Shown here: positions 1-64,000 of the stretch, in pieces | How positions within the stretch are numbered: position 1 is the first letter of the stretch | Layout: every line of letters starts with the position of its first letter | Assembly (NCBI RefSeq): GCF_000719705.1 | Contig: NZ_JOHO01000053.1 | Location: forward strand, 1 to 64,000 | Source of the DNA: Streptomyces sp. NRRL S-350 | GTDB lineage: Bacteria > Actinomycetota > Actinomycetes > Streptomycetales > Streptomycetaceae | Length of the DNA stretch: 64,000 bases | Direction: 5' to 3' | Notes under the pieces: model-generated | The model's database searches: none | Told to the model about the DNA's origin: nothing | Seen by the model: only the letters and a program-made list of their open reading frames with translations | Made by a program: the position numbers and the translations under genes

Positions 1-357
1 GATGACCGTCACGGGCCACCCCCGTCCGGCGCCCGCCGAAAGGCGATCCAGCTCACATCGCGGTGACTTTCCGTAACGATCGATGGCGCCGACGACGGGT
101 GGGACGGGGGGGCGACCTCGGGAAGGTCGTCGGACGCGGCGCGCTGCAGGACGTCGGCGGCCGTGGGACCGCCGGACGCTGCCCCGGCACGGCGGCGCCG
201 CTCTCGTCGGGCGAGCGGAGCGGTCCGGCCGCGACCCGGTGCGCGGTGGCCTCCGACGTCCCGTGGTCGGGCTGCGAGGCCCCACGGAGGAGGCCGCGTG
301 AACGCGGCGCGGTAAGCGCGACGCGGCCCGTCCGGCTTCCCCCGCGCCAGGGCCGCC
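1..357. other. Gene-free left edge
   Basis: No convincing gene is seen. Open frames on both strands are Arg/Pro/Ala-rich readings of GC-rich DNA without family resemblance or a ribosome binding site. The stretch is simply the 3' flank of the LysR gene that ends at 358; a gene ending left of the window cannot be excluded. Confidence 0.5.
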
Positions 358-1251
358 TCAGGCGGTCGACACGATTGCCCGGGTGACGGCCGTGATCGCC
401 GGGGTGGTCCGGCCGGGGAGTCGCGCGACGAGGACCCGGCGGATCTCCGGAGGTGCGCCTTCGACGTGCAGCAGGCTCACCCCGGCGGGCAGCACCGGCG
501 AGAGCCGCGAGGGCGCTGTCGTCACTCCGAAGCCGCCGGCGACCAGGTGGAGCTTCGTCAGCCAGTCGCGCGCGCGGTGGACGATGTGCGGCCGCCCGGG
601 CAGACCGGGCCAGACACCGAGCAGTGGCTCGGAGTCCGACGCCGGGGTGGCGATCCACGGGGCGTCGACCAGTTCGTCGACGTGCACGGTGGTGCGGCCG
701 GCGAACGCGCCCGCCGAAGGCGCCGCCACAACCAGTTCGGTGTCCGCGACGGTCTCGACGTGCAGGCGCGGAGACTCGCCGTCCACGGGCCGGTGGGGCG
801 GGCGGGACGTCAGGACGGCGAGGTCGATCGAGCCCGCGCGCAGTGCCCGGACCAGGGTGGGCGTGGCGCCGTCGGTGGTCGTCACCGTGATCCGCGGGTC
901 GGTTGCCGCGAGGCGGGCGAGCGTGGTGGGCAGGATGGCCGCGCCCGCGCTCAGGAACAGCCCCAGCCGCACCGGTTCGGTCCGCGGGACGGTGCCGGTG
1001 AGGTCACGCTCGGCGGCCGTGAGGCAGTCCAGGATCGTGTGGGCGTGGCGCAGCAGGGTCAGACCCGCGGGGGTGAGCCGCACTCCGCCGGGGTGGCGTT
1101 CGAACAGGGCGGTGCCGGCGCTTCGTTCGAGGGAGGCGGCCTGGCGTGAGACCGCCGACTGGGTGTAGCCGAGCCGGGCGGCCGCTGCGGTGAAGCTGCC
1201 GCACTCGGCGATCTGCTGCAGGACCCGCAGGCCCGCGCTGGAGATGTCCAT
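358..1251 (-). CDS. LysR-family transcriptional regulator
   Basis: The protein of about 297 residues has the LysR layout: an N-terminal winged helix-turn-helix (about residues 1-60, with FTAAAARLGYTQSAVSRQ followed by LERSAGTALFERHPGGVRLT) and a C-terminal periplasmic-binding-like effector domain. The start at MDIS (1251) matches where family members normally begin; an upstream in-frame start at 1269 would add six residues. It is divergent from the alcohol dehydrogenase at 1405, the classic arrangement of a LysR activator and its target, so regulation of that gene by this protein is the simplest inference. The effector is unknown. Confidence 0.9.
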   Translation of the reverse strand: MDISSAGLRVLQQIAECGSFTAAAARLGYTQSAVSRQAASLERSAGTALFERHPGGVRLTPAGLTLLRHAHTILDCLTAAERDLTGTVPRTEPVRLGLFLSAGAAILPTTLARLAATDPRITVTTTDGATPTLVRALRAGSIDLAVLTSRPPHRPVDGESPRLHVETVADTELVVAAPSAGAFAGRTTVHVDELVDAPWIATPASDSEPLLGVWPGLPGRPHIVHRARDWLTKLHLVAGGFGVTTAPSRLSPVLPAGVSLLHVEGAPPEIRRVLVARLPGRTTPAITAVTRAIVSTA

Positions 1252-1404
1252 GCGTTGTACGCATACCACACATGCGCGATCGTCGCTTCCCGCATGCCCT
1301 CCGGGCTCCTAGTGTCGATCACGACGGAGCCGGACGGACAACGCGCGGACAGCGCGCGGACGACGCTCGCACGACGCACGACGGACGAACACGGAGGCCA
1401 TCAC
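1252..1404. promoter_or_regulatory. Divergent promoter region, LysR / dehydrogenase
   Basis: This 153-bp gap separates two head-to-head genes and must hold both promoters and any LysR site. A -10-like TAGTGT lies at 1310-1315 on the plus strand; no good -35 partner is visible. The GGAGG ribosome binding site of the dehydrogenase is at 1393-1397. Confidence 0.4.
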
Positions 1405-2499
1405 ATGCGAGCAGCGGTTCTCACGCAGTTCGGTGCCCCGCTCACGGTGCGGGAGGTACCCGACCCCGAGGCCGGCGGCGGTGAGGTGCTGGTCGAAGTC
1501 CTCGCCGCCTACGTGGCCCCGTACGCCGCGGAGATCTTCGGCGGCGAGCGGAACTACCCCCTGGTCCCTCCGGTCGTGCCCGGGATCGGCGGCGTCGGAC
1601 GGGTCGTCCACGCGGGCCCGGACGCCACCCGGCTGCGCCCCGGCGACCTGGTGTGGTGCGACTGCACGGTGCGCTCGCGCGACGACGCCCTGACGCCCGA
1701 CATCACGCTCCAGGGCTGGAGCTCCCGCGGCGAGGGCGGCGCCCGCCTCGCCCGGTACCTGCACGACGGGTCGTTCGCCGAGCTCATGCGGGTCCCGACG
1801 GAGAACGTCTTCCCGCTGCCCGCGGCGGCTGGGGACGACCCGGCCCGCTGGGCCGCGCTCGGCGTGCACGTCATCGCCTACGGCGGGCTGCTGGCCGGCG
1901 GGCTCGCGGCCGGCGAGACGCTGCTCGTCAGCGGGTCCACCGGCAACCTCGGCAGCAGTGCGGTCGCGGTCGCCCTCGCCATGGGGGCGGGCCGGGTCGT
2001 CGCCCCGGGCCGCAACCGGGCCGCGCTCGACCTCCTCTCCGACCGGTTCGGTCCGCGGGTACGCCCGGTCCCGCTCACCGGGGACGAGGCCCGCGACCGG
2101 GCGGCGATGTCCGCGGCGGCCGGCGGTCCGGTCGACATGGTGATCGACCTGCTACCGCCGAGCGCACCCAGCGCGGCGGCGCGCACGGCCGCCATGACCG
2201 TGCGCGAGTACGGCCGCGTCGTCCTCATGGGCGGCGTCGGCATGCTCGGTGGCGACGACCTCGCCCTCCCGTACCCGTGGATCATGCGCAACTCGATCAC
2301 CGTGCGCGGCCAGTGGATGTACCCGCGCACCGCCAACGTCGGCATCATCCGACTCCTCGCCTCGGGCGCCCTGGACCTCGCCCCGGAACGGGTCCGTGCC
2401 TTCGGCCTCGATGCCGTCAACGACGCCGTCGCGTACGCCGCCTCCCACGGAGGCCCGTTCGACCGCACCGCCCTTGTCCCCCGGCAGCCGGGCAGGTAG
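1405..2499 (+). CDS. Zinc-independent alcohol dehydrogenase / quinone reductase (MDR family)
   Basis: About 364 residues. The N-terminal GroES-like fold is shown by MRAAVLTQFGAPLTVREVPDP and PVVPGIGGVGRVVHAG; the Rossmann domain has SGSTGNLGSSAVAVALAMGA, a variant of the nucleotide-binding GxGxxG loop. Typical zinc ligands are not obvious, so it is closer to the quinone-oxidoreductase side of the medium-chain family; the substrate is unknown. I chose ATG 1405 because the family starts there and GGAGG sits at 1393-1397; the frame is open upstream to 1255 but that extension has no family resemblance. Divergent from, and probably controlled by, the LysR regulator. Confidence 0.88.
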   Translation: MRAAVLTQFGAPLTVREVPDPEAGGGEVLVEVLAAYVAPYAAEIFGGERNYPLVPPVVPGIGGVGRVVHAGPDATRLRPGDLVWCDCTVRSRDDALTPDITLQGWSSRGEGGARLARYLHDGSFAELMRVPTENVFPLPAAAGDDPARWAALGVHVIAYGGLLAGGLAAGETLLVSGSTGNLGSSAVAVALAMGAGRVVAPGRNRAALDLLSDRFGPRVRPVPLTGDEARDRAAMSAAAGGPVDMVIDLLPPSAPSAAARTAAMTVREYGRVVLMGGVGMLGGDDLALPYPWIMRNSITVRGQWMYPRTANVGIIRLLASGALDLAPERVRAFGLDAVNDAVAYAASHGGPFDRTALVPRQPGR

Positions 2500-2709
2500 G
2501 CGCGGGCCGCGAGACCGGGGCGGACCTCGTCGCCTGCCCAGGCTGGCGCGTGCCGGCGCAACTCCGCCCGAGTGCGGCCGAGCAGGTGGACCCGTACCCC
2601 ACAGGTCCGGCCCCGGGGCCTGGGGCGGACGACCAGGGCGGGCGGCCGGGTCGGGCGCCTTCCCCACCTGTCAGCCGGGGCAGACGGTACCCGCCGGGTA
2701 GAGGACGAG

Positions 2710-3836
2710 CGGCTGACCCCCGCGGGTGCGGGGAGGAGGGACGACCACCGCCACGCCACCGAAGCGGCATCGGCTGACCCCCGCAGGTGCGGGGAGGAGC
2801 CGGTCACCGGATCCACGTCGACGGTTGGCACCGGCTGACCCCCGCGGGTGCGGGGAGGAGCCCAGCCAGCGGATCCAGGCGCCGAGTATCTGCGGCTGAC
2901 CTCCGCGTGTGCGGGGAGGAGGGCGCCTTGCCTCGTCAGCGTGGGTCAGAGTGTGGCTGCCCCCCGCGGGTGCGGGGAGGAGATCGTGGGCCTGATCATG
3001 TTCCTGCTCGCCTGCGGCTGACCCCCGCAGGTGCGGGGAGGAGCTGGCCAGGACCGCGACCTTGGCCTCCATGCGCGGCTGACCCCCGCAGGTGCGGGGA
3101 GGAGAGTGGGTGGGCACCCGTGACTCAGGTGGAGGTCGGCTGACCCCCGCAGGTGCGGGGAAGAGTCCTTCACCCACCACTCAGACATGCCGAGGGCCGG
3201 CTGACCCCCGCAGGCGCGGGGAGGAGGCCCCCACGGTGATGGTCGACGTCGCCAGCACCGGCTGACCCCCGCAGGCGCGGGGAGGAGACCAACGTGCCGC
3301 CGTTCCCGGGGGCGGACGCCGGCTGACCCCCGCAGGCGCGGGGAGGAGTTCCCCTTCCCCGCTGAACAGCCCGAGGATGGCGGCTGACCCCCGCAGGCGC
3401 GGGGAGGAGTCCGGGGTGACGGGCGCGGTGTCGGGCAGCATCGGCTGACCCCCGCAGGCGCGGGGAGGAGCCGCAGCAGCACACGGCGACGACGACGGCC
3501 GGCGGCTGACCCCCGCAGGCGCGGGGAGGAGACCTTGATCCGCACGCTGCGCTCGGTGTCGAGCGGCTGACCCCCGCAGGCGCGGGGAGGAGGCTCGCCA
3601 GAGCCACCTCGGGCTGCACCACCTCGGCTGACCCCCGCAGGCGCGGGGAGGAGGAAACCCTGTGGAACTACCAGGGCGACCTGGCCGGCTGACCCCCGCA
3701 GGCGCGGGGAGGAGGAGAGCAGCAGGGCCAGCGGGTCCACCCGCCACGGCTGACCCCCGCAGGCGCGGGGAGGAGGGCCATCAGGCGCTCTCCTTCGTGT
3801 GGGGGTGCGGCTGACCCCCGCGGGTGCGGGGAGGAG
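2710..3836 (-). CRISPR. CRISPR array 1, type I-E, 19 repeats and 18 spacers
   Basis: Nineteen 29-bp repeats start every 61 bp (2710, 2771, 2832 ... 3747, 3808), leaving eighteen 32-bp spacers, the exact I-E geometry. On the plus strand each reads CGGCTGACCCCCGC, two to three variable bases, then GCGGGGAGGAG; the crRNA sense is therefore the minus strand and the leader lies on the right. Repeats fall in blocks: ten from 3198 to 3775 carry CGCAGGCGCG, four carry CGCAGGTGCG, and a few, including the leader-proximal one at 3808, carry CGCGGGTGCG. Repeats at 2893 and 2954 are more degenerate, as expected at an old leader-distal end. All open frames across the array are repeat artefacts. Confidence 0.98.
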
Positions 3837-3930
3837 GCTTCGTGACCTGCGGCGTTCTAGCCGGTTTGCAACTTCTTGACCATGTGGGAGGTGCGGCTGA
3901 TGCCCAGTGTCCAGGTGTCAAGGAGCGCCT
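3837..3930 (-). promoter_or_regulatory. Leader of CRISPR array 1
   Basis: Read on the minus strand, the sequence entering the first repeat shares the 17-mer CGCCGCAGGTCACGAAG and a GGTCAAGAA block with the leader of array 2. A CCTTGACACC element (TTGACA at 3921-3916) is also present in both leaders and is a candidate -35 box or integration-host binding element. The two leaders are clearly homologous, so both arrays can in principle be served by the same Cas1-Cas2. Confidence 0.8.
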
Positions 3931-4317
3931 ACATGATGCCATGGGCGGTGAAGGTGGGTTCGGCGGTCGGGGGCGGGTGGGGGCTCCTGCTGAGTCTCGG
4001 TGGAGGGGCTAGAAGGGGGTGCTCTTTGCCGAGGGCTGAGCAGGTAGATGCGCGCGATCCGTCGGCGGTGGTGGTCCTGCCGCTGTGGGGGCCGACCTGA
4101 TCGCAGAAGTCCGAACCGGTGCCGTGCCTGCCCAGAAGGTGGCCAAAAGCTCCAACCTAGGGGGTGGTTGGGCCTGACTGGCAGTGTCTGAATTCGTTAC
4201 GCGAACTACCCGTACGCGCTCGTCGGGTGCCGATGACGTCGGACGATGCGGCGGGGGCCTGTCGGCCCGGCCCCTCGCCCGTTCCCGGATCCGATGTGCG
4301 GGCCGTGAGGATTGTCA
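3931..4317. other. Gene-free gap between leader 1 and cas3
   Basis: No gene is supported here; short open frames lack family resemblance. It should hold the promoter of cas3. A partial palindrome GTTACGCGAAC near 4196-4206 and a GTGAGGA ribosome binding site at 4304-4310 are the only elements noticed. Confidence 0.4.
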
Positions 4318-7167
4318 GTGGTAGCTGATAGATCCTCAGGCATGAACGAGAGCGCGCCTGTTGGCGGCTTCGAGCCGGTCGGTCCCGACTCCCGCCTGTG
4401 GGGAAAGAGTGCCGGCCTGCCCGGTCCGTACCCCGTGATCTGTCACCTTCTGGACACGGCCGCCGCCGCTGGCGCGCTGTGGGACGCGGTCCTGAGCCGG
4501 CGCGTGCGGGCGCGGATCGCCGGGGCGGTGGGCGTCAGTGAGGGCGACGCCCGGGTGATGGTGATGCTGTGGGCCGGGCTCCACGACATCGGGAAGATCT
4601 CGCTGCACTTCCAGCAGCAGGTCGCCGAGGAGTTCGCGAAGCTGGCGCAGGACCCGGCGTACGCGGAGGACAATCCGGCGGCGAGGCGTAGCGGGAACCT
4701 GAGGCACGAGACGGCCACGCACTGGGGGCTGGTGGAGTTCTTCAAGCAGTGCGGCTATCCGCTCCACAGGCCGGTCGGGAAGTCGCCGGCCCACCAGATC
4801 GCCCAGCTGCTCGGCGGGCACCACGGATGCTTCGCCCCCGCGCTGCAGGTGAAGCAGATCAACAATCCGTCGGGCTATCAGCCCGCTCTCGGCGCTGCCG
4901 AGGGCTGGCGGGGCCAGCGGCTCGCACACGCCCACGCGGTCCGTCGGGCGGTCGGGAGCGACAAGCCGCCGGAGTCGGTGCTGCCCGGTGAGGTGGCGGT
5001 GGTGGTCGCCGGGCTGGTCGTGGTGGCCGACTGGTTGGCCAGCCAGGTCGACGTCATCGAGCCGCGGATGCCTGGGGAGGACTGGAGGACCGGGGACTCG
5101 GAGCTCGCCGAGCACTTCGAGGCGGCGGCCGGGGCCGCGCCGCGGTGGGTCCGCGAGGCCGGCCTCGGGCGGGCGGCGTTTCCGGACCGGCCCTTCACAC
5201 AGCAGTTCCCGTTCCCCCCGAACAAGCTCCAGGCCGACGTCGCGGAGTACCTGCCCGGGGTGGTGAAGGGGCCCGGACTGCTGCTGGTCACAGCCCCGAC
5301 CGGGGACGGCAAGACCGAGACGGCCCTGCACGCGGCCTCCGTGATCGCGAGGGCTTCGGGTGCCTCCGGGGTCTACTTCGCACTGCCGACGATGGCCACG
5401 GCGGACGCGATGTTCACCCGGGTCCGCAGGTTCGCCAAGGACAACGTCGAGGGCGATCGCGCGCTCACACTGCTGCACGGCATGGCCTGGCTCAGCCCGG
5501 ACTACGCCCCGGGGGAGGGAACGACGGACGGGTCGGCCGTTCTCGCGGACACCGAGGCCGGCCAGTGGCTGCGCACCGGTCGGCGGGGCCTGCTCGCACC
5601 GCTCGCCAACGGCACCGTCGACCAGGCCCTCACCGGGGTACTGCCGGTCCGCTACGGCTTCCTGCGGCTCTTCGGCCTGTCGAACAAGGTACTGGTGGTG
5701 GACGAGGCGCACGCCTACGGCCCGTGGATGCACAGCCTGCTGGTGCGGCTGCTGGAATGGCTCGGTGCCTTCGGCGCGCCGGTCGTGCTGCTGTCGGCGA
5801 CCCTGACCGGCAACGCGGCGTCGTCGCTCGTCGACGCCTACCGGCGCGGTGCGGGCTTCCGTGAGCCGTCCGCGGTGGAGCCCTGCTATCCGGGCTGGCT
5901 CTTCGTGGACGCGGGCAGCGGCGAGGTGTCCACGCCGCGCGAGGTGGGCAGCAGCCGTGCCCGAACCCTGCGTGTGGAGACCCGTCGGGTGCACTGGGAC
6001 GTCCAGGACCGGGGCGTCGTGAAGAAGCCCGGAGTGCAGGGGCGGCGTGACGCCCTGCGCGAGATCCTCGCTCCGGTCACCACCGAAGGAGGCTGCGTCC
6101 TGGTCTGCTGCACCACCGTGGACGAAGCCCAGCGCACCTACCGCTACCTGGAGTCGGTCCTGCCCCAGCTCGCCGCGCGTGACGGCGGCCTGCGGCTGCT
6201 GCACTCCCGCTATCCCGCCCACGAGCGGCAGCGCATCACCACCGAGTGCGAGGCCGCGTACGGGAAGCCCGCGAACGACGCGGCGGCGGCCACCCCGCGT
6301 GAGGGGTCGATCCTGGTGGCCACCCAGATCGTCGAGCAGTCGCTCGACCTCGACTTCGACCTGATCGTCTCGGACCTCGCGCCGCTCGCGCAGCTCCTGC
6401 AGCGGGCCGGCCGCGGCAAGCGCCACGACCGCCCCGACCGCCCTGCGTGGACCGGCCCGGCCACCGAGCCGCGCATGATCGTGCTCGAACCGCTCGATGA
6501 CAAGGGCCGCGTGGCTGCGCCCCGATCGTGGGGCACCGTCTACGACGCATCCCTGCTGCGCCGCACCGGTCTGCTCCTCGAAGACCGGGCCGACGGTGGG
6601 GTCGAGGTCCCGGGAGACGTCCAGAAGCTCGTGGACGAGGTCTACGCGGACGACTTCGGGGCAGGGCTGGAGAAGGCCGCCTCGCGGGAACTCGAGCGGA
6701 TGGACGCCGAGCGCATCGCCTCGGCTGCCGCCGAGGAGCAGCTGGCGGAGATCACCGTGATCCCGGCACCGTACGACGTGGTCGGCGACCTCTCCCGACT
6801 CAGCGAGCGTGGCTTCGCCGTCGCGGACGACCTGCTGACCACGCGCCTCGGCGCGGACAGCGGCCGTGCCGTGTGCGTCTTCGAACGGGGGAACGGATGG
6901 AGCCTCGATCCCGACCGCGACGTTCCGCTGCCCACAGCGGCGGCGAACCGGGACGAGATCGCGCTGATCATGCGGCACACCGTGCCGCTGCCCGGTCGCT
7001 GGCTCGCCGGCCGCACGGAGGAGAACGAAGTGCCGAAGGCCTGGAACGACCGGCCCCTGCTCACCGACCTGGCACTGCTGCGCGTGCGCCGCAGGGGTGA
7101 CCAGTGGACGGGTCGGCTGGGGGAGCGGCGGCTCGTGTACTCGAAGGTGGGAATATCCGAGAACTAG
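4318..7167 (+). CDS. cas3: CRISPR-associated helicase-nuclease Cas3 (type I-E)
   Basis: A single-chain Cas3 of about 949 residues. An N-terminal HD nuclease domain has LWAGLHDIGKISLHFQ near residue 90 and GGHHG further on. An SF2 helicase domain follows: Walker A TAPTGDGKTETAL, DEAH box VVDEAHAYGPWM, ATLTG, and the C-terminal motifs ATQIVEQSLDLDFDLIVSDL and QRAGRGKRH. It is recruited by target-bound Cascade and degrades the displaced strand. I prefer GTG 4318, eight bases after GTGAGGA; TTG 4312 is too close to that site and ATG 4342 is an alternative. It is separated from the rest of the operon by 215 bp containing the mini-CRISPR described below. No inactivating change is visible. Confidence 0.95.
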   Translation: MVADRSSGMNESAPVGGFEPVGPDSRLWGKSAGLPGPYPVICHLLDTAAAAGALWDAVLSRRVRARIAGAVGVSEGDARVMVMLWAGLHDIGKISLHFQQQVAEEFAKLAQDPAYAEDNPAARRSGNLRHETATHWGLVEFFKQCGYPLHRPVGKSPAHQIAQLLGGHHGCFAPALQVKQINNPSGYQPALGAAEGWRGQRLAHAHAVRRAVGSDKPPESVLPGEVAVVVAGLVVVADWLASQVDVIEPRMPGEDWRTGDSELAEHFEAAAGAAPRWVREAGLGRAAFPDRPFTQQFPFPPNKLQADVAEYLPGVVKGPGLLLVTAPTGDGKTETALHAASVIARASGASGVYFALPTMATADAMFTRVRRFAKDNVEGDRALTLLHGMAWLSPDYAPGEGTTDGSAVLADTEAGQWLRTGRRGLLAPLANGTVDQALTGVLPVRYGFLRLFGLSNKVLVVDEAHAYGPWMHSLLVRLLEWLGAFGAPVVLLSATLTGNAASSLVDAYRRGAGFREPSAVEPCYPGWLFVDAGSGEVSTPREVGSSRARTLRVETRRVHWDVQDRGVVKKPGVQGRRDALREILAPVTTEGGCVLVCCTTVDEAQRTYRYLESVLPQLAARDGGLRLLHSRYPAHERQRITTECEAAYGKPANDAAAATPREGSILVATQIVEQSLDLDFDLIVSDLAPLAQLLQRAGRGKRHDRPDRPAWTGPATEPRMIVLEPLDDKGRVAAPRSWGTVYDASLLRRTGLLLEDRADGGVEVPGDVQKLVDEVYADDFGAGLEKAASRELERMDAERIASAAAEEQLAEITVIPAPYDVVGDLSRLSERGFAVADDLLTTRLGADSGRAVCVFERGNGWSLDPDRDVPLPTAAANRDEIALIMRHTVPLPGRWLAGRTEENEVPKAWNDRPLLTDLALLRVRRRGDQWTGRLGERRLVYSKVGISEN

Positions 7168-7190
7168 CGTCATAGGCACCGCACTTGACG
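7152..7190. promoter_or_regulatory. Putative cse1 operon promoter overlapped by a Cascade target site
   Basis: A -35-like TTGACG lies at 7185-7190. On the minus strand the sequence just downstream of the trinucleotide AAG (7186-7184) begins TGCGGTGCCTA (7183-7173), identical to the first 11 bases of the pseudo-spacer at 7300-7269. AAG is the canonical I-E PAM. Matching continues at positions 13, 14, 16 and 17 and then stops, so pairing would be seed-limited. Such pairing usually lets Cascade bind without triggering Cas3. The target also covers the last codons of cas3. No convincing -10 box was found, so the promoter call itself is weaker than the seed match. Confidence 0.6.
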
Positions 7191-7238
7191 ATACGTTGGC
7201 TGAGCTGGTCCCGGGCAGGAGAGTCGCCCGTCCGGGCC

Positions 7239-7331
7239 CGGCGTGACCCCCGCTTGCGCGGGGACAGGTCTGCCGACACGGCCGCTTCCTAGGCACCGCA
7301 CGGCTCACCCCCGCTCGCTCGCGGGGATCGC
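7239..7331 (-). ncRNA. CreR-like crRNA-resembling RNA from a degenerate mini-CRISPR
   Basis: Two degenerate repeats flank a 32-base pseudo-spacer. ORF analysis gives nothing here. Pseudo-repeat 7301-7331 has the stem CCCCGC/GCGGGG and, in minus-strand sense, ends in GTGAGCCG, one base from the GTCAGCCG handle of the real repeats. Pseudo-repeat 7239-7268 keeps TGACCCCCGC and GCGCGGGGA but has a one-base insertion. In minus-strand sense a -10-like TAGGCT (7341-7336) lies just before the first pseudo-repeat, so the RNA could start at its edge. Cas6e could process it, and its seed matches the adjacent promoter region with an AAG PAM. I infer an RNA that directs Cascade to repress the cas operon (CreR type) or a hidden toxin RNA (CreA type). 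Confidence 0.65.
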
Positions 7332-7382
7332 GCAGAGCCTACCCACCCTGTGATCACCCGCACTCGCCTCGCCGGAGGCCGC

Positions 7383-8995
7383 ATGACATCCGCACCACCC
7401 GCCTACAACCTCCTCGACGAACCGTGGATCCCCGTCCGCTGGATCCCCGTCCGCTGGATCCCCGGCCAGGAGACGAACGACACGGCGAACTCCGCCACCA
7501 CCTACCCGCCCAAGGTCGGACTGCGCGAACTCCTGCTGCGCGCACACGAGATCGAGCAGATCGAGATCGCGGTCCCGCCGGCCCTCTCCGCGCTGTACCG
7601 CATCCTGTACGCGATCACCGCCCGTGTGACCGAACTCGACGAAGCCGGTCCCGGCGACTGGTCCGAGCGCCGCGACGATCTGGTCACCACGGGAAGCTTC
7701 GGCGAGGAGCAGGTCGCCCGGTACGTCACGCCGATCCACGGCCGCTTCGACCTCTTCGATGCCGAGAGGCCCTTCCTGCAGGACCCGCGGCTGGTCGACC
7801 AGTGCGACCCGGCGAACACCGCCGGCGTCGACAAGCTCATCACCACCCGGCCCTCGGGCAACAACCACTCCTGGTTCGTGCACGTCAACAGCACCGCACC
7901 CGAGCTGCCCACGCCCGACCAGGCCGTCCTGCACCTGCTCGTCTGGCACTACTACGGCCCCTCCGGACGGTGCTCCAGCCGGACAGTCGGCGGTACCAAG
8001 GCGGCCGGCAGCAAGGCCGGACCGCTGCGAAGCACGCTCTCCTACCACCCGGAGGGCGAGACGCTGTTCGAGACTCTGCTCGCCGGACTTCCCGAACCCG
8101 TCGGGGGCGTCTCCCGCGACAGCGACCTCTGCCCGTGGGAGCGGGACGAGCTGCCCGACCCCGTGGCCGCTCCGCCGCCCCTGAAGGGCCCGTGCTCCGA
8201 ACTCACCGCCCGCTCCCAGCACGCCCTGCTGCTCGTACCCGACACCACCGGCGCCCACGTCGAGGACGCGTTCATCACCTGGGCGAACCAACTCAAGGTC
8301 TCCCGCGAGGGTGACCTGTACCTGATCTGGCAGACCAGCAAGGAGGGCAACCCCTACCCCCGTCCCGCCGACTCCCGGCGCGCGCTGTGGCGCGACCTGG
8401 ACGCCCTGCTGCTCAACGACCCCGCAGGCAGCGCCCGGCCACGGCGCCCGGAAGTGTTCCGCACCGCGCCGGAGGTCTCGGAGAAGCTGCGGGTACGCGC
8501 CTGGGATTCGAACAGGACGGGCAGGCCAAGGACATCCAGTTCGTCGACGCGGTCACCCCACCGGTCCTCGGGCTCGCCGAGGACACGGAACCCGCCGTCG
8601 CCGTCGAGATCGGCCGCCTGCGCGTTCTGGGGGAGCGGTACGGCAACCGGCTCGACCGGGCTGTCAAGAAGGCGTGGGCCGGCTACACCACCGCCCCCAA
8701 GATCCGCGACTGCACCTGGGCCGTCGACGCCGCGGCCCGCTACTGGCCCGCCGCCGAGGCCGAGTTCTGGAAGCGCCTCGACGAACGCGACTTCGACGGC
8801 GCCGCCGTGGCCTTCCGCGTCCTCGCCGAGCAGGCCTACGACACCGTCACCTACGGCGCGCTGGGAACCATGCGCGGAGCCAAGGCCTGCACCACCGCCC
8901 GCATCGAGCTGTACGGCGGCCCGGTGAAGCGCCCGGCCAGGACCGGCGGTACCGGCGCGGCCGGCGGCCGCACCACCAGTACGGAGGACGCATGA
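7383..8995 (+). pseudogene. casA: Cascade large subunit Cse1/CasA (Cas8e), frameshifted
   Basis: The N-terminal part (YNLLDEPWIPVR, then RFDLFDAERPFLQDPRL) is typical Cse1, the subunit that recognises the PAM and recruits Cas3. The start at ATG 7383 follows CGGAGG at 7373-7378. After codon 8499-8501 the Cse1 sequence leaves this frame and resumes in the next as LGFEQDGQAKDIQFVDAV, ending at 8995. The pattern equals loss of one C in GCC-CTG near 8501. Read as is, the product ends with an unrelated Arg/Ser/Pro tail at 8927 and lacks the C-terminal helical bundle that contacts Cse2. A 15-bp tandem duplication (7425-7454) repeats WIPVR. A sequencing error in the C run, true inactivation, or -1 slippage are all possible. 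Confidence 0.85.
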
Positions 8996-9837
8996 GCACC
9001 ACGAACACCATCCCCGGGCCCGCCAAACCGGCGGACGACGCGGTCGGCACGCCGAGGGAGTCCTCCCTCATCCCCTCGCGGGAGCGGGCACGTGCCTTCG
9101 CCACCAGGATCGACGAGCGCAGCCACGAGGATCCCGGTGTCCGCGCCGCCCTGCGCCGTGGCGTCGGCAAGGACGTGGACGCGGTGCCGTTCATGCACCG
9201 CTACGTAGCCTCCTGGCTGACCGAGGAGCAGACGCGCAGCCGCGACGTCCAGCGCGCCTTCTACACCGTCGCCGCCCTGATCGCCGCGCAGCGCCGCGAC
9301 CAGTACGCCGCCGCGAAGGCCGAGACGTCGAGGAAGAGCGGGTCGAAGGACCAGCCGACGGGCGAGGAGGCGGCGGCCGCCGAGGCGGCGCCGGACGCGC
9401 CCGGCCGGCCCGCCGACCGGCCGGAGGACAAGGAACCCGGCGCCGCCAAGCGGATCCCGCCGCGCAGCCTCGGCCACGCCTTCGCTGAGGGTGTCCTGAA
9501 GGGCGGCCAGGCCGGAGGTCTGCGCGAGACCTCGGCCGAGACCCGCCTCAACCTGCTGAGCCGGCAGAGCGTCGACGGTCTGCACCGCCACCTGCCCGGA
9601 GCCGTCCGGCAACTGCGCGACAGCGACGTGGAGATCGACTGGGCCAGGCTGCTCATCGACCTCTGCCAGTGGCGGCGCCACTCCGGCGCCGTCAAGCGGA
9701 CCTGGCTCCAGGACTACCACCGGGCCCTGCAGAAGGACGGCGAGCGCCGGGCCCGCGAGCACGACGACGACCAGGACGACGCGACGGACACCGCCGCCGA
9801 CACCGACGGCACGGACGGCACCGCCCCCGAGGCCTGA
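8992..9837 (+). CDS. casB: Cascade small subunit Cse2/CasB
   Basis: About 281 residues, overlapping the cse1 stop by ATGA (8992-8995), so it is translationally coupled to it. Cse2 features are the helical N-terminal part (FMHRYVASWLTEEQTRSRDVQRAFYTVAALIA) and the C-terminal ETRLNLLSRQSVDGLHRHLPGAVRQLRD followed by IDWARLLIDLCQW. The subunit forms the inner dimer of Cascade that stabilises the R-loop. It is longer than most Cse2 proteins: an Ala/Glu/Pro-rich stretch separates the two conserved halves (about residues 105-155) and an acidic Asp-rich tail ends the protein. Both additions look disordered and probably do not disturb the fold. Confidence 0.9.
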   Translation: MSTTNTIPGPAKPADDAVGTPRESSLIPSRERARAFATRIDERSHEDPGVRAALRRGVGKDVDAVPFMHRYVASWLTEEQTRSRDVQRAFYTVAALIAAQRRDQYAAAKAETSRKSGSKDQPTGEEAAAAEAAPDAPGRPADRPEDKEPGAAKRIPPRSLGHAFAEGVLKGGQAGGLRETSAETRLNLLSRQSVDGLHRHLPGAVRQLRDSDVEIDWARLLIDLCQWRRHSGAVKRTWLQDYHRALQKDGERRAREHDDDQDDATDTAADTDGTDGTAPEA

Positions 9838-9919
9838 GGACCCCACCGTCGAGCCGTCGAGGCCTGAGCGCCCCGACCCCGTACGGACCCACCGCACACG
9901 CCGAACCCAGGAGCAGAGC

Positions 9920-11113
9920 ATGCCCGGCCCCGACCGCACCACCGCCCGCTTCCTCGACATCCACGTCGTCCAGAGCGTCCCGTTCGCCAACCTCAACCGC
10001 GACGACAACAATTCCGTCAAGACCGTCCGGTACGGCGACACCGAGCGCACCCGCGTCAGCAGCCAGTCCTGGAAGCGCGCCGTCCGCGAGTACTTCCAGG
10101 ACAGCTTCGGCGAGCAGGCCCTGCGCACCCGCCGCATCGGCGCCCGCGTCACCCGCCTCCTCGAGGAGCAGCACGGCTGGCCCGCCCAGCTCGCCCAGCG
10201 CGCGGGCCAGCACGTCGCCGCCGGCAGCAGCATCAAGTTCGAGACGGCCAAGGACTCGCCCGTCATCACCACCAACGCCATGGTGTACGTGCCCGAGACC
10301 GCCGTCGCCGAACTCGCCGCGCTCGCCGAGAAGCACCGCGCCGACCTCGAGAGCGCCAAGGACATCAAGAAGGCCGGCGACAAGAGCGTCCTGCCCAAGG
10401 ACGCCGTCGACGCCATCCTGCGCAGCCGCAACGGCGTCATCAACCTCTTCGGCCGCATGCTCGCCGAAGTCGACGACGCCGGTGTCGACGGCGCCGTGCA
10501 GGTCGCCCACGCCCTCACCACCCACGGCACCGACGTCGAACTGGACTACTTCTCCGCGGTCGACGACGTCACCTCCGCCTGGGGCGACACCACCGGCAGC
10601 GCCCACATGGGCCACGCCGAGTTCAGCGCCGGCGTCTTCTACCGCTACGCCACCGTCGACCTCGCCGACCTGGAGAGCAACCTCGGCGGCGACCGCGAGG
10701 CCGCCCGCGAACTCGCCGCCGGGTTCGCCGAGGCCTTCATCCTCTCGCTCCCCCGCGCCAAGAAGACCGCGACGGCGCCCCACACCATCCCCGACCTCGT
10801 CCACATCGCCGTCCGCAGCGACCGCCCGCTCTCCTACGCCGCCGCCTTCGAACAGCCGGTCGACTCCCACGAGAACGGCGGGTACGGCTCCGCCTCCCGC
10901 GCGACCCTGGCCCGGTACGCCACCGCCGCCAACAAGCTCCTCGGCAAGCGCGGCACCGTCACCGCGGCCTGGGCGAGCCTCGAGGACAAGGACCTCGACG
11001 GCCTGGGCACCCGCGTCGACTCCTTCTCCCAGCTCGTCGACACCGCCGTCGACGCGGCCTTCACCCCCGCCCGCACCGATGCCGCCGGCGCCACCGCCGG
11101 AGCCGGCGCATGA
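9920..11113 (+). CDS. casC: Cascade backbone subunit Cas7 (Cse4/CasC)
   Basis: About 397 residues. The N-terminus FLDIHVVQSVPFANLNRDD and RVSSQSWKRAVREYF are hallmark Cas7e sequences, as are AHMGHAEFSAGVFYRYATVDL and the C-terminal RPLSYAAAFEQPV. Several copies line the crRNA spacer and form the Cascade backbone. ATG 9920 follows AGGAG by a few bases; an 82-bp gap separates it from cse2. The end overlaps cas5 by ATGA. The tail after about residue 380 is Ala/Thr-rich. No defect is visible. Confidence 0.95.
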   Translation: MPGPDRTTARFLDIHVVQSVPFANLNRDDNNSVKTVRYGDTERTRVSSQSWKRAVREYFQDSFGEQALRTRRIGARVTRLLEEQHGWPAQLAQRAGQHVAAGSSIKFETAKDSPVITTNAMVYVPETAVAELAALAEKHRADLESAKDIKKAGDKSVLPKDAVDAILRSRNGVINLFGRMLAEVDDAGVDGAVQVAHALTTHGTDVELDYFSAVDDVTSAWGDTTGSAHMGHAEFSAGVFYRYATVDLADLESNLGGDREAARELAAGFAEAFILSLPRAKKTATAPHTIPDLVHIAVRSDRPLSYAAAFEQPVDSHENGGYGSASRATLARYATAANKLLGKRGTVTAAWASLEDKDLDGLGTRVDSFSQLVDTAVDAAFTPARTDAAGATAGAGA

Positions 11114-11943
11114 GCACCCCCAGCCCCGCCCCCACCCGAGGACTGCTGCTGCGGCTGGCCGCGCCGCTGCAGTCCTGGGGCGAGACCGGCACGTTCAACG
11201 AGCGCGACACCGCGCCCTTCCCCACCCGCTCCGGCGTCATCGGCCTGCTCGCCGCGGCCCTCGGCCGGAAGCGGGGCGAGGACATCGACGACCTCGTCAC
11301 CCTCTCGCTGACCGTCCGCACCGACCGGGCGGGCGTCGTCCTGCGCGACCTGCACACCGTCGGCGGCGGCCTGCCCGCCGCCCGCACGGTCACCACCGCC
11401 GAAGGGAAGAAGCGCACCGGGGCCACCGCGACCCTGCTGTCCCACCGCTACTACCTCGCCGACGCCGCCTTCACCGCCGTCGTCACCACCGCGCACTCCG
11501 AAGACCTCGCCAGCTGGGCGGAGGCACTGCGCAACCCGCACTGGCCGCCCTACCTGGGACGTCGCTCCTGCCCGCCCGAGGGCCCACTGCTGCTCGGCCT
11601 GGTCGACGACCCCCTGCACCACCTCGTCCACCTGCCGATCGCCCGGCGGGCCCGCCCAGACAGCAAGAGCGTCGACGTCGTCTTCCACGGCGACCAGCCG
11701 CTCGACCGCCTCGGCGACCACCCCCAGCCCGGGAGCGACGACGGCAGCACCCCCGCCGGCGAAGTCACCGACGACCCCATCGACTTCCACCCCCGGCGAC
11801 GGGCCTACCGCGCCCGCCCCCGCTACCAGCGCACCCTCACCCTGCCCGCCGACCGCTGCAAGGGCCTCGCCGCCGGCTACCTGACCGCCCTCGGCGACTA
11901 CCTGACCCGGCACACCACCCGCCCGGAAAGCATCCCCGCATGA
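11110..11943 (+). CDS. casD: Cascade subunit Cas5e (CasD)
   Basis: About 277 residues. It opens with GLLLRLAAPLQSWGE and FNERDTAPFPTRSGVIGLLAAALG, the diagnostic Cas5e start, and has YLGRRSCPPEGPL in the middle. Cas5e holds the 5' handle of the crRNA and caps the Cas7 filament. It overlaps cas7 upstream and cas6e downstream by ATGA, showing one coupled operon. A loop rich in Asp, Gly and Pro around residues 205-225 precedes the conserved C-terminal strand region. Confidence 0.94.
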   Translation: MSTPSPAPTRGLLLRLAAPLQSWGETGTFNERDTAPFPTRSGVIGLLAAALGRKRGEDIDDLVTLSLTVRTDRAGVVLRDLHTVGGGLPAARTVTTAEGKKRTGATATLLSHRYYLADAAFTAVVTTAHSEDLASWAEALRNPHWPPYLGRRSCPPEGPLLLGLVDDPLHHLVHLPIARRARPDSKSVDVVFHGDQPLDRLGDHPQPGSDDGSTPAGEVTDDPIDFHPRRRAYRARPRYQRTLTLPADRCKGLAAGYLTALGDYLTRHTTRPESIPA

Positions 11944-12596
11944 CCACGTGGCTCACCCGCATCATCCCCGACCCCCGCAGCCGCGACGCCCGCCGCGACA
12001 CCGCCGGCGCCGTCGACCTGCACCACCGCATGATGTCGCTCTTCCCCGACCACGTCGCCGCCGACCAACCGCGCCGCAGGCTCGGCGTCCTCTTCCGCAC
12101 CGACCCCACGCCCGCCGGAGACCGGATCCTCCTCCAGAGCGCCGAGCGGCCCGACCTCGACCGCCTCCCCACGGGATACGGCCACGCCGTGACCAAGCCC
12201 CTCACCCCGCTCCTCGACGCCCTGCGGCCCGGCCTGAACATCCGCTACCGCATCGCCGCCAACCCGATCCGCAAGCCCGGCCGGGCCACCCGTGAGCTCT
12301 ACCGGCTCAAGGCCGTCGTCCCGCTCCAGGGCGTGGCCGCCGACGACTGGTGGGCCCGGCAGGCCAAGTCCTCCGGCCTCGACCTCGGCACCCTCCACTC
12401 CAGCCCCCTCGAAGCCGCCAAGGGCCACCGGCGTAGCGACCAACGGCCCGTCAAACACGACCGCGTCCTGTTCGAGGGCACCGCCGTCATCACCGACCCG
12501 GACCTCCTGCGCACCCGCCTCACCGAAGGCATCGGCAAGGGCAAGGCCTACGGCTGCGGCCTCCTCAGCATCGCCCCCCACCGGGGGCCCCGGTGA
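11940..12596 (+). CDS. casE: crRNA endonuclease Cas6e (CasE)
   Basis: About 218 residues. It starts MTTWLTRIIPDP and has DLHHRMMSLFPDH, where His28 or His29 corresponds to the catalytic histidine of Cas6e near the N-terminus. The glycine-rich loop GIGKGKAYGCGLLSI near the C-terminus binds the repeat hairpin. It cuts precursor crRNA in each repeat and stays bound to the 3' stem-loop. It should also be able to process the pseudo-repeat RNA at 7239-7331 because the stem is kept there. ATGA overlap upstream and GTGA overlap with cas1 downstream. Confidence 0.95.
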   Translation: MTTWLTRIIPDPRSRDARRDTAGAVDLHHRMMSLFPDHVAADQPRRRLGVLFRTDPTPAGDRILLQSAERPDLDRLPTGYGHAVTKPLTPLLDALRPGLNIRYRIAANPIRKPGRATRELYRLKAVVPLQGVAADDWWARQAKSSGLDLGTLHSSPLEAAKGHRRSDQRPVKHDRVLFEGTAVITDPDLLRTRLTEGIGKGKAYGCGLLSIAPHRGPR

Positions 12597-13579
12597 CCGC
12601 CCGCCGCCCCGACCCCGGCGCCGCCCGGCGCAGACTCGCCGCGCCCACCGTCGCCATGCTGCCCCGCGTCGCCGACTCCCTCTCCTTCCTCTACCGCGAC
12701 ATCGTCCGCATCGTCCAGGACGACACCGGCGTCTGCGCCGAGGTCACCAGCCCCCACCGCGGCACCGAGACCGTCTACCTGCCCACCGCCGCCCTCAGCT
12801 GCGTCCTCCTCGGCCCCGGCACCTCCATCACCGCCCGGGCCCTGACCACCTTCGCCCGCCACGGCACCACCGTCGTCATCGCCGGATCCGGCGCAGTCCG
12901 CTGCTACGCCGCCACCGTCCCCGAATCCCTCAGCACCACCTGGCTCGAACGCCAGGCCCGCGCCTGGGCGGACGACACCACCCGCCTGGCCGTCGCCCAC
13001 GCCATGTACGAGCAGCGCTTCGGCCCCGCCACCGCCCCGCCCGGCAGCGGCCTCGCACAGCTACGCGGCCTGGAAGGCCAACGAGTCAAGGCCCACTACC
13101 GGCTCCTCGCCCAGCAGCACCGCATCGGCCGCTTCCGCCGCAACTACGACCCGGGCTCCTGGGACACCCAGGACCCGGTCAACCAAGCCCTCTCCGCCGC
13201 CAACACCTGCCTCTACGGCATCGTCCACGCGGCCGTCCTCGCCCTCGGCTGCTCGCCGGCCCTCGGCTTCGTACACAACGGCAACCAGCAGGCGTTCGTC
13301 TACGACATCGCCGACCTGTACAAGGCCGAACTCACCATCCCGCTCGCCTTCTCCCTCCACGACTCCCCGCAGCCCGAAGCCGACGCCCGCCGAGGCTTCC
13401 GCGACCGCCTGCGCCTGTTCCGCCTACTGCCGCGCATCGTCACCGACATCCAGCGCCTGCTCGCCCCGGACCAGGACATCACCCTGCCCGACCCGGAGGA
13501 ACAGCTCGTCGACCTGTGGGACCCGGTCTCCGGCCCCATCCCGGGCGGGACCAACTACGCGGGGGAGGAACTGCTGTGA
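12593..13579 (+). CDS. cas1: CRISPR integrase Cas1 (type I-E)
   Basis: About 328 residues starting at a GTG that overlaps the cas6e stop (GTGA). The predicted metal ligands are Glu161 (LRGLEGQRVKAHY), His228 (GFVHNGNQQAF), Asp238 and Asp241 (YDIADLYKAE); their mutual spacing is the same as Glu141, His208, Asp218 and Asp221 in the E. coli enzyme. With Cas2 it inserts new spacers next to the leader. All catalytic residues are present, so adaptation could still work even if interference is impaired by the cse1 frameshift. Confidence 0.96.
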   Translation: MTARRPDPGAARRRLAAPTVAMLPRVADSLSFLYRDIVRIVQDDTGVCAEVTSPHRGTETVYLPTAALSCVLLGPGTSITARALTTFARHGTTVVIAGSGAVRCYAATVPESLSTTWLERQARAWADDTTRLAVAHAMYEQRFGPATAPPGSGLAQLRGLEGQRVKAHYRLLAQQHRIGRFRRNYDPGSWDTQDPVNQALSAANTCLYGIVHAAVLALGCSPALGFVHNGNQQAFVYDIADLYKAELTIPLAFSLHDSPQPEADARRGFRDRLRLFRLLPRIVTDIQRLLAPDQDITLPDPEEQLVDLWDPVSGPIPGGTNYAGEELL

Positions 13580-13622
13580 GGCCCGACCGGCCCGCACACC
13601 CGCACCCGGGAGGGGCGTACCC

Positions 13623-13964
13623 GTGGCGGCCATGACCGTCCTCTCCGTCACGGCGGTCCCCGACCACGTGCGCGGTGCCCTCACCCGCTGGCTCATCGAG
13701 GTCACACCCCAGCTGTACGTCGGCACCATCTCCGCCAAGGTGCGCGAGGAACTGTGGCAGGCCGTCAGCGGCTGCGTCGGAGCCGGCGTGGCGGTGCTGG
13801 TCCACACAGCGGCCAACGAGCAGGGCTTCGAACTGCGGACGGCAGGCGAGCAGCGACGGAAACCTGTGGACTTCGACGGGCTGACACTGGTCGCCATGGC
13901 GGGCTTGCAGACCGCTGAAGGTCAGGAAAAGGAAGAGACGCAGGAAGCCGCAGGCCAGACGTAG
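13623..13964 (+). CDS. cas2: CRISPR adaptation protein Cas2 (type I-E, CasX2e)
   Basis: About 113 residues with the I-E Cas2 signature MTVLSVTAVPDHVRGALTRW, LYVGTISAKVREELW and the C-terminal KPVDFDGLTLVA. It is the scaffold of the Cas1-Cas2 integration complex. I keep GTG 13623, about eight bases after GGGAGGG; ATG 13632 would trim three residues. The tail after DGLTLVA is Glu/Gln-rich and longer than usual. A 43-bp gap separates it from cas1. It is the last cas gene before leader 2. Confidence 0.93.
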   Translation: MAAMTVLSVTAVPDHVRGALTRWLIEVTPQLYVGTISAKVREELWQAVSGCVGAGVAVLVHTAANEQGFELRTAGEQRRKPVDFDGLTLVAMAGLQTAEGQEKEETQEAAGQT

Positions 13965-14297
13965 TTCGTCCCAGGCCAAAAGCGATCAGCCCCCATCCCG
14001 CAACGCTACAAGAGCGACTGGACCCGGAGTTCGGCTCGTGCTGGTGGGGGCAGCGGTTTTCGCTTCGATCACGTGGGCTCACCGCCACGAAAGGTGCTCT
14101 GCCCCCACCCGTCCATAAGGGCCGATCGGCGACCGGTGGATCGGCAGTGGCTCTCGCCAGGCCGACCGTGACACGATGCACGAGCGATCCTTGACACCCC
14201 GACAACTTGTGCGCCCGCCGGACGAAGCACCACTCAGCCCGGGCCGCCAACTGGTCAAGAAATAGCAAAGCCGATACTCCGCCGCAGGTCACGAAGT
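13965..14297 (+). promoter_or_regulatory. Leader region of CRISPR array 2
   Basis: Gene-free 333 bp between cas2 and the first repeat. The repeat-proximal part matches the leader of array 1: GGTCAAGAA, GCAAA, and CGCCGCAGGTCACGAAG ending at 14296. CCTTGACACC (TTGACA at 14191-14196) is shared too, though it lies about 20 bp further from the repeat than in leader 1. Frames reading through it are not coding. Confidence 0.8.
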
Positions 14298-14917
14298 GTC
14301 CTCCCCGCACCCGCGGGGGTCAGCCGCCCATGAGACCACCTCCTCTCAGGCGATGAACGTCCTCCCCGCACCCGCGGGGGTCAGCCGGCCAGGGTCGCGG
14401 GGCCGTCGCTGGCAGTTGCGTCCTCCCCGCACCCGCGGGGGTCAGCCGGTGTCGGTGAAATTGTCCGTGACCAGCGACCCGTCCTCCCCGCACCCGCGGG
14501 GGTCAGCCGGTCGAGAACGTCCCACCCGGGAAGACGGTCACGTCCTCCCCGCACCCGCGGGGGTCAGCCGGCGAGTACGAGGCCCTGGAACGCCAGCTCA
14601 ACGTCCTCCCCGCACCCGCGGGGGTCAGCCGCCCGCCCAGACGATCGCCAAGGAACGCGTCGTGGCCTCCCCGCACCCGCGGGGGTCAGCCGATGGTCGC
14701 CGAGGAGATGTCGCGCCTTCGGTCGTCCTCCCCGCATCCGCAGGGGTCAGCCGCGTGTGGGGCGGCCCATCTGGTGGACGGTCCAGTCCTCCCCGCACCC
14801 GCGGGGGTCAGCCGGAACTGCGAAGGACCTTGCGAAGGACTTCGTGGTCCTCCCCGCACCCGCGGGGGGCAGCCGTCGAGCGACGGCTTGGCGTTGGTGA
14901 GGTACTTGTCCTCCCCG
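14298..14917 (+). CRISPR. CRISPR array 2, type I-E, 10 repeats plus a truncated one
   Basis: Ten 29-bp repeats start every 61 bp from 14298 to 14847, with ten 32-bp spacers. The consensus begins GTCCTCCCCGCACCCGCGG and ends GGGTCAGCCG. Repeats at 14664, 14725 and 14847 carry substitutions, fitting decay away from the leader. An eleventh repeat at 14908 breaks off after ten bases (GTCCTCCCCG, to 14917). The leader is on the left, so the array grows toward cas2. The first repeat base is G here but C in array 1; otherwise the leader-proximal repeats of the two arrays agree. Confidence 0.97.
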
Positions 14918-15412
14918 TGACCGAGTCCATGGCGGTGAAGGCTTGCGAGGCATTTTCGTGCCGATGGCCCCCCAGGGTGGTGCATCGTCCGTTCGTCGTC
15001 GCCCGTATGGGTGTTGGGGCGTTGCCTGGGCTCAGTCCCGTAGCTCCGCGCACCCGACAGGCCTGTGGGCGCCGGTCCGAACCCGCGGCGGCCGCTTGGG
15101 TGGTGATCTGCGGGGCGCGGGCGGCTCCGATTCCGCCGGCGGCCCTCGCCCGTGGACCAGGGACGGCTGGATCACGTCGAGTAGCCCTTCGAGGCCACCC
15201 GCCCGCCACGGCGCGCCGATCGACCTGGACCACGTTCCCGCCGTCCGGCTCCGCATGGACCTCTGGCCGACCCGGAGGCTCAACTCCGTTGCAGCGTAGT
15301 GATTTTCGACCGTCCGTGTGCCGATACGCTGATCCGACGGCCACCTGCCGGGCTCGGGTCGCGATCGGGCACGGAGCCGCGGCCGACGGGGCGACCGGGA
15401 AGGCTGGTACGC
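14918..15412. other. Gene-free stretch after array 2
   Basis: From the truncated repeat to the next gene I see no convincing coding region. Open frames on both strands have low-complexity composition. The abrupt end of the array suggests a past deletion or recombination at 14917. Confidence 0.45.
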
Positions 15413-16021
15413 ATGGTCCTGGGCAGGCGGAATCGGCGGGAAGCGGACGCCGGGCGTGCGAAGTTCATCGCCAACGAGGAGAAGGTCCGGTCGTGGCCCG
15501 GGCGTTGGGACTGCCCCGAGGTGGCCTGGCCGGACTTCGAGGAGGCACTGGGCCCCGGGCCGGGCCGGCCACGCGAACGCGACCGGTGGCTGGACCTCCA
15601 CGCACCCTTCCTGGAGCGGTACGACTGGCTCCTCGAAGCCGTGCCCCGGGCGAACGGCGTCCATGAGTTGGGGGCGCTCTGGGAGTTCGGCGCGGGCCAC
15701 GGGTTCGATCGCCTGACGATCCGCTTCCGCAGCGTCCTCGACCCCGAGTACCTGGCCGAGAAGCTGGCGCTCGGCATCGAGGCGGCGGATCTCAAGGGAT
15801 GGCAGGACGGCGACACGCAGAGCGCCTACGAGTGGTTGTGCGAGGGTGTCGGCGGCCTGGTCGGCTCCGGCATGGTGCGCGGAAAGCACCGCGTGGGCTT
15901 CGTGCTGCTGGAGTTGACCTGCGCGGCGGTCGGCGGCACCGACGTCATCACCGAGCTCCGCGTGTCGCTCACGACCACCTCCCTGGAGGGCCGGCCCCTG
16001 AAGCCCGACGGCCGGGACTAG
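15413..16021 (+). CDS. Hypothetical protein
   Basis: About 202 residues, acidic and Trp-rich (KVRSWPGRWDCPEVAWPDFEE, ENERYDWLLE-like segments, then FRSVLDPEYLAEKLALGIEAADLKGW). No signal peptide or membrane segment. The C-terminal half alternates strands and ends in ITELRVSLTTTSLEGRPLKPDG. I do not recognise the family. ATG 15413 is preceded by GGGAAGG at about ten bases; the frame is open upstream to 15299 but that part is low-complexity. It stands alone between array 2 and the convergent helD. Confidence 0.75.
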   Translation: MVLGRRNRREADAGRAKFIANEEKVRSWPGRWDCPEVAWPDFEEALGPGPGRPRERDRWLDLHAPFLERYDWLLEAVPRANGVHELGALWEFGAGHGFDRLTIRFRSVLDPEYLAEKLALGIEAADLKGWQDGDTQSAYEWLCEGVGGLVGSGMVRGKHRVGFVLLELTCAAVGGTDVITELRVSLTTTSLEGRPLKPDGRD

Positions 16022-16123
16022 CGTCGCCCGCCGTCGCCGTCGCCGTCGCCGTTGCCGTCGCGTCGCCGCGCCGGGTGCGCCCGCGCCGGGTGCAACCGCC
16101 GCGGCGAGGCGGGCGCCGAGTGG

Positions 16124-18238
16124 TCAGGCGGGCTGGACGGTGATGGTGCAGAGGCGCTTGGTGGCCCGGGTCAGGGCCACGTACAAGTCCCTTTCCCCGC
16201 CCGGGCGGGCCGCGATGATCTCCTCGGGGTTCAGGACGACGACCCCGTCGAATTCCAGGCCGCGTGCTTCGGAGGCCGGCACGATGCGTGCGTGGTGGGC
16301 GATGCCGTGGGCCGTCAGCTCGTTCACCATGGAGTCCGCGCAGATCACTCCCAGGAGTTCGCCCGGGTGCGCGGTGCCCTGGGCGCGGAGCTCGCGGACG
16401 ACGACGGCGGCGACCGACCCGTCCGCGGGTGCGGTCACGGTGCGAGGGCTCTCTCCGTTTCGAAGTGCCCGGGTGGGCTTCTGGTCCGGGGCGATCCGCG
16501 TGAGCAGGGCCTGGACGCCGTCCAGGATCTCCTGCGTGGTGCGGTAGCTGACGGTCAGGTGGTGCAGTCTGAACCGCGGCCCGACGTGGGGGCTCAGCGC
16601 CTCCTTCCAGTCGCGTGCCGTCGCGACCGGGCCCGCCTGGGCGAAGTCGCCCACCAGCGTCATCGCCCTCGCCGGGCAGCGGCGGACGATCATCCGCCAC
16701 TGCATGGCGGTCAGTTCCTGCGCCTCGTCGACGACGACGTGCCCGTACGTCCGCTCGGGGGGTCCGGCGAGCAGGCTCGCCGCCTCGTCCAGCAACGGCA
16801 GGTCGGCATCGGTCCACGGGGCGTCCGGACCGCGCAGCAGGAGGGAACGTTCCCGCGCGGTCAGGCGGGGCAGGAACTCGGCGAGCGCGTCGGCGTCCGT
16901 CAGGAGTGCCTTCACGAGGTCACCGGGTGCCAGCCGCGGCCACAACGCCTCGACCGCTCGGTCGACGCCGGCGTCGTCGAGGAGATCGGCTCGGACGGCG
17001 TCCAGGTCCATCTCGTGGGCCGGACCGGAGTCGGCCGCGCCTTCGGCACGGCGCTGGGCGGCGCCCGTGAACCGGTCGAGGTCCATGCCCGTCATCCTGG
17101 CGGCGTCGGCGTCGATCTGCTCCAGGAGATCGCCCATGTCCCGCTGCATCGCGTCGGTGACGGCCTCGACCAGGAGCTCCTTGAACACCTGGCGCGCGGG
17201 GTTGTGCCCCGGCGCGGCCGCCACGGCGGCGTCGCGTGCGGTGGCGACTTCCCCGGCGGACAGGTGGACCGGTTCCCGTCCGACCCGCACGGTGAAGTCC
17301 CCGGCGGGGGCTTGGCGGGTGCGCAGCAGGGCGGCCAGGGCGTCGGCGAGGTCGGAGCCGCCCTTGAGGCGTGCCGTGTCGAACGGGTCCGCCGTGTCCG
17401 CGGGCACGGCGGCCAGTTCGCGGCAGGTCGACAGAACGACGTCGTTCTCCCCGAGCGAGGGAAGGACCTGTGAGATGTAGTCGAGGAACCGGGCGTTGGG
17501 GCCCACCACCAGGACGCCCTCCTGCGCGGCGCGCGGGAACGCGTACAGGACGTAGGCGGCCCGGTGCAGGGCGACCACCGTCTTGCCGGTGCCGGGGCCG
17601 CCCTGCACCACGGTCACCCCGCGGTGGGCGGAGCGGACGATCTCGTCCTGCTCGGCCTGCAGCGTCGCGACGGCCGCGTGCATCCTGCCCGTACGCCGCG
17701 CCGACAGAGCCTCGGTCAGCGGGCCGTCCCCCACGACGTCCTCGTCGGTCGGGTCGGTCCCGTCCAGCAGTTCGTCGCTCACCGAGACGACCGTGCGCTC
17801 CTCGAGGCGCAGGTGCCGGCGCCGCCGCAGGCCCATCGGGTGGACCGGTGTCGCCTCGTAGAAGGGCCGCGCCGCGTTAGCGCGCCAGTCCACGAGCAGG
17901 GGCAGGTCGTCCTCCTCCGTGTGCAGTCCTATCCTCCCGATGCGCAGGGCCGTGCCGTCCGTCCGGTCGATGCGCCCGAAGACCAGGCCCTTTTCGGCGC
18001 CCTCCAGCCGGCCGATCTCCCTGGCCAGACGCTCGGCGGCGATTTCCCTCTCGTATGCCGCGTCGGGGCTGTCCGCCGGGGCCTTCAGCACGCTCGCCCG
18101 GTGTACTCGTGCCTCGGAAAGCCGCTCGGCGAGCAGCTCGTACAGGGAGGACACACAATCCTGCTCCGATTCGACCGCACGGGCAGCGGGATCATTCACT
18201 TCCGACAAGGGTGGCTCCTTAGATTCGGACCACACCAT
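16124..18238 (-). CDS. HelD-like UvrD/Rep-family helicase (RNA polymerase recycling)
   Basis: About 704 residues. An N-terminal coiled-coil region is followed by a UvrD-type helicase: Walker A VVQGGPGTGKTVVALHRAAY, DEAQ-type box VVVDEAQELTAMQWRM, GDFAQAGP, and the C-terminal VIPASEARGLEFDGVVV plus LYVALTRATKRL. HelD proteins pull stalled RNA polymerase off DNA, and actinobacterial members can protect against rifamycins. I place the start at ATG 18238 (MVWSESKEPP) behind GGAGG; the frame is open to 18337 but that extension would run through the operator palindrome at 18257-18276. A direct role in resistance is inference. Confidence 0.85.
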   Translation of the reverse strand: MVWSESKEPPLSEVNDPAARAVESEQDCVSSLYELLAERLSEARVHRASVLKAPADSPDAAYEREIAAERLAREIGRLEGAEKGLVFGRIDRTDGTALRIGRIGLHTEEDDLPLLVDWRANAARPFYEATPVHPMGLRRRRHLRLEERTVVSVSDELLDGTDPTDEDVVGDGPLTEALSARRTGRMHAAVATLQAEQDEIVRSAHRGVTVVQGGPGTGKTVVALHRAAYVLYAFPRAAQEGVLVVGPNARFLDYISQVLPSLGENDVVLSTCRELAAVPADTADPFDTARLKGGSDLADALAALLRTRQAPAGDFTVRVGREPVHLSAGEVATARDAAVAAAPGHNPARQVFKELLVEAVTDAMQRDMGDLLEQIDADAARMTGMDLDRFTGAAQRRAEGAADSGPAHEMDLDAVRADLLDDAGVDRAVEALWPRLAPGDLVKALLTDADALAEFLPRLTARERSLLLRGPDAPWTDADLPLLDEAASLLAGPPERTYGHVVVDEAQELTAMQWRMIVRRCPARAMTLVGDFAQAGPVATARDWKEALSPHVGPRFRLHHLTVSYRTTQEILDGVQALLTRIAPDQKPTRALRNGESPRTVTAPADGSVAAVVVRELRAQGTAHPGELLGVICADSMVNELTAHGIAHHARIVPASEARGLEFDGVVVLNPEEIIAARPGGERDLYVALTRATKRLCTITVQPA

Positions 18239-18256
18239 ACGGTCGAAGTCCTCCGA

Positions 18257-18276
18257 AGGTAAGTCTTGACTTACCT
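18257..18276. promoter_or_regulatory. Perfect 20-bp palindrome upstream of helD
   Basis: AGGTAAGTC-TT-GACTTACCT is an exact 9-bp inverted repeat with a 2-bp centre. It lies immediately upstream of the helD ribosome binding site, where a repressor could cover the transcription start. It does not resemble the rifamycin-associated element known upstream of some helR genes. Confidence 0.6.
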
Positions 18277-19184
18277 GGTGAAGCCGTGTCCTTGTGACGG
18301 AATCCATGACGGCCGACCGTATGGCGTGGCGCATCATGAATTACGCTGCTCCGCATATCGACAATTGCGCCGCTCTTCGTGCCCTCGCTGATTTACGGGA
18401 GGCTCCGCGCCCGGGGATGGCGGCGGAATTGTGCCGCGCTCGGGAAAAGGGAGGATCCGCCGAGGCGACCGGCGTTGCTCGACCGGGATCAGCTCGACCG
18501 GGATCCGCCCGACCTTTATGGTGTCGCCGCTGCGGCCGCCGGCATGTCGGCGAGCCACCCGCCAGCCGGAGTCCCGCCTTCCCGCCTTCCCGCCTTCCCG
18601 CCGTGCGGCCGCGCACCGGTCGGTAGGGGGAGTCGGTGGGACAGGCACGTCCGGCAACAGCGAGAGCGCCACCGCGCCGCTCTCGCCGTCGCCCGCACCA
18701 CCCGCGCCACCCGGGTCGGGGCCGTCCCGCTGCGTGCCGCCCGGCGGCCGGAGTCCACCCGTGGTGCCGTGCGAGGCCGCCGACCGTACGTTCCGAAGGT
18801 CTTCCGGCTGCATTGCGACTGGGCGGCAGCACGCGACACGTCATCGCGTGAACGCGCCAGCCCCACCCCCCTCTCCCAGCCACATGCCCCGGAGTACCAG
18901 TCGGGCGCGTTCGGCGGTCCCACCGCACCCCAGGTCGGAGCGGCCGGCAGGTCGTCTTCGGCCGACGCCCCGGCCGCCCGGCCCGGAACCTCTCGGGCCA
19001 CACCAGAACAACGTGCCCCACGCCTTGCGGAAATTCCGGATGAAAATGACCGAGAACGCGCTGGGTCAAGGAGTGTTCAATTGACCCTCGAAAAAACTGT
19101 ACGGATACTGATCGAGCACGATGCAGCGGAAAACCGTTGCGCAGTGGAATCCGATTCATAATTTCATTCGACTGGGGAGGATCT
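18277..19184. other. Gene-poor stretch between helD and the crystallin-like gene
   Basis: More than 900 bp without a convincing gene. Overlapping frames on both strands are low-complexity. The DNA has short tandem repeats, for example two copies of CTCGACCGGGATC near 18480-18510 and three of CCCGCCTT near 18578-18600. GC content falls toward 19070-19170, where the promoter of the next gene should lie. Confidence 0.45.
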
Positions 19185-19541
19185 ATGTTCTCGAACGCGA
19201 AGAGGGCCGTGGGCTCGGTGGCCGCGGCCTTCGCCGTGGCGGCCACGCTCACCGTGGCCGTACCGTCCGGCAGTGCCTTCGCCATCGACCACGTCCAGTG
19301 CGACGGGAGCCGCAATGACTTCCTGAAGATCTGGTCGCACCTCGACGGCCGTGACAGCGTCGACTGCTATGCGAACGGGGGAACGATCGGCTTCGGCGGC
19401 TGGTGGATCGACCGGATCTCCACGGGGAACAACGACCTGGTCTACTCCGACGCCAACGGCGACTCGGTGAGGGTCAACCGCTGGACCGACATCTCGTTCC
19501 CGAACCGCCCGCCGAAGGTGAACTCCATCCGGATCCTCTGA
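19185..19541 (+). CDS. Secreted beta/gamma-crystallin-like protein (Streptomyces killer toxin-like)
   Basis: About 118 residues. A signal peptide (MFSNAKRAVGSVAAAFAVAA, hydrophobic to about residue 33, ending SGSAFA) precedes a compact domain: FLKIWSHL, SVDCYANGG, WWIDRISTGNNDL, FPNRPPKVNSIRIL. This is the pattern of the Streptomyces killer-toxin-like crystallin family, small secreted proteins with reported cytocidal activity in one member. Two Cys (about 40 and 57) may form a disulphide. ATG 19185 follows GGGGAGG perfectly. Monocistronic, with a hairpin at 19661-19693 downstream. Confidence 0.8.
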   Translation: MFSNAKRAVGSVAAAFAVAATLTVAVPSGSAFAIDHVQCDGSRNDFLKIWSHLDGRDSVDCYANGGTIGFGGWWIDRISTGNNDLVYSDANGDSVRVNRWTDISFPNRPPKVNSIRIL

Positions 19542-19660
19542 CGAACCGGCGGAGCGGTCCCCGAACGGATTTCGCCCGGCGTCACCACCGCAAGTCCCCG
19601 CACCACTCGGGTCGCCGTCGGATTTCCGTGACGTGAATTCGCTCCACCTCCGGCTCATCG

Positions 19661-19693
19661 GTGCCGGCCACGCCAGAAGGGCGTGGCCGGCAC
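19661..19693 (+). terminator. Strong intrinsic hairpin
   Basis: GTGCCGGCCACGC pairs exactly with GCGTGGCCGGCAC around a 7-base loop, a 13-bp GC-rich stem. It lies between the crystallin-like gene and the antitoxin gene. There is no U tract, as is common in streptomycetes. Confidence 0.65.
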
Positions 19694-19732
19694 CGGTCTG
19701 TACGGAAGAGTAAAGGAGTGTCAGTTCGGTGC

Positions 19733-20014
19733 ATGAGTGACATCGTGCCCATCACGGAGGCCCGGGCCCGTCTCGGGAAGCTGGTCCGGCCTGCTTCCCA
19801 CGCCCGTGAGCGCATCACCATCACCGGCCACGGTCAGCCCGCCGCGGTCCTCATCAATCCCCAGGAGCCGGCCGACCTCGAGGACGTCCCTGCCCTGGCC
19901 GTGGCCCTGGCCCTGGCCCTGGCCCGGTACCGGGCCCGACAGGTGGCCGACGCGGCCGCGGCCGTGCCGCACGAGCAGGTCCGTGCCCAGCTCGGTCTCG
20001 GGTCCACCGCTTGA
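19733..20014 (+). CDS. Phd/YefM-family antitoxin
   Basis: About 93 residues with the Phd/YefM N-terminal DNA-binding fold: MSDIVPITEARARLGKLVRPA, ERITITGHGQPAAVLINPQE. The C-terminal toxin-binding region is Ala/Leu/Arg-rich; the AL-repeats at 19894-19926 come from a small tandem repeat. ATG 19733 matches family starts, although AAGGAG at 19713-19718 is rather far. The stop overlaps the toxin start (TTGA). Since the toxin is broken, this is probably a solitary antitoxin that may still bind DNA. Confidence 0.8.
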   Translation: MSDIVPITEARARLGKLVRPASHARERITITGHGQPAAVLINPQEPADLEDVPALAVALALALARYRARQVADAAAAVPHEQVRAQLGLGSTA

Positions 20015-20100
20015 GCTTCACGATCATCTGGGACGAGCCGGCCATCAATGCCGCCGCCTGGTTCCTCAAGACCGACCCCGAGGGCCTGCGGCAGGACGTG
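20011..20100 (+). pseudogene. RelE-type toxin, truncated remnant
   Basis: Starting at TTG 20011 inside the antitoxin stop, the frame reads MSFTIIWDEPAINAAAWFLK and TDPEGLRQ, the N-terminal helix pair of RelE/ParE-type toxins. After about residue 30 the resemblance ends and the frame runs on to 20217 through the 3' end of the opposite-strand gene. The catalytic C-terminal strands are missing. A deletion that joined the toxin to the neighbouring gene is the simplest explanation. Confidence 0.65.
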
Positions 20101-20105
20101 AGCAC

Positions 20106-20501
20106 TCACGCCGAGTCGGCTGAGCCTCGCTTGTCCTCAACGTGGACGACGTGGAGTTCTGTGCCATCCCGATGGCGCTTGGAGCGCCCGAACAGCCCCA
20201 CAGCGATCTCCGACTGATCCTGAGGCTCATCCGGGCCGACATAGGTGAGGACGTCGTTGTGGTGCCCCGTGACGATCCATCCCTCGGCGTCCTTGAGGTC
20301 GATCACCCCGAAATCTCCTGCCAAAGATCCGGCATGCACCGGACCGAACTCCTCCAGCAGGGCGGCGGCCTGTTCAGCCGGCTCTCCTTCCGGAGTGGTC
20401 AGCACGACACAAGTGCCGTGCTCGAACAGCACCCACGACTTGCGAGGGTCGGCAAGAAGCCGCTGCCAGACGTCTATCAGCATCTCGGTGTTCACGGCGA
20501 T
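20106..20501 (-). CDS. Hypothetical protein
   Basis: About 131 residues (MIAVNTEMLIDVWQRLLADP ... HVVHVEDKRGSADSA). It has alternating strands and helices (WVLFEHGTCVVLTTPEGEP, GWIVTGHHNDVLTYVGPDEP) and no membrane segment or signal peptide. The family occurs widely in streptomycetes as a protein of unknown function. Two earlier in-frame starts exist (to 20525). Its 3' end lies directly against the toxin remnant. Confidence 0.7.
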   Translation of the reverse strand: MAVNTEMLIDVWQRLLADPRKSWVLFEHGTCVVLTTPEGEPAEQAAALLEEFGPVHAGSLAGDFGVIDLKDAEGWIVTGHHNDVLTYVGPDEPQDQSEIAVGLFGRSKRHRDGTELHVVHVEDKRGSADSA

Positions 20502-20622
20502 CATCCTGCCGCAGAGCACCGACACGGGGTGACGATCGACTGGCGGCCACGGTGAACATGCGACTCCAGGTCATGCGGCCATGCCAGTCGCATCCCCCGG
20601 TTCCGGGGACCGGCCGGGGCTG

Positions 20623-20904
20623 TCAGTACGAGGCGCTGGTGGCGCACCGGCGGGTGTTCCCGTTGCACACGACGACGTACGAGGTGATTCCGGCGTCCGG
20701 GAGCTCCGCGGTCCAGACCGTGGCACCGGTGGTCGACGCGTCCGAGTGCCCGCCGTTCGACTGCGAGAGGTACACGCTGCAGGAGTCACCGGTGGTGGAG
20801 GTCGCGTAGCCCTGCACGTGGTTGTGCCCGCTGTAGAACGAGACCACCATGCCCCCGGCACAACCGGGGACGTTGGCCGGGTAGGTGGTGCCGGCCGATG
20901 CCAT
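20623..20904 (-). CDS. Small hypothetical protein, possibly a fragment of an exported protein
   Basis: About 93 residues (MASAGTTYPANVPGCAGGMV, then FYSGHNHVQGYATSTTGDSC). Ser/Thr/Gly-rich composition and four Cys suggest an exported disulphide protein, but no signal peptide is present from this start or from the open frame up to 21000. It could be the 3' part of a gene whose export signal was lost. Confidence 0.45.
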   Translation of the reverse strand: MASAGTTYPANVPGCAGGMVVSFYSGHNHVQGYATSTTGDSCSVYLSQSNGGHSDASTTGATVWTAELPDAGITSYVVVCNGNTRRCATSASY

Positions 20905-21049
20905 TCCGACGCTGAGGCTCAGGCGGGCGAGGCCCGTTTCCCGACTCGAGGGAACCGGATGACGGGCCTGCCCCTCGAGTGGTTCGATCAGATCGAACAC
21001 TCATGACACCGGCCGCTCGGGCGGCCGGCAGCCGACCTCGGGGGGTGCC

Positions 21050-22045
21050 GTGCTCCACCTCGACATGGACCGCGCCGTACTCGCGAACACCCGGTTCGCG
21101 ATCTCGCCGCTCAGCACCGCGATCGGCGCGCTCCGCCTCCTGCGTGACGACGGGCGGCCGGGCGGCGGCGGTTGGCGGGGCAGGGTCCGGGAGACCGTCC
21201 GTGACCGGAAACTCGTGCTGCTGGGCTCGCTGTTCGGCGGTTCGTGGGACTACGTGCCGGACTTCCTGACACCGCAGCCGCAGGCCCCGGAGAACGGACT
21301 GCAGGAGGAACTGCACGCGGTCGCCACCACGGACTGCGCCCGTCTGCGCTGGGAGCTGCAGGTCATGGCGCAGGGGGTCGGCGAGGAGCGATTGGCGGGC
21401 CGGGTGGTTCCCGTGGTCCTGCGCGACGCACTGGAGCGGGGCGAGCGGGACTTCGCCGAACGGATGGCGGCGGAGCTGCACCGGCTGTGGGATACGGCCC
21501 TCGCCCCGCAGTGGACGGCCCTGCGCACCCGCATGGAGGAGGACATCACCCACCGCGCGCAGACCAGCGCCCGCCACGGACTGTCCGGCATGCTGGCCAC
21601 CCTGCACCCCAGGATGCTCTGGAACGACGACCGACTGACGCTGGTCAGCCGCCTCCGCGGCCGGATCTCCGGCAACACCGGCCTGATCCTTACTCCCTCG
21701 GCGTTCACCACGGACCTGCGCATGGTCATCGACTCGGTACCGGGGCCCGCCGACCGGCAGCCCATGTTCGCCTACCCCTGCCGACCCGGACCGCAGACCC
21801 GCCCCAGGCCGACGGTCCACGCCCTGCTCGGGGCAACCCGGGCACGCCTCCTGTCCGACCTGCACACCCCCCGCACCACCGCCGAACTGAGCGAGCGCCA
21901 CTTCCTCGCCACCAGCACGGTCTCCTACCACCTCGGCATCCTGCACCGGACCGGACTGGTCACCCGCACCCGCGCCGGACAACACGTCCGGTACCAGCAG
22001 ACACGGCGCGCCACCGACCTCCTGGCCGCCCCCCGCCTCCCCTGA
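21050..22045 (+). CDS. ArsR-family regulator with long N-terminal domain
   Basis: About 331 residues. The C-terminal 80 residues form an ArsR winged helix (HALLGATRARLLSDLHTPRT, TAELSERHFLATSTVSYHLG, ILHRTGLVTRTRAGQHVRYQ). The N-terminal 240 residues are the helical domain seen in streptomycete members (FAISPLSTAIGALRLL, then VPDFLTPQP). No metal-binding Cys cluster is visible, so metal sensing is unlikely. The GTG start at 21050 follows a GGGGGG run. Target unknown; no divergent or coupled partner is evident. Confidence 0.82.
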   Translation: MLHLDMDRAVLANTRFAISPLSTAIGALRLLRDDGRPGGGGWRGRVRETVRDRKLVLLGSLFGGSWDYVPDFLTPQPQAPENGLQEELHAVATTDCARLRWELQVMAQGVGEERLAGRVVPVVLRDALERGERDFAERMAAELHRLWDTALAPQWTALRTRMEEDITHRAQTSARHGLSGMLATLHPRMLWNDDRLTLVSRLRGRISGNTGLILTPSAFTTDLRMVIDSVPGPADRQPMFAYPCRPGPQTRPRPTVHALLGATRARLLSDLHTPRTTAELSERHFLATSTVSYHLGILHRTGLVTRTRAGQHVRYQQTRRATDLLAAPRLP

Positions 22046-22241
22046 CACCCACACCCGACAATGGCTCCCCGCCCCGCCCCGCCCCGGCCCTGACCGGTTC
22101 ACGGCGGATCGGGGCCGCCGACCCCGGAACGTCGCCGCCCGGGACCGTGCGCAGACCACGGGCTCTGTCCACATGCTCGCGGGCCCGGTGGATCAGCCCG
22201 CCCCGGAGTTCATCCCCGGGCCAGGCACGCCGGTCGCCGCC

Positions 22242-22562
22242 TCACGCCAGGCGGGGGCCTTCACCGAGCAGTTCCGCAACCCGCCGGGCAGCCTCGTCCG
22301 GCGGCAGCTCGGCTGCCCAGGGGAGTGGTTCGGTGCCGTCACGGACGGGGTTCCCATCGTGATCCAAGGGGATGATCCGCCAGTCGTGGCCGTGCCGCCA
22401 GAACCCGATCACCCCGTGAGGCCACGCGGGAAGGCTGGCGGTCCACCAGAACGCCGTCCCGTGCGCTTCCTCATGGCGCTCGTCGGGGCCGTGACCGAGC
22501 GCGGCACAAGCCGCGGCGAAAGCGGCATCGGCGGTGCGTCGATCCTGCCAGAACGAAACCAC
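22242..22562 (-). CDS. Hypothetical protein
   Basis: About 106 residues, Trp/His-rich (MVSFWQDRRTADAAFAAACA, AFWWTASLPAWPHGVIGFWR, PWAAELPPDEAARRVAELLG). No membrane segment. Family unknown to me. The GTG start has a GGCGGGTGG context. The gene is convergent with the ArsR gene. Confidence 0.65.
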   Translation of the reverse strand: MVSFWQDRRTADAAFAAACAALGHGPDERHEEAHGTAFWWTASLPAWPHGVIGFWRHGHDWRIIPLDHDGNPVRDGTEPLPWAAELPPDEAARRVAELLGEGPRLA

Positions 22563-23027
22563 CCGCCGAGCTTATCGACTGCTGCAGTGAGTCCGTGATG
22601 GCAGCGCGCGTCCGAACTGCTGGGCCGTCACGAGGATGTGGGACACCGTCCCACCCGCCGTCACCGAAGCAGCGGCACCTGCACCGAGCCCGTCATGCGC
22701 GGAACGGACCGCAACAATGGAAGGAGTCGCAGCCCCACGCCCTTCGATCCGGATGTTCCAGCAAACCGCCTTTCGCGCATGTTCCCCCCTCCGCCACATG
22801 GGCGCCGCCATACCTGCAGAGAAACGATCAGGACCACTTCGCGGCGGCGTGAACCTCTCGGCGCGGGATCGGATCCGATCATTGTGCTCGATGACAGGCG
22901 GGTCGCGTGAAGCCCGTATCTGATCATCTGGGACACTGTCCCGGTCCGCCGTCGTCGGCTTTGAACGGCGGGCATCCGCAGTACCGGGCAACACCGCCCG
23001 GGAAGCCCACGGAGAGAACGGAACATC
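22563..23027. promoter_or_regulatory. parAB upstream region with three palindromes (candidate operators or parS)
   Basis: No gene is supported. Two near-identical inverted repeats, GGGACACCGTCCC (22640-22652) and GGGACACTGTCCC (22930-22942), are each followed within a few bases by CCGCCGTC. Between them lies the perfect palindrome GATCGGATCCGATC (22867-22880). Repeated palindromes upstream of parA are where partition operators or centromere sites usually lie. Confidence 0.55.
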
Positions 23028-23687
23028 ATGAAGCCATCTGTGCTTGTCGTGTCCACCGACCCTCAGGGGTCCGCCGTCGTCTGGGCGGAACGGGTGGGGG
23101 ACAACCTGCCCTTCGACTTCATGGCGGCGCACGAGCAGGCCGATCAGCTGATCCACCTGAAGAAGACCGGCGCGAAGATCCACGTCATCGCCAACCAGAA
23201 GGGCGGCGTGGGCAAGACCACCACGACGGTCAACCTCGCGGCATGCACGTTCGACGTCCTCGGCGAGAAGGACGAGTACGAACACATCTTCATCGACACG
23301 CCCGGCACCCTGGCGGACGAGGAGATCCTGCGCAGCGCACTGGAGATCGCGGACGACGTCCTGGTCCCGATGATCACCGAGCCGCTGTGCTTCGACCCGA
23401 CGGCGCGGACGATCCAGAAGGTCATCGAGCCGATGGACATCCCCTTCCGGATCGTCGTCAACAACTGGGATCCGCGCGACGGTCGCGCCGACCTCGAGGA
23501 CACCGAGGCGTACATCGCCGCAAGGGGCTGGCCGCGCGCCAAGACCGTCCTGCGTCGGTACAAGATCCACTCGCGGGCGGTGGCCGAGGGCACCGTCGTC
23601 ACCCAGTACAAGGAGAGCGGCACCGCCTACCGGGCCCGCGAGGACTTCTTCCGTCTGTCCCTCGAGCTCGGCTACGGAGGCCGCTGA
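23028..23687 (+). CDS. parA: ParA-family partition ATPase with permuted P-loop block
   Basis: About 219 residues. Family members of Streptomyces plasmids begin with a P-loop segment (KIHVIANQKGGVGKTTTTVN) and then continue with VLVVSTDPQGSAVWWA. Here the order is reversed: residues 3-49 hold VLVVSTDPQGSAVVWAERVG and residues 50-83 hold the P-loop segment, after which the normal order resumes (EYEHIFIDTPGTLADEE to SLELGYGG). The Walker A motif is at about 58-65. This is one open frame from ATG 23028. Whether the protein still folds and hydrolyses ATP is unknown. The stop overlaps the parB start (TGATG). Confidence 0.85.
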   Translation: MKPSVLVVSTDPQGSAVVWAERVGDNLPFDFMAAHEQADQLIHLKKTGAKIHVIANQKGGVGKTTTTVNLAACTFDVLGEKDEYEHIFIDTPGTLADEEILRSALEIADDVLVPMITEPLCFDPTARTIQKVIEPMDIPFRIVVNNWDPRDGRADLEDTEAYIAARGWPRAKTVLRRYKIHSRAVAEGTVVTQYKESGTAYRAREDFFRLSLELGYGGR

Positions 23688-24922
23688 TGGCGGGCCGTCG
23701 CGTCTCCTTCGCCTCGATGGCCGCCGACCCGGTCGTCGACGCCCCGGGTGTCGACGTCCCGGGTGTCGGCAGCCGCGCCGGCGACACACCGGCGCGGTGG
23801 GTCCCCACCGCCAACTGCCTGCCGAACCCGCGCAACCCCCGCGACGAGCTGGGCGACCTCTCCGACCTGGCGAGCATCAAGGACCGCCAGCTGCAGAGCT
23901 GCCTCGCCGTCACCCCGGAGGCCTACCTGCGGCTGTGGCCTGAGGACCGGCAGACGCTCGGCGCGGGTCCGCAGGACGTGGTCATCGTCAACGGCAACCG
24001 CCGCCGCGCCGCGGCGCAGCTGTACGGGCGGGAGCAACTGCTCGTCGTCGTCGACGACACGGTGGCGGAGTCCAAGGCGACCCTGCTGCGGGCGGCGCTC
24101 GACGAGAACATGGCGCGCAAGGACTTCGACCCGATCGAGGAGGCCAACGCGGTCCTGCTCATCGTGGCGCAGTACCCGACCGCCAAGGAGGCCGCCGAGG
24201 CGGAGGGCTGGTCCCAGAGCTGGATCTCGCACCGCAAGAACCTGCTCAAGCTCCACCCGGAGCTGCAGCGGCAGGTGAGGGCCAAGGCGCGCGGCGAGGA
24301 AGGTGTCTCCATCAACGTCGCGCGGCGCCTGGGATCGGTGCGGGGCATCGAGGAGATGTCCCTCGCCGAGCAGACGGCGGAACTGGAGCTGCTGCTCCAG
24401 GCCGACGCCGACGCGGTCGCGGCCAAGCGGGCGGCGAGGCTGGAGGCGAAGGCCGCGGCCAAGGAGGCCCCTGCCGCCGCTGCCCCTGCCGTCGCTGGCC
24501 CCGCCGCACCGGCTCCGCAGCCACCGGTCGCCCTCGCGCCGGTTACGCCGGCGCCGGCTGCCCAGCCGGCCACCCAGCCGGCCACCCAGCCGGCCACCCA
24601 GCCGGCCGCGGAAGTCACGCCGTTGGTGGCGGAGCCCGTGGTTCCCCCAGCGGCCCGGCCGGAACCTGCCCCACAGGCTCCGCTCGCGAACGCTGAGCCC
24701 ACGTCGAGCCCCGACCGGTTTTCCGCGGAAAATTCCGAGCCGCTCCCGATGCCGGAGCAACGCGAGAAGCCCGCAGCCGCCACCCCGCAGGTGGAACTCG
24801 GCACCGTCGACTGGCACAACGTCGAGGAACTGGCAGACGCCATCTGCCGCACCCTCTCAGCCGACGAGGCCTACCGCCTCGCCGACGCCCTGGCGAACCG
24901 TCTGCTGACGACCAACGCCTGA
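23687..24922 (+). CDS. parB: ParB-like partition protein
   Basis: About 411 residues. The ParB core is visible: WVPTANCLPNPRNPRDELGD, VIVNGNRRRAAAQLYG (the GxRRxxA CTPase-like motif, here GNRRRAAA), ALDENMARKDFDPIEEANAV, and a helix-turn-helix KEAAEAEGWSQSWISHRKNL. A long Ala/Pro linker follows (about 260-345), with tandem ATQP repeats encoded at 24567-24603, then a short C-terminal helical domain (NVEELADAICRTLSADEAYR) likely for dimerisation. It is coupled to parA. The pair marks this region as plasmid-derived or an integrated element. Confidence 0.88.
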   Translation: MAGRRVSFASMAADPVVDAPGVDVPGVGSRAGDTPARWVPTANCLPNPRNPRDELGDLSDLASIKDRQLQSCLAVTPEAYLRLWPEDRQTLGAGPQDVVIVNGNRRRAAAQLYGREQLLVVVDDTVAESKATLLRAALDENMARKDFDPIEEANAVLLIVAQYPTAKEAAEAEGWSQSWISHRKNLLKLHPELQRQVRAKARGEEGVSINVARRLGSVRGIEEMSLAEQTAELELLLQADADAVAAKRAARLEAKAAAKEAPAAAAPAVAGPAAPAPQPPVALAPVTPAPAAQPATQPATQPATQPAAEVTPLVAEPVVPPAARPEPAPQAPLANAEPTSSPDRFSAENSEPLPMPEQREKPAAATPQVELGTVDWHNVEELADAICRTLSADEAYRLADALANRLLTTNA

Positions 24923-24932
24923 CTCGTCGGCC

Positions 24933-24967
24933 GTGTCCCGCCGCACCTCTCGGGTGCGGCGGGACAC
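24933..24967 (+). terminator. Intrinsic terminator of parAB
   Basis: GTGTCCCGCCGCACC pairs exactly with GGTGCGGCGGGACAC around a 5-base loop: a 15-bp GC-rich stem starting ten bases after the parB stop. Confidence 0.8.
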
Positions 24968-25222
24968 CCAGCCCCCTGAGGCACTGGCGGGCCAACGGGC
25001 GAGACGGCTCGCTCTTCTCCTCGCCTCGGTCGGTCTTCTCCTTGCCTCGGTCGGGCAGGCCGCTGGCGCTGTGAGGGCGGGTGGCACCATGTCAGGTGCT
25101 CCTCGACTTCTCAACAGCCCAACCACGCCGCCGACAGCGACGCACTGGCAGACCTCCGATGCCGACATCCGATCAGCCGAGGAACGGCAGAGCCGCCAAT
25201 GCGTCGGAGGTCAGGGAGTCTC

Positions 25223-25311
25223 CTCCTCCCCGTACAGGCGGGGGTCAGCCGGGCGGTGCGCTCTACCAGTGGGCGGACACCGCCTCCTCCCCGCACCCGC
25301 GGGGGCAGCCG
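25223..25311 (+). CRISPR. Orphan mini-array: two I-E repeats, one spacer
   Basis: Two repeats related to arrays 1 and 2 start at 25223 (29 bp) and 25284 (28 bp, one T missing), exactly 61 bp apart, enclosing one 32-bp spacer (25252-25283). The repeats begin CTCCTCCCCG and end CAGCCG. No leader match and no cas gene is near. The second repeat ends five bases before the NUDIX stop codon. Confidence 0.8.
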
Positions 25312-25315
25312 CCGG

Positions 25316-25861
25316 TCACGCTTGTTGAGCCAGCCGGTGCGGACCCAAGTAGTAGCTGAGCGCCGCATGCGACGGGCCATCCGCGACCTCGCCACTGGTC
25401 AGCAGCTCGACCACCTCGGCCTCTGTCAGCCACTCGATCCTGCTCGCCTCGGAAATGTCCTCCGGCTCGCCTACTCGCGTACAGCCGGTGACGTGATACG
25501 AGCGGAAGTGGGCGTCGCTGATCCCCGCCATGGCGTCGTATTCGGTCAGCAGCTCGACCCGGCCGGGGCGCCACCCGGTTTCCTCCTCGACCTCCCGGGC
25601 GATCGCCGCTGCCGGGTCCTCACCGGGCTCGGCCCACCCGGCGGGTACCTCCCAACCCCAGCGGCCGGTGATGAACCGGTGTCGGTAGAGGAGGAGGAAG
25701 CGGTCGCGCTCGTCGGTGACGACGGCGATAGTCGACGCCCGCGGGTAGCGGACGACGTGGTGATCGATCCGGCCGATACCGGGCACGTCCACGTCGTCCA
25801 GCCACACCTCCACCCAGGGGCTGCCATAGACCTGTCGCCGTCCGAACGTCTCCCACTCCAT
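25316..25861 (-). CDS. NUDIX hydrolase
   Basis: About 181 residues with a canonical Nudix box (GWAEPGEDPAAAIAREVEEE then TGW, about residues 74-97) inside the NUDIX fold; STIAVVTDERDRFLLLYRHR precedes it. The layout with an N-terminal VYGSPWVEVWLDDV and the RHRFITGRWGWEVPAG region resembles ADP-ribose pyrophosphatase types, but the substrate cannot be told. It starts at ATG 25861 and its 3' end adjoins the orphan CRISPR repeats. Confidence 0.9.
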   Translation of the reverse strand: MEWETFGRRQVYGSPWVEVWLDDVDVPGIGRIDHHVVRYPRASTIAVVTDERDRFLLLYRHRFITGRWGWEVPAGWAEPGEDPAAAIAREVEEETGWRPGRVELLTEYDAMAGISDAHFRSYHVTGCTRVGEPEDISEASRIEWLTEAEVVELLTSGEVADGPSHAALSYYLGPHRLAQQA

Positions 25862-25871
25862 GCCGGCCTCC

Positions 25872-26504
25872 TCACGCGCGGACTGACTGCGCCCTCGACT
25901 CTCTCACGTGCGTGGCGAGCTCTCGCACGGGCCGCTCAGCTGCCCACGGTGCGAGGAAGTCCAACCCCGCCACCGGCCCCGCTCCAGGAGCGTTTGCACG
26001 GTCGAGGTCGCAGGCGGACTGGTCAAGCAAGGCCAGGGCCCCGGCCCGGTCGCCGCCGGCGGTCAACGCGTGGGCCAGGTTGGCGGCGGCCCAAGCCCGT
26101 CGCCGGGGCGCCGCGCTCTCAGCGTGGACTGTGGCCTGCCGGAGAAGAGCCGTCGCGGTGTCGCGGCGGCCTGCGGTGTACTCGACGATGCTCTGCATGG
26201 TGAGGCGCCATGCGGTCAGGTCGTCAGCCTCTCCCTCGCCGGCCGCGACCGCTCCGAGGGGGAAGTGCGCATCACTGCGGCTGCGGTCGCCGAGGTCGTG
26301 CTGCGCGAGTCCGAGAAAGCCGCGACGATGGCCGGTATCCGTACCCCGCGGCGCCGGCCTTCTCGCTCTGGTGGATGGATAGATCTGGTACCAGGCGAGG
26401 AAATCCGCTCCTGCTGCGGGCTGGTCGATGGCCCAGGTGGTGCCGGTGGCGTCGTGGTGGTGACGATCACGGCTCCGTTGTCGGAGAGCATGACGCGGGG
26501 TCAC
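25872..26504 (-). pseudogene. TPR-repeat regulator-like remnant
   Basis: The C-terminal two thirds (LTAWRLTMQSIVEYTAGRRD, AWAAANLAHALTAGGDRAGA, LALLDQSACDLDRA) has helical tetratricopeptide character like the C-terminal part of streptomycete XRE/TPR regulators. The N-terminal 80 residues are His/Arg-rich and look like frameshifted DNA. No helix-turn-helix is present. It ends ten bases before the NUDIX start. I regard it as a decayed gene. Confidence 0.5.
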
Positions 26505-26712
26505 CGGCGAAGATCATGCTCGAGTCGCCGAGGTAGGAGACGGTGCTGAATCCGGTGGTCGGGCCGCTCTGCCCGAACTAGGCGATGTGCCCGTTGGTGG
26601 GCCGGGCGAACACGTTGACGGTGCCGCCGGCTCCGGAGGACAGCACGGACGCGGTCCGTCCAGTGGGGCCACCGGAGACGCTGATCTTGTCCCAGACTGC
26701 GAACGGCGATCC
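26467..26712 (-). pseudogene. Decayed gene, repeat-rich beta protein fragment
   Basis: On the minus strand one frame reads WDKISVSGGPTGRTASVLSS, GGTVNVFARPTNGHIA, a TAG stop (26578-26580), then FGQSGPTTGFSTVSYLGDSS. The alternating Gly/Ser/Thr pattern suggests a beta-propeller or lectin-like repeat of an exported protein. The in-frame stop and missing ends mark it as a remnant. Confidence 0.45.
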
Positions 26713-26892
26713 CGCCCCGGAAGCGGCGCTGTGGGGAGACCGAGTTCGACGGCCTCGACCGGTCGACCGCCAGCATCCGCACCGGTCCGAATGGCGCCTC
26801 CGCCGAGGATATGCGGAGGACCCCGGTGAGCAACTGTGGAGGCTGACCTTTGCGACCCCTCCGCCCTCGACCAGGGGGGTGAGGGCCGGTCA

Positions 26893-27726
26893 TCAGGTGA
26901 GCGCGAAGAGTCGCCTACGCAGGTGCTCCTCAAGGTCGAGGTTGTCGCCCCGAGTAGTGGTCTGCAGCAGTTCAGTGATGACGACCAGTTCGGCGAACTG
27001 CCCGGCTGGCGTGTCGAGGATGTGCTCGAGCCGGCGACGGACCTGGGCGGCGGTGCCTGGCACGAGGAGGCTGTACGAGTACAACAGCGCCGCGTCGTAC
27101 CCGGCAGGCGCGACGCCCCAACCTTCCCAGTCGAGCACCGTTAGGGCCGGACTTGTGAGGTTGGCCCAGTGCAGGTCACCATGGGCCGTCGTCCAGGCGG
27201 GCACCTCCGTATCGATCGGGATGCCCAGGTATTGGGGCATGGCGCGATCCAGGTATTCCTGCCGGACCGCCACCCGGGCGCTGGGAACGGTGGCAATGGC
27301 GTCGAGGGCGGTGCTGAGCGAGTCCCACCAGGCGTCGTCCAGGTCAGGTGCTTCCCGGAGGATCGGCTCGTGGGTAGTGATGGTGGAGGCGGTGATCTTG
27401 TCGTACAGCTCCGCCAGGTAGCCATGCTCGCCCTCGGTCCAGGTACGCCGCTCCCGCAGGCGCGGCCTTGGCACCACAGGAGGAATGAGCTGTTCTGCCT
27501 CCTGCGGTCCCTCCCAGAGCTTGCCGCCGGCCTTGTCGGCCAGGGCGGAAGCCAGGCGGAGCCAGCGCTTGCCAGATGCTGTCTCAACCGGGCGGCTGAG
27601 GGTACGCCCGCGCCAGCCCCATACCTCGTGGGAGCCGATCGGCGTCGCGTCGAGCGCTGCTGCTGCTGTGGCGTGCATTTTGCGCATCCGTCTGGCGATG
27701 TCCGGCTCAGGTTCCGAGTACATCAA
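26893..27726 (-). CDS. Aminoglycoside-phosphotransferase-like kinase
   Basis: About 277 residues. The catalytic motif HGDLHWANL (Brenner motif) and VLDWEGWGVAPAGYDAALL with the metal-binding Asp are the phosphotransferase (APH) core. The N-lobe is short and its ATP-binding loop is not obvious. The substrate is unknown: the gene overlaps the aldo/keto reductase by about 20 bp and is last of the minus-strand run peptide - JmjC - reductase - kinase, so it may phosphorylate a product of that run rather than an antibiotic. Confidence 0.8.
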   Translation of the reverse strand: MMYSEPEPDIARRMRKMHATAAAALDATPIGSHEVWGWRGRTLSRPVETASGKRWLRLASALADKAGGKLWEGPQEAEQLIPPVVPRPRLRERRTWTEGEHGYLAELYDKITASTITTHEPILREAPDLDDAWWDSLSTALDAIATVPSARVAVRQEYLDRAMPQYLGIPIDTEVPAWTTAHGDLHWANLTSPALTVLDWEGWGVAPAGYDAALLYSYSLLVPGTAAQVRRRLEHILDTPAGQFAELVVITELLQTTTRGDNLDLEEHLRRRLFALT

Positions 27727-28602
27727 CGACCCTTCGGAGTACGTCCGGAGACAACGGCGGTTGGCCGACGGCTTCGCTGGCCCGGATCCAGTGTTCCGGG
27801 CTTCCCGTCGACAGGAGCACGCGTTTCACCCCTGGGGCCGACGCAACGACGGCGAGGGCGGTCGCGGCAGGGGTCTTGCCAGGAGTGATCAGCTCGGACA
27901 GTTCCGGGGTCACCATGCCGGGGATCTCGCCGCCGTGGAGCGGGGCGGAGGCGAACACCTCCAGTCCCGCGCCCAGGGCGTCGACCAATGGGCCGCGGCC
28001 GTCGAGAGCCTGGGCGACGGGCGCGAGGTGGACGAGGGAGACCGGGAGCTGGATGGCCCACAGGTGATGATTCGGCCCGCCCGCCTTGGCCGCGAGTTCA
28101 AGCAGCGCGGGTACGTCGAAGAGACCGCTGCTGAAGCCGCGCCAGGTCGCCACTCCATAGGCGCTGATAATCTGTTGGCTGCACGCCTCCTCCAGAGCCA
28201 GGAAGGCGTTGTAGAGCCGGCCGGTGATCCCGCCGTCCGGGCAAGCGTGCTCGGGTTGTGCACGAACACCAGGTCAGGTACCCGGTCGAGCATGAGCCTG
28301 CTGCGCGCGAGCTGCCAGGCGATGTAGCCCGGGGCGAGACAGTGTCCGCGCTCGGCATCCGCTGCGGACAGAGCCCCGGCTCGCACACCGATGTACCCGG
28401 CGCCAGCTGGCACGAAGCCCACCTTGGTGGAGACGCACAGATCCGGGTATGCAGCCAGAATCGCGCCGAGCGACGTCTCCGCCCGGCCGCCTGCGTAGTT
28501 GGGCGCTGTGTCCACCCAGTCTGCGCCTCGGGAGGCGGCCATCAGCGCGTCCTTGGCCACATCGAGGCAGCGGTAGGTGCCGAGACCCAGCCGAGCGGTC
28601 AC
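27707..28602 (-). pseudogene. Aldo/keto reductase, frameshifted
   Basis: The first part has family features: LGLGTYRCLDVAKDALMAAS, the catalytic Asp/Tyr region DWVDTAPNYAGGRAETSLGA, Lys in VSTKVGF and His in DLVFVHNP. Near 28235 the frame changes: the continuation GGITGRLYNAFLALEEACSQ and ISAYGVATWRGFSS lies one frame over and runs to 27707. A one-base deletion explains it; a sequencing error is possible. The GTG start overlaps the JmjC stop (GTGA). Confidence 0.75.
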
Positions 28603-29786
28603 CGAAGGCCTCCTATTGCGGCGGCCTGGCCGTCTACCAGCTCGGTCAAGGCACCGGCCGCCTGGTCGAGGGTGATGCCTGCGGCCAGCGCGAGATCGGC
28701 CAGCCGGTGGGGTTCCCCGTCGGCGAGGAGCGCGAGCATCGGTTCAGCCTTGCTGGCGAACGTCCACTCCTCGCCGCCCGCGGTCAGCCGGACGGTGCCG
28801 TCGGACGCGGCCGAGAGCGCGGGCCGGGTGGTGACCAGGCGTACCTCCAGGTCGGCATCCGGTGGGGCTGCCGTGATGTGGGGCAGCGACGGCGCGAGCC
28901 GGGCTCGCTCGGTGGCGTCGCGAGCGGAGGAGAAGCGGGCGATCAGGTCGTCGCTCTCCAGCTCGGCCGCGAGGAGCTTGCCGATCATGGCGAGGAAGGC
29001 GCGCTGTTCCTCGGCGGTCCCGAAGCGTGGGATGTCCGCTCGGATGATCTCGTGGGCGCGCAGCATCTCCGACAGCCAGGTGATCAGATCGGCGCCGGTT
29101 GTGCTCTGCAGTCCACACGTGACGTGCAGCGAGTGTTTGCCCTCGGAGGCGGCGACGGCGTGCCACCAGCCTCGGGGCAGATAGAGCACATCGCCGGCGG
29201 TGAGGACCAGATCGACAACGGGCTTTCCGGGCGGTGGTTCCGGTGTCTCGACGTCGCGGTGCATCGGCACCGTGCGGGTGGGGCCGTAGATGCGCCAGCG
29301 CTTCGCACCGTCCAGCTGGACGACGACCACGTCGTGATCGTCCCAGTGGACACCGAAGCCCTCGGTGCCGGTCCAGGAGGCATACAGGTTGACCTGCACG
29401 CCGGTCCGCAGCCAGCGCTCCAGCTGGCCGGCCAGAGCGCCGATGCTGGGGTGGAGTTCGTCGACGGCGTCCAGGACCAGCGTCGCACCCTCGGCGAGGC
29501 GCTTGTGCAGTTCGGAGGGCTGGAGCTGTTGCCAGACGGTGCTCCGCCGGGTGGTGATCGGCCGGGAGTAGGTGTGCGCGGGCACCTGCTCCCCGTTGGC
29601 GGCGAGGCGGAAGCGAGGGGGTTCCAACCGGTGGTGGGTCAGGATGGCGTTGAGGTCATCCCAGCGCATCAGCCCGGCGAGCGACGCGGCTTCGCCGCGT
29701 GCGACCTTGAAGCTGCGGCCGAGCGTCTGGGCGAGGAAGTCATCCCCGCCCAGACGCTCAACCACCGAGAAGTGCTCGGTAGTCAT
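28599..29786 (-). CDS. JmjC / cupin-like Fe(II)-2-oxoglutarate hydroxylase
   Basis: About 395 residues. A JmjC barrel occupies about residues 90-220, with iron ligands His147 and Asp149 in FGVHWDDHD and the distal His209 in LPRGWWHA. A C-terminal winged-helix-like region (GEPHRLADLALAAGITLDQA) follows, the layout of ribosomal oxygenases such as YcfD that hydroxylate Arg in L16. It starts 12 bp after the 46-codon peptide gene and overlaps the reductase, so a peptide substrate from the same operon is a reasonable inference. No defect is visible. Confidence 0.82.
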   Translation of the reverse strand: MTTEHFSVVERLGGDDFLAQTLGRSFKVARGEAASLAGLMRWDDLNAILTHHRLEPPRFRLAANGEQVPAHTYSRPITTRRSTVWQQLQPSELHKRLAEGATLVLDAVDELHPSIGALAGQLERWLRTGVQVNLYASWTGTEGFGVHWDDHDVVVVQLDGAKRWRIYGPTRTVPMHRDVETPEPPPGKPVVDLVLTAGDVLYLPRGWWHAVAASEGKHSLHVTCGLQSTTGADLITWLSEMLRAHEIIRADIPRFGTAEEQRAFLAMIGKLLAAELESDDLIARFSSARDATERARLAPSLPHITAAPPDADLEVRLVTTRPALSAASDGTVRLTAGGEEWTFASKAEPMLALLADGEPHRLADLALAAGITLDQAAGALTELVDGQAAAIGGLR

Positions 29787-29798
29787 TGTGATGGTCCG

Positions 29799-29939
29799 TC
29801 AGTCGTTGGTGTCGGTCCGGCCGGTGGAGCCGCCGTCCGACGGCTGCTCGCCACGCGAGCGGGCCGCGGCGACCTTCGTACGGGCGACCAGCAGGCCGTC
29901 GCCCTCCAGCTCGGTGCCGGTCGTCAGGTTCTCGGGCAT
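29799..29939 (-). CDS. Small peptide, candidate RiPP precursor
   Basis: A 46-residue peptide (MPENLTTGTELEGDGLLVAR, then TKVAAARSRGEQPSD, ending GRTDTND). AAGGAG lies six bases before the ATG, a strong initiation site. It has no Cys, no signal peptide and no membrane segment; the C-terminal half is rich in Arg, Ser, Thr, Gly and Asp. It is the first gene of an operon with a JmjC hydroxylase, a reductase and a kinase-like enzyme. A leader/core peptide is inferred from context only; a small regulatory protein is the alternative. Confidence 0.6.
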   Translation of the reverse strand: MPENLTTGTELEGDGLLVARTKVAAARSRGEQPSDGGSTGRTDTND

Positions 29940-30120
29940 GAAGCACTCCTTCGGTTTCATGGGACGGGCTGACTGCCCAGCCCCGTCGTGGGTGCAGCGA
30001 TGGATCCGTTGCCGGGGCAAGCCGCTGGCAAGGAACCTCAGGTGCTTGTGCCGCGCGGCTGTTGACCAGCGCGGCCACCTGAATCCCCCCAAGCCCGCGT
30101 CGGAGCGGGAGGAAGTCTTT

Positions 30121-30615
30121 TCAGGCACTGGTCGGGAGGACGTCCCGTGCCTTCGGGACCGCGGCCCTCACCAGCGTGGTGAGTCGCTCGTCGCCCGAGA
30201 CGGCGGCGGTGGTGCCGACCTCGAACCAGATCCGCTTGCCGGCGGGGTCCGGCTCGGCGCCCCAGTTCGTCGCGAGCGCTGCCACCAGGAACAGCCCTCG
30301 CCCGTCGGTGGCGTCGAGATCGATCCCGCAGGCAGCCGGCAGTTCGTGGCCGGCGTCCGTCACCTCGACGCGCAGCCGGTCACCGTCCCAGGACACGCAT
30401 ACGACGCATGGGGCGTGGGTGTGAGACACGGCGTTGGTGATCAGCTCGCTGGACAGCAACTCGACATCGCGGAGCGCGTCCTCCGCGAGCGGCAGGCTCC
30501 AGCCGCGCACGACCTGTATCACCCGCCGCCGGGCGTTCGGCACGGCCTCGGCACTGGGCAGCACGCGAAAGCCGAACGGGGCGGGGGTGATGGCTTGGCG
30601 GGTGGCGACGGACAT
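30121..30615 (-). CDS. Anti-sigma-like ATP-binding protein (HATPase_c)
   Basis: About 164 residues with a GHKL ATPase fold of the RsbW/SpoIIAB-like type common in streptomycetes: AEDALRDVELLSSELITNAV (N box), RLRVEVTDAGHE (G1), DATDGRGLFLVAALATNWG (G2). It has no dimerisation/phosphotransfer domain, so it is not a full sensor kinase. ATG 30615 follows GAAAGGA. It is divergent from the XRE regulator and lies upstream of the peptide operon; a partner regulator role is inferred. Confidence 0.82.
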   Translation of the reverse strand: MSVATRQAITPAPFGFRVLPSAEAVPNARRRVIQVVRGWSLPLAEDALRDVELLSSELITNAVSHTHAPCVVCVSWDGDRLRVEVTDAGHELPAACGIDLDATDGRGLFLVAALATNWGAEPDPAGKRIWFEVGTTAAVSGDERLTTLVRAAVPKARDVLPTSA

Positions 30616-30818
30616 GAGCGCGGTCCTTTCACCGGGACGAGGTCGGCAGCGGGCCGATTCGCGCCGGGATTCACCCGGCAGGTATCTACAGAACCGCCTC
30701 CAACGCGGTTGAACCAGAGCAGAATTGAGGTGGCAATGAGGCATCCGTGTCGCAAACCCGGGCATGACCTGGCCTGTTACGGCTGCAGACGAACTGACGT
30801 ACCTCTGGAGGACGCGGG
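30616..30818. promoter_or_regulatory. Divergent promoter region, HATPase / XRE regulator
   Basis: This 203-bp gap holds the start regions of both genes. It is less GC-rich around 30716-30740 (AGAGCAGAATTGAGG). TGGAGGA at 30806-30812 is the ribosome binding site of the XRE gene. No clear palindrome was found. Confidence 0.4.
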
Positions 30819-32132
30819 ATGGCATCCAGGAGGTCCCGGCTGATCCAGCGCAGGGAGGCGGTCGGCCACACCCAGGAATCCCTGGCTGAAGCCCTCGATG
30901 TGGACCGTACGACCGTGGGGCGATGGGAGAGCGGCAGGGGTGCCCCGCAGCCCTGGATGCGGCCGAAGCTCGCCCGTGTCCTGGAACTCTCGGTCGACCA
31001 GTTAGCCGACCTGCTGGCAGCGCCCCCTGCAGCCGCCGAAGCAGTTCTACCGCCCAGCAGCGTTGGCGAAGCCTCGCATCCTGTACCTGCCCGGCACACG
31101 GACCGCGACAACGATCTCGTCCTGGCCGTGGCAGCCGACTCGGCAGAGTCCGCGCTCTTCCTTCGCTTCGCGAGCGCGTCCAACGTGGACGACACGCTGC
31201 TCGAACAGGTCGACGCGGACATTGCGAGGCTGGCAGCGGACTACGTGAGCAAGCCGGTGTCCGAGCTCTTCCACGACATCGGAACCCTGCGGCGAGGAGT
31301 GTTCGACTTGCTCCGAGGCCGCCAACGCCCGTACCAGACAGGCCATCTCTACCTGCAGGCCGGGCGTCTCTGCGGCCTGGCCACCCATGTCGCCCTCGAC
31401 CTCGGCCAGTACACAGCTGCGGCTACGCATTCGCGAACGGCGTGGCGTTGCGCGGAGTCAGCCGGCCACAATGGTCTCCGGGCCTGGATCCGATCCGTCC
31501 AGTCCCTGATCGCCTACTGGCAGCAGGACCACCACCAGGCTGCCGAACGGGCCAGAGCAGGACTGCCGTACGCGGACGGCGGCACGATCGCAGTCCGCCT
31601 GCTCAGCCTCGAAGCACGGGCCACTGCCGCACTCGGCGACCGTGTGAGCGCGCTCCGGGCTGTAGAAGCTGCCGCGGCGGCGCGGAGCGCGGTAGCCGCC
31701 GTGGATCTTCCCGGCGTATTCACGTTTCCCGAGGCCAAGCAGTGGACCTACGCCGGCACCGCTCTCCTTACCCTGGGCAGCCAACGCCACGTGAACCACG
31801 CCATCGAGGCGTCCTCCAGGGCTATCGGCCTTTATGAGTCAGCACCGCAGCAGGAGCAGTCCTCCGGCGACCTGCTGGCCGCCCGCCTTGACCTCGCCAA
31901 CGCCCACCTCGCCCACGGCGACCTCGACGGCGTGCAGGAGAAGCTCTCGGTGGTGCTGGGCGCCGCCCCGGATCGGCGAACAGCGAGTATCTCCAGCCGC
32001 CTTCGGGCGCTGAGCACTCGTCTCGCCGAACCCGCTTTCGCAGGCTCCCCGATCGTCCTGAGTCTCCGTGAGAATGTCAGAGAAGCCTGCTCTCGGCCCG
32101 CACTCACGAACCCTCCGGAGCTGCCACAGTGA
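30819..32132 (+). CDS. XRE-family regulator with TPR-like C-terminal domain
   Basis: About 437 residues. An N-terminal helix-turn-helix (RREAVGHTQESLAEALDVDR, TTVGRWESGRGAPQPWMRPK) is followed by a long helical tetratricopeptide region (for example HQAAERARAGLPYADGGTIA, FPEAKQWTYAGTALLTLGSQ, LLAARLDLANAHLAHGDLDG). Such proteins regulate adjacent peptide or small-molecule genes in streptomycetes. The stop overlaps the methyltransferase start (GTGA), so both belong to one operon. Confidence 0.88.
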   Translation: MASRRSRLIQRREAVGHTQESLAEALDVDRTTVGRWESGRGAPQPWMRPKLARVLELSVDQLADLLAAPPAAAEAVLPPSSVGEASHPVPARHTDRDNDLVLAVAADSAESALFLRFASASNVDDTLLEQVDADIARLAADYVSKPVSELFHDIGTLRRGVFDLLRGRQRPYQTGHLYLQAGRLCGLATHVALDLGQYTAAATHSRTAWRCAESAGHNGLRAWIRSVQSLIAYWQQDHHQAAERARAGLPYADGGTIAVRLLSLEARATAALGDRVSALRAVEAAAAARSAVAAVDLPGVFTFPEAKQWTYAGTALLTLGSQRHVNHAIEASSRAIGLYESAPQQEQSSGDLLAARLDLANAHLAHGDLDGVQEKLSVVLGAAPDRRTASISSRLRALSTRLAEPAFAGSPIVLSLRENVREACSRPALTNPPELPQ

Positions 32133-32947
32133 CGAGCAACACCGCACCGCAGAACGCCGCTGTCGCCGACAAGGCGATCCTCGTGAACACCGCCTACGCT
32201 GACGGACGCCACCTGGCCGCCCGCCAGTCGATTTACCGGTGGCAGCAGCCGCAGTACGATCTGCCCGGGATCGTCGTCGAAGAGCTGGCCAGCACAAGCG
32301 GGATCGTCCTCGACGTCGGCTGCGGCAACGGCAAGTTCGTCAGCCGCCTGCACAAGGACCGTCCGGACCTTCAGGTCGTCGGGATGGACATCTCGGCGGG
32401 CATCCTCGCCGACGTCGAGAAGCCGGTCCTGGTGGCCGACGCCCAGGCCCCGCCCTTCGCCGACAACAGCGTCGACGCCGTGCTGGCCCTGCACATGCTG
32501 TACCACGTCGGCGACATCGCGGCCACGATCAAAGAACTGGCCCGAATCCTCCGGCCTGGTGGCGTGCTCATCGCGTCAACCAACAGCGACACCGACAAGC
32601 AGGAACTGGACCAGCTCTGGGCCAGGGCCGCCGGAGACATCCTAGGGATTCCCGAAGGGCCGACACGGATCTCCCTCAGTTCCCGCTTCTCCTTGGAGAA
32701 GGCCCGCGATTACCTCAGGGCAGAATTTACGGACATCCGGGTCCGGGAACTGCCCGGCACCATCGAGATCACCGACCCCGCGCCGATCATCGCCCACCTT
32801 GCCTCCTACGAGGCATGGGCCGACCAATGCGGTGTCCCGTTCCACGAGACTGTCAGCAGGGCGAGCGGGATCGTCGCGGACGAGATCGCGACCAATGGTT
32901 CATTCAAGGTGGCATGCCGGGGCGGCATCCTCGTCTGTCTTCCGTAA
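32129..32947 (+). CDS. SAM-dependent methyltransferase (class I)
   Basis: About 272 residues. Motif I VLDVGCGNGKFVSRL (about 60-74), then VVGMDISAGIL, ADAQAPPFADNSVDAVLALH and MLYHVGDI; this is the Methyltransf_11 / UbiE-like fold. The N-terminal QSIYRWQQPQYDLPG resembles streptomycete small-molecule methyltransferases. It is coupled to the XRE regulator and sits at the far edge of the peptide cluster. The substrate is unknown. Confidence 0.85.
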   Translation: MTSNTAPQNAAVADKAILVNTAYADGRHLAARQSIYRWQQPQYDLPGIVVEELASTSGIVLDVGCGNGKFVSRLHKDRPDLQVVGMDISAGILADVEKPVLVADAQAPPFADNSVDAVLALHMLYHVGDIAATIKELARILRPGGVLIASTNSDTDKQELDQLWARAAGDILGIPEGPTRISLSSRFSLEKARDYLRAEFTDIRVRELPGTIEITDPAPIIAHLASYEAWADQCGVPFHETVSRASGIVADEIATNGSFKVACRGGILVCLP

Positions 32948-33047
32948 ACCCGGATGGCGGGGTTGCGGCTTGCAGCCGCCTTCAGGGTCCTGGCAACTAT
33001 GCCGTTCGCGACCACCGTCCCGGCGGTAGCGCTGCTTTCTCGGCATT

Positions 33048-33122
33048 GTCCCCCTCCCGCCCGCAGGGGTCAGCCGATGACGGCCCATCCACACGTCCTC
33101 CCCGCACGCGCGGGGTCAGACG
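33048..33122 (+). repeat. Degenerate pair of I-E-like CRISPR repeats
   Basis: Two repeat-like sequences begin GTCCCCCTCC (33048-33076) and GTCCTCCCCG (33095-33122) and end near CAGCCG/CAGACG. They are 47 bp apart, so only 18 bp remains between them instead of 32. They look like a decayed relative of the mini-array at 25223. Confidence 0.6.
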
Positions 33123-33252
33123 GCGTACGTCTGGGATTTCAGGTCCTCTGTAACCGCGACAACGGCTCCGTCTCGCGGTTCCATGCACGGGTCGGGGACG
33201 CTGCCCGCCATGCTGGGTGCCTCTCACGCTCTGTGGTGAGGGGAAACGCCGG

Positions 33253-33293
33253 AATGCCGACCTCCCGAGGCGGCAACCGGGGAGGTCGGCATT
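33253..33293. terminator. Intrinsic hairpin between convergent transcripts
   Basis: AATGCCGACCTCCC pairs exactly with GGGAGGTCGGCATT around a 13-base loop. It lies between the methyltransferase (ending 32947) and the ABC permease (ending 33394), where it can stop both transcripts. Confidence 0.65.
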
Positions 33294-33393
33294 GGCGTTC
33301 TTGCCGCGCCGTGCAGTGTCTCGGCACCGCTCGTGCCGCGGCGACCAGCGGCTCCGTACGGTCCTGCTGGGTCCTGCTCGCTCCTGTTCGGTC

Positions 33394-35811
33394 CTACTCG
33401 GTCCGCAGCGCCGTGGCGGTCCGGGACCGGGCCGCCCAGCCGGCGGGCAGCAGGGCGCCGAGCAGGGCGATCACGATCCCGCCGGCCAGCAGGGGGATGA
33501 GCAGCCCGGCGGTGTAGACGTGGGAGACGCTCGGCGGCAGGTGCCGGCCGATCGCGGTCCCCATCGGGGTCAGTGTCGCCTTCTCCACCGCGACCCCGAG
33601 CGGGACCCCGATCAGTCCGGCGATCAGGCCGGTGAGGGACACCGAGGTCATGACCATCGCGACGGTCTGTTTGGGCGTCATCCCGAGGGCCTTGAGGATC
33701 CCCAGGTCATGGACGCGCTCCCGGGTGTCCTGCACCACCGTGCTCAGCACCCCGAGGGCGGCGACCGCGATCAGCATCAGCGTGAGTGTGGCCACCAGGG
33801 CGCCCATGGTGATCATGATGATGTTCTTGCCCCCGCCGGAGTTCGGCTGGACCGAGGCGTTCAGCGGGGTCAGCGCGGCGGCGGCCGAGGTGGACCAGTT
33901 CGATCCGTCGACGTGGTCGGCCAGCTCGACGTTGAACAGGTCGATGTGCGGGGTCAGACCGGCGGCGGTGAAGGTGGCCGCATCCGTCATGACCGTGTAG
34001 TCGCCCTGGTTGGTGTCGAAGTTGATGCCGACGACCTTCAGCGACAGTTGCTTGTTCTGCTGGACCACGGTGACGTCGTCACCGACGTGGATCCCCACCG
34101 CCGAGGCCAGCTTGTCGCCGACCACGGCCTCGCCGGGCGCCGAGTACCAGCGGCCGGACAGCAGTTCCATGTGTGTCCAGGAGAAGTCGCCGGTGACGGT
34201 GAACACCCTCGGCGGTTCGCCGCCGGGCGGGGCGCCGACCATGGTCGCGCCGCTGTCGCCCCAGCCGAACGCGGCCTTCGTGCCCGGGATCCCGGCGAGC
34301 GCGGCGGCCACCTCGGCGGCGTCCAGGTGCGGGTTGCGCGGGTCGTTGGGGCCGTAGAGATCCCAGGGCACGCCCACGTCGGCTGTGGGCATCACGAACT
34401 TCGACGCGACGTTGAAGCCCGAGGTGCTGGTGTCCAGGTACCTGTTGAACCCGGACTCCAGCCCGACCGCGAACGTGGCACTCACCACGCCGAACAGCAC
34501 CGCCGCACCGACGAGTACGGCCCGGGCGGGCCGGGCGAACGGTTGGGCCAGTCCCAGCGAGACGGCCCTGGGCAGCGGCAGCCGCGAGGCCAGGCGCTGC
34601 GCCGTCCGACCGCCGCCGGCCTTGGGGACACGGCCGACCAGCAGCGCCTGCACGGTGGGCATCCGGCCGGCCCGCAGGGCCGGGATCGAAGCCGTGATGC
34701 CGACGATCAGCAGGGCGCCCAGCGGCACCACGGCGCTGACCCACAACGGGATCGTGGCACTGGTCGCACTGGCCGCGCCGAGCTGCTTGGAGGCGCCGTC
34801 CAGGATCGGCACGGCCAGGAGGTTGCCGGAAACCGTGCCGAGCACCAGGCCGAGTGTCGCCGGGACCATGGCCTGCGCGGTGTAGGCGCGGGCCACCTGC
34901 GAAGGGGTGAAGCCCAGCGACTTCAGGATCCCGATGCGCCGGGTTCCCGCGGCCACCGCCCCGCTGACCACGATCGAGATGATCAGCACCGACATGAGCA
35001 GCCCGAGGATGCCGAAGGCGATCAGGAACGGCACGTACGTCTTGGCGTTCCCCGTTACTTGTCGCTCCGCGGTCAGGTACGACTGTCCGGCCTCGACCGA
35101 GCCGGCCGGTGCGGCGGCGGCCACCGCCTGCTTGTCGGCGGCGACGTCGGCGTCGGTCCCGGCTTCGGCGAACCGGTAGAGCATCTGGAGGTCGGACGGG
35201 GCACCGGCGGCGGTGAGCCGCGCGAAGCCGTCGGCGGTGGCGAAGGCGGTCGCGCTGTCGGTCACCGAGTTCGCGAAGCCGACGACCTTGAACGACGGCT
35301 TGCCCGGCAGGGAGGAGAACACCACCGAGTCGCCAAAGCAGTCGGTGGCGTAGCGCTGCCACGGCAGGGCGATCTCGCCCGGGCCGGTCGGCCAGCGCCC
35401 CTGGGTCAGCGCCAGCTGGTCCATCCCGGAGGTGCTGCCCGGGTCGGGCCGGGTGGTGACGGTGATCGGACCGTTGTCGTGCCCGGCCCGGTCCTTCCCG
35501 GGGCAGTCGGTGCCGATCGTCGTGTCCAGGGCGGCGGAGACCGGGTACGGTCCGGCCGCCTCGGTGACGCCGGCGGTGTGCGCGGTGGCGGCGGCCTGCG
35601 CGGCCGTGACCTTCGAACCGTCGAACTGGACCGCCAGGTGCGCCCCGTTCCGAGCCCGGAAGGCGTGCTCGAACGGGGCCTGTACGACAGTCAGCAGACC
35701 GAGGGAGAGTACTGACGACGTCACCGCGGCGAACGTCGTCAGAGCCAGGACGACGGACTGGACCCGGCGGCGGCCCACGCCGGAACGGACGACCTTGCCC
35801 AGGGCACTCAC
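33394..35811 (-). CDS. ABC transporter permease (FtsX / MacB-like)
   Basis: About 805 residues. Two FtsX-type units: an N-terminal membrane segment (residues about 18-43), a large extracytoplasmic domain, three segments near 265-390, a second segment near 430, a second external domain, and three segments at the C-terminus (MGALVATLTLMLIAVAALGV, SLTGLIAGLIGVPLGV, LLIPLLAGGIVIALLGALLP). DLGILKALGMTPKQTVAMV and RIGILKSLGFTPSQVARAY are the coupling-helix signatures. Works with the ATPase at 35894; likely an exporter or envelope-stress transporter. GTG 35811 overlaps the stop of the 29-codon gene. Confidence 0.9.
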   Translation of the reverse strand: MSALGKVVRSGVGRRRVQSVVLALTTFAAVTSSVLSLGLLTVVQAPFEHAFRARNGAHLAVQFDGSKVTAAQAAATAHTAGVTEAAGPYPVSAALDTTIGTDCPGKDRAGHDNGPITVTTRPDPGSTSGMDQLALTQGRWPTGPGEIALPWQRYATDCFGDSVVFSSLPGKPSFKVVGFANSVTDSATAFATADGFARLTAAGAPSDLQMLYRFAEAGTDADVAADKQAVAAAAPAGSVEAGQSYLTAERQVTGNAKTYVPFLIAFGILGLLMSVLIISIVVSGAVAAGTRRIGILKSLGFTPSQVARAYTAQAMVPATLGLVLGTVSGNLLAVPILDGASKQLGAASATSATIPLWVSAVVPLGALLIVGITASIPALRAGRMPTVQALLVGRVPKAGGGRTAQRLASRLPLPRAVSLGLAQPFARPARAVLVGAAVLFGVVSATFAVGLESGFNRYLDTSTSGFNVASKFVMPTADVGVPWDLYGPNDPRNPHLDAAEVAAALAGIPGTKAAFGWGDSGATMVGAPPGGEPPRVFTVTGDFSWTHMELLSGRWYSAPGEAVVGDKLASAVGIHVGDDVTVVQQNKQLSLKVVGINFDTNQGDYTVMTDAATFTAAGLTPHIDLFNVELADHVDGSNWSTSAAAALTPLNASVQPNSGGGKNIIMITMGALVATLTLMLIAVAALGVLSTVVQDTRERVHDLGILKALGMTPKQTVAMVMTSVSLTGLIAGLIGVPLGVAVEKATLTPMGTAIGRHLPPSVSHVYTAGLLIPLLAGGIVIALLGALLPAGWAARSRTATALRTE

Positions 35812-35897
35812 CGGCCCACCGCCGGCAGCAGGCGGGCCACGGCCCGGGAACCGACCTGGACGACGCGCCAGGGCATCGGCGGCTTGCGCAGCGTCAT
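35808..35897 (-). CDS. 29-residue peptide gene coupled between ABC ATPase and permease
   Basis: ATG 35897 overlaps the ATPase stop (ATGA) and its TGA overlaps the permease GTG (GTGA), so the three frames form an unbroken translational relay. The peptide (MTLRKPPMPWRVVQVGSRAV, then ARLLPAVGR) is basic and could form an amphipathic helix. It may be a real small subunit or only a coupling device that carries ribosomes across the 82-bp gap. Confidence 0.55.
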   Translation of the reverse strand: MTLRKPPMPWRVVQVGSRAVARLLPAVGR

Positions 35898-36649
35898 CGG
35901 ACCCCTCCCGCCGGACGGGTCAGCGGTGTGCGGGCGGCCGGGCCGGCCCCGCTGCCGTCGTTGATGACGTCCCGTTCGATCGCGCCGTCCACCAACTCGA
36001 TCGTGCGGCGCGCGGTGCTCGCGGCCAGCTGCACGTCGTGGGTGACCAGCAGGATGGTCTGGCCGTCGCTGTTCAGCTCCAGCAGCAGCTCGCGCACGTC
36101 CGCGGCCGAGCTCGAGTCCAGAGCGCCGGTCGGCTCGTCGGCCAGCAGCAGCGCCGGCTCGTTCATCAGGGCCCTGGCCACCGCCACCCGCTGCCGTTCC
36201 CCGCCGGACAGCCGCTGCGGGTAGGCCTTGGTGTGCCGGTCGACGCCCAGCGACTCGAGCAGCTCGACGGCCCGCCGCTTCGCCTCGCCCTTGCCCATCC
36301 CGGCCAGCTGCGCCGGAACCATGACGTTGTCCAGCACGGTCAGGTCGTCCAGCAGGTTGAAGAACTGGAAGACCATGCCGATGGAGGCCCGGCGGTACTT
36401 CGCCGAACCGGCCTCGCCGAGCTGGTCGACGCGGGTGCCGTCGACGGTCACGGTGCCGCTGGAAGGCTTGTCCAGACCCGCGATCAGGTTCAGCAGCGTG
36501 GACTTGCCACTGCCGGAATGGCCGAGGATCGCCACGCACTCGCCGGCCGCCACGGACAAGGTGACGCCGGCCAGTGCGGGCGGGCCGTCGTCGTACTTCT
36601 TCGTCGCGTCGCGAAGATCGATCATCGGTGCATGCGTCGCATTCGTCAT
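35894..36649 (-). CDS. ABC transporter ATP-binding protein (MacB/LolD-like)
   Basis: About 251 residues with all ABC motifs: Walker A ILGHSGSGKSTLLNL, Q-loop MVFQFFNLLDDLTV, signature RLSGGERQRVAVARAL, Walker B ALLLADEPTGALDS, and H-loop LLVTHDVQL. It drives the FtsX-type permease downstream. ATG 36649 is the family start; no ribosome binding site is evident, so the mRNA may be nearly leaderless. It is divergent from the two-component system, which probably controls it. Confidence 0.93.
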   Translation of the reverse strand: MTNATHAPMIDLRDATKKYDDGPPALAGVTLSVAAGECVAILGHSGSGKSTLLNLIAGLDKPSSGTVTVDGTRVDQLGEAGSAKYRRASIGMVFQFFNLLDDLTVLDNVMVPAQLAGMGKGEAKRRAVELLESLGVDRHTKAYPQRLSGGERQRVAVARALMNEPALLLADEPTGALDSSSAADVRELLLELNSDGQTILLVTHDVQLAASTARRTIELVDGAIERDVINDGSGAGPAARTPLTRPAGGVR

Positions 36650-36791
36650 GACCACGAACCTAGGAACGGACCACGGTCCACCGCGTCGGCCGGCGGATGT
36701 CACCTCCTCCCGGGCCGTCGGGCCGGGGGCGTATCCGGCGTACATCCCCGGGGCGACGCGCGGAGCCGACGCCACTGAATACGATCACCGC

Positions 36792-38003
36792 ATGGAACAG
36801 CTCCTCCAGCGGCTCTCGACGTCCAAGCGCGTGACCTGGCTGATGTCCCAGGCCGTGGTGCTGGCCACCGCCTGCCTGTACGCGCTGACTCTCGCCCTGA
36901 CGATGCTGCCCACGGACTGGGCGCACTACGACGGCCTGTTCCGGTTCCCCGACCTGGCGCCCTTCCAGATGCTCGGTCTCTGCGTCGTGCTCGCCCTGCC
37001 GGTTCTGCTGGTGCGCCGTCTGCCGGCGGCGGTCTTCGCGACGGTCCTGGGCGAATCGGTCCTCGGCGACGCCTTCGGCGCGCGGCCCTCGATCGTGTTC
37101 GTCCTGCTCGTCGGCTTGGCCGGGTACCTCGCCGTCCGGCGGCCCAAGGCTGCCGCCGTCGGCTCCGTCGCGGCCGTCCCGGCCGCGTTCTTCAACGACC
37201 TCCACGGCCGCGGGCAGACCGTCGGCGACGCGGCCCAGTGGGCCGGGCAGTTCGCGTTGTGGTTCGCGGTCGCGTGGATCTTCGGCGGGGTGTACCGCAA
37301 ACGCCGCGAATACCTCGACGCCCTGCAGCAACAGACCGCGGCCCGCGTCGTCATGGCCGAGCGGCTGCGGATCGCCCGCGAGCTGCACGACAGCGTCGCG
37401 CACAGCATCGGGATCATCACGGTCCTGTCGGGAGCGGCGGCGCGGGTCGTGGAGACCAGGCCCGAGCAGACGCGGCAGGCGCTGACCGGCATCGAGACCA
37501 CCAGCCGGGAGACACTGCTGGAGCTGCAGCGCATGCTCGGGGCGCTCCGCCGCGCCGAGCCGGACGACGCCATGCCGCAGGCCGCTCCCCTGGCGCCGGC
37601 CGGCAGCCTGGCCGACGTCCCGCAGCTCGCCGAACGCACGGCCGGCGCCGGGGTGCGGGTCCACGTGACCTGGCGGGGCGAGCGGCGCCCGCTGCCACCG
37701 GAGATCGAGCTGTCGGCGTTCCGGATCATCCAGGAGTCGGTGACGAACGTGGTGCGGCACTCCGGGGCGCGGACGTGCCGGGTCGCGGTCGGTTACGAGT
37801 CGACAGGAGTGAGGATCGAGGTGGTGGACGACGGGGACGACGGTCTCGGCGGGCCGGGCCGCCCGAGGTTCGCGGCGGGGGCCGGCGGGAGCGGCTTCGG
37901 CCTGCTCGGCATGCGCGAGCGGGTGACCCTGCTGTCCGGCCAGTTCAGCGCGGGCCGACGCCCGGAGGGCGGCTTCCGGGTGACGGCGAGGCTCCCGATA
38001 TGA
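36792..38003 (+). CDS. Sensor histidine kinase (NarL-type partner)
   Basis: About 403 residues. Four to five membrane segments fill the first 150 residues (for example VVLATACLYALTLALTML, LGLCVVLALPVLLV, IVFVLLVGLAGYLAV, FALWFAVAWIFGGVY). The HisKA_3 box is RIARELHDSVAHSIGIITVL and the ATPase domain has IIQESVTNVVRHSGA (N box) and GFGLLGMRERV (G box). It phosphorylates the response regulator whose ATG overlaps its stop. The signal is unknown; the divergent ABC exporter suggests an envelope-acting compound. Confidence 0.92.
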   Translation: MEQLLQRLSTSKRVTWLMSQAVVLATACLYALTLALTMLPTDWAHYDGLFRFPDLAPFQMLGLCVVLALPVLLVRRLPAAVFATVLGESVLGDAFGARPSIVFVLLVGLAGYLAVRRPKAAAVGSVAAVPAAFFNDLHGRGQTVGDAAQWAGQFALWFAVAWIFGGVYRKRREYLDALQQQTAARVVMAERLRIARELHDSVAHSIGIITVLSGAAARVVETRPEQTRQALTGIETTSRETLLELQRMLGALRRAEPDDAMPQAAPLAPAGSLADVPQLAERTAGAGVRVHVTWRGERRPLPPEIELSAFRIIQESVTNVVRHSGARTCRVAVGYESTGVRIEVVDDGDDGLGGPGRPRFAAGAGGSGFGLLGMRERVTLLSGQFSAGRRPEGGFRVTARLPI

Positions 38004-38683
38004 GCGTGCGGGTGCTGCTTGTCGACGACCAGCCGCTGATGCTCGTCGGGCTCGGGATCCTGATCGGCAACACCGACGACCTGGAGGTGGTCGGCGAGGC
38101 CGCCGACGGCCGCGAGGCGGTGCGCCTGGTACGGGAACTGCGGCCGGACGTCGTGGTCATGGACATCCGGATGCCGGGCATGGACGGGATCGAGGCGACC
38201 CGGCAGGCGACCGCCGAACCGGACCCGCCCAAGGTGCTGGTGCTGACGACCTTCGACGACGACGAGTACGTCTACGGCGCACTGCGCGCCGGCGCCAGCG
38301 GATTCCTGCTCAAGAGCATGGCGCTGGACGCGATCCTGGACGCGATCCGCGTGGTGGCCGCGGGTGACGCGCTGATCGCGCCGAGCGTGACCCGACGGCT
38401 GATCGCGGACTTCGCCGGAACGTCCGGCCCCGCGGCCCCCGAACCGGACGACGGGCCCGCCGCGGACTCGAGTCCCATCGCGGGGATCACCGACCGGGAG
38501 CGCGAGGTGCTGGCACTGGTCGGACAGGGGCTGTCGAACACCGAGATAGCCGAGCGGCTGGTGATCAGCGCGGCCACCGCGAAGACCCATGTCGCGCGCC
38601 TGTTCGCCAAGCTCGAGGCCCGGGACCGCGTCCACCTGGCGATCATCGCCTTCGACACCGGACTCGTGCCGCGTAGACGGTGA
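38000..38683 (+). CDS. NarL/LuxR-family response regulator
   Basis: About 227 residues. Receiver domain with DD (residues 9-10), phosphoacceptor Asp55 in VVVMDIRMPGMDG, Thr in VLVLTTFDDDEYV and Lys in SGFLLKSMALD; a LuxR-type helix-turn-helix (ITDREREVLALVGQGLSNTE, IAERLVISAATAKTHVARLF) at the C-terminus. ATGA overlap with the kinase gene. Likely target: its own operon and the ABC exporter across the 142-bp divergent gap. Confidence 0.93.
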   Translation: MSVRVLLVDDQPLMLVGLGILIGNTDDLEVVGEAADGREAVRLVRELRPDVVVMDIRMPGMDGIEATRQATAEPDPPKVLVLTTFDDDEYVYGALRAGASGFLLKSMALDAILDAIRVVAAGDALIAPSVTRRLIADFAGTSGPAAPEPDDGPAADSSPIAGITDREREVLALVGQGLSNTEIAERLVISAATAKTHVARLFAKLEARDRVHLAIIAFDTGLVPRRR

Positions 38684-38761
38684 GGGCGGACGGCAGGGGC
38701 AGGGCCAGAAGAACGGTCGCGACCGCGAGTCCGCCGCGGCCCGGCCCGACCCGGCCCGACC

Positions 38762-38839
38762 GGGCCCGGGCCACGAACCCGCCGCGCGCCCGGCCCGTCC
38801 GGGCCCGGGCCACGAACCCGCCGCGCGCCCGGCCCGTCC
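38762..38839. repeat. Tandem duplication of a 39-bp unit
   Basis: Two exact copies (38762-38800 and 38801-38839) of a unit that contains CCACGAACCCGCCGCGCGCC. They lie in the gap between the response regulator and the caspase-STAND gene. No gene is seen in 38684-38985. Confidence 0.85.
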
Positions 38840-38985
38840 GGTGCGTACATCCGGGGCGGCTATTTCGCGAAGGCCCTGCCGGCGGCGACCACCGCACCCT
38901 ACCTTTTGCTCCTGATGCATCGTCATCCCACGTGCGCCGCACCGTTCGGCTCCGGCGTGCGTGGTGTCGCTGGGGAGGACGGCAG

Positions 38986-41900
38986 GTGTCGGTTCGATCG
39001 CTGGTGGTGGGCGCGGGCGGGTTCCCCGGACGGGTGGTCTCCGAGGAGGACCGGGCGGCCGGAACGGTCCCGTTCGGCCCGCTGCCGAGCGTCGCCGGCG
39101 CCGTGCGGCGGGTCGCGCGCGCACTGACCCGGGCCGGCGTGCCGACCGGTGAGCCGCTGCTGGATCCCGACGTCGAGACCGCGCGATCGGCTCTCGACCG
39201 GGTCCGGTCGGACGCGCTGCCGGTCGTCGTGCACTTCTGCGGCCACGGCGCGGTCGTCGGTGACGACCTGTACCTCGCGGTGCGGGGCAGCGACCCGGGT
39301 GACCTGCCCGCCACCGCCCTCAGCAGCGCCGAGCTGATCCGCCGGGTCGAGCACTCCCCGCGCTCCGGGCCGGCGCTGTTCCTGCTCGACGTCTGCGGGG
39401 GAGGGCAGGCCCTGGCGTCGCAGGCCGCCCTGCGGCTGTCCGGGGCGCGGCGCAAGACCTGGGTCATCGCCGCCTGCGCGGCGGACGAGGCCGCCTACGG
39501 TGCCCGGTTCAGCGATGCCGCCGCGGCGGTCCTGGACCGGCTCGCGAGGGGCTGGCTGGACCTGTCGCCCGCGCTGGGGCACGTCCCCGTGGACACGCTG
39601 GCTGCGGAGATCGACCGCGAGCTGCGCCGTTCGAGCCCGGACGGCGGCGGGCAGACCGTGGTCCGTACTCCGCACGACGAGGCCGTGCTGGAACCGCCAC
39701 CGTTCTTCCGCAATCCGGGCCATGCGGCCGACGCGGCCGGGCGGTTCCTCGCCCGTACCGATGCCGCCCTGCGACAGTTCGCGGTCGACAGCGATCCCGG
39801 TCTGGATCTGCTGCACTTCGCCTCCCGGGCGGTCGGCACCACTCGGGCCGACAGCTGTCTCTTCAGCGGGCGCGCGGAGCAGCTGCGGGCCATCGAGACC
39901 TGGCTGGACGACGTCGACGGAGGACGGGGGAGGCTGTTGGTGGTCACCGGTGGGCCCGGATCGGGGAAGTCCGCCCTGCTCGGCGTCACGGCCTGCCTCA
40001 CCCACCCCGCGCTGGCGCCGATCCGCCGGCGCGTCGTCGCCCGGGTCCGGGAATTCCGTCCCGCTCCGGCGGCCCGTGTCCTCGCCGTGCACGCCCGGCA
40101 GCTGACCACCCGGCAGGTGGTGGAGTCGCTGCTGCGCCAGCTGGACGGCAGGGGCGACACGGGGAACCCGGACGGGGCGGCCCCGGTGCGCGCGGGCCGA
40201 GCCCCGGAGGCACCGACCACCGGGCACCTGCTCGGCCTGCTGCGCACCGCCGGGCCGGTCGTGGTGATCCTCGACGCGCTCGACGAGGCGGCCGACCCGG
40301 GTGGCCTGCTGCGCGAACTGCTCCTCCCGCTGTCAGGCGCCGGACCGGACGACCCCGCCCCGCACTGCCGGGTGCTGATCGGCACCCGCCCGTGGTGGGA
40401 CCAGCTCGCCGACCTGCGGCACGTCGTCGCCGCCGGGCGCGGCACCCTCCTCGACCTCGACGCCCAGAGCCGCGAGGACCTCGGCCGCGACCTGGAGGAG
40501 TACCTCACCGACCTGCTCTACCCCCACCACGCGCCCGCGACCGCACGTGCCGTCGCCCAGCGTCTCGCCCGCTTCGCCGATCACGGCGCGTTCCTGATCG
40601 CGGCCCTCTACGCGGACCACCTGCTCGGCACTCCCGCCGGCGAACCGGTCGTCGAACCTCCCTGCGAGCTGACCGCGATGTTCGACCTCCAGGTCGGCAC
40701 GCTGGCCGCGGCCAACCCGTGGATCCGCCCCGTGCTGGCCGTCCTCGGCCACGCGCGGGGCCAGGGAATGCCGCTCGACCTGATCCACGCCGTCGCGTGC
40801 GCGCACGCGCCCGCCGAGGACGGCCCCGCCCTGCCGCCGAGCCTCCAGGACACCCGCGACGCCCTCACCCAGGCCTCGTTCTACCTGCGGACGACAGCCG
40901 ACACGGACGGGCGGTTGCTGTACCGGTACTTCCACCAGGCGCTCACCGACCACACCGCGCCGACCGTCGATGCGGCGGTCGTCCTCCGGGCCCTGCTCGA
41001 CGCCGTACCGGTGGGAGCCGACGGCAGGCCGGACTGGGCTCTGGCCCATCCCTACCTGCTGCGCCACCTCCCGACGCACGCGGACGAGAGCGGTCGGATC
41101 GACGGGCTCCTCGCGGACACCGAGTTCGTCCTGCGGGCCCGGCCGGACGCCCTGCTTCCGGCGCTGAAGACTGCGCGGAGCGGCCGGGCACGGCTGGTAC
41201 GGGCCGTGTACCTCGCCTCCGCCGACCGCCACCGCGACGGGTCGCTCGCCGACCGTCGGTTCCTGCTCGCGCTCGACGCCGCCCGTCACCGGGCGACGGA
41301 GTTGCACCGGGAACTCTGCCGCGACCTGGTGTGGCGGCCGCGCTGGGCGACCGGGATGCAGACCAGCCCGCAGCTGGAGGCGACGTTGACGCAGCCGACC
41401 GAGGTGAAGTCGGTGGCGACCACCGTCCTCGACGGCCGGCCGGTCGCGGTCAGCGGAGGCCTGGACGGCACGGTGCGGGTGTGGGACCTGACCACGCGGA
41501 CCCAGCGGGCCCTGCTCAGGGGTCACACCGGCATCGTGGGAACGGCGGCGTGCACGGTGGTGGACGGCCGCGCCGTCGCGGTCACCGGGAGCTGGGACAA
41601 CACGGTACGGGTGTGGGACCTGGCCACCGGGAGCCGGACCGCCGTGCTCGCCGGCCACACCGGCTGGGTGGAGACACTGGCCTGCACGGTGGTGGACGGC
41701 CGCGCGGTGGCGGTCACCGGGAGCTGGGACGGCTCGGCCCGGATGTGGGACCTGGCCACCGGAAGGCAGACCGGCGGAATCCTGGCCGCCGCCGGCGGCG
41801 GACACGTGGCCGCGGTGACGTGCACCGAGATCGACGGGCGGCCCGTCGCCCTCCTCTTCCCCCTGATCTCGCCCGCCCTGGTGTGGGACCTGGAGACCCG

Positions 41901-43239
41901 TCAGGTGAGGGAGCTCGACGCGGGCGGGGCGGACGTGGCTGCGGTGGCGTGCACCGAGATCGACGGGCGGCCGTTCGCCGTGACCGGCCACTGGTTCGGA
42001 GACGTGGGGCTGCGGAACCTGGACACCGACGGCCCGGCGGACACGCTTCGCGGCCATACCAACCACGTGGAGGCCCTGGCCTGCACCACGGTCGGCCGAC
42101 GGCCCGTCGCCGTCACCGGCAGCGGAGACGGATCCGTACGGGTGTGGGACCTCGAGGCCCGATCCGCGCGGGCCGTCCTGGGCGGCCACGGAGCCGCCGT
42201 CGACGGTGTGGCGTGCGCCGTCGTGGACGGTCTGCCCGTCGCCGTCACCGGCAGCCGGGATTCGACCCTGCGGGTGTGGGACCTGTCCTCCACCGCGGAG
42301 TCGAACGGCCTCCGCGGCCACACCGACGAGGTGCGCACCGCGGTGTTCACCGAGATCGGCGGCACCCCCGTTGTCCTGAGCGGTGGTTGGGACAAGACGG
42401 TGCGGGTGCGGGACGTGGAGACCGGGGTGGAACGGGCCGTCCTGTCCGGCCACAGGGCGGGGGTGACGGCGGTGGCGTGCACGGTCGTCGACGGCACGCC
42501 CCTCGCCGTCACCGGCAGCCTGGACAGCTCCGCGCGGGTGTGGGACCTGGTCACGGGAGACCAGAGGATCGATCTGCGGACGCCGAACCGGGAAGCGGTG
42601 GACACCGTGGCGTGCGCGACGTTCGACGGCACGCCGGTCGTCGTCGGCGGCAGCCGGGCGGGTTGGGTACGGGTGTGGGATCTGACGACCGGCAAGCCCG
42701 TGAGTGACGTCCTCGACCACGAGAACGGCGTGGACGCACTGGCCTGCACCCTCGTCGACGGCAGGCCCGTGGTCGTCACCTGCAGCAGGGACCACGCCGT
42801 GCGGATCTGCGACCCGGTGACGGGCGAGCGGCTCGCCGTCATGACCGGGCACCCGAACGAGGTGTACGGGGTCGCCTGCACCGGGGTCGACGGCCGCCCG
42901 GTCGCCGTCACGGCCGGTCAGGACCGCACGGTCCGGGTGTGGGACCTGGCCACCGGCACTCCGGGCGCTGTGCTCACCGGTCACACGAGCCTCGTGAGGG
43001 CGGTGGCGTGCGCCACTGTGGGAGGGCGTCCGATCGCCGTGACCGGCGGCTGGGACCGAACCGTCCGGGTGTGGGACCTGAAGACCTGCGAGGCTGTCGC
43101 GGTCCTTCCGCAATCCGCCCGGGTCGAGGCCGTCGCCGTCCGACCCGACGGCACGATCGCGGTCGGCAACGGCTGGGACGTGGTCGTGCTCGACCCCGCG
43201 GACGGCAGTGCGAAGACGGGGCCTTCACACCGGGGGTAG
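38986..43239 (+). CDS. Caspase-like STAND ATPase with two WD40 propellers
   Basis: About 1417 residues. Residues 1-230 are a caspase-fold peptidase with His87 in VVVHFCGHGAV and Cys137 in LFLLDVCGGGQA. A P-loop NTPase follows: Walker A VVTGGPGSGKSALLG (about 319-333) and VVILDALDEA (Walker B), typical of NACHT/STAND modules. From about residue 805 to the end there are 13 recognisable WD40 blades ending in VRVWDL or variants plus one weaker blade, enough for two seven-bladed propellers. Such proteins sense a trigger through the repeats and release the peptidase. GTG 38986 follows GGGGAGG; the frame is open back to 38680 but that part is repeat DNA. A defence or regulated-death role is inferred. 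Confidence 0.88.
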   Translation: MSVRSLVVGAGGFPGRVVSEEDRAAGTVPFGPLPSVAGAVRRVARALTRAGVPTGEPLLDPDVETARSALDRVRSDALPVVVHFCGHGAVVGDDLYLAVRGSDPGDLPATALSSAELIRRVEHSPRSGPALFLLDVCGGGQALASQAALRLSGARRKTWVIAACAADEAAYGARFSDAAAAVLDRLARGWLDLSPALGHVPVDTLAAEIDRELRRSSPDGGGQTVVRTPHDEAVLEPPPFFRNPGHAADAAGRFLARTDAALRQFAVDSDPGLDLLHFASRAVGTTRADSCLFSGRAEQLRAIETWLDDVDGGRGRLLVVTGGPGSGKSALLGVTACLTHPALAPIRRRVVARVREFRPAPAARVLAVHARQLTTRQVVESLLRQLDGRGDTGNPDGAAPVRAGRAPEAPTTGHLLGLLRTAGPVVVILDALDEAADPGGLLRELLLPLSGAGPDDPAPHCRVLIGTRPWWDQLADLRHVVAAGRGTLLDLDAQSREDLGRDLEEYLTDLLYPHHAPATARAVAQRLARFADHGAFLIAALYADHLLGTPAGEPVVEPPCELTAMFDLQVGTLAAANPWIRPVLAVLGHARGQGMPLDLIHAVACAHAPAEDGPALPPSLQDTRDALTQASFYLRTTADTDGRLLYRYFHQALTDHTAPTVDAAVVLRALLDAVPVGADGRPDWALAHPYLLRHLPTHADESGRIDGLLADTEFVLRARPDALLPALKTARSGRARLVRAVYLASADRHRDGSLADRRFLLALDAARHRATELHRELCRDLVWRPRWATGMQTSPQLEATLTQPTEVKSVATTVLDGRPVAVSGGLDGTVRVWDLTTRTQRALLRGHTGIVGTAACTVVDGRAVAVTGSWDNTVRVWDLATGSRTAVLAGHTGWVETLACTVVDGRAVAVTGSWDGSARMWDLATGRQTGGILAAAGGGHVAAVTCTEIDGRPVALLFPLISPALVWDLETRQVRELDAGGADVAAVACTEIDGRPFAVTGHWFGDVGLRNLDTDGPADTLRGHTNHVEALACTTVGRRPVAVTGSGDGSVRVWDLEARSARAVLGGHGAAVDGVACAVVDGLPVAVTGSRDSTLRVWDLSSTAESNGLRGHTDEVRTAVFTEIGGTPVVLSGGWDKTVRVRDVETGVERAVLSGHRAGVTAVACTVVDGTPLAVTGSLDSSARVWDLVTGDQRIDLRTPNREAVDTVACATFDGTPVVVGGSRAGWVRVWDLTTGKPVSDVLDHENGVDALACTLVDGRPVVVTCSRDHAVRICDPVTGERLAVMTGHPNEVYGVACTGVDGRPVAVTAGQDRTVRVWDLATGTPGAVLTGHTSLVRAVACATVGGRPIAVTGGWDRTVRVWDLKTCEAVAVLPQSARVEAVAVRPDGTIAVGNGWDVVVLDPADGSAKTGPSHRG

Positions 43240-43421
43240 CCGGACCGGGAGGACGGCCCGGCGGCGTCCGTCCGGGACCCGGTCCGCGGTGCGGCGGGAC
43301 TCTCGGGGGGAGGCGCCGTCAGGCCGCGGCCGACGGTCGAGCGGCGTCGGCCGTCAGCGCGGGCTCCCGGCTCCTTGCCGCCGCGAGCACGGCACCCGGG
43401 CCTCGCGGCGCACACTTTCGC

Positions 43422-43509
43422 GGCTCCCGGTTCGTGGCTCCCGGTTTCGTGGCTCCCAGTTTCGTGGCTCCTGGTCCGTGGCTCCCCGGTTTGGGCTCCC
43501 GGTTTCGTG
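43422..43509. repeat. Imperfect 15-bp tandem repeats
   Basis: About six copies of GGCTCCCGGTTTCGT, some 14 bp or with substitutions. They lie between the 3' ends of the convergent caspase-STAND and hydrolase genes and do not encode a protein. Confidence 0.85.
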
Positions 43510-43528
43510 GACCACGGCTGCGGCTGCG

Positions 43529-44413
43529 TCAGTCCGACAGGTACGGCGCCATGGCGGTCGCGGTGAGCCCGTCGGCCAGGTATCCCTTCAGCGCGTGGAA
43601 GCCCAGCACCCCGGTGTCGGTGACCGCGTGCCTGTCGACCGGGAACATCCCCCCGAGCTCCGGCGGCAGTGCGATCGGATCGCCCGCGTCCGCGATGTTC
43701 ACCCACCGCCCCACGCCCGGCGGGCGCGTGCCCTTGCCACCCCGCGGTTCAGGCTCCAGCTTCCGTGCGAGCCCCGGCAGCCCCAGGGGCGACCCGAGCG
43801 TCACGAACAGCTCGACCTCCAGCTCGGGATACGCGTGCAGTGCCTCCCAGGCGACCACCGACCCGAGTGAATGCGCGACCAGCACCTGCGGGCGGTGCCG
43901 GCGGACGGCGTCCGCCACCACCGCCCGCGCCGCCCGTCGGCGTTCGGGGCGCGAGGTGTAGGAATCGGTGTCCCGCAGGACCGCCACGATGACCCGTTCG
44001 ATGAGGTCCATCAGGAGGTGGCGCGTCCGCGCGGTGAGCTTGCCGCCCTGGCGTTCGCTCGCGAGCCATCCCACCGCCTGCCGCACCGGAGCGAGCCACC
44101 CGGCCTGCGCCTCCCTCGGCTCCGGAACCCCCATCAGGAGCAGCCACTCCCACGCCTCCAGGAGCTGCGCCTCCGACAGGTCCTCCAGCCGGTCCTCGTG
44201 CACCCCGGCCTGCTGCTCCAGGGGCGCGTTCGTCAGCAGGTGCGCGTAGTAGGCCATCACCACGTCCGGGACCGGAACGTGCGTCAGGCGCGCCGCGGCC
44301 AGCCCCTGCTCCAGGACCTCCCGGTACTTCACGCCCTTCGCCGTCGCCGCCTCCTCCGGTGTCAGATCCGGCTCGAGGTTCCAGATGCCGTGAACCACTA
44401 CGACCGCGGCCAT
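43529..44413 (-). CDS. Alpha/beta hydrolase-like protein
   Basis: About 294 residues. It starts MAAVVVVHGIWNLEPDLTPE (first strand and oxyanion region) and has the nucleophile elbow VAHSLGSVVAWEAL with Ser in the GxSxG-like AHSLGS. A C-terminal His (GFHALKGYLADG) and the Asp in NIADAGDPIAL could complete the triad. ATG 44413 follows GGAGGGG; the open frame to 44494 is not needed. The gene is convergent with the caspase-STAND gene. Hydrolases of this kind occur with STAND systems, but a functional link is only inferred. Confidence 0.78.
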   Translation of the reverse strand: MAAVVVVHGIWNLEPDLTPEEAATAKGVKYREVLEQGLAAARLTHVPVPDVVMAYYAHLLTNAPLEQQAGVHEDRLEDLSEAQLLEAWEWLLLMGVPEPREAQAGWLAPVRQAVGWLASERQGGKLTARTRHLLMDLIERVIVAVLRDTDSYTSRPERRRAARAVVADAVRRHRPQVLVAHSLGSVVAWEALHAYPELEVELFVTLGSPLGLPGLARKLEPEPRGGKGTRPPGVGRWVNIADAGDPIALPPELGGMFPVDRHAVTDTGVLGFHALKGYLADGLTATAMAPYLSD

Positions 44414-44765
44414 GCCCACCCCTCCGTGAACCCTCGGGCGCGTGGGCCCGTCCCCCGGCCACGCTGCCCCCACTCTGCACCACGGCGTGGACAACGACCA
44501 CGACGGTGTCGAGGTGCCCGAGTACCGGACTCGGGCACCTGGGAAGCGGTAGCTAGCAGGTAGCAGGTGGCAGGTGGCAGGTGGCAGGTAGTCGGTAACC
44601 GGTAAAGCCGGCCGGTAGCCGATGCCGGGCGCCGGTCATCCACCCGGCCGTGGGGCAAAGGCGAGGCCCCTCGACGCCGCCATCCTCACCACCGTGACGT
44701 CAGGCCATGTGATCAGGGCCAGTAGCGTTCGCCACGATGTCAAGAGCAGCCAGACCGACTGGTGG
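44414..44765. other. Intergenic stretch with a 7-bp tandem repeat
   Basis: No gene is seen. Five copies of GCAGGTG (two with A as last base) run from 44556 to 44590. Nothing else stands out. Confidence 0.6.
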
Positions 44766-45233
44766 TCAGGTCGTGAAATCACCACCCGCCGTTCCGAGGA
44801 TCAGACGCGAGGGGGCGATCGGCGTGTCGAACCCGATCGCCGCGACGACGAAGAACGAGATTCCGATACCGAAGGCCACGGAATGGGGCTGATCCAGGTT
44901 GAACGTGTTCTGACCGTCCAGCCCGGTGCGGTGTTCGCCTTCACCGGAGAGGTCCTCGAATTGCTGGATGGGCCCTCCGGAGGCGTCCCAGACGTGCACC
45001 CGGCTGAGCCGTCCGAACCCGACGTCGGTCTTGAACAGCACGAAGACCCTGACCAGGTTGGTCCGGACGTCGTTGACGATCACCGGCGTCGGCACGGCGA
45101 TGTGGAACCAGCTGCTCTTCCCGGGAGTGATGTCCACATCGGAACCCCACCCGAAGTGTCCGTTGCGGCTGAGGTTCTCGGGATTCTCCACCACCATGGC
45201 GTTCCCGTGGACCCAACTCGCTTGCAGCGCCAC
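44766..45233 (-). CDS. DUF6623-like protein
   Basis: About 155 residues (VALQASWVHGNAMVVENPEN, then SSWFHIAVPTPVIVNDVRTN and HSVAFGIGISFFVVAAIGFD). The family is seen in actinomycetes and has beta-rich character, but no known function. I prefer the GTG at 45233 because GAGGAGG lies at a proper distance from it, while GTG 45242 directly abuts that site. Isolated gene. Confidence 0.7.
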   Translation of the reverse strand: MALQASWVHGNAMVVENPENLSRNGHFGWGSDVDITPGKSSWFHIAVPTPVIVNDVRTNLVRVFVLFKTDVGFGRLSRVHVWDASGGPIQQFEDLSGEGEHRTGLDGQNTFNLDQPHSVAFGIGISFFVVAAIGFDTPIAPSRLILGTAGGDFTT

Positions 45234-45573
45234 AATACCCACCTCCTCGGCAGGTTATTTCTTTTCTTGCAGTCTCACACTCCGCAGCCATGGCTTCAAG
45301 AGTCCGGCCCCGCATACTTTCCGCTATCGCGGACCCCGGCACAGATTCGTACAGTAACGGTGAATTCGGCGGCCCCATAAGGGGATCGGTGCGAGGCCGC
45401 GGGGTGTCAATGCCGGCCGGGGAAGCCTCCGGTGCAGACGCCGTCCACGGAAGGCGAGCCGTGAATCTCCGGGGAAGGGAGAAAAAGCGCGCACGGGGCC
45501 GGGGGGTGCCTCTATGGGGTTCGTCAAGGAAATCGGGCTGCATTCGGGTGGGGTGGCCAGGCAGCATGGCAGG

Positions 45574-46056
45574 ATGCCGGATCTGCTGTGGGACGACGTC
45601 AGGGAGTTCTTCGACCCTGACCTGATGGGGTCACTGCCGGATGTGCAGGTCGCAGATACCTCGGTCGAGGACTGGCAGGCGGTGCTTGATCTGGTGCGGT
45701 CGCAGGGGTGGTCGTGCGAGTACTCCGAGGACGGTGTCGCGGTTCGGCTGCCGCGAGCTGCGGACATGCTGGCCCGCAGCGAGGGCGCCGACGCAGTGTT
45801 GAGGGTCTGGCCCGCCGCTGGATTTCTGGTGATCTTTCGGGCGTATGAGGCCAGCTCTATCGACTTCGATGTTGATCTGCGGGAACTGCGGGGCCAGGAC
45901 GGCGTCAACCTGCTGTGCCGTCTGCTGCGGGCGATCGGGCGCCGGCTCGGCAAGCCGGTGACGTTGACTCCGGAGTCCGATCCGCTCCACCCCGTTCTCG
46001 GGTTCGATGTCGAGGCCGACCGCGTGGTGCTGCTGGCGGAACCACGGCTCAGCTGA
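45574..46056 (+). CDS. Hypothetical protein
   Basis: About 160 residues (MPDLLWDDVREFFDPDLMGS ... HPVLGFDVEADRVVLLAEPR). The family is common in streptomycetes and has no assigned function; it pairs an N-terminal helix with a strand-rich body (LRVWPAAGFLVIFRAYEASS, IDFDVDLRELRGQDGVNLLC). An in-frame ATG at 45514 also has a G-rich upstream sequence. The last codons overlap the transposase stop by eight bases, so the IS element lies immediately against, or just inside, the gene's 3' end. Confidence 0.72.
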   Translation: MPDLLWDDVREFFDPDLMGSLPDVQVADTSVEDWQAVLDLVRSQGWSCEYSEDGVAVRLPRAADMLARSEGADAVLRVWPAAGFLVIFRAYEASSIDFDVDLRELRGQDGVNLLCRLLRAIGRRLGKPVTLTPESDPLHPVLGFDVEADRVVLLAEPRLS

Positions 46057-47400
46057 CCGCTTCGGCTGGCCGGGACTCGTAGAAGGTCCCGTCGCGGAGC
46101 ATCGCGAACAGGACGTCGACCCGGCGTCTGGCCAGACAGAGAAGTGCCTGGGTATGCGGCTTCCCTTGGCCGATCTTCTTGTCGTAGTAGGCGCGGGAGG
46201 CCGGGTCGCTGAGCGAGGCGAACGCGGCCAGGAAGAACGCCCGTTTGAGCTGCTTGTTGCCTCGGCGGGAGGGTTGCTCGCCGCGTATGGAGGAGCCGGA
46301 GCTGCGGGTCGCGGGGGCGAGGCCGGCGTAGGAGGCCAGGTGGGCGGCGGTCGGGAACGCTCTCGCATCGCCGACGTCGATCAGGACCCGGGCACCGGTC
46401 CTGGTGCCGATGCCGGGCATGGAGGTGAGGATCTTGGAGAGCGGGTGCTCGTCCAGCAGCTCCTGGATGCGCTTCTCCAGGAGCTTGCGCTGGTCGAGGA
46501 CGGCCCGCAGGGAGCCGGCCAGGCTCGGCACGATCAGCTCGGCCGCATCGGTGCCCGGGACTACCACGGTCTGCTCGTCGAGCGCGGTGAGGATCTCCTC
46601 GACCAGGCGCTCGAACATGCGCGGGGCCAAGGGCCGGGCGACGCCGAGCAGGCGACGGCGTCCGGCCTTGCGCAGGGCGGCAGGCGAGCCGAACTGCTCC
46701 AGCAGGGCCAGCACCGCCGGGTGGTCCAGTCGCGGCCCCAGGACACGTTCCAGGTGCGGGTGGATCTGCGTGAGCAGTCCGCGCAGGCGGTTGGCGATGC
46801 GGGTGGCCTCGCCGGCGAGGTCGTCGTCGAAGCCGACGACCATCTCCAGCTCGGCGATGGTCTCGTCGGTGAGCTCGATGCCGCGCAGGGTGTGCGGCAT
46901 GGTGCGGGCGGCATCCGCGATGACGAAGGCGTCGCGGGCGTCGGTCTTGGCCTCGCCGGGGTAGAGGTCGGCGATCCGGCGCATCGTCAGGCCGGGCAGG
47001 TAGGCGACGCGGCAGCCGGCGTCCCGGGCCACCGCCAGGGGCAGAGCGCCGATGGAGGCGGGCTGGTCGACGATGAACATCACGGTGCCGTGCTTGGCGG
47101 TGAGCTTGTCCAGCACGGCCCGCATCTTGGGCTCGCTATTCGGCAGCCGCTTGTCGAAGACCCGCTTGCCCGCCCGGGTCACCGCAGTTCCGTGGTGCTC
47201 GCCCTTGCCGACGTCCAGGCCCAGGAAGACATCCACATCGCCGGTGTCGATCATGCTGATCCCTCACGAGGTCGTCTGTCCCGGCCTCGTTGGCGTGGCA
47301 CCAGTCGCCGGCATCCACGTTACGAAGAGCCTCCCAGCACGCTGGTGGTCCTGCCTCTATCAGCGGTCTACCGAACTGCTTGACGTCCTCTCATGCCACC
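46040..47400 (-). mobile_element. IS110-family insertion sequence (limits approximate)
   Basis: The element comprises the transposase and probably about 100-150 bp of non-coding DNA upstream of it (right side here). IS110 elements lack conspicuous inverted repeats and target duplications, so the ends cannot be fixed by eye; the limits given are estimates. Confidence 0.6.
46049..47254 (-). CDS. IS110-family transposase
   Basis: About 401 residues. N-terminal DEDD RuvC-like domain (FLGLDVGKGEHHGTAVTRAG, FIVDQPASIG, KTDARDAFVIADAARTM) and C-terminal transposase_20 domain with the Ser nucleophile region (MPGIGTRTGARVLIDVGDAR, LASYAGLAPATRSSGSSIRG, RRGNKQLKRAFFLAAFASL). Length and motifs are complete, so the enzyme is likely active. 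Members use a bridge RNA encoded in the element's non-coding end, here expected upstream of the start codon. Confidence 0.95.
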   Translation of the reverse strand: MIDTGDVDVFLGLDVGKGEHHGTAVTRAGKRVFDKRLPNSEPKMRAVLDKLTAKHGTVMFIVDQPASIGALPLAVARDAGCRVAYLPGLTMRRIADLYPGEAKTDARDAFVIADAARTMPHTLRGIELTDETIAELEMVVGFDDDLAGEATRIANRLRGLLTQIHPHLERVLGPRLDHPAVLALLEQFGSPAALRKAGRRRLLGVARPLAPRMFERLVEEILTALDEQTVVVPGTDAAELIVPSLAGSLRAVLDQRKLLEKRIQELLDEHPLSKILTSMPGIGTRTGARVLIDVGDARAFPTAAHLASYAGLAPATRSSGSSIRGEQPSRRGNKQLKRAFFLAAFASLSDPASRAYYDKKIGQGKPHTQALLCLARRRVDVLFAMLRDGTFYESRPAEAVS

Positions 47401-47625
47401 CGGGTCGGCGACCGGGGCGGTGTGGGGTCCGCACACTGTGTCGCGAACGCCGGGCGGCCACCGGTGGCGAGGGCGACACGACGTTCAGCAGGAGACCTGC
47501 TCATCTTCCTTTTTCCACAGTCTGGTTCGGAATGCGCGGGATGACCGGAGCGGCGTCGGGGAGCCGCTAGCGTCGGAGGCAGCCGCCCCGACGAGGGGTG
47601 GGTGCGTCGATGGATCGGAGCCAGC

Positions 47626-49035
47626 GTGGTCCCCATGACCCTGCAAGAGATCGCCGAGGCCGTCGGGGGCGCGCTGCACGACGTGCCCGATCCGGACGCG
47701 GTGGTGGACCGGCCAGGGGTCATCGACTCGCGCCTGGTGGAACCCGGAGCGCTGTTCATCGCGCTGCCGGGCGAGCACACCGACGGGCACCGGTTCGCCG
47801 AGGCCGCCGTCCGGGCCGGGGCAACCGCCGTGCTCGCTGCCCGGCCGGTCGGGGTGCCGGCCGTCGTGGTGCCGGACGTCCAGGACGCGATGGGCGCCCT
47901 GGCCCGCGCGGTGCTCGACCGGCTGAAGGCGCCGACCGTGATCGGGCTGACCGGCTCGGCCGGGAAGACCGGCACCAAGGACCTGCTGGCCCAGGTGCTG
48001 GAGACCATGGACACCACGGTGGCCACGCCGCTGTCGTTCAACGGCGAGATCGGCCTGCCGCTGACCGTCTTCCGGGCGGACGAGAGCACCCGCCTGCTGG
48101 TGCTGGAGATGGGCGCGCGCGGCGCGGGGCACATCAAGTACCTGACGGGGATCGTCCCGCCGAAGGTCGGCCTGGTCCTGAACGTCGGCACCGCGCACGT
48201 GGGCGAGTTCGGCGGCGGGAAGGAGTCGATCGCCGCCGCGAAGGGCGAACTCGTCGAGGCCCTGCCCGCCGACGGCCTGGCGGTGCTGAACGCCGACGAC
48301 CCGTACGTCATGTCGATGGCGCCGCGCACGGTCGCGCCGGTCCTGACGTTCGGGCGGGAGGCAGGGGACGTGCGGGCTGTCGACGTGGAGCTGGACGGCG
48401 CCGGGCGGCCGTCGTTCACCCTCACGTACCGGGGCGAGCGCGCCCCCGTGGAGCTGGGGCTGCACGGCGCGCACCACGTCTCCAACGCGACGGCCGCCGC
48501 CGCGGTGGCGATCGGGCTGGGCGCGGGCGTGCGGCAGGCGGCGGAGGCGCTGACCGGTGCCCGGCAGCTGACGCCGGGCCGAATGGACGTCACCGAGCGG
48601 CCGGACGGCGTGACGGTGATCAACGACGCGTTCAACGCGAACCCCGAGTCGATGGCCGTCGCCCTCGCCGCGCTCACCGCCATGGCCGACAGCGGCGGGC
48701 GCAGGACGGTGGCGGTGCTGGGCGAGATGCGGGAGCTGGGCGAGGAGTCCGAGGCCCACCACGCGGAGCTGGGCCGGCTCGTCGCCCGCAGCGGGATCAC
48801 CGACCTGATCGCGGTCGGCGACCGGGAGGCCCGGCTGGTGCACGACCGGGCGGTGGCGGGAGGCGTCAACGGCACGCTGGTGCCGGACCGCGACGCCGCC
48901 CTCGACCTGCTGCTGACCTACCTCCGGCCGGGAGACGTGGTGCTGGTGAAGGGCTCCCACAGCGTCGGGCTGGAGGACACGGCTATGCGCCTCGCCAAGC
49001 CCGACGCCGCCGACGCCGCCGACGGCGCGCGCTGA
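47626..49035 (+). CDS. murF: MurF-like UDP-MurNAc-tripeptide:D-Ala-D-Ala ligase
   Basis: About 469 residues with the Mur ligase three-domain layout: N-terminal substrate domain (SRLVEPGALFIALPGEHTDG), ATP-binding domain (VIGLTGSAGKTGTKDLLAQV, LVLEMGARGAGHIKYL, GTAHVGEFGGGKESIAAAKG), and C-terminal domain (VINDAFNANPESMAVALAAL, GEMRELGEESEAHHAELG). It adds D-Ala-D-Ala to the peptidoglycan precursor. It is alone, outside any dcw cluster, so it is probably a second copy. GTG 47626 follows GGAG; GTG 47602 and ATG 47635 are alternatives. Confidence 0.9.
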   Translation: MVPMTLQEIAEAVGGALHDVPDPDAVVDRPGVIDSRLVEPGALFIALPGEHTDGHRFAEAAVRAGATAVLAARPVGVPAVVVPDVQDAMGALARAVLDRLKAPTVIGLTGSAGKTGTKDLLAQVLETMDTTVATPLSFNGEIGLPLTVFRADESTRLLVLEMGARGAGHIKYLTGIVPPKVGLVLNVGTAHVGEFGGGKESIAAAKGELVEALPADGLAVLNADDPYVMSMAPRTVAPVLTFGREAGDVRAVDVELDGAGRPSFTLTYRGERAPVELGLHGAHHVSNATAAAAVAIGLGAGVRQAAEALTGARQLTPGRMDVTERPDGVTVINDAFNANPESMAVALAALTAMADSGGRRTVAVLGEMRELGEESEAHHAELGRLVARSGITDLIAVGDREARLVHDRAVAGGVNGTLVPDRDAALDLLLTYLRPGDVVLVKGSHSVGLEDTAMRLAKPDAADAADGAR

Positions 49036-49165
49036 TCACACGGCGGCGACCGGGGCGACCGGGTCTCGGCCGGCCGCAGGAGGACCGCCGGCCCGGGGCG
49101 ACCGGCCGGCCCGGGGCTCGCAGGCTGACACGGCGGTGGGCCGACCGGCGGCGGTTGGCGTCGTG

Positions 49166-49696
49166 TCAGTCGGCGGCCGGTCGGGTGGCGGGCCGGACAC
49201 GGAAGGAGAAGGCCTCCATCAGGGGCTTGCGCTGGGTCTTCTGGACGGCGGCGATGCGCCACTGCCCGTGGGCCTCCCGGACCAGTGTGTAGGTGGCGAG
49301 CTTGTCGAGCCGGCTGGGCTTGGCACTGCTCTTGCGCACGTCGCCGCGGGTCACCGCCACGGCGGTGTCCGGGCCGTAGAAGCGCAGGTCGGCCAGGTCG
49401 AGGTCCAGCCGGGTGTCCTTGAGGAAACTGTCGAACAGGGCTTGGTGGGCACGGCCGATCTCGGTGGCGCCCCGGTAGAGGGTGCCGGCGTAGGTGACGT
49501 CGGTGGCGTCGGAGGTGAAGCACGCCCCGTACGCGGGGCCGTCACCGTCGGCCCAGGCGGCGGTGCTGCGCTGCAGCAGGGCGCGGACGGCGGCGGTGTC
49601 CTCGGAGCGGTCGGCGTGGGCGGGCTGGTGGCTGGTCATGGTCGAGTCCTCCGGGTGGTCTGGGGTGGTGGTGGCGTCGACGGTCTCGGTACGCAT
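49166..49696 (-). CDS. SnoaL-like / SgcJ-EcaC family protein
   Basis: About 176 residues. A single NTF2-like fold: VRALLQRSTAAWADGDGPAY, YAGTLYRGATEIGRAHQALF, DLADLRFYGPDTAVAVTRGD, WRIAAVQKTQRKP. Members occur in secondary-metabolite loci, but catalysis is unclear. GTG/ATG choice: ATG 49696 follows GGAGGGG by five bases and is used here; ATG 49639 also follows GGAGGA. Divergent from the MarR regulator and probably repressed by it. Confidence 0.8.
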   Translation of the reverse strand: MRTETVDATTTPDHPEDSTMTSHQPAHADRSEDTAAVRALLQRSTAAWADGDGPAYGACFTSDATDVTYAGTLYRGATEIGRAHQALFDSFLKDTRLDLDLADLRFYGPDTAVAVTRGDVRKSSAKPSRLDKLATYTLVREAHGQWRIAAVQKTQRKPLMEAFSFRVRPATRPAAD

Positions 49697-49739
49697 GGCA
49701 TCCCCTCCGTGATAGCTTCGCCAGTGAAGACGCTTCCTC

Positions 49740-49781
49740 GAAGATTTATCTTCTCTTGGAATTTATCTTCCTCGAGGAAGA
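49740..49781. promoter_or_regulatory. Two palindromes in the MarR divergent promoter
   Basis: GAAGAT-TT-ATCTTC (49740-49753) and the perfect 16-bp palindrome TCTTCCTCGAGGAAGA (49766-49781) lie in an AT-rich island between the SnoaL-like and MarR genes. Centres are about 27 bp apart. They are likely operators for the MarR protein, covering both promoters. Confidence 0.65.
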
Positions 49782-49790
49782 GATTATGGA

Positions 49791-50264
49791 GTGGAGAAGC
49801 CCGTGTCAACGCATGCCATCCCGCCCGGGGCCGACGAGACCTACCGTCGGTACCTGAGCGCCGTGATGCTCCACGGCCACGCCGGCGCCAAGGCGTGCGG
49901 CCTCGGCGCCACCGACCTGTACGCACTGAACGCGCTGGAACTCTGCGGGCCCATGACCCCCGGGGAACTGGGCGCGCGGACGGGCCTGACCACCGGCCCC
50001 ACCACGCGCCTCGTCGACCGGCTGGAGGAGGCCGGCTACGTCCGCCGCGCCCCGTCCCCCGATGACCGGCGCAAGGTGATCGTCGAACCCGTCGGAAAGC
50101 CCGCCGGCCTCGACGAGGCGATGGCCCCCGCCCGCCGGCGGATCGGCGAACTCCTCGGCGGTTACACCCCCGAGCAGTTGGAGGTCCTCTTCGACTACTT
50201 CGCCCGCGCCGCCGACGCATATCAGGCCGCCGCCGAGCAGCTTCGCGACCGCGACGCCGCCTGA
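49791..50264 (+). CDS. MarR-family regulator
   Basis: About 157 residues. The winged helix is GPMTPGELGARTGLTTGPTT, RLVDRLEEAGYVRRAPSPDD, RRKVIVEP, flanked by dimerisation helices; the C-terminal helix is QLEVLFDYFARAADAYQAAA. It starts at GTG 49791 or, twelve bases on, at GTG 49803 where GGAG is better placed. Divergent from the SnoaL-like gene with two palindromes in between, a typical autorepressor layout. Confidence 0.87.
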   Translation: MEKPVSTHAIPPGADETYRRYLSAVMLHGHAGAKACGLGATDLYALNALELCGPMTPGELGARTGLTTGPTTRLVDRLEEAGYVRRAPSPDDRRKVIVEPVGKPAGLDEAMAPARRRIGELLGGYTPEQLEVLFDYFARAADAYQAAAEQLRDRDAA

Positions 50265-50613
50265 CAACCGGCCCCGACGGACCCTGCCCCCCTCGTCAAG
50301 GCCTCCTCGTCAAGGCCTCCTCCAGCGGGGGTGTGTCGGCCGCGTCGCGAGGTCCGTGAAGGGCGTCCGCGGTCGGGAAGGGCGTCCGCGGTCGGGAAGG
50401 ACGTCCGCGGTCGGGAAGGAAGACGGCGTCCGCCGGTGCCCCGGTCGTCACCGGCGAACGCCGTGGCGATCGCGCCGAGCCCGGATCTCCGCGTCCCACC
50501 CGCGACATACCGGTACGACCGACCCGGAAGGCGTGGACGGTGTCGGCGGGAAGATAGGGTCGCCCTAGCTTTTCCAGTGAGATCGATAGGCATGGGCGCG
50601 GGGAGGTCCGGGT
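50265..50613. other. Intergenic stretch with 19-bp tandem repeats
   Basis: No gene is seen. Three copies of GGCGTCCGCGGTCGGGAAG (third with one change) run from 50362 to 50418, and a GTCAAGGCCTCCTC duplication lies near 50295-50325. The promoter of the next operon should lie near 50520-50600. Confidence 0.6.
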
Positions 50614-51246
50614 GTGTTCGTGACGACGGGGCAGGCCGGCTCGGCGCTGGGATGTTCGATTCCGACGGTGAAGAAGCTGATGGCCACCGGCGTGGTGCCC
50701 GGCGTGCGCGACGTCGGCCGGCAGGTGTTCCCGCTGGCCGCGCTCCAGCGGTTGCAGGCCCGGCCGGCCGCGGACCTGAGCGTGCTCGGCCGGGCCGAGG
50801 TGGCGGTGCTGCGCTCGGACGCCCCGGCCCGGGTGGACGAGGCGGACCGGGAGTGGATCGGCTTCGGTACCGCGCTCGACGAGGCGCAGCTGCTGGCGGC
50901 GCTGTCGGGCTGGTGGCGGTGCGACCCGGCGCGGGTCGCGGCCGGCGGCGTGCTGCCGGTGACGGTGGCCGGGTTCGTCGTCGCGGTGCTGACCGGCCTG
51001 ACCGAGTGGGAGTCCGACGGCACGGCCGGCACCACGGGGCGCTACCGGTTTCCGAAGGCACGGCTGGGCGGCTACCTGACCGACCTCACCGCCCCGGCGA
51101 ACGCCGCCGACCCGGCCGACCCGGAGGATGCGCGGCTGGCGCGCCTGCTGCTCGGAACCCGCCTGGCGTCCGTCTCCGGCGGCCCGATCGCCTACGTCAC
51201 CACCCGGCCGACCGCCGACACCGCCGACGAGGGGGAGCCAGCCTGA
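50614..51246 (+). CDS. Helix-turn-helix protein, first gene of a coupled operon
   Basis: About 210 residues. The N-terminus (MFVTTGQAGSALGCSIPTVK, KLMATGVVPGVRDVGRQVFP) is an excisionase/MerR-type winged helix. The remainder (DEAQLLAALSGWWRCDPARV, GYLTDLT) is a conserved region of unknown role. GTG 50614 follows GGGGAGG. Its stop overlaps the next start (TGATG). Such proteins precede replication or telomere genes in actinomycete elements; here it may regulate the operon. Confidence 0.65.
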   Translation: MFVTTGQAGSALGCSIPTVKKLMATGVVPGVRDVGRQVFPLAALQRLQARPAADLSVLGRAEVAVLRSDAPARVDEADREWIGFGTALDEAQLLAALSGWWRCDPARVAAGGVLPVTVAGFVVAVLTGLTEWESDGTAGTTGRYRFPKARLGGYLTDLTAPANAADPADPEDARLARLLLGTRLASVSGGPIAYVTTRPTADTADEGEPA

Positions 51247-53522
51247 TGGACCGCAAGACGTACACCGCCGAGCTCGCCGGTCTGCGCGAGCTGCGCTCCG
51301 AGATCACGGCCGCCGAGAAGGCCGTCGCCGCCGCGCAGAAGGAGCTGGACAAGCTCAGCGCCCAGCGTGCGCGCCGGGTGGCCGGACTCGCGGGGTACGA
51401 AGGCGCGAAGGCAGAGACCATCGCGAAGGCCTCGGGCCTGGCGGTCGGCGACGTGGTGCGGATCGCGCCCCTGCTGGACCCGACCCCGGCCGCCGTCCGC
51501 GCCGCCAAGGCCGACGGCCAGGCCGCCACCGCGGCGCCCGCACCCGTCGAGGCGCCGACGGGGGAGCCGGTCGCCGAGCCCGCCGCCGCGGTCGCCCCGG
51601 CGCTGACCCGACCGGCCCCCGTACCCGAGCAGCCGGCCCCGGTCGCCCCGGTCGCCCCGGTGACCGCGGCCGCCTCGGTGACCGCGGCCTCGGTCGAGGT
51701 CGAGGTCGTCGTCGAGGACCAGGCCGTCGTCGAGCAGCCCGCCTCGGTCGAGGCGGCTGTGTCGGTCGCTCCGGTCGCTCCGGTCGCTCCGGTCGCTGCT
51801 GCGCCGCGGCCGGTGGCCGAGGTCGGCCCGCGTGAGCTGCCGACTCTCCCCGAGGGCCCGGCGGGCGCGCGGTTCGAGGCCGTGACCACGGGCCTGGTCT
51901 CCAGGCGTCCCAACTTCACGCAGCAGGCCCGCTCCACGGTGTTCCTGGACGTAGCGGCCGGTCTGCTCGCGGTCCGCGACCAGGTCGTCCGGGTCGACCT
52001 CGGCGCCCGCACCCCGGGCGAGATCCTCGACGCGGTCCTGGCCACCGCGCCCGGCACCGAGCGGGTCTACATCACCGCCGGCGCCCCCTGGCACGACGGC
52101 GCCGAGCGCTACTCCACGCTCAAGGACGCCGTCGCCGCCTGGCTGAACACCCCGTCGGAGCGGTGGACCACCGCCGTCGGCTCCGGCCGGGACAAGCTCG
52201 CTGGGCACTTCGTGCACCAGCGCCAGCCGGTGGGCCGCTACGCCCCCGCGGCCGCGCCGGACGGCGGCAGCACGGAGATCCGGTCGATGGGGGAGTGGTT
52301 CGACCCGGACGGTGCCGACGTCGTGACCTGCCGCCAGGCGTTCACGCTGCTGTGGCAGGCGCTGCGCCGGCACTGGGACGACGCGGTGCTGATGGGCTCG
52401 CCGTCGCAGACCGGGCGGGACCTGTGGTCGCGCACCATTCCGACGACGGGCAAGTGGGCGGGCGGCTACCCGGTGCTGTCCGAGGAGCTGCGGGGCCTGC
52501 TGCACGCGACGGGCGGTCAGGGCCGCACCGAGCTGATCCTGCCGCCGCGCGTCCCGGAGCAGCTGCCCGCGCTGGTGGAGTACGACCGCACCTTCGCCTA
52601 CGCGAAGCACCTGTGGAAGTCGCCGGTGGGAACGCCGCGCCGGATCACGGCCGCCGCGTTCGCGGCGATGACCGAGGCGGAGCAGGTCAAGGCGCTGATG
52701 TCCTGCTCGCACTGGAACGTGCGCGTGACCGTCCCGGCCGGCTGGACCCACGTCGGGCTGCTGCCCGCCCCGGTGACCGGTGACCGGGCCTGGGTCTACC
52801 CCTCGGAGCCGGGCGCCACGTTCACCACGTGGGCGGGCGGCGCGGAGGTGCACCTGGCCCTGTCGAACCACATCGCGCCGTGGAAGGTCGAGATCCTCGG
52901 CGGTCTGCTCTTCGAGGACGGCAAGCCGCTGGACGAGTGGGGCAAGCGGTTGAAGGTCGCCTGGGCGGACCTGACCAACCTCTCCAAGCTGCACGCCGAC
53001 GAGCGCCAGCGACAGGCGGCCTATCTCGCCTCCCGCGCGGTCCGCAGTGTGCTGCTGTTCGGCCTGGGCGGGTTCGCGCAGCGCCCGCGCCTGGTCTCCG
53101 GCACCACCCCGGTCGGCGAGGCGCTGCCGGACGGGGTGGAGATCCTCGGCCAGGACGGCGAGGTGGTGACCTGGCAGCGGCAGGCCGGCTTCTCCCGCGA
53201 CCCGTACGCCCACCCCGAGTGGGCCGCCTACGTCTGGTCCGGCGCCCGGGCGGCGCTGCTGGACATGAAGTACCGCCAGGGCAAGGAGGTTATCGGCCAC
53301 GCCGGCGCCCTGCACGCGAAGCCCGGCACGGTCGTCTACTTCGGCACGGACGGCATCGCCCTGACCGAGCGCCAGCCCTGGCCCTACCGGGGCGAGGTGG
53401 GCGACTACCTCCTCAAGGGCCACCTCACCGGCCCCGTCGAGCACCCGAGGAGCCAGGAGCAGTACCTCAAGCTGCGCGCCCTGGGCCGCGCCGAACTCGC
53501 CGCGAAGGGAGCTGACCAGTGA
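51246..53522 (+). CDS. Large protein of unknown function, possibly telomere-associated/polymerase-like
   Basis: About 758 residues. An N-terminal coiled coil (LRELRSEITAAEKAVAAAQK, about 10-45) leads to a Pro/Ala/Val linker (about 95-195) with tandem APV repeats, then a globular body of about 550 residues. TVVYFGTDGIALTE near 695-709 resembles the GTD-type palm motif of family B polymerases, and MGSPSQTGRDLW near 390 may be an upstream palm segment; both are weak matches by eye. With the coupled smaller gene it recalls Tac/Tpc-like pairs of linear plasmids. I cannot assign a function. Confidence 0.55.
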   Translation: MDRKTYTAELAGLRELRSEITAAEKAVAAAQKELDKLSAQRARRVAGLAGYEGAKAETIAKASGLAVGDVVRIAPLLDPTPAAVRAAKADGQAATAAPAPVEAPTGEPVAEPAAAVAPALTRPAPVPEQPAPVAPVAPVTAAASVTAASVEVEVVVEDQAVVEQPASVEAAVSVAPVAPVAPVAAAPRPVAEVGPRELPTLPEGPAGARFEAVTTGLVSRRPNFTQQARSTVFLDVAAGLLAVRDQVVRVDLGARTPGEILDAVLATAPGTERVYITAGAPWHDGAERYSTLKDAVAAWLNTPSERWTTAVGSGRDKLAGHFVHQRQPVGRYAPAAAPDGGSTEIRSMGEWFDPDGADVVTCRQAFTLLWQALRRHWDDAVLMGSPSQTGRDLWSRTIPTTGKWAGGYPVLSEELRGLLHATGGQGRTELILPPRVPEQLPALVEYDRTFAYAKHLWKSPVGTPRRITAAAFAAMTEAEQVKALMSCSHWNVRVTVPAGWTHVGLLPAPVTGDRAWVYPSEPGATFTTWAGGAEVHLALSNHIAPWKVEILGGLLFEDGKPLDEWGKRLKVAWADLTNLSKLHADERQRQAAYLASRAVRSVLLFGLGGFAQRPRLVSGTTPVGEALPDGVEILGQDGEVVTWQRQAGFSRDPYAHPEWAAYVWSGARAALLDMKYRQGKEVIGHAGALHAKPGTVVYFGTDGIALTERQPWPYRGEVGDYLLKGHLTGPVEHPRSQEQYLKLRALGRAELAAKGADQ

Positions 53523-54220
53523 GCCCGGCCGACCCGAACCAGCCGAACGAAGCCGCCCGCCTGACCCAGGAACTGATCGACCAGGGCTACACCAAGCGCC
53601 AGGTCGCCAGGATGCTCGGCCGCGACGCCTCGCTCGTCTCCCAGTTCTTCACCAAGGGCAAGGGCAAGGCGTTCGTCGCCGCGCTGCGCCAGGTCGTCCG
53701 GGCGGTGCACGGCGGCGAACGCGACCCCGAGGCGCTCGCCGCCGTCGCCCGGGAGAACGTTCAGCGGCGCCGCACGAAGACCGGGCAGAAGGCCCGGGTA
53801 CGCGGCAAGGACGTCGTCGGCGAGGCAGGCGGCTCGATGGCCGGCCGGGCAGGGAAGCAGGCCATCAAGTCCGGCGCCGCCCACCTCGCCGCCGTGGTGC
53901 ACGAGACCGGCCAGGCCGGTGGCCGCCTCGCCTTCACCGTCCGGATGAAAGCCGACCAGTACACGATGTCGGCCGGCTCCACCGAGGACTCCCCGGGGCT
54001 GCGCCGCGGCTTCATCCCCCGCGCGGACGGCACGGAGGAGCGCACCTACGGCTCCGCGTCCACCGGCGGGTTCGACGCCGCCGAGTGGAGTCGGCGGGTC
54101 GCCGAGCACCACGGCGACGTCACCGAGGCCATGAAGGGGTGGCTGGTGGAGACCGGCCGCGCCGTCGAGGACGCCGACATCGCCTACCTCGAAGTCCGCG
54201 GCTGGGTGCCGCCCGAGTAG
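53519..54220 (+). CDS. Helix-turn-helix protein, partner of the large protein
   Basis: About 233 residues. GTG 53519 overlaps the upstream stop (GTGA). An N-terminal helix-turn-helix (LIDQGYTKRQVARMLGRDAS, LVSQFFTKGKGKAFVAALRQ) is followed by a basic stretch (VQRRRTKTGQKARVRGKDVV) and a C-terminal domain (TGGFDAAEWSRRVAEHHGDV). Small basic partner next to a large protein is the pattern of terminal-protein operons, but no sequence proof of terminal-protein function is visible. Confidence 0.6.
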   Translation: MSPADPNQPNEAARLTQELIDQGYTKRQVARMLGRDASLVSQFFTKGKGKAFVAALRQVVRAVHGGERDPEALAAVARENVQRRRTKTGQKARVRGKDVVGEAGGSMAGRAGKQAIKSGAAHLAAVVHETGQAGGRLAFTVRMKADQYTMSAGSTEDSPGLRRGFIPRADGTEERTYGSASTGGFDAAEWSRRVAEHHGDVTEAMKGWLVETGRAVEDADIAYLEVRGWVPPE

Positions 54221-54253
54221 CACCGCCCGCCCCCGCACGTGCGACTGGGCGCT

Positions 54254-54499
54254 TCAGTCGGCGAGTGGGCGGTCGAGTCGGCGGGTTGAGCATGTGGTGT
54301 CGGCGCACTCAGCGCGGTGGTGGTCGGGCGGCTCCCACCAGGCGGCGGCGTCGTGGAACGGGCAGCCGATGCGCGCGGACTTCGTGGTGCTCTCCGAGCC
54401 GTAATGGCCCGTGTCGCGCCGGGAGTTGGCGCGGGTCCAGCCGCGGCCGACGTCGGTGGGCTGGACAGGTCGAGTACGGGGCGTGATTGCGCAGGTCAC
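54254..54499 (-). CDS. Small Cys/His-containing hypothetical protein
   Basis: About 81 residues from GTG 54499, which follows GAGGGGA. The C-terminal part (IGCPFHDAAAWWEPPDHHRA, ECADTTC) has three Cys and several His that could bind a metal. Family unknown. The frame is open upstream to 54664, but that part is low-complexity. Confidence 0.45.
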   Translation of the reverse strand: MTCAITPRTRPVQPTDVGRGWTRANSRRDTGHYGSESTTKSARIGCPFHDAAAWWEPPDHHRAECADTTCSTRRLDRPLAD

Positions 54500-54821
54500 G
54501 GCTGCTCCCCTCGTTCGGGGTGGCCGGTACGCGCGCAGGAGGGGGGTTTTCCGGCGGCTGGGCGACGTCGCGCTCGAGCCGGTCGAGGGCTCGTGCATCC
54601 GGGGCGGCTCCCGGCCGGTGTCAGCGACTCCGCCGCAGGTTCGTTGCTCCTGAAGGCGTTTCACCGCGAGCTTGCGGGCCGGTGCGCCCCGGGAAAGGGC
54701 ACGTGCTCAGTCCCGATTGCCGGGGACTGCGCTGCCGTGGACCGGTTGGTGCGGGGTCGGGCGGAGCCGTGGGAGCGGCCGGGCGGGCCGGCATGCTATT
54801 TTTGTGATCGATCGTTCAACT
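54500..54821. promoter_or_regulatory. Gap before the TetR operon with an AT-rich promoter
   Basis: No gene is seen. Directly before ATG 54822 the sequence becomes AT-rich (GCTATTTTTGTGATCGATCG) and holds a GATCGATC palindrome. This is a likely TetR operator overlapping the transcription start; no ribosome binding site is present, so the message may be leaderless. Confidence 0.5.
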
Positions 54822-55430
54822 ATGGGGGTGCCGGTGGGACGCAAGCAGCTGTGGGATCGGACGGAGGTACTGGCCTCCGCCATGCGGCTGTTCCGTCGCC
54901 GCGGCTACCTCGGGGCCTCACTGCGGGACATCGAGGAGGCGACCGGGCTGCATCCGGGCAGCCTGTACCGGGTCTTCCAGAACAAGGACGGCCTGTTCCG
55001 CGCGGCACTGGACGCCTACAACGACCAGGTGGTGCAGGGCCGCGTCCGGGCCCATCTCCTGGAACCGGCGGACCCGGTGGCAGGCATCCGGTCGTTCTTC
55101 ACCTCGGCGTTCGAGACCGGCCTCGATCCCGATCCGGGATGTCTGCTCACCAACACCGCCGTGGAGTCCTTCACCGTGCCGCAGGCCGCCGACGCGGTTC
55201 ACCGAGGGCTGGAGACGATCGAGTCCGGCTTCACCGAGGCCCTGACGCGCGCCCGCAACCTGGGCCGGCTGTCCGCGGACCTCGACGTCGAGGTTTCGGC
55301 AGCCCACCTGCTGACGCTCTATCAGGGCCTGCTGGTGCTGGTTCGGGCCGGCACCCCCATCACGAAACTGCACACGATCACCGACGGCGCGATGGCGTCG
55401 ATCGGCCCCGAGGAAGAGGGACAGCGATGA
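54822..55430 (+). CDS. TetR-family regulator
   Basis: About 202 residues. The N-terminal helix-turn-helix is LASAMRLFRRRGYLGASLRD, IEEATGLHPGSLYRVFQNKD; the C-terminal domain is of the AcrR/TetR_C type (CLLTNTAVESFTVPQAADAV). ATG 54822 lies in AT-rich DNA without a ribosome binding site; GTG 54834 is an alternative. Its stop overlaps the SnoaL-like gene (ATGA), so it probably autoregulates a three-gene operon. Confidence 0.85.
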   Translation: MGVPVGRKQLWDRTEVLASAMRLFRRRGYLGASLRDIEEATGLHPGSLYRVFQNKDGLFRAALDAYNDQVVQGRVRAHLLEPADPVAGIRSFFTSAFETGLDPDPGCLLTNTAVESFTVPQAADAVHRGLETIESGFTEALTRARNLGRLSADLDVEVSAAHLLTLYQGLLVLVRAGTPITKLHTITDGAMASIGPEEEGQR

Positions 55431-55774
55431 GTGACTCACAGCAGCTCTGGACGGACTATGCCGCGTGCTGGTCGGCCGACCCCGGCGAGCGGCTCGCCGC
55501 ACTCGGCGCGGTCGCGGTCGAAGACGTCGCCTACCGGGACCCGGGCACGGAGGTCGGCGGGCTGACCGAGCTGGCCGCCTACATGGCCGGCTTCGCCGGG
55601 GCCTTCCCCGGCCACCGGTTCCGCATCGACGAGGTACTCGAGCACCACGACCGGTCGCTCGCACGGTGGACCCAGCTCGGGGAGCAGGGCGAGCCCGCCA
55701 TGGCGGGCGTGAGCACCGCGCTCCACCGCGACGGCCGGCTCGCCGACATCACCGGGTTCTTCCTGCCCGCGTGA
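55427..55774 (+). CDS. SnoaL-like polyketide cyclase-fold protein
   Basis: About 115 residues with an NTF2-like fold: LWTDYAACWSADPGERLAAL, VEDVAYRDPGTEVGGLTELA, AYMAGFAGAFPGHRFRIDEV, and the C-terminal RDGRLADITGFFLPA. Substrate unknown. It is coupled by 4-base overlaps to TetR upstream and the TfoX-like gene downstream. Confidence 0.82.
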   Translation: MSDSQQLWTDYAACWSADPGERLAALGAVAVEDVAYRDPGTEVGGLTELAAYMAGFAGAFPGHRFRIDEVLEHHDRSLARWTQLGEQGEPAMAGVSTALHRDGRLADITGFFLPA

Positions 55775-56082
55775 GCGGATCCCGCAGCCTCGCCGAGTAC
55801 CTGGCCGATCAGCTGGCGCCCCTCGGCGAGGTCACCGTCCACCGCTACTTCGGCGGCTGGGCACTGCGCAGCCACGCCGTCCAGTTCGCGATCGTGATGG
55901 ACACCCTCTACCTCCGCGTCGACGGCTCGGCCCGACCCGACTACGAGAAGGCCGGGTCCACACCGTTCACCTACCACGCCGCAGGCCGCGAGATAGTGGT
56001 ACGCACCTACTACAGCGTCCCGACGGAAGTGATCGACGACAGCGCCGAACTGTGCGCCCTGGCCCGCACGGCACTGGCCTGA
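55771..56082 (+). CDS. TfoX N-terminal domain protein
   Basis: About 103 residues: LAEYLADQLAPLGEVTVHRY, FGGWALRSHAVQFAIVMDTL, YLRVDGSARPDYEKAGSTPF. This is the stand-alone TfoX_N domain, of unknown role outside competence regulation. GTG 55771 overlaps the upstream stop (GTGA). Last gene of the TetR operon. Confidence 0.82.
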   Translation: MSGSRSLAEYLADQLAPLGEVTVHRYFGGWALRSHAVQFAIVMDTLYLRVDGSARPDYEKAGSTPFTYHAAGREIVVRTYYSVPTEVIDDSAELCALARTALA

Positions 56083-56391
56083 CCAGCCAATCCCCAACCG
56101 CCGGGCGACGGCACGGCGCCGGTCGAATGCTCCGCCGTCCGGTCGCGCCGAGCCGCTCGACCGCCTGGGCAGGGACCCCGTAAGGAACCAGAAGACCAGC
56201 CGACGAGCAAGGAGGCGAGCAGACCGGTCCCGCCCCCGGTCAACGCTCACCTCGCCAACTGAAGCGCTCGGTCACAGGTCGGCCTCTCCCCATCCATGAC
56301 CTGGCCCCGGGGAGAGGCCGCCCGCCCGACCATCCCACAGCCTCGACTACCCCGCTCCGCCGTCTCAGCATCCGAAGGAGGCCCACCCGCC

Positions 56392-58785
56392 GTGGAGACC
56401 ACCACCGCCACCGCCGAGCGGCACGTGCCGGCCGCGTTCCGTGCCGCAACCGGGCAGCCGGTCCCGGCGCAGCCGTCCGCCACCGTGGCGAACCCGTTGC
56501 CGCTGCACTGGTTCCAGAAGGACGCGGTGGCGGCTGCGGTGCGCGAGGTGAAGGCCGGCGGCCGGGCGACGGTGGTCGCGGCGACCGGCTCCGGCAAGAC
56601 CCTGATCGCGGCCGGCTGCGCCCGGCGTCTGGCGGTGCGGGGGCGGGTGCTGGTGCTGGTGCCGACGATCGAGCTGCTGGAGCAGACGGCGGAGGCGTGG
56701 TCGTTGCGGGGCGGGCGCCGGGGTCTGGCGGTGGCGGCGTGTTCGCGGGAGGAGGCGCTGGAGAGCGCGGAGGCAGGCGGGCGGATCCGTGCCGAGGTGT
56801 CCACGCAGGCCGCCCGCCTCGCCGACCTGGTCGCCGCGGCCAGGACCGGCGAGGCGGTCACCGTGTACGCCACCTACGCCTCGCTGGAGCGGATCGTGCA
56901 GGCCCACCAGCAGTTCGGGCTCCCGGCGTGGGACCTGGTGGTGGTCGACGAGGCGCACCGCACCGCCGGTTCGGAGGGCAAGGCGTGGGCCGCGGTCCAC
57001 GACGACGGCCAGGTCCCCGCCGCGCGCCGGCTGTACTTCACCGCGACCCCGCGGATCGCGGACGACCGGCGCGCGAAGGACGGCCTGGCCGACCTCGCCG
57101 ACGCCGACGGCGACACCGACGACGCCGAGCAGCTGCCCGCGCTCTGCTCCATGGACGACGAGACGATCTACGGCCCCACCGTCTCCACCTGGACCCTCGG
57201 CCAAGGCATCGAGCACGGCTACCTCGCCGACTACCGCGTCCTGGTGCCGGTCGTCACCGACGAGGACCTGCGCGACCTGCTCAACCTGCCCGCCGTCGCC
57301 GACCTGCGCTCCCAGCGCTCCAACGAGGACCTGCTGCGCCTCGCGCTGCAGATCGCGGTGCTGCGCGCGGTCGCCGACCTCGGCCTGCGCCGGGTGATCA
57401 CGTTCCACTCGCGGGTGGCCGGGGCGCGGGAGTTCGCCGGCAGCCTGCTGGAGGCCTCGGAGCTGTTGCAGGACGCGGACCGTCCGGAGCGGATCTGGGC
57501 GAAGGCGGTCGCCGGCACCGATCGGCTGCGGGAGCGCCGGGCCGCGTTCGCGGAGTTCAAGGCCCACACCGGCGAGGACGGCGAGGAGTGCGGCATCCTC
57601 TGCAACTCCCGCCTGCTGACGGAAGGCATCGACGTCGCCGCCGTCGACGCGGTCTGCTTCGCCGACCCCAAATCCAGCGTGATCGACATCGTCCAGGCCG
57701 TCGGGCGGGCGCTGCGCCAGTCCTACCGGCAGGGCAAGGTGTCCTGGGTCATCATCCCGGTCTACCTGCCGACGCCCGCGGTCGGCGACGACGGCACGGC
57801 GGCCGCCGACCCGGCCGAGGTCCGCGACGCCGGGGAGGCGGTGAAGGCCGAGGCCGACACCGAGCTCGAGGCCTCCAGCTTCCGCACCATCTGGCGGGTC
57901 CTGCGCGCCCTGGCCGCGCACGACGCCCGGGTCGTCGGACGGATCACCGAACTGCGCGGCACCCGATCCCAGGGCGCCGCACACACCACCACGGAGGCCT
58001 CGGCCGCCGAAGCCGCCGACACCGGGGCCGGGGAGCGCGAGCAGCCGTCGGCGGCGGCGGCGGAGTCGCCGGTGGACTGGCTGCGCATCGACGCCCGCCG
58101 CCACGCCGCCCAAATCCTGCAGACCGTGAAGCTGCGCGCGTTCAACCCGCGGGCGACGGAGTGGCAGCGCATGCACGCCGTCGCCGCCAGGTTCCACATC
58201 GAGCACGGCCACCTCGACCCCACCGACAGGACGACCCACGCGGAGCTGGTCTCCTGGCTCGCCCGCCAGCGCCACCTCAACGGCCAGGGCCTGCTCGACC
58301 CGGCCCGGGTCTCGGAGCTGGACGCCCTCGGCATGATCTGGTCGAAGAACGCCAACGCCTGGGAACGCGGCTACGCCTACGCGAAGGCCTTCCACCGCCG
58401 GCACGGCCACCTCGCGATCCCCGCGACCGCGAAGCTGGACGACTACGCGGTCGGCGCGTGGATGCGCCGCCAGCGCCGCGCCGACAACCTCACCCCCGAC
58501 CAGACGGCCAAGCTGGACGCCCTGGACGAGCTCTGGCGCCTGGAGCCGGACTGGAACCGCTCCTACCGCCGCCTGCTCGCCTACCTCGCCGCCGGTGGCA
58601 CCCTCACCGGCCCCGTCAACCGCACCGGCCTCGGCGACGACCCGACGTTCCGCCCCGGCACGTGGCTGCGCAAGCAGGCGGGCGCCCGCACCGAGGGGAA
58701 GCTGACCGAGCAGCAGACCGCGCTCCTGGACGCGCTGCTCGCCGCCGAGAACGGCCGCGGGGCCGCCGGCGCCCACCCGACTTAG
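56392..58785 (+). CDS. SF2 DEAD/DEAH helicase with helicase-associated repeats
   Basis: About 797 residues. Walker A VVAATGSGKTLIAAGCAR, DEAH box VVDEAHRTAGSEGKAW, FTATPRI, and C-terminal motifs (ITFHSRVAGAREFAGSL, SRLLTEGIDVAAVDAVCF, IVQAVGRALRQS). The C-terminal third has three helicase-associated repeats (EWQRMHAVAARFHIEHGHLD, ERGYAYAKAFHRRHGHLAIP, WNRSYRRLLAYLAAGG). Such helicases are common near the ends of Streptomyces linear replicons. GTG 56392 follows AAGGAGG. Confidence 0.88.
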   Translation: METTTATAERHVPAAFRAATGQPVPAQPSATVANPLPLHWFQKDAVAAAVREVKAGGRATVVAATGSGKTLIAAGCARRLAVRGRVLVLVPTIELLEQTAEAWSLRGGRRGLAVAACSREEALESAEAGGRIRAEVSTQAARLADLVAAARTGEAVTVYATYASLERIVQAHQQFGLPAWDLVVVDEAHRTAGSEGKAWAAVHDDGQVPAARRLYFTATPRIADDRRAKDGLADLADADGDTDDAEQLPALCSMDDETIYGPTVSTWTLGQGIEHGYLADYRVLVPVVTDEDLRDLLNLPAVADLRSQRSNEDLLRLALQIAVLRAVADLGLRRVITFHSRVAGAREFAGSLLEASELLQDADRPERIWAKAVAGTDRLRERRAAFAEFKAHTGEDGEECGILCNSRLLTEGIDVAAVDAVCFADPKSSVIDIVQAVGRALRQSYRQGKVSWVIIPVYLPTPAVGDDGTAAADPAEVRDAGEAVKAEADTELEASSFRTIWRVLRALAAHDARVVGRITELRGTRSQGAAHTTTEASAAEAADTGAGEREQPSAAAAESPVDWLRIDARRHAAQILQTVKLRAFNPRATEWQRMHAVAARFHIEHGHLDPTDRTTHAELVSWLARQRHLNGQGLLDPARVSELDALGMIWSKNANAWERGYAYAKAFHRRHGHLAIPATAKLDDYAVGAWMRRQRRADNLTPDQTAKLDALDELWRLEPDWNRSYRRLLAYLAAGGTLTGPVNRTGLGDDPTFRPGTWLRKQAGARTEGKLTEQQTALLDALLAAENGRGAAGAHPT

Positions 58786-59419
58786 ACACCACCGCACGCA
58801 CCATCGCGGACACCACCGCACGCACCACCGCAGGTACGCGCGCAGGAACCACCGCACCCTGCGGGGCCGTGCTGTTGGTGAGCGCCTACGCCTTGGCGCG
58901 GGACGCCGAGGACCCGTCGGCCGCAGTGGAAGAGGTCTTCGCTCTCATCGAGCACGGCTTCGGACCCGCAGTGGGCCGGCAACCAGAGGAGCCGCTGAAG
59001 TAGCCGCCGTCGGGGTGGAGGGCGGTGAACACCCGGCCGCCGCAGCCCCCGGCCGCCGCAGCCCCCGGCTGCCCGCACGCCTGGCCGCCCGCAGCACCTG
59101 GCCGCCGTAGCGCCGTGCGGCCGCTCCTGTCGGCGGATCGGGCGGATCGGGCGGATGGAAGGCCGGCTCCCGCTCCAGCACGGTCCGGGACACCGCCCGG
59201 ATCGGCCCTGCCGGCTCGGGAACGCGCCTGGCTGGTCCGGCGGCGTGGTTCCGGTCGACCGCGCCGGGGGCTCCACATCCTGCTGCCGTGCCGCCCGTAG
59301 GGAAGTGCCGCGGGGGACCGTCGCAGAGACCCCGACTCTGCCCTGAAGTACCTTCCGCCGCGCCGTGGCCGTCGGGTTGAGTGGGACGTTGCCGACGATC
59401 CCAGGAGGGGCGGAGCCCG
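58786..59419. other. Repeat-rich gap, possible short gene at 58869-59003
   Basis: Mostly gene-free, with ACCACCGCACGCACC-type repeats after 58790 and CCGCAGCCCCCGGCCG-type repeats after 59035. A 44-codon frame (58869-59003, VLLVSAYALARDAEDPSAAV, then EEVFALIEHGFGPAVG) has natural composition and could be a real small gene or the 3' end of a lost one; its start site is weak. Confidence 0.4.
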
Positions 59420-61087
59420 ATGCGCAAGCGGGAGAACGAGGAAGCCACCAGGGCCAGGGCAAGCCGGGAGGCGAGGCACGAGGCCGCCCAGGCCGGGCAC
59501 CAAGGGTCACGACTGCTCGCCCTCCAGGCCACCGTGGGCAACGCGGCGGTCGTCCAGATGCTCCGCCGGGCCGGCCACGGCCCGGACGAAAAGGAACACC
59601 GGCACGGGGACGGCTGCGGCCACGAAGGCTTCCAGGACCCGGCCGTCCAGCGCGCCGCGGCCCCGGCCCTCCAGCGCTCCTCCGTCCACGACGTCCTGCG
59701 CGGCCCCGGCCGGCCTCTGGACCAGGCCACCCGTACGGACATGGAGTCCCGCCTCGGCGCCGACTTCTCCGACGTACGCATCCACACCGACGGCGCCGCG
59801 AGGGCCTCCGCCGCCGAGGTCGGCGCGCGTGCCTACACCTCCGGCAACGACATCGTCATCGGCGAGGGCGGGGGCGACGCGCACACCCTCGCCCACGAAC
59901 TCACCCATGTCATCCAGCAGCGCCAGGGACCGGTCAGCGGTACCGACAACGGCAACGGGCTGAAGGTCTCCGACCCGTCCGACCGCTTCGAGCGCGAGGC
60001 CGAGGCCAACGCCCGCGCGGTGATGAGCCGTCCGGCCCCCCGGACCTCCTCCGACGTGCAGCGTTCGGCCGACCCCGGGACCGGGGCGGCCGGTGCGGCG
60101 GAGGTGTCCGTGCAGCGCACCCTCCCGGCGGGCCTCCCGAAGGGGACCCAGGTCGTCAAGCACACGGACGAGGGGGACGTCGAGGGGCAGACGATCCTCA
60201 GTTTCGGCTTCGGGTCCTATCTGATCTCCGCGGGCTCGGACGGCAAGAAGCCCCGGGCGTCCCTCAAGGACAAGTCGTGGGGGACGGTCGAGGAACGGGA
60301 AACGTCCCGCGCGGAGTACGAAGCGGCTCGCGCCCTGGAGTTGGACCCGGCGGTCCTCGCGGCCAAGCAGAAGCAGAGTGATCTCAACCTCGGCGAGAAC
60401 TACCTCAGCTCCGACTACCGCCGGATCAACCCGCTCCTCGCGGCCCTCGGGCAGGTCGGCTTCACCCCCGGCGAGATCGCCGCCCCCGGTTTCTCCTACA
60501 AGTCGAAGGAGAACCAGGTGCTCGACGCGTGGCGCAGTGTAGCCATGGCGCGGGGCTACGCGGACGAGCAGACCACGGAGGCGTGGGACAAGAAGTACCT
60601 CGCGGACACCTTCGACATCTTCGCCCGGATCAACGGCGTGTGGGACGACTTCACGACGCCCCGCGCGAACGAGGAAGGCAACGTGGTGCGGGGCGACAGC
60701 AAGCACCTGTACGAGTCGTTCGGCGGCATCCTCAAGCAGCAGGAGAGCCACCCGGACGGTGGCTACGTCTCCGTCGACCAGACGATCGAGTGGCCGGCGA
60801 TCCTGTCGACCACGTACGGCGATCCGTTGACCCACACGTATGTGGCCGGCAAGGAGATCGTCTGGGAGTTCCGCCTCCCGGAGGACCACCGGGGAAGGAC
60901 ACTCGGCAGGAACAACCAGTCCGAGGAGGAGATGACCTTCCCCATCGGCACCAAGATCCACATCCGCCAGATCCTCGTGCGGAGCGGCGACTTCCGGCAG
61001 GAGCGGTCGGCGAAGTACGGCGAGAGCGCGGCCGTGATCGTCTTCGCCGACATCCCGGCGGGCCAGGGACCGGCTCGAGAGGCCTGA
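59420..61087 (+). CDS. DUF4157 protein fused to an ADP-ribosyltransferase-like toxin domain
   Basis: About 555 residues. DUF4157 occupies about residues 88-220: MESRLGADFSDVRIHTDGAA, ASAAEVGARAYTSGNDIVIG, the zinc motif HELTH (159-163) in TLAHELTHVIQQRQG, and FEREAEANARAVMS. DUF4157 marks effectors associated with contractile injection systems. The C-terminal half shows an R-S-E ADP-ribosyltransferase pattern by eye: YLSSDYRRINPLLAALG, Arg in NVVRGDSKHLYE, STT in AILSTTYGDP, and EEE (about 502-504) in QSEEEMTFPIGTKIHI. ATG 59420 follows AGGAGGGG. No injection-system genes are in the window. Confidence 0.75.
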   Translation: MRKRENEEATRARASREARHEAAQAGHQGSRLLALQATVGNAAVVQMLRRAGHGPDEKEHRHGDGCGHEGFQDPAVQRAAAPALQRSSVHDVLRGPGRPLDQATRTDMESRLGADFSDVRIHTDGAARASAAEVGARAYTSGNDIVIGEGGGDAHTLAHELTHVIQQRQGPVSGTDNGNGLKVSDPSDRFEREAEANARAVMSRPAPRTSSDVQRSADPGTGAAGAAEVSVQRTLPAGLPKGTQVVKHTDEGDVEGQTILSFGFGSYLISAGSDGKKPRASLKDKSWGTVEERETSRAEYEAARALELDPAVLAAKQKQSDLNLGENYLSSDYRRINPLLAALGQVGFTPGEIAAPGFSYKSKENQVLDAWRSVAMARGYADEQTTEAWDKKYLADTFDIFARINGVWDDFTTPRANEEGNVVRGDSKHLYESFGGILKQQESHPDGGYVSVDQTIEWPAILSTTYGDPLTHTYVAGKEIVWEFRLPEDHRGRTLGRNNQSEEEMTFPIGTKIHIRQILVRSGDFRQERSAKYGESAAVIVFADIPAGQGPAREA

Positions 61088-61130
61088 AAGGTCCTGACGG
61101 GAGCCGCTGAGGGCGTGACTGTCGGGCTCG

Positions 61131-61172
61131 GTGCTCGGTGCTCGGTGCTCGGTGCTCGGTGCTCGGTGCTCG
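61131..61172. repeat. Six tandem copies of GTGCTCG
   Basis: Exact 7-bp repeats between the DUF4157 gene and the Lrp gene, followed by GGGCGGCC-type repeats near 61185-61215. Non-coding. Confidence 0.9.
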
Positions 61173-61296
61173 TTGGTCGGCGGGCGGCCGGGCGGCCGGG
61201 CGGCCGGGCGGGCTGGCTGGCGGGCGGGGCAGAGGGTGTCTCGCCTCGCCCTTCACCGACGAGCAGAAGGCCGACACCGGCCACCGAAACCGGCCG

Positions 61297-62328
61297 CTAG
61301 CCCCGGTTCGCGGCCTGCTTGACGGTCTTGATCGACGGCGCCGTCTCGACGTGGGTGACGGCCGGGAGCGCGGCGACCCGGGTGGTCAGGTAGCGGTAGA
61401 GGGCGCGCTGGTCCGCGCACACCACGGTGGCGTACAGATTGGTCGGACCGGTCGTCGCGCAGGCGAAAGCGACCTCCGGGTGCCCGGCCAGCGCCCGGCC
61501 GGCCTCCTCCAGGTACGGGGGAGCGACCGAGATCCACAGCAGGGTCCTGGTGCCGACGCCGAGCAGGCGCGGGTCGCAGTCGATGTCCAGGTAGAGCACC
61601 CCGCGTTCGCGCAGTTCGGTCATCCGGCGCCGGACGGTGGTCGGCGACCAGCCGGTGACGGCGGCCAGTTCCTCGAACCCCGCGCGGCCGTCCGTGCCGA
61701 GGGCGGCGAGCAGCCTGCGGTCACCGTCGTCCAGCCGCACCGGGCCGGGCGGCAGTCGGTCTGGTGGCAGTCGGTCTGGTGGCAGTCGGTCTGGTGGCAG
61801 TCGGTCCGGCGGCAGTCGGTGCGCCGGCGCGGCCGGGTGCAGGGCCGCGACAGCGGCCGGGGCCAGCGGGCCGATCTTGGCGATCAGGCTGTCCGGGCCG
61901 CCGTAGAAGGTGTGCAGCACCGAGTGCGCGCTCACCCCCTCGACCCTCGGGGTGCGCGGGAGCCGGGCCAGCAGCAGGGCCTCGCTGTCCGCCTCGGTCT
62001 CGGCGCGGACGGTGCAGGTGATCTCGGTGCCGCCGGAGGTCAGGCTCACCCAGGAGGTGTCGGGGCGGCGGGCCAGCGCCTCGGCCACCGCGACCGCCGC
62101 CGAGGGCGCGCAGCGCACCCGCAGCAGCCACAACTCCGCACCCAGCGCGACCGGGTCGACCCCGCCGAGCACCCGCACCGCGCCGGATGCGCGCAGCCGG
62201 GCGTACCTGCGCGCGACGGTGCGGTCCGACGCCCCGAGGACGGCGGCGACGGTGCTGAACGGGGCCCGGCCGTCGATCTGCAGGGCGTGGACGAGTCGGC
62301 GGTCCAACTCGTCGTAGTCGGATTCCAC
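61297..62328 (-). CDS. Lrp/AsnC-family regulator with two HTH-effector units
   Basis: About 343 residues, twice the usual length. Each half has a winged helix (LDRRLVHALQIDGRAPFSTV, AAVLGASDRTVARRYARLRA; and DRRLLAALGTDGRAGFEELA, VTGWSPTTVRRRMTELRERG) plus an effector-binding fold. The halves are joined by five tandem RLPPD units encoded by 15-bp repeats near 61750-61812, whose copy number may vary. Divergent from the FAD monooxygenase, its likely target. Confidence 0.85.
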   Translation of the reverse strand: MESDYDELDRRLVHALQIDGRAPFSTVAAVLGASDRTVARRYARLRASGAVRVLGGVDPVALGAELWLLRVRCAPSAAVAVAEALARRPDTSWVSLTSGGTEITCTVRAETEADSEALLLARLPRTPRVEGVSAHSVLHTFYGGPDSLIAKIGPLAPAAVAALHPAAPAHRLPPDRLPPDRLPPDRLPPDRLPPGPVRLDDGDRRLLAALGTDGRAGFEELAAVTGWSPTTVRRRMTELRERGVLYLDIDCDPRLLGVGTRTLLWISVAPPYLEEAGRALAGHPEVAFACATTGPTNLYATVVCADQRALYRYLTTRVAALPAVTHVETAPSIKTVKQAANRG

Positions 62329-62404
62329 CGTGCCGAGGGTACCCGGTGTCGGATTCCGCCGTCACCGCGCCGGTCACTGGCCCAACGGCCCCCGCCGGAG
62401 CGAG

Positions 62405-62420
62405 CGTTGACCCGTCAACG
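62405..62420. promoter_or_regulatory. Inverted repeat in the Lrp / monooxygenase divergent promoter
   Basis: CGTTGAC-CC-GTCAACG is a perfect 7-bp inverted repeat with a 2-bp centre. It lies 34 bp before the monooxygenase start and is a good operator candidate for the divergent Lrp regulator. Confidence 0.65.
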
Positions 62421-62453
62421 GGAACCACCCGGCGGAGCTTGAGGAGACGCACC

Positions 62454-63926
62454 ATGGACACCGACGTACTCGTCGTCGGAGCCGGACCGACCGGCCTGAT
62501 GGCGGCCAACGAACTGCTGCTGGCGGGCGTGTCGACCGTGCTCGTGGACCGGCTGCCCGCGCGCAGCGCCCTGTCCAGGGCGGGCGGCGTGCAGACCCGG
62601 ACACTGGAGGCGCTCGACCAGCGCGGGCTGCTGGAACCGCTGCTCGCCGGCGGCGACCACCCGGTCGGCGGGAGCCACTTCGCCGGCATCCCGCTGCCGG
62701 ACGCCCCGGCCCCCGACCCGGGACCTGGCGCCCACCTCCCCCGGCAGCCCTGGCGCTCCGTGCCCCAGGTCGTGCTGGAGGCCTTCTTCGAGGTACACCT
62801 GGCCGGGCAGGGCCTCAAGGTCAGGCGCGACCACGAACTGATCGCCCTCGCCCAGGACGACCAGTCCGTCACCGCGACCTTCGCCGACGGCCGGTCGCTG
62901 CGCGCCCGCCACCTGGTCGCCGCCGACGGCGGCCACAGCACCGTGCGGTCGCTGCTCAAGGCCGAATTCCCGGGCCGGGCGGGCACCTTGACCACGATCG
63001 CCGCCGACGTGCGGCTCAGCGGCGCCGACGGCCTGCCCACCCACCACCACAGCCCGGACGGCCACTGGGCGGGGATCTTCCCGCTCGGCACCGACAGCGA
63101 GGGCCGGCCGCTGCGCCGGCTCGCCATGGGCGGGCCGGGCCGCTCGCTGCCCAGGGACGTGCCGATCACCGAGGAGGAGATCCGCGACGGGCTGCGCGCC
63201 GTGTTCGGCGACCGGGTGCAGCTGCTGGACCTGTGCCACGCCCGCCGGATCACCGACGCGGCCCGGCAGGTCACCCGGTACCGCCACGGGCGGGTGTTCC
63301 TGGCCGGCGACGCCGCCCACGTGCACCTCCCGCTCGGCGCCCAGGGCATGAACGGCGGCATGCAGGACGCCTTCAACCTCGGCTGGAAACTCGGCGCCGC
63401 CGTCCGGGGCTGGGCGCCGGAGGGCCTGCTCGACAGCTACCACACCGAACGCCACCTGGCCGGGACCACCGTGCTGCGCAACGTCCAGGCGCAGGGACTG
63501 CTGATGGACTGGGCCGGCACCCGCGACCCGGACGTGCTCGCCACCCGGGACCTCTTCGCCGAACTGATCACCCTGCCGGAGGTCCGGCGCCGGCTGAGCG
63601 GTCTGATGTCCGGCACCGCCACCCGCTACCCGATGCCGGACACCGCCCCGCACCCGCTCCTCGGCCGCCCGGTGCCGGACATCGACCTCGGCCCGGTCCG
63701 GGTGCACCAGCTCCTGCGCTCCGGCCGGGGCGTCCTGCTCGACCCGCAGGATGCCCTCGCCGGGGCCGTCGCCCCCTGGGCCGACCGGGTGGACCGGGCC
63801 GCCGGGAAAGCGCCCGTCGAACCGATGCTGATCCGCCCGGACGGCCACGTCTGCTGGGTGGGCGACCCGGAGACCCTCCGGTCGTCACTCACCCGCTGGT
63901 TCGGCGCACCGAACCGGACCGCCTGA
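62454..63926 (+). CDS. FAD-dependent aromatic monooxygenase (PheA/TfdB family)
   Basis: About 490 residues. FAD-binding motif VLVVGAGPTGLMAANELLLA, the DG motif LVAADGGHSTVRSLLKAE, the GD motif GRVFLAGDAAHVHLPLGAQG and MNGGMQDAFNLGWKL, then a thioredoxin-like C-terminal domain (VRVHQLLRSGRGVLLDPQD). This is the class A flavin hydroxylase family that includes rifampicin monooxygenase and polyketide hydroxylases; the substrate is not evident. ATG 62454 follows GAGGAG. The rest of the window (63927-64000) shows no gene. Confidence 0.9.
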   Translation: MDTDVLVVGAGPTGLMAANELLLAGVSTVLVDRLPARSALSRAGGVQTRTLEALDQRGLLEPLLAGGDHPVGGSHFAGIPLPDAPAPDPGPGAHLPRQPWRSVPQVVLEAFFEVHLAGQGLKVRRDHELIALAQDDQSVTATFADGRSLRARHLVAADGGHSTVRSLLKAEFPGRAGTLTTIAADVRLSGADGLPTHHHSPDGHWAGIFPLGTDSEGRPLRRLAMGGPGRSLPRDVPITEEEIRDGLRAVFGDRVQLLDLCHARRITDAARQVTRYRHGRVFLAGDAAHVHLPLGAQGMNGGMQDAFNLGWKLGAAVRGWAPEGLLDSYHTERHLAGTTVLRNVQAQGLLMDWAGTRDPDVLATRDLFAELITLPEVRRRLSGLMSGTATRYPMPDTAPHPLLGRPVPDIDLGPVRVHQLLRSGRGVLLDPQDALAGAVAPWADRVDRAAGKAPVEPMLIRPDGHVCWVGDPETLRSSLTRWFGAPNRTA

Positions 63927-64000
63927 CACGGTCCCCGGTGCCGGGCGGGTGCCGTGGTCGGCCGCCCGTGGTCATCGGCCGACCGGGCGGCCACTTCGGT

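What the first reader, a model, noticed from the sequence alone, without database searches (positions are those of the whole stretch)
7152..7331. CreR-like RNA: degenerate mini-CRISPR whose seed matches the cas operon promoter region with an AAG PAM
Between cas3 and cse1 lie two decayed repeats around a 32-base pseudo-spacer (minus-strand sense). Its first 11 bases, TGCGGTGCCTA, recur at 7183-7173, directly after AAG, the standard I-E PAM. Fifteen of the first 17 positions agree, then pairing ends. The site overlaps a TTGACG -35-like box ahead of cse1. A chance 11-base match at one defined register is 1 in about 4 million, and the PAM adds further constraint. Seed-limited pairing fits Cascade binding without Cas3 cleavage, as in published CreR autorepression and CreTA systems. 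An I-E example built on a streptomycete cse1 operon would be new to me. The -10 box was not found.
Basis: partly seen in the sequence, partly recalled or inferred. Interest (0 to 1): 0.95.

Follow-up and report, generated by a model that had tools for sequence, protein, structure and literature searches.

The report
Guide RNA that silences its Cascade
Between two CRISPR genes of this soil bacterium lies a tiny, worn CRISPR unit whose guide matches DNA at the predicted promoter of those same genes, so the CRISPR complex would likely turn down its own production; in dozens of relatives guide and target differ from species to species yet still match each other.

Summary
On the minus strand between cas3 and cse1 of a Kitasatospora-group type I-E locus, two degenerate repeats flank a 32-nt pseudo-spacer whose first 11 bases recur after an AAG PAM at 7183-7173. 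PAM plus seed occurs once in the 8.78-Mb assembly. Seeds differ (54 distinct among 61 pairs) yet agree with their targets. When one of 11 bases disagrees, it is position 6, the base Cascade flips out, in 46 of 58 pairs. In relatives pseudo-spacer lengths sit on a 6-nt grid (14, 20, 26, 32; 50 of 60). A TANNNT -10 follows the PAM in 14 of 16 loci of the window's layout (here TACGTT, 7192-7197). Best reading: CreR-type autorepression of the Cascade operon. CreR in type I-E is already described, so this is a new member of a known kind; natural truncated guides in relatives look new. No RNA or repression data exist, the blind held-out rate is lower (8 of 81), and this assembly's cse1 is frameshifted.

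The parts
7301..7329 (-). First (5') degenerate repeat R1; its last 8 nt GTGAGCCG would be the guide's 5' handle (array repeats end GTCAGCCG)
   Evidence: 20 of 29 match the array repeat GTCCTCCCCGCACCCGCGGGGGTCAGCCG; alone this is at chance level
7269..7300 (-). 32-nt pseudo-spacer TGCGGTGCCTAGGAAGCGGCCGTGTCGGCAGA; seed is its first 11 nt (7300-7290)
7240..7268 (-). Second degenerate repeat R2 (CCTGTCCCCGCGCAAGCGGGGGTCACGCC), predicted Cas6e stem-loop at the guide's 3' end
7184..7186 (-). PAM AAG
   Evidence: AAG is the acquisition PAM of the type I-E system of S. avermitilis (PMC4762764, passages)
7152..7183 (-). Target protospacer; seed match 7183-7173; overlaps the last 16 bases of cas3
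7192..7197 (+). Predicted -10 (TACGTT) of the cse1-operon promoter, 5 nt beyond the PAM complement
   Evidence: TANNNT within 0-8 nt after CTT in 14 of 16 loci of this layout (not L053, L057); background probability 0.039
7207..7239 (-). GC-rich hairpin after R2, terminator-like for the guide RNA; imperfect in the window, a long single stem of differing sequence in L003-L008, L011, L124 and L133
7336..7341 (-). Predicted -10 (TAGGCT) of the guide RNA, 6 nt before R1
   Evidence: TAGGCT just before R1 in 9 of 16 loci of this layout: L002-L009 and L011
4312..7167 (+). cas3
   Evidence: Pfam Cas3_HD and Cas3 C-terminal models
7383..8992 (+). cse1 (casA), interrupted by a frameshift near 8501
   Evidence: Pfam CRISPR_Cse1 on both pieces; profile positions 1-357 at 7395-8504 and 357-518 at 8501-8989 in another frame
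8992..13964 (+). cse2 8992-9837, cas7 9920-11113, cas5 11110-11943, cas6 11940-12596, cas1 12593-13579, cas2 13623-13964
2710..3836 (-). CRISPR array, 61-bp period
14298..14875 (+). CRISPR array, 61-bp period

Best explanation
The degenerate mini-CRISPR at 7329-7240 (minus strand) has a guide whose seed matches an AAG-flanked site beside the predicted cse1 promoter, and it is predicted to make a CreR-type RNA that, loaded into Cascade, would bind there and likely repress the Cascade operon (cse1 to cas2). Steps. (1) Transcription from TAGGCT (7341-7336) across R1, spacer and R2 to the hairpin at 7239-7207: inferred from conserved elements. (2) Cas6e processing and loading into Cascade: inferred; supported in relatives by spacer lengths on a 6-nt grid and by the free position 6. 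(3) PAM plus 11-nt seed match at 7186-7173: shown as sequence, and shown to be kept between species while the letters differ. (4) Cascade covers the DNA just upstream of the -10 (7192-7197) and blocks RNA polymerase, including read-through from cas3: inferred. (5) Pairing ends by about position 17, so Cas3 is not engaged: inferred, consistent with the E. coli finding that more than 18 bp are needed for interference. (6) Ordinary crRNAs or anti-CRISPRs that draw Cascade away would release the promoter, as reported for CreR: inferred by analogy. In this layout cse1 transcription runs antisense through the guide gene, so a derepressed operon might in turn lower the guide (speculative).
For: Pairing kept across species: first detector, minus strand 59 of 159 distinct regions, plus strand 0 of 159; shuffled regions 0-4 of 159 per round, 20 rounds, both strands, with an earlier unmasked form. 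Second detector (generic stem; written after looking at misses): 71 of 240 minus, 2 plus; minus union of both 83 of 240. Position 6: scoring any 10 of 11, the single mismatch is at position 6 in 46 of 58 distinct minus pairs, 1 of 5 on plus. In 61 pairs positions 6 and 12 match at chance (0.21 vs 0.19; 0.20 vs 0.21). Every sixth crRNA base is flipped out in type I-E Cascade (PMC5904413, passages). Lengths of 14, 20, 26 or 32 nt in 50 of 60 measured spacers, with at least 5 changes among them on a FastTree Cse1 tree (34 rows with these states, 140 in all). TANNNT -10 in 14 of 16. Target unique in the assembly. In the other layout 30 of 50 loci have an in-frame cse1 start within 30 nt of the PAM.
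Against: No RNA, binding or expression data. This assembly's cse1 carries a frameshift near 8501; if it is no sequencing error, Cascade here is likely crippled. In E. coli, off-target Cascade binding did not change nearby transcription, and promoter occlusion was greatly reduced with six or more PAM-distal mismatches (PMC5904413, passages); here about 15 distal bases do not pair. The detector was designed on the Kitasatospora loci; on the 81 held-out regions, mostly other families, it found only 8 on minus and 2 on plus, and several of the 8 lie 130-560 nt from cse1. 157 of 240 regions show no minus-strand element by either detector, including L010 (K. cheerisanensis) of the closest group; by eye L035 and L055 look truly empty, L016 and L169 are near misses. 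The -35 was not identified, and 2 of 16 loci lack the -10 box.
Confidence: 0.87

Rival explanations
1. A decayed remnant: a once-acquired self spacer, or a stray two-repeat array, with no present function.
For: Repeats are degenerate (R1 20 of 29, no better than shuffled DNA gives about 5 times per 64 kb); cse1 is frameshifted here; two further two-repeat units lie at 25223 and 33048 without an exact AAN seed target in the window.
Against: Seed and target stay matched while differing between species, on one strand, with AAN PAM, and disagree mainly at position 6. A remnant would lose the match at all positions alike.
Confidence: 0.06
2. The repeated 11-mer is an operator for a DNA-binding protein, or the minus-strand RNA acts as a plain antisense RNA on the cse1 5' leader.
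For: In this layout the RNA would be antisense to the predicted cse1 leader (about 7204-7382).
Against: The detectors find one copy behind a repeat-like 3' end and the other behind AAN, on minus far more than on plus; relatives show a 6-nt length grid. In the commoner layout (46 of 61 distinct pairs) the target lies between guide gene and cse1, so the guide is not in the leader.
Confidence: 0.03
3. A CreTA-like unit: the repressed promoter drives a toxic RNA or peptide and makes the host depend on Cascade.
For: Same guide logic; 185 nt lie between the -10 and cse1 in the window, with two unannotated plus-strand ORFs of 35 and 36 codons over the mini-array, not tested for toxicity; in 20 of 50 loci of the other layout more than 30 nt lie between PAM and the first in-frame cse1 start.
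Against: In 30 of 50 loci of the other layout the PAM lies within 30 nt of an in-frame cse1 start, leaving no room for a toxin gene (a few of these starts are far ahead of the match and may not be the true ones).
Confidence: 0.04

Closest known systems
CreR, cas-regulating RNAs (types I-B, I-E, V-A; passages of PMC12737573, PMC13131331 and PMC12948488)
   Same: crRNA-like RNA from a mini-CRISPR; partial complementarity to the promoter of its own cas operon; no toxin gene
   Different: Here in Kitasatospora, Streptomyces and other Actinomycetota type I-E loci; lies antisense inside the cas3-cse1 gap; two layouts that follow two Cse1 clades; guides of 14, 20 and 26 nt in the other layout. Whether the primary CreR paper (recalled, not read) lists any of these could not be checked.
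CreTA / CreA antitoxin guides (PMC9458426: start of abstract seen; PMC12948488: passages)
   Same: Degenerate repeats, Cascade-guided repression by partial complementarity
   Different: Target lies at the predicted cas promoter and not at a toxin promoter; no toxin identified
E. coli Cascade off-target binding (PMC5904413, abstract and passages)
   Same: AAG plus a short seed is enough for binding; position 6 matters less
   Different: There the binding was transcriptionally inert and position 6 still matched above chance (45%); here the site is at a predicted promoter and position 6 matches at chance
Cascades with altered crRNA length (PMC6828817 and PMC7296934, passages)
   Same: Three to six Cas7 reported with altered crRNAs; spacer is a multiple of six nucleotides in the complex
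   Different: Those crRNAs were altered by experimenters; here short guides occur in nature in relatives (the window has 32 nt). Type I-E Cascade with spacers cut by 6 or 12 nt still supported slowed Cas3 cleavage, so shortening alone would not abolish it

Membership tests
CreR | Mini-CRISPR with degenerate repeats beside a cas operon | tested here: met
   R1 and R2 at 7329-7240 between cas3 and cse1; R1 likeness alone is at chance level, relatives keep the stems
CreR | Limited, seed-side complementarity to the cognate cas promoter | tested here: met
   15 of 17, then only scattered matches; predicted -10 just beyond the PAM, conserved in 14 of 16. That it is a promoter is predicted
CreR | Proper PAM at the target | tested here: met
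   AAG in the window; minus-strand seed matches stand behind AAG in 30, AAC in 20, AAT in 7 and AAA in 3 loci, the next trinucleotides being CAA 6 and GCG 3
CreR | Guide and target conserved as a pair | tested here: met
   61 distinct pairs from 67 loci, 54 distinct seeds ignoring position 6
CreR | RNA is transcribed, processed and bound by Cascade | not testable with these tools
   Only indirect: 6-nt length grid and free position 6 in relatives
CreR | Cascade-dependent repression of the cas operon | not testable with these tools
   Needs a reporter or RNA-seq
CreTA | Guide represses a toxin gene or toxic RNA | tested here: inconclusive
   No toxin identified; two small ORFs of unknown meaning overlap the mini-array; 30 of 50 loci of the other layout leave no room. 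A toxic RNA cannot be excluded by sequence
Type I-E CRISPR-Cas (host system) | cas3-cse1-cse2-cas7-cas5-cas6-cas1-cas2 with 29-nt repeats and 61-bp period | tested here: met
   cse1 frameshifted

The most novel reading that the evidence does not exclude
Actinomycete type I-E systems carry a lineage-wide class of self-repressing guides in two layouts. In one of them evolution has cut the guide in exact Cas7 steps (32, 26, 20, 14 nt), building sub-size Cascades dedicated to transcriptional repression: the first natural use of truncated Cascade, with position 6 left free as the fingerprint of the complex. In the window's layout, guide gene and cas operon overlap in opposite directions and would form a two-way switch.
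Probability: 0.5. Interest if true: 0.87.

Novelty: new member of a known kind. Interest (0 to 1): 0.74.

Why it matters
It indicates that many actinomycete type I-E systems may carry a built-in guide that sets their own dose. It also provides dozens of natural guide/target pairs that can be read as an evolutionary experiment on what Cascade needs at such a site: PAM, positions 1-5 and 7-11, not 6 or 12, and in part of the family guide lengths in steps of six. Removing the guide could raise native type I-E activity for genome editing in Streptomyces and Kitasatospora, and the truncated guides suggest compact native repressors.

Tried and rejected
Rfam scan of 1-18000: no family at gathering score. 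tRNA scan: none. CreTA reading: no toxin identified, not excluded. First detector runs without masking arrays were swamped by array repeats on the plus strand (106 of 166 hits) and were replaced by the masked one. The detector was shaped on the Kitasatospora loci, so 59 of 159 is not a blind count; the held-out set is: 8 of 81 on minus, 2 of 81 on plus; of the 8, L232 and L242 look less clean, and L241-L250 have targets far from cse1. The second detector was written after looking at 14 misses. At 10 of 11 the plus strand gave 6 loci of 240 against 71 on minus. Some regions are gene fragments (e.g. L022, L025, L216, L219) and, where kept, count as misses; near-duplicate regions were dropped before counting (194 to 159; to 81). 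Lengths: 5 of 65 distinct spacers could not be measured; 10 of 60 lie off the grid (21, 31, 33, 35, 39), and 33 is common in ordinary arrays too; related loci share lengths, hence the tree count of 5 changes (FastTree, several long branches flagged). Seed patterns of the second mini-CRISPR: two genome sites, not examined. Papers: the primary CreR paper is recalled only, not found in the library and not read. Searches behind 'not found in print' for actinomycete CreR or natural truncated guides; they show only what this open library holds.
Full report
What is there. The window is part of an 8.78-Mb assembly in 253 contigs; the genus is taken to be Kitasatospora because same-genus genomes have contigs of the same lengths as named Kitasatospora records. 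It holds a type I-E locus: array (2710-3836), cas3, cse1, cse2, cas7, cas5, cas6, cas1, cas2, array (14298-14875). Between cas3 and cse1, on the minus strand, two degenerate repeats (7329-7301 and 7268-7240) flank a 32-nt pseudo-spacer (7300-7269). Its first 11 bases recur at 7183-7173 after AAG. Matches run 1-11, 13, 14, 16 and 17, then only scattered.

More than chance. The PAM-plus-seed pattern occurs once in the whole assembly. With the seed fixed, shuffled intergenic DNA never gave AAG plus 10 of 10 seed bases in 20,000 trials. None of 26 stretches behind exact repeat ends in the window has such a match there. The likeness of R1 to the array repeat (20 of 29) is by itself no more than shuffled windows give (about 5 per 64 kb).

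Pairing kept in relatives. A Cse1 search in 70 same-genus genomes found 21 with a match. In nine of the ten loci with Cse1 at 67% identity or more (L002-L009, L011; not L010), the gap holds a mini-array and an AAG-flanked seed match, but the seed itself differs. A second, distant Cse1 group of the same genus (31-33% identity) has its own version with PAM AAC and the target between guide and cse1 (L015, L017-L020 and L024 pass the strict detector; L016 is a near miss, L023 has no mini-array). Surveys of 394 family, 396 phylum and 394 class genomes (overlapping sets; 169, 21 and 71 with a match), extra regions and 80 named loci gave 240 distinct cse1-upstream regions (159 in the first set; 81 held out).

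Counts. First detector: 59 of 159 minus, 0 of 159 plus. It was shaped on the Kitasatospora loci, so the blind figure is the held-out one: 8 of 81 minus, 2 of 81 plus. The two plus cases, L267 and L272, look like genuine guides in the other orientation. Second detector, made after seeing misses: 71 of 240 minus, 2 plus; union 83 of 240 minus. Shuffles of the first 159 with an unmasked form: 0-4 per round. The named loci with a strict hit include Streptomyces, Nocardiopsis, Nonomuraea, Umezawaea and Actinomadura, and two metagenome-assembled genomes labelled Nitriliruptoria and Chloroflexi.

Fingerprints of Cascade. Counting any 10 of 11 matches, the one mismatch sits at position 6 in 46 of 58 distinct minus-strand pairs and in 1 of 5 on plus. 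Among 61 pairs found without using position 6, it matches in 13, as expected by chance; position 12 likewise. Type I-E Cascade flips out every sixth base, though the same E. coli study saw position 6 match above chance at off-target sites (PMC5904413, passages). Pseudo-spacer lengths, which no detector used, are 14 (10), 20 (17), 26 (2) and 32 (21), in all 50 of 60 on a 6-nt grid; ten are off it and five could not be measured. On a Cse1 tree the grid lengths change at least 5 times and the two layouts separate with 1 change. Three to six Cas7 have been reported with altered crRNAs in E. coli and T. fusca (PMC6828817, passages). The window's own guide has the full 32 nt; short guides were seen only in the other layout.

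Promoters. In the window's layout a TANNNT box follows the PAM complement within 0-8 nt in 14 of 16 loci (background 0.039), so the protospacer covers DNA just upstream of the predicted -10. A TAGGCT box precedes R1 in L002-L009 and L011. A GC hairpin follows R2; it is a long stem of differing sequence in L003-L008, L011, L124 and L133, imperfect in the window and weak in L041, L045 and L050.

Mechanism and doubts. The likely function is Cascade-guided repression of the Cascade operon with too little pairing for Cas3: in E. coli as few as 5 bp suffice for binding and more than 18 bp are needed for interference and priming (PMC5904413, abstract and passages). The same paper warns that off-target binding was transcriptionally inert and that distal mismatches weaken occlusion. 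Type I-E Cascades with spacers cut by 6 or 12 nt still support slowed cleavage (PMC7296934, passages), so the short guides of relatives would be kept from cutting mainly by their short pairing. CreR-type autorepression with partial promoter complementarity is nevertheless reported for type I-E (PMC13131331, one passage; PMC12737573, passages). The cse1 frameshift near 8501 leaves the activity of this strain's system open.

Known or new. It works like CreR and meets the CreR features that can be tested from sequence; transcription and repression could not be tested. The kind is known. The actinomycete family, its two layouts and the truncated guides were not found in the papers searched, but the primary CreR paper was not available. 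A term search in PMC9458426 found none of 'type I-E', 'cas operon' and related terms. AAG as the acquisition PAM of a streptomycete type I-E system is from PMC4762764 (passages).

Noticed in passing
window 25223-25312 (+): A second two-repeat mini-CRISPR far from cas genes: repeat (25 of 29), 32-nt spacer (25252-25283), repeat (22 of 29). AAG plus seed occurs at two other places in the assembly, C1 and C23, not examined.
   Followed up: partly
window 33048-33123 (+): Two degenerate repeats (24 and 22 of 29) 18 nt apart; no AAN seed target in the window.
   Followed up: partly
window about 8501 (+): cse1 is split by a frameshift; the same-genus relatives L003-L010 translated read through there. 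Error or real loss is open.
   Followed up: partly
window 7425-7464: A 15-bp in-frame tandem repeat (2.7 copies) lengthens the start of Cse1 (WIPVRWIPVRWIPG) relative to, e.g., L003 (WIPVRWIPG).
   Followed up: no
window 7272-7282 (-): The non-pairing half of the pseudo-spacer holds a short inverted repeat (GCCG tgt CGGC); similar but different ones are visible by eye in L005, L007 and L011.
   Followed up: no
   Followed up: no
L023 and L046: By eye L023 keeps a target-like site but no mini-array, and L046 a mini-array without a visible target: possible losses of one partner.
   Followed up: no
L267, L272 upstream of cse1: Guides with AAG seed targets on the plus strand, i.e. co-directional with cse1.
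   Followed up: no
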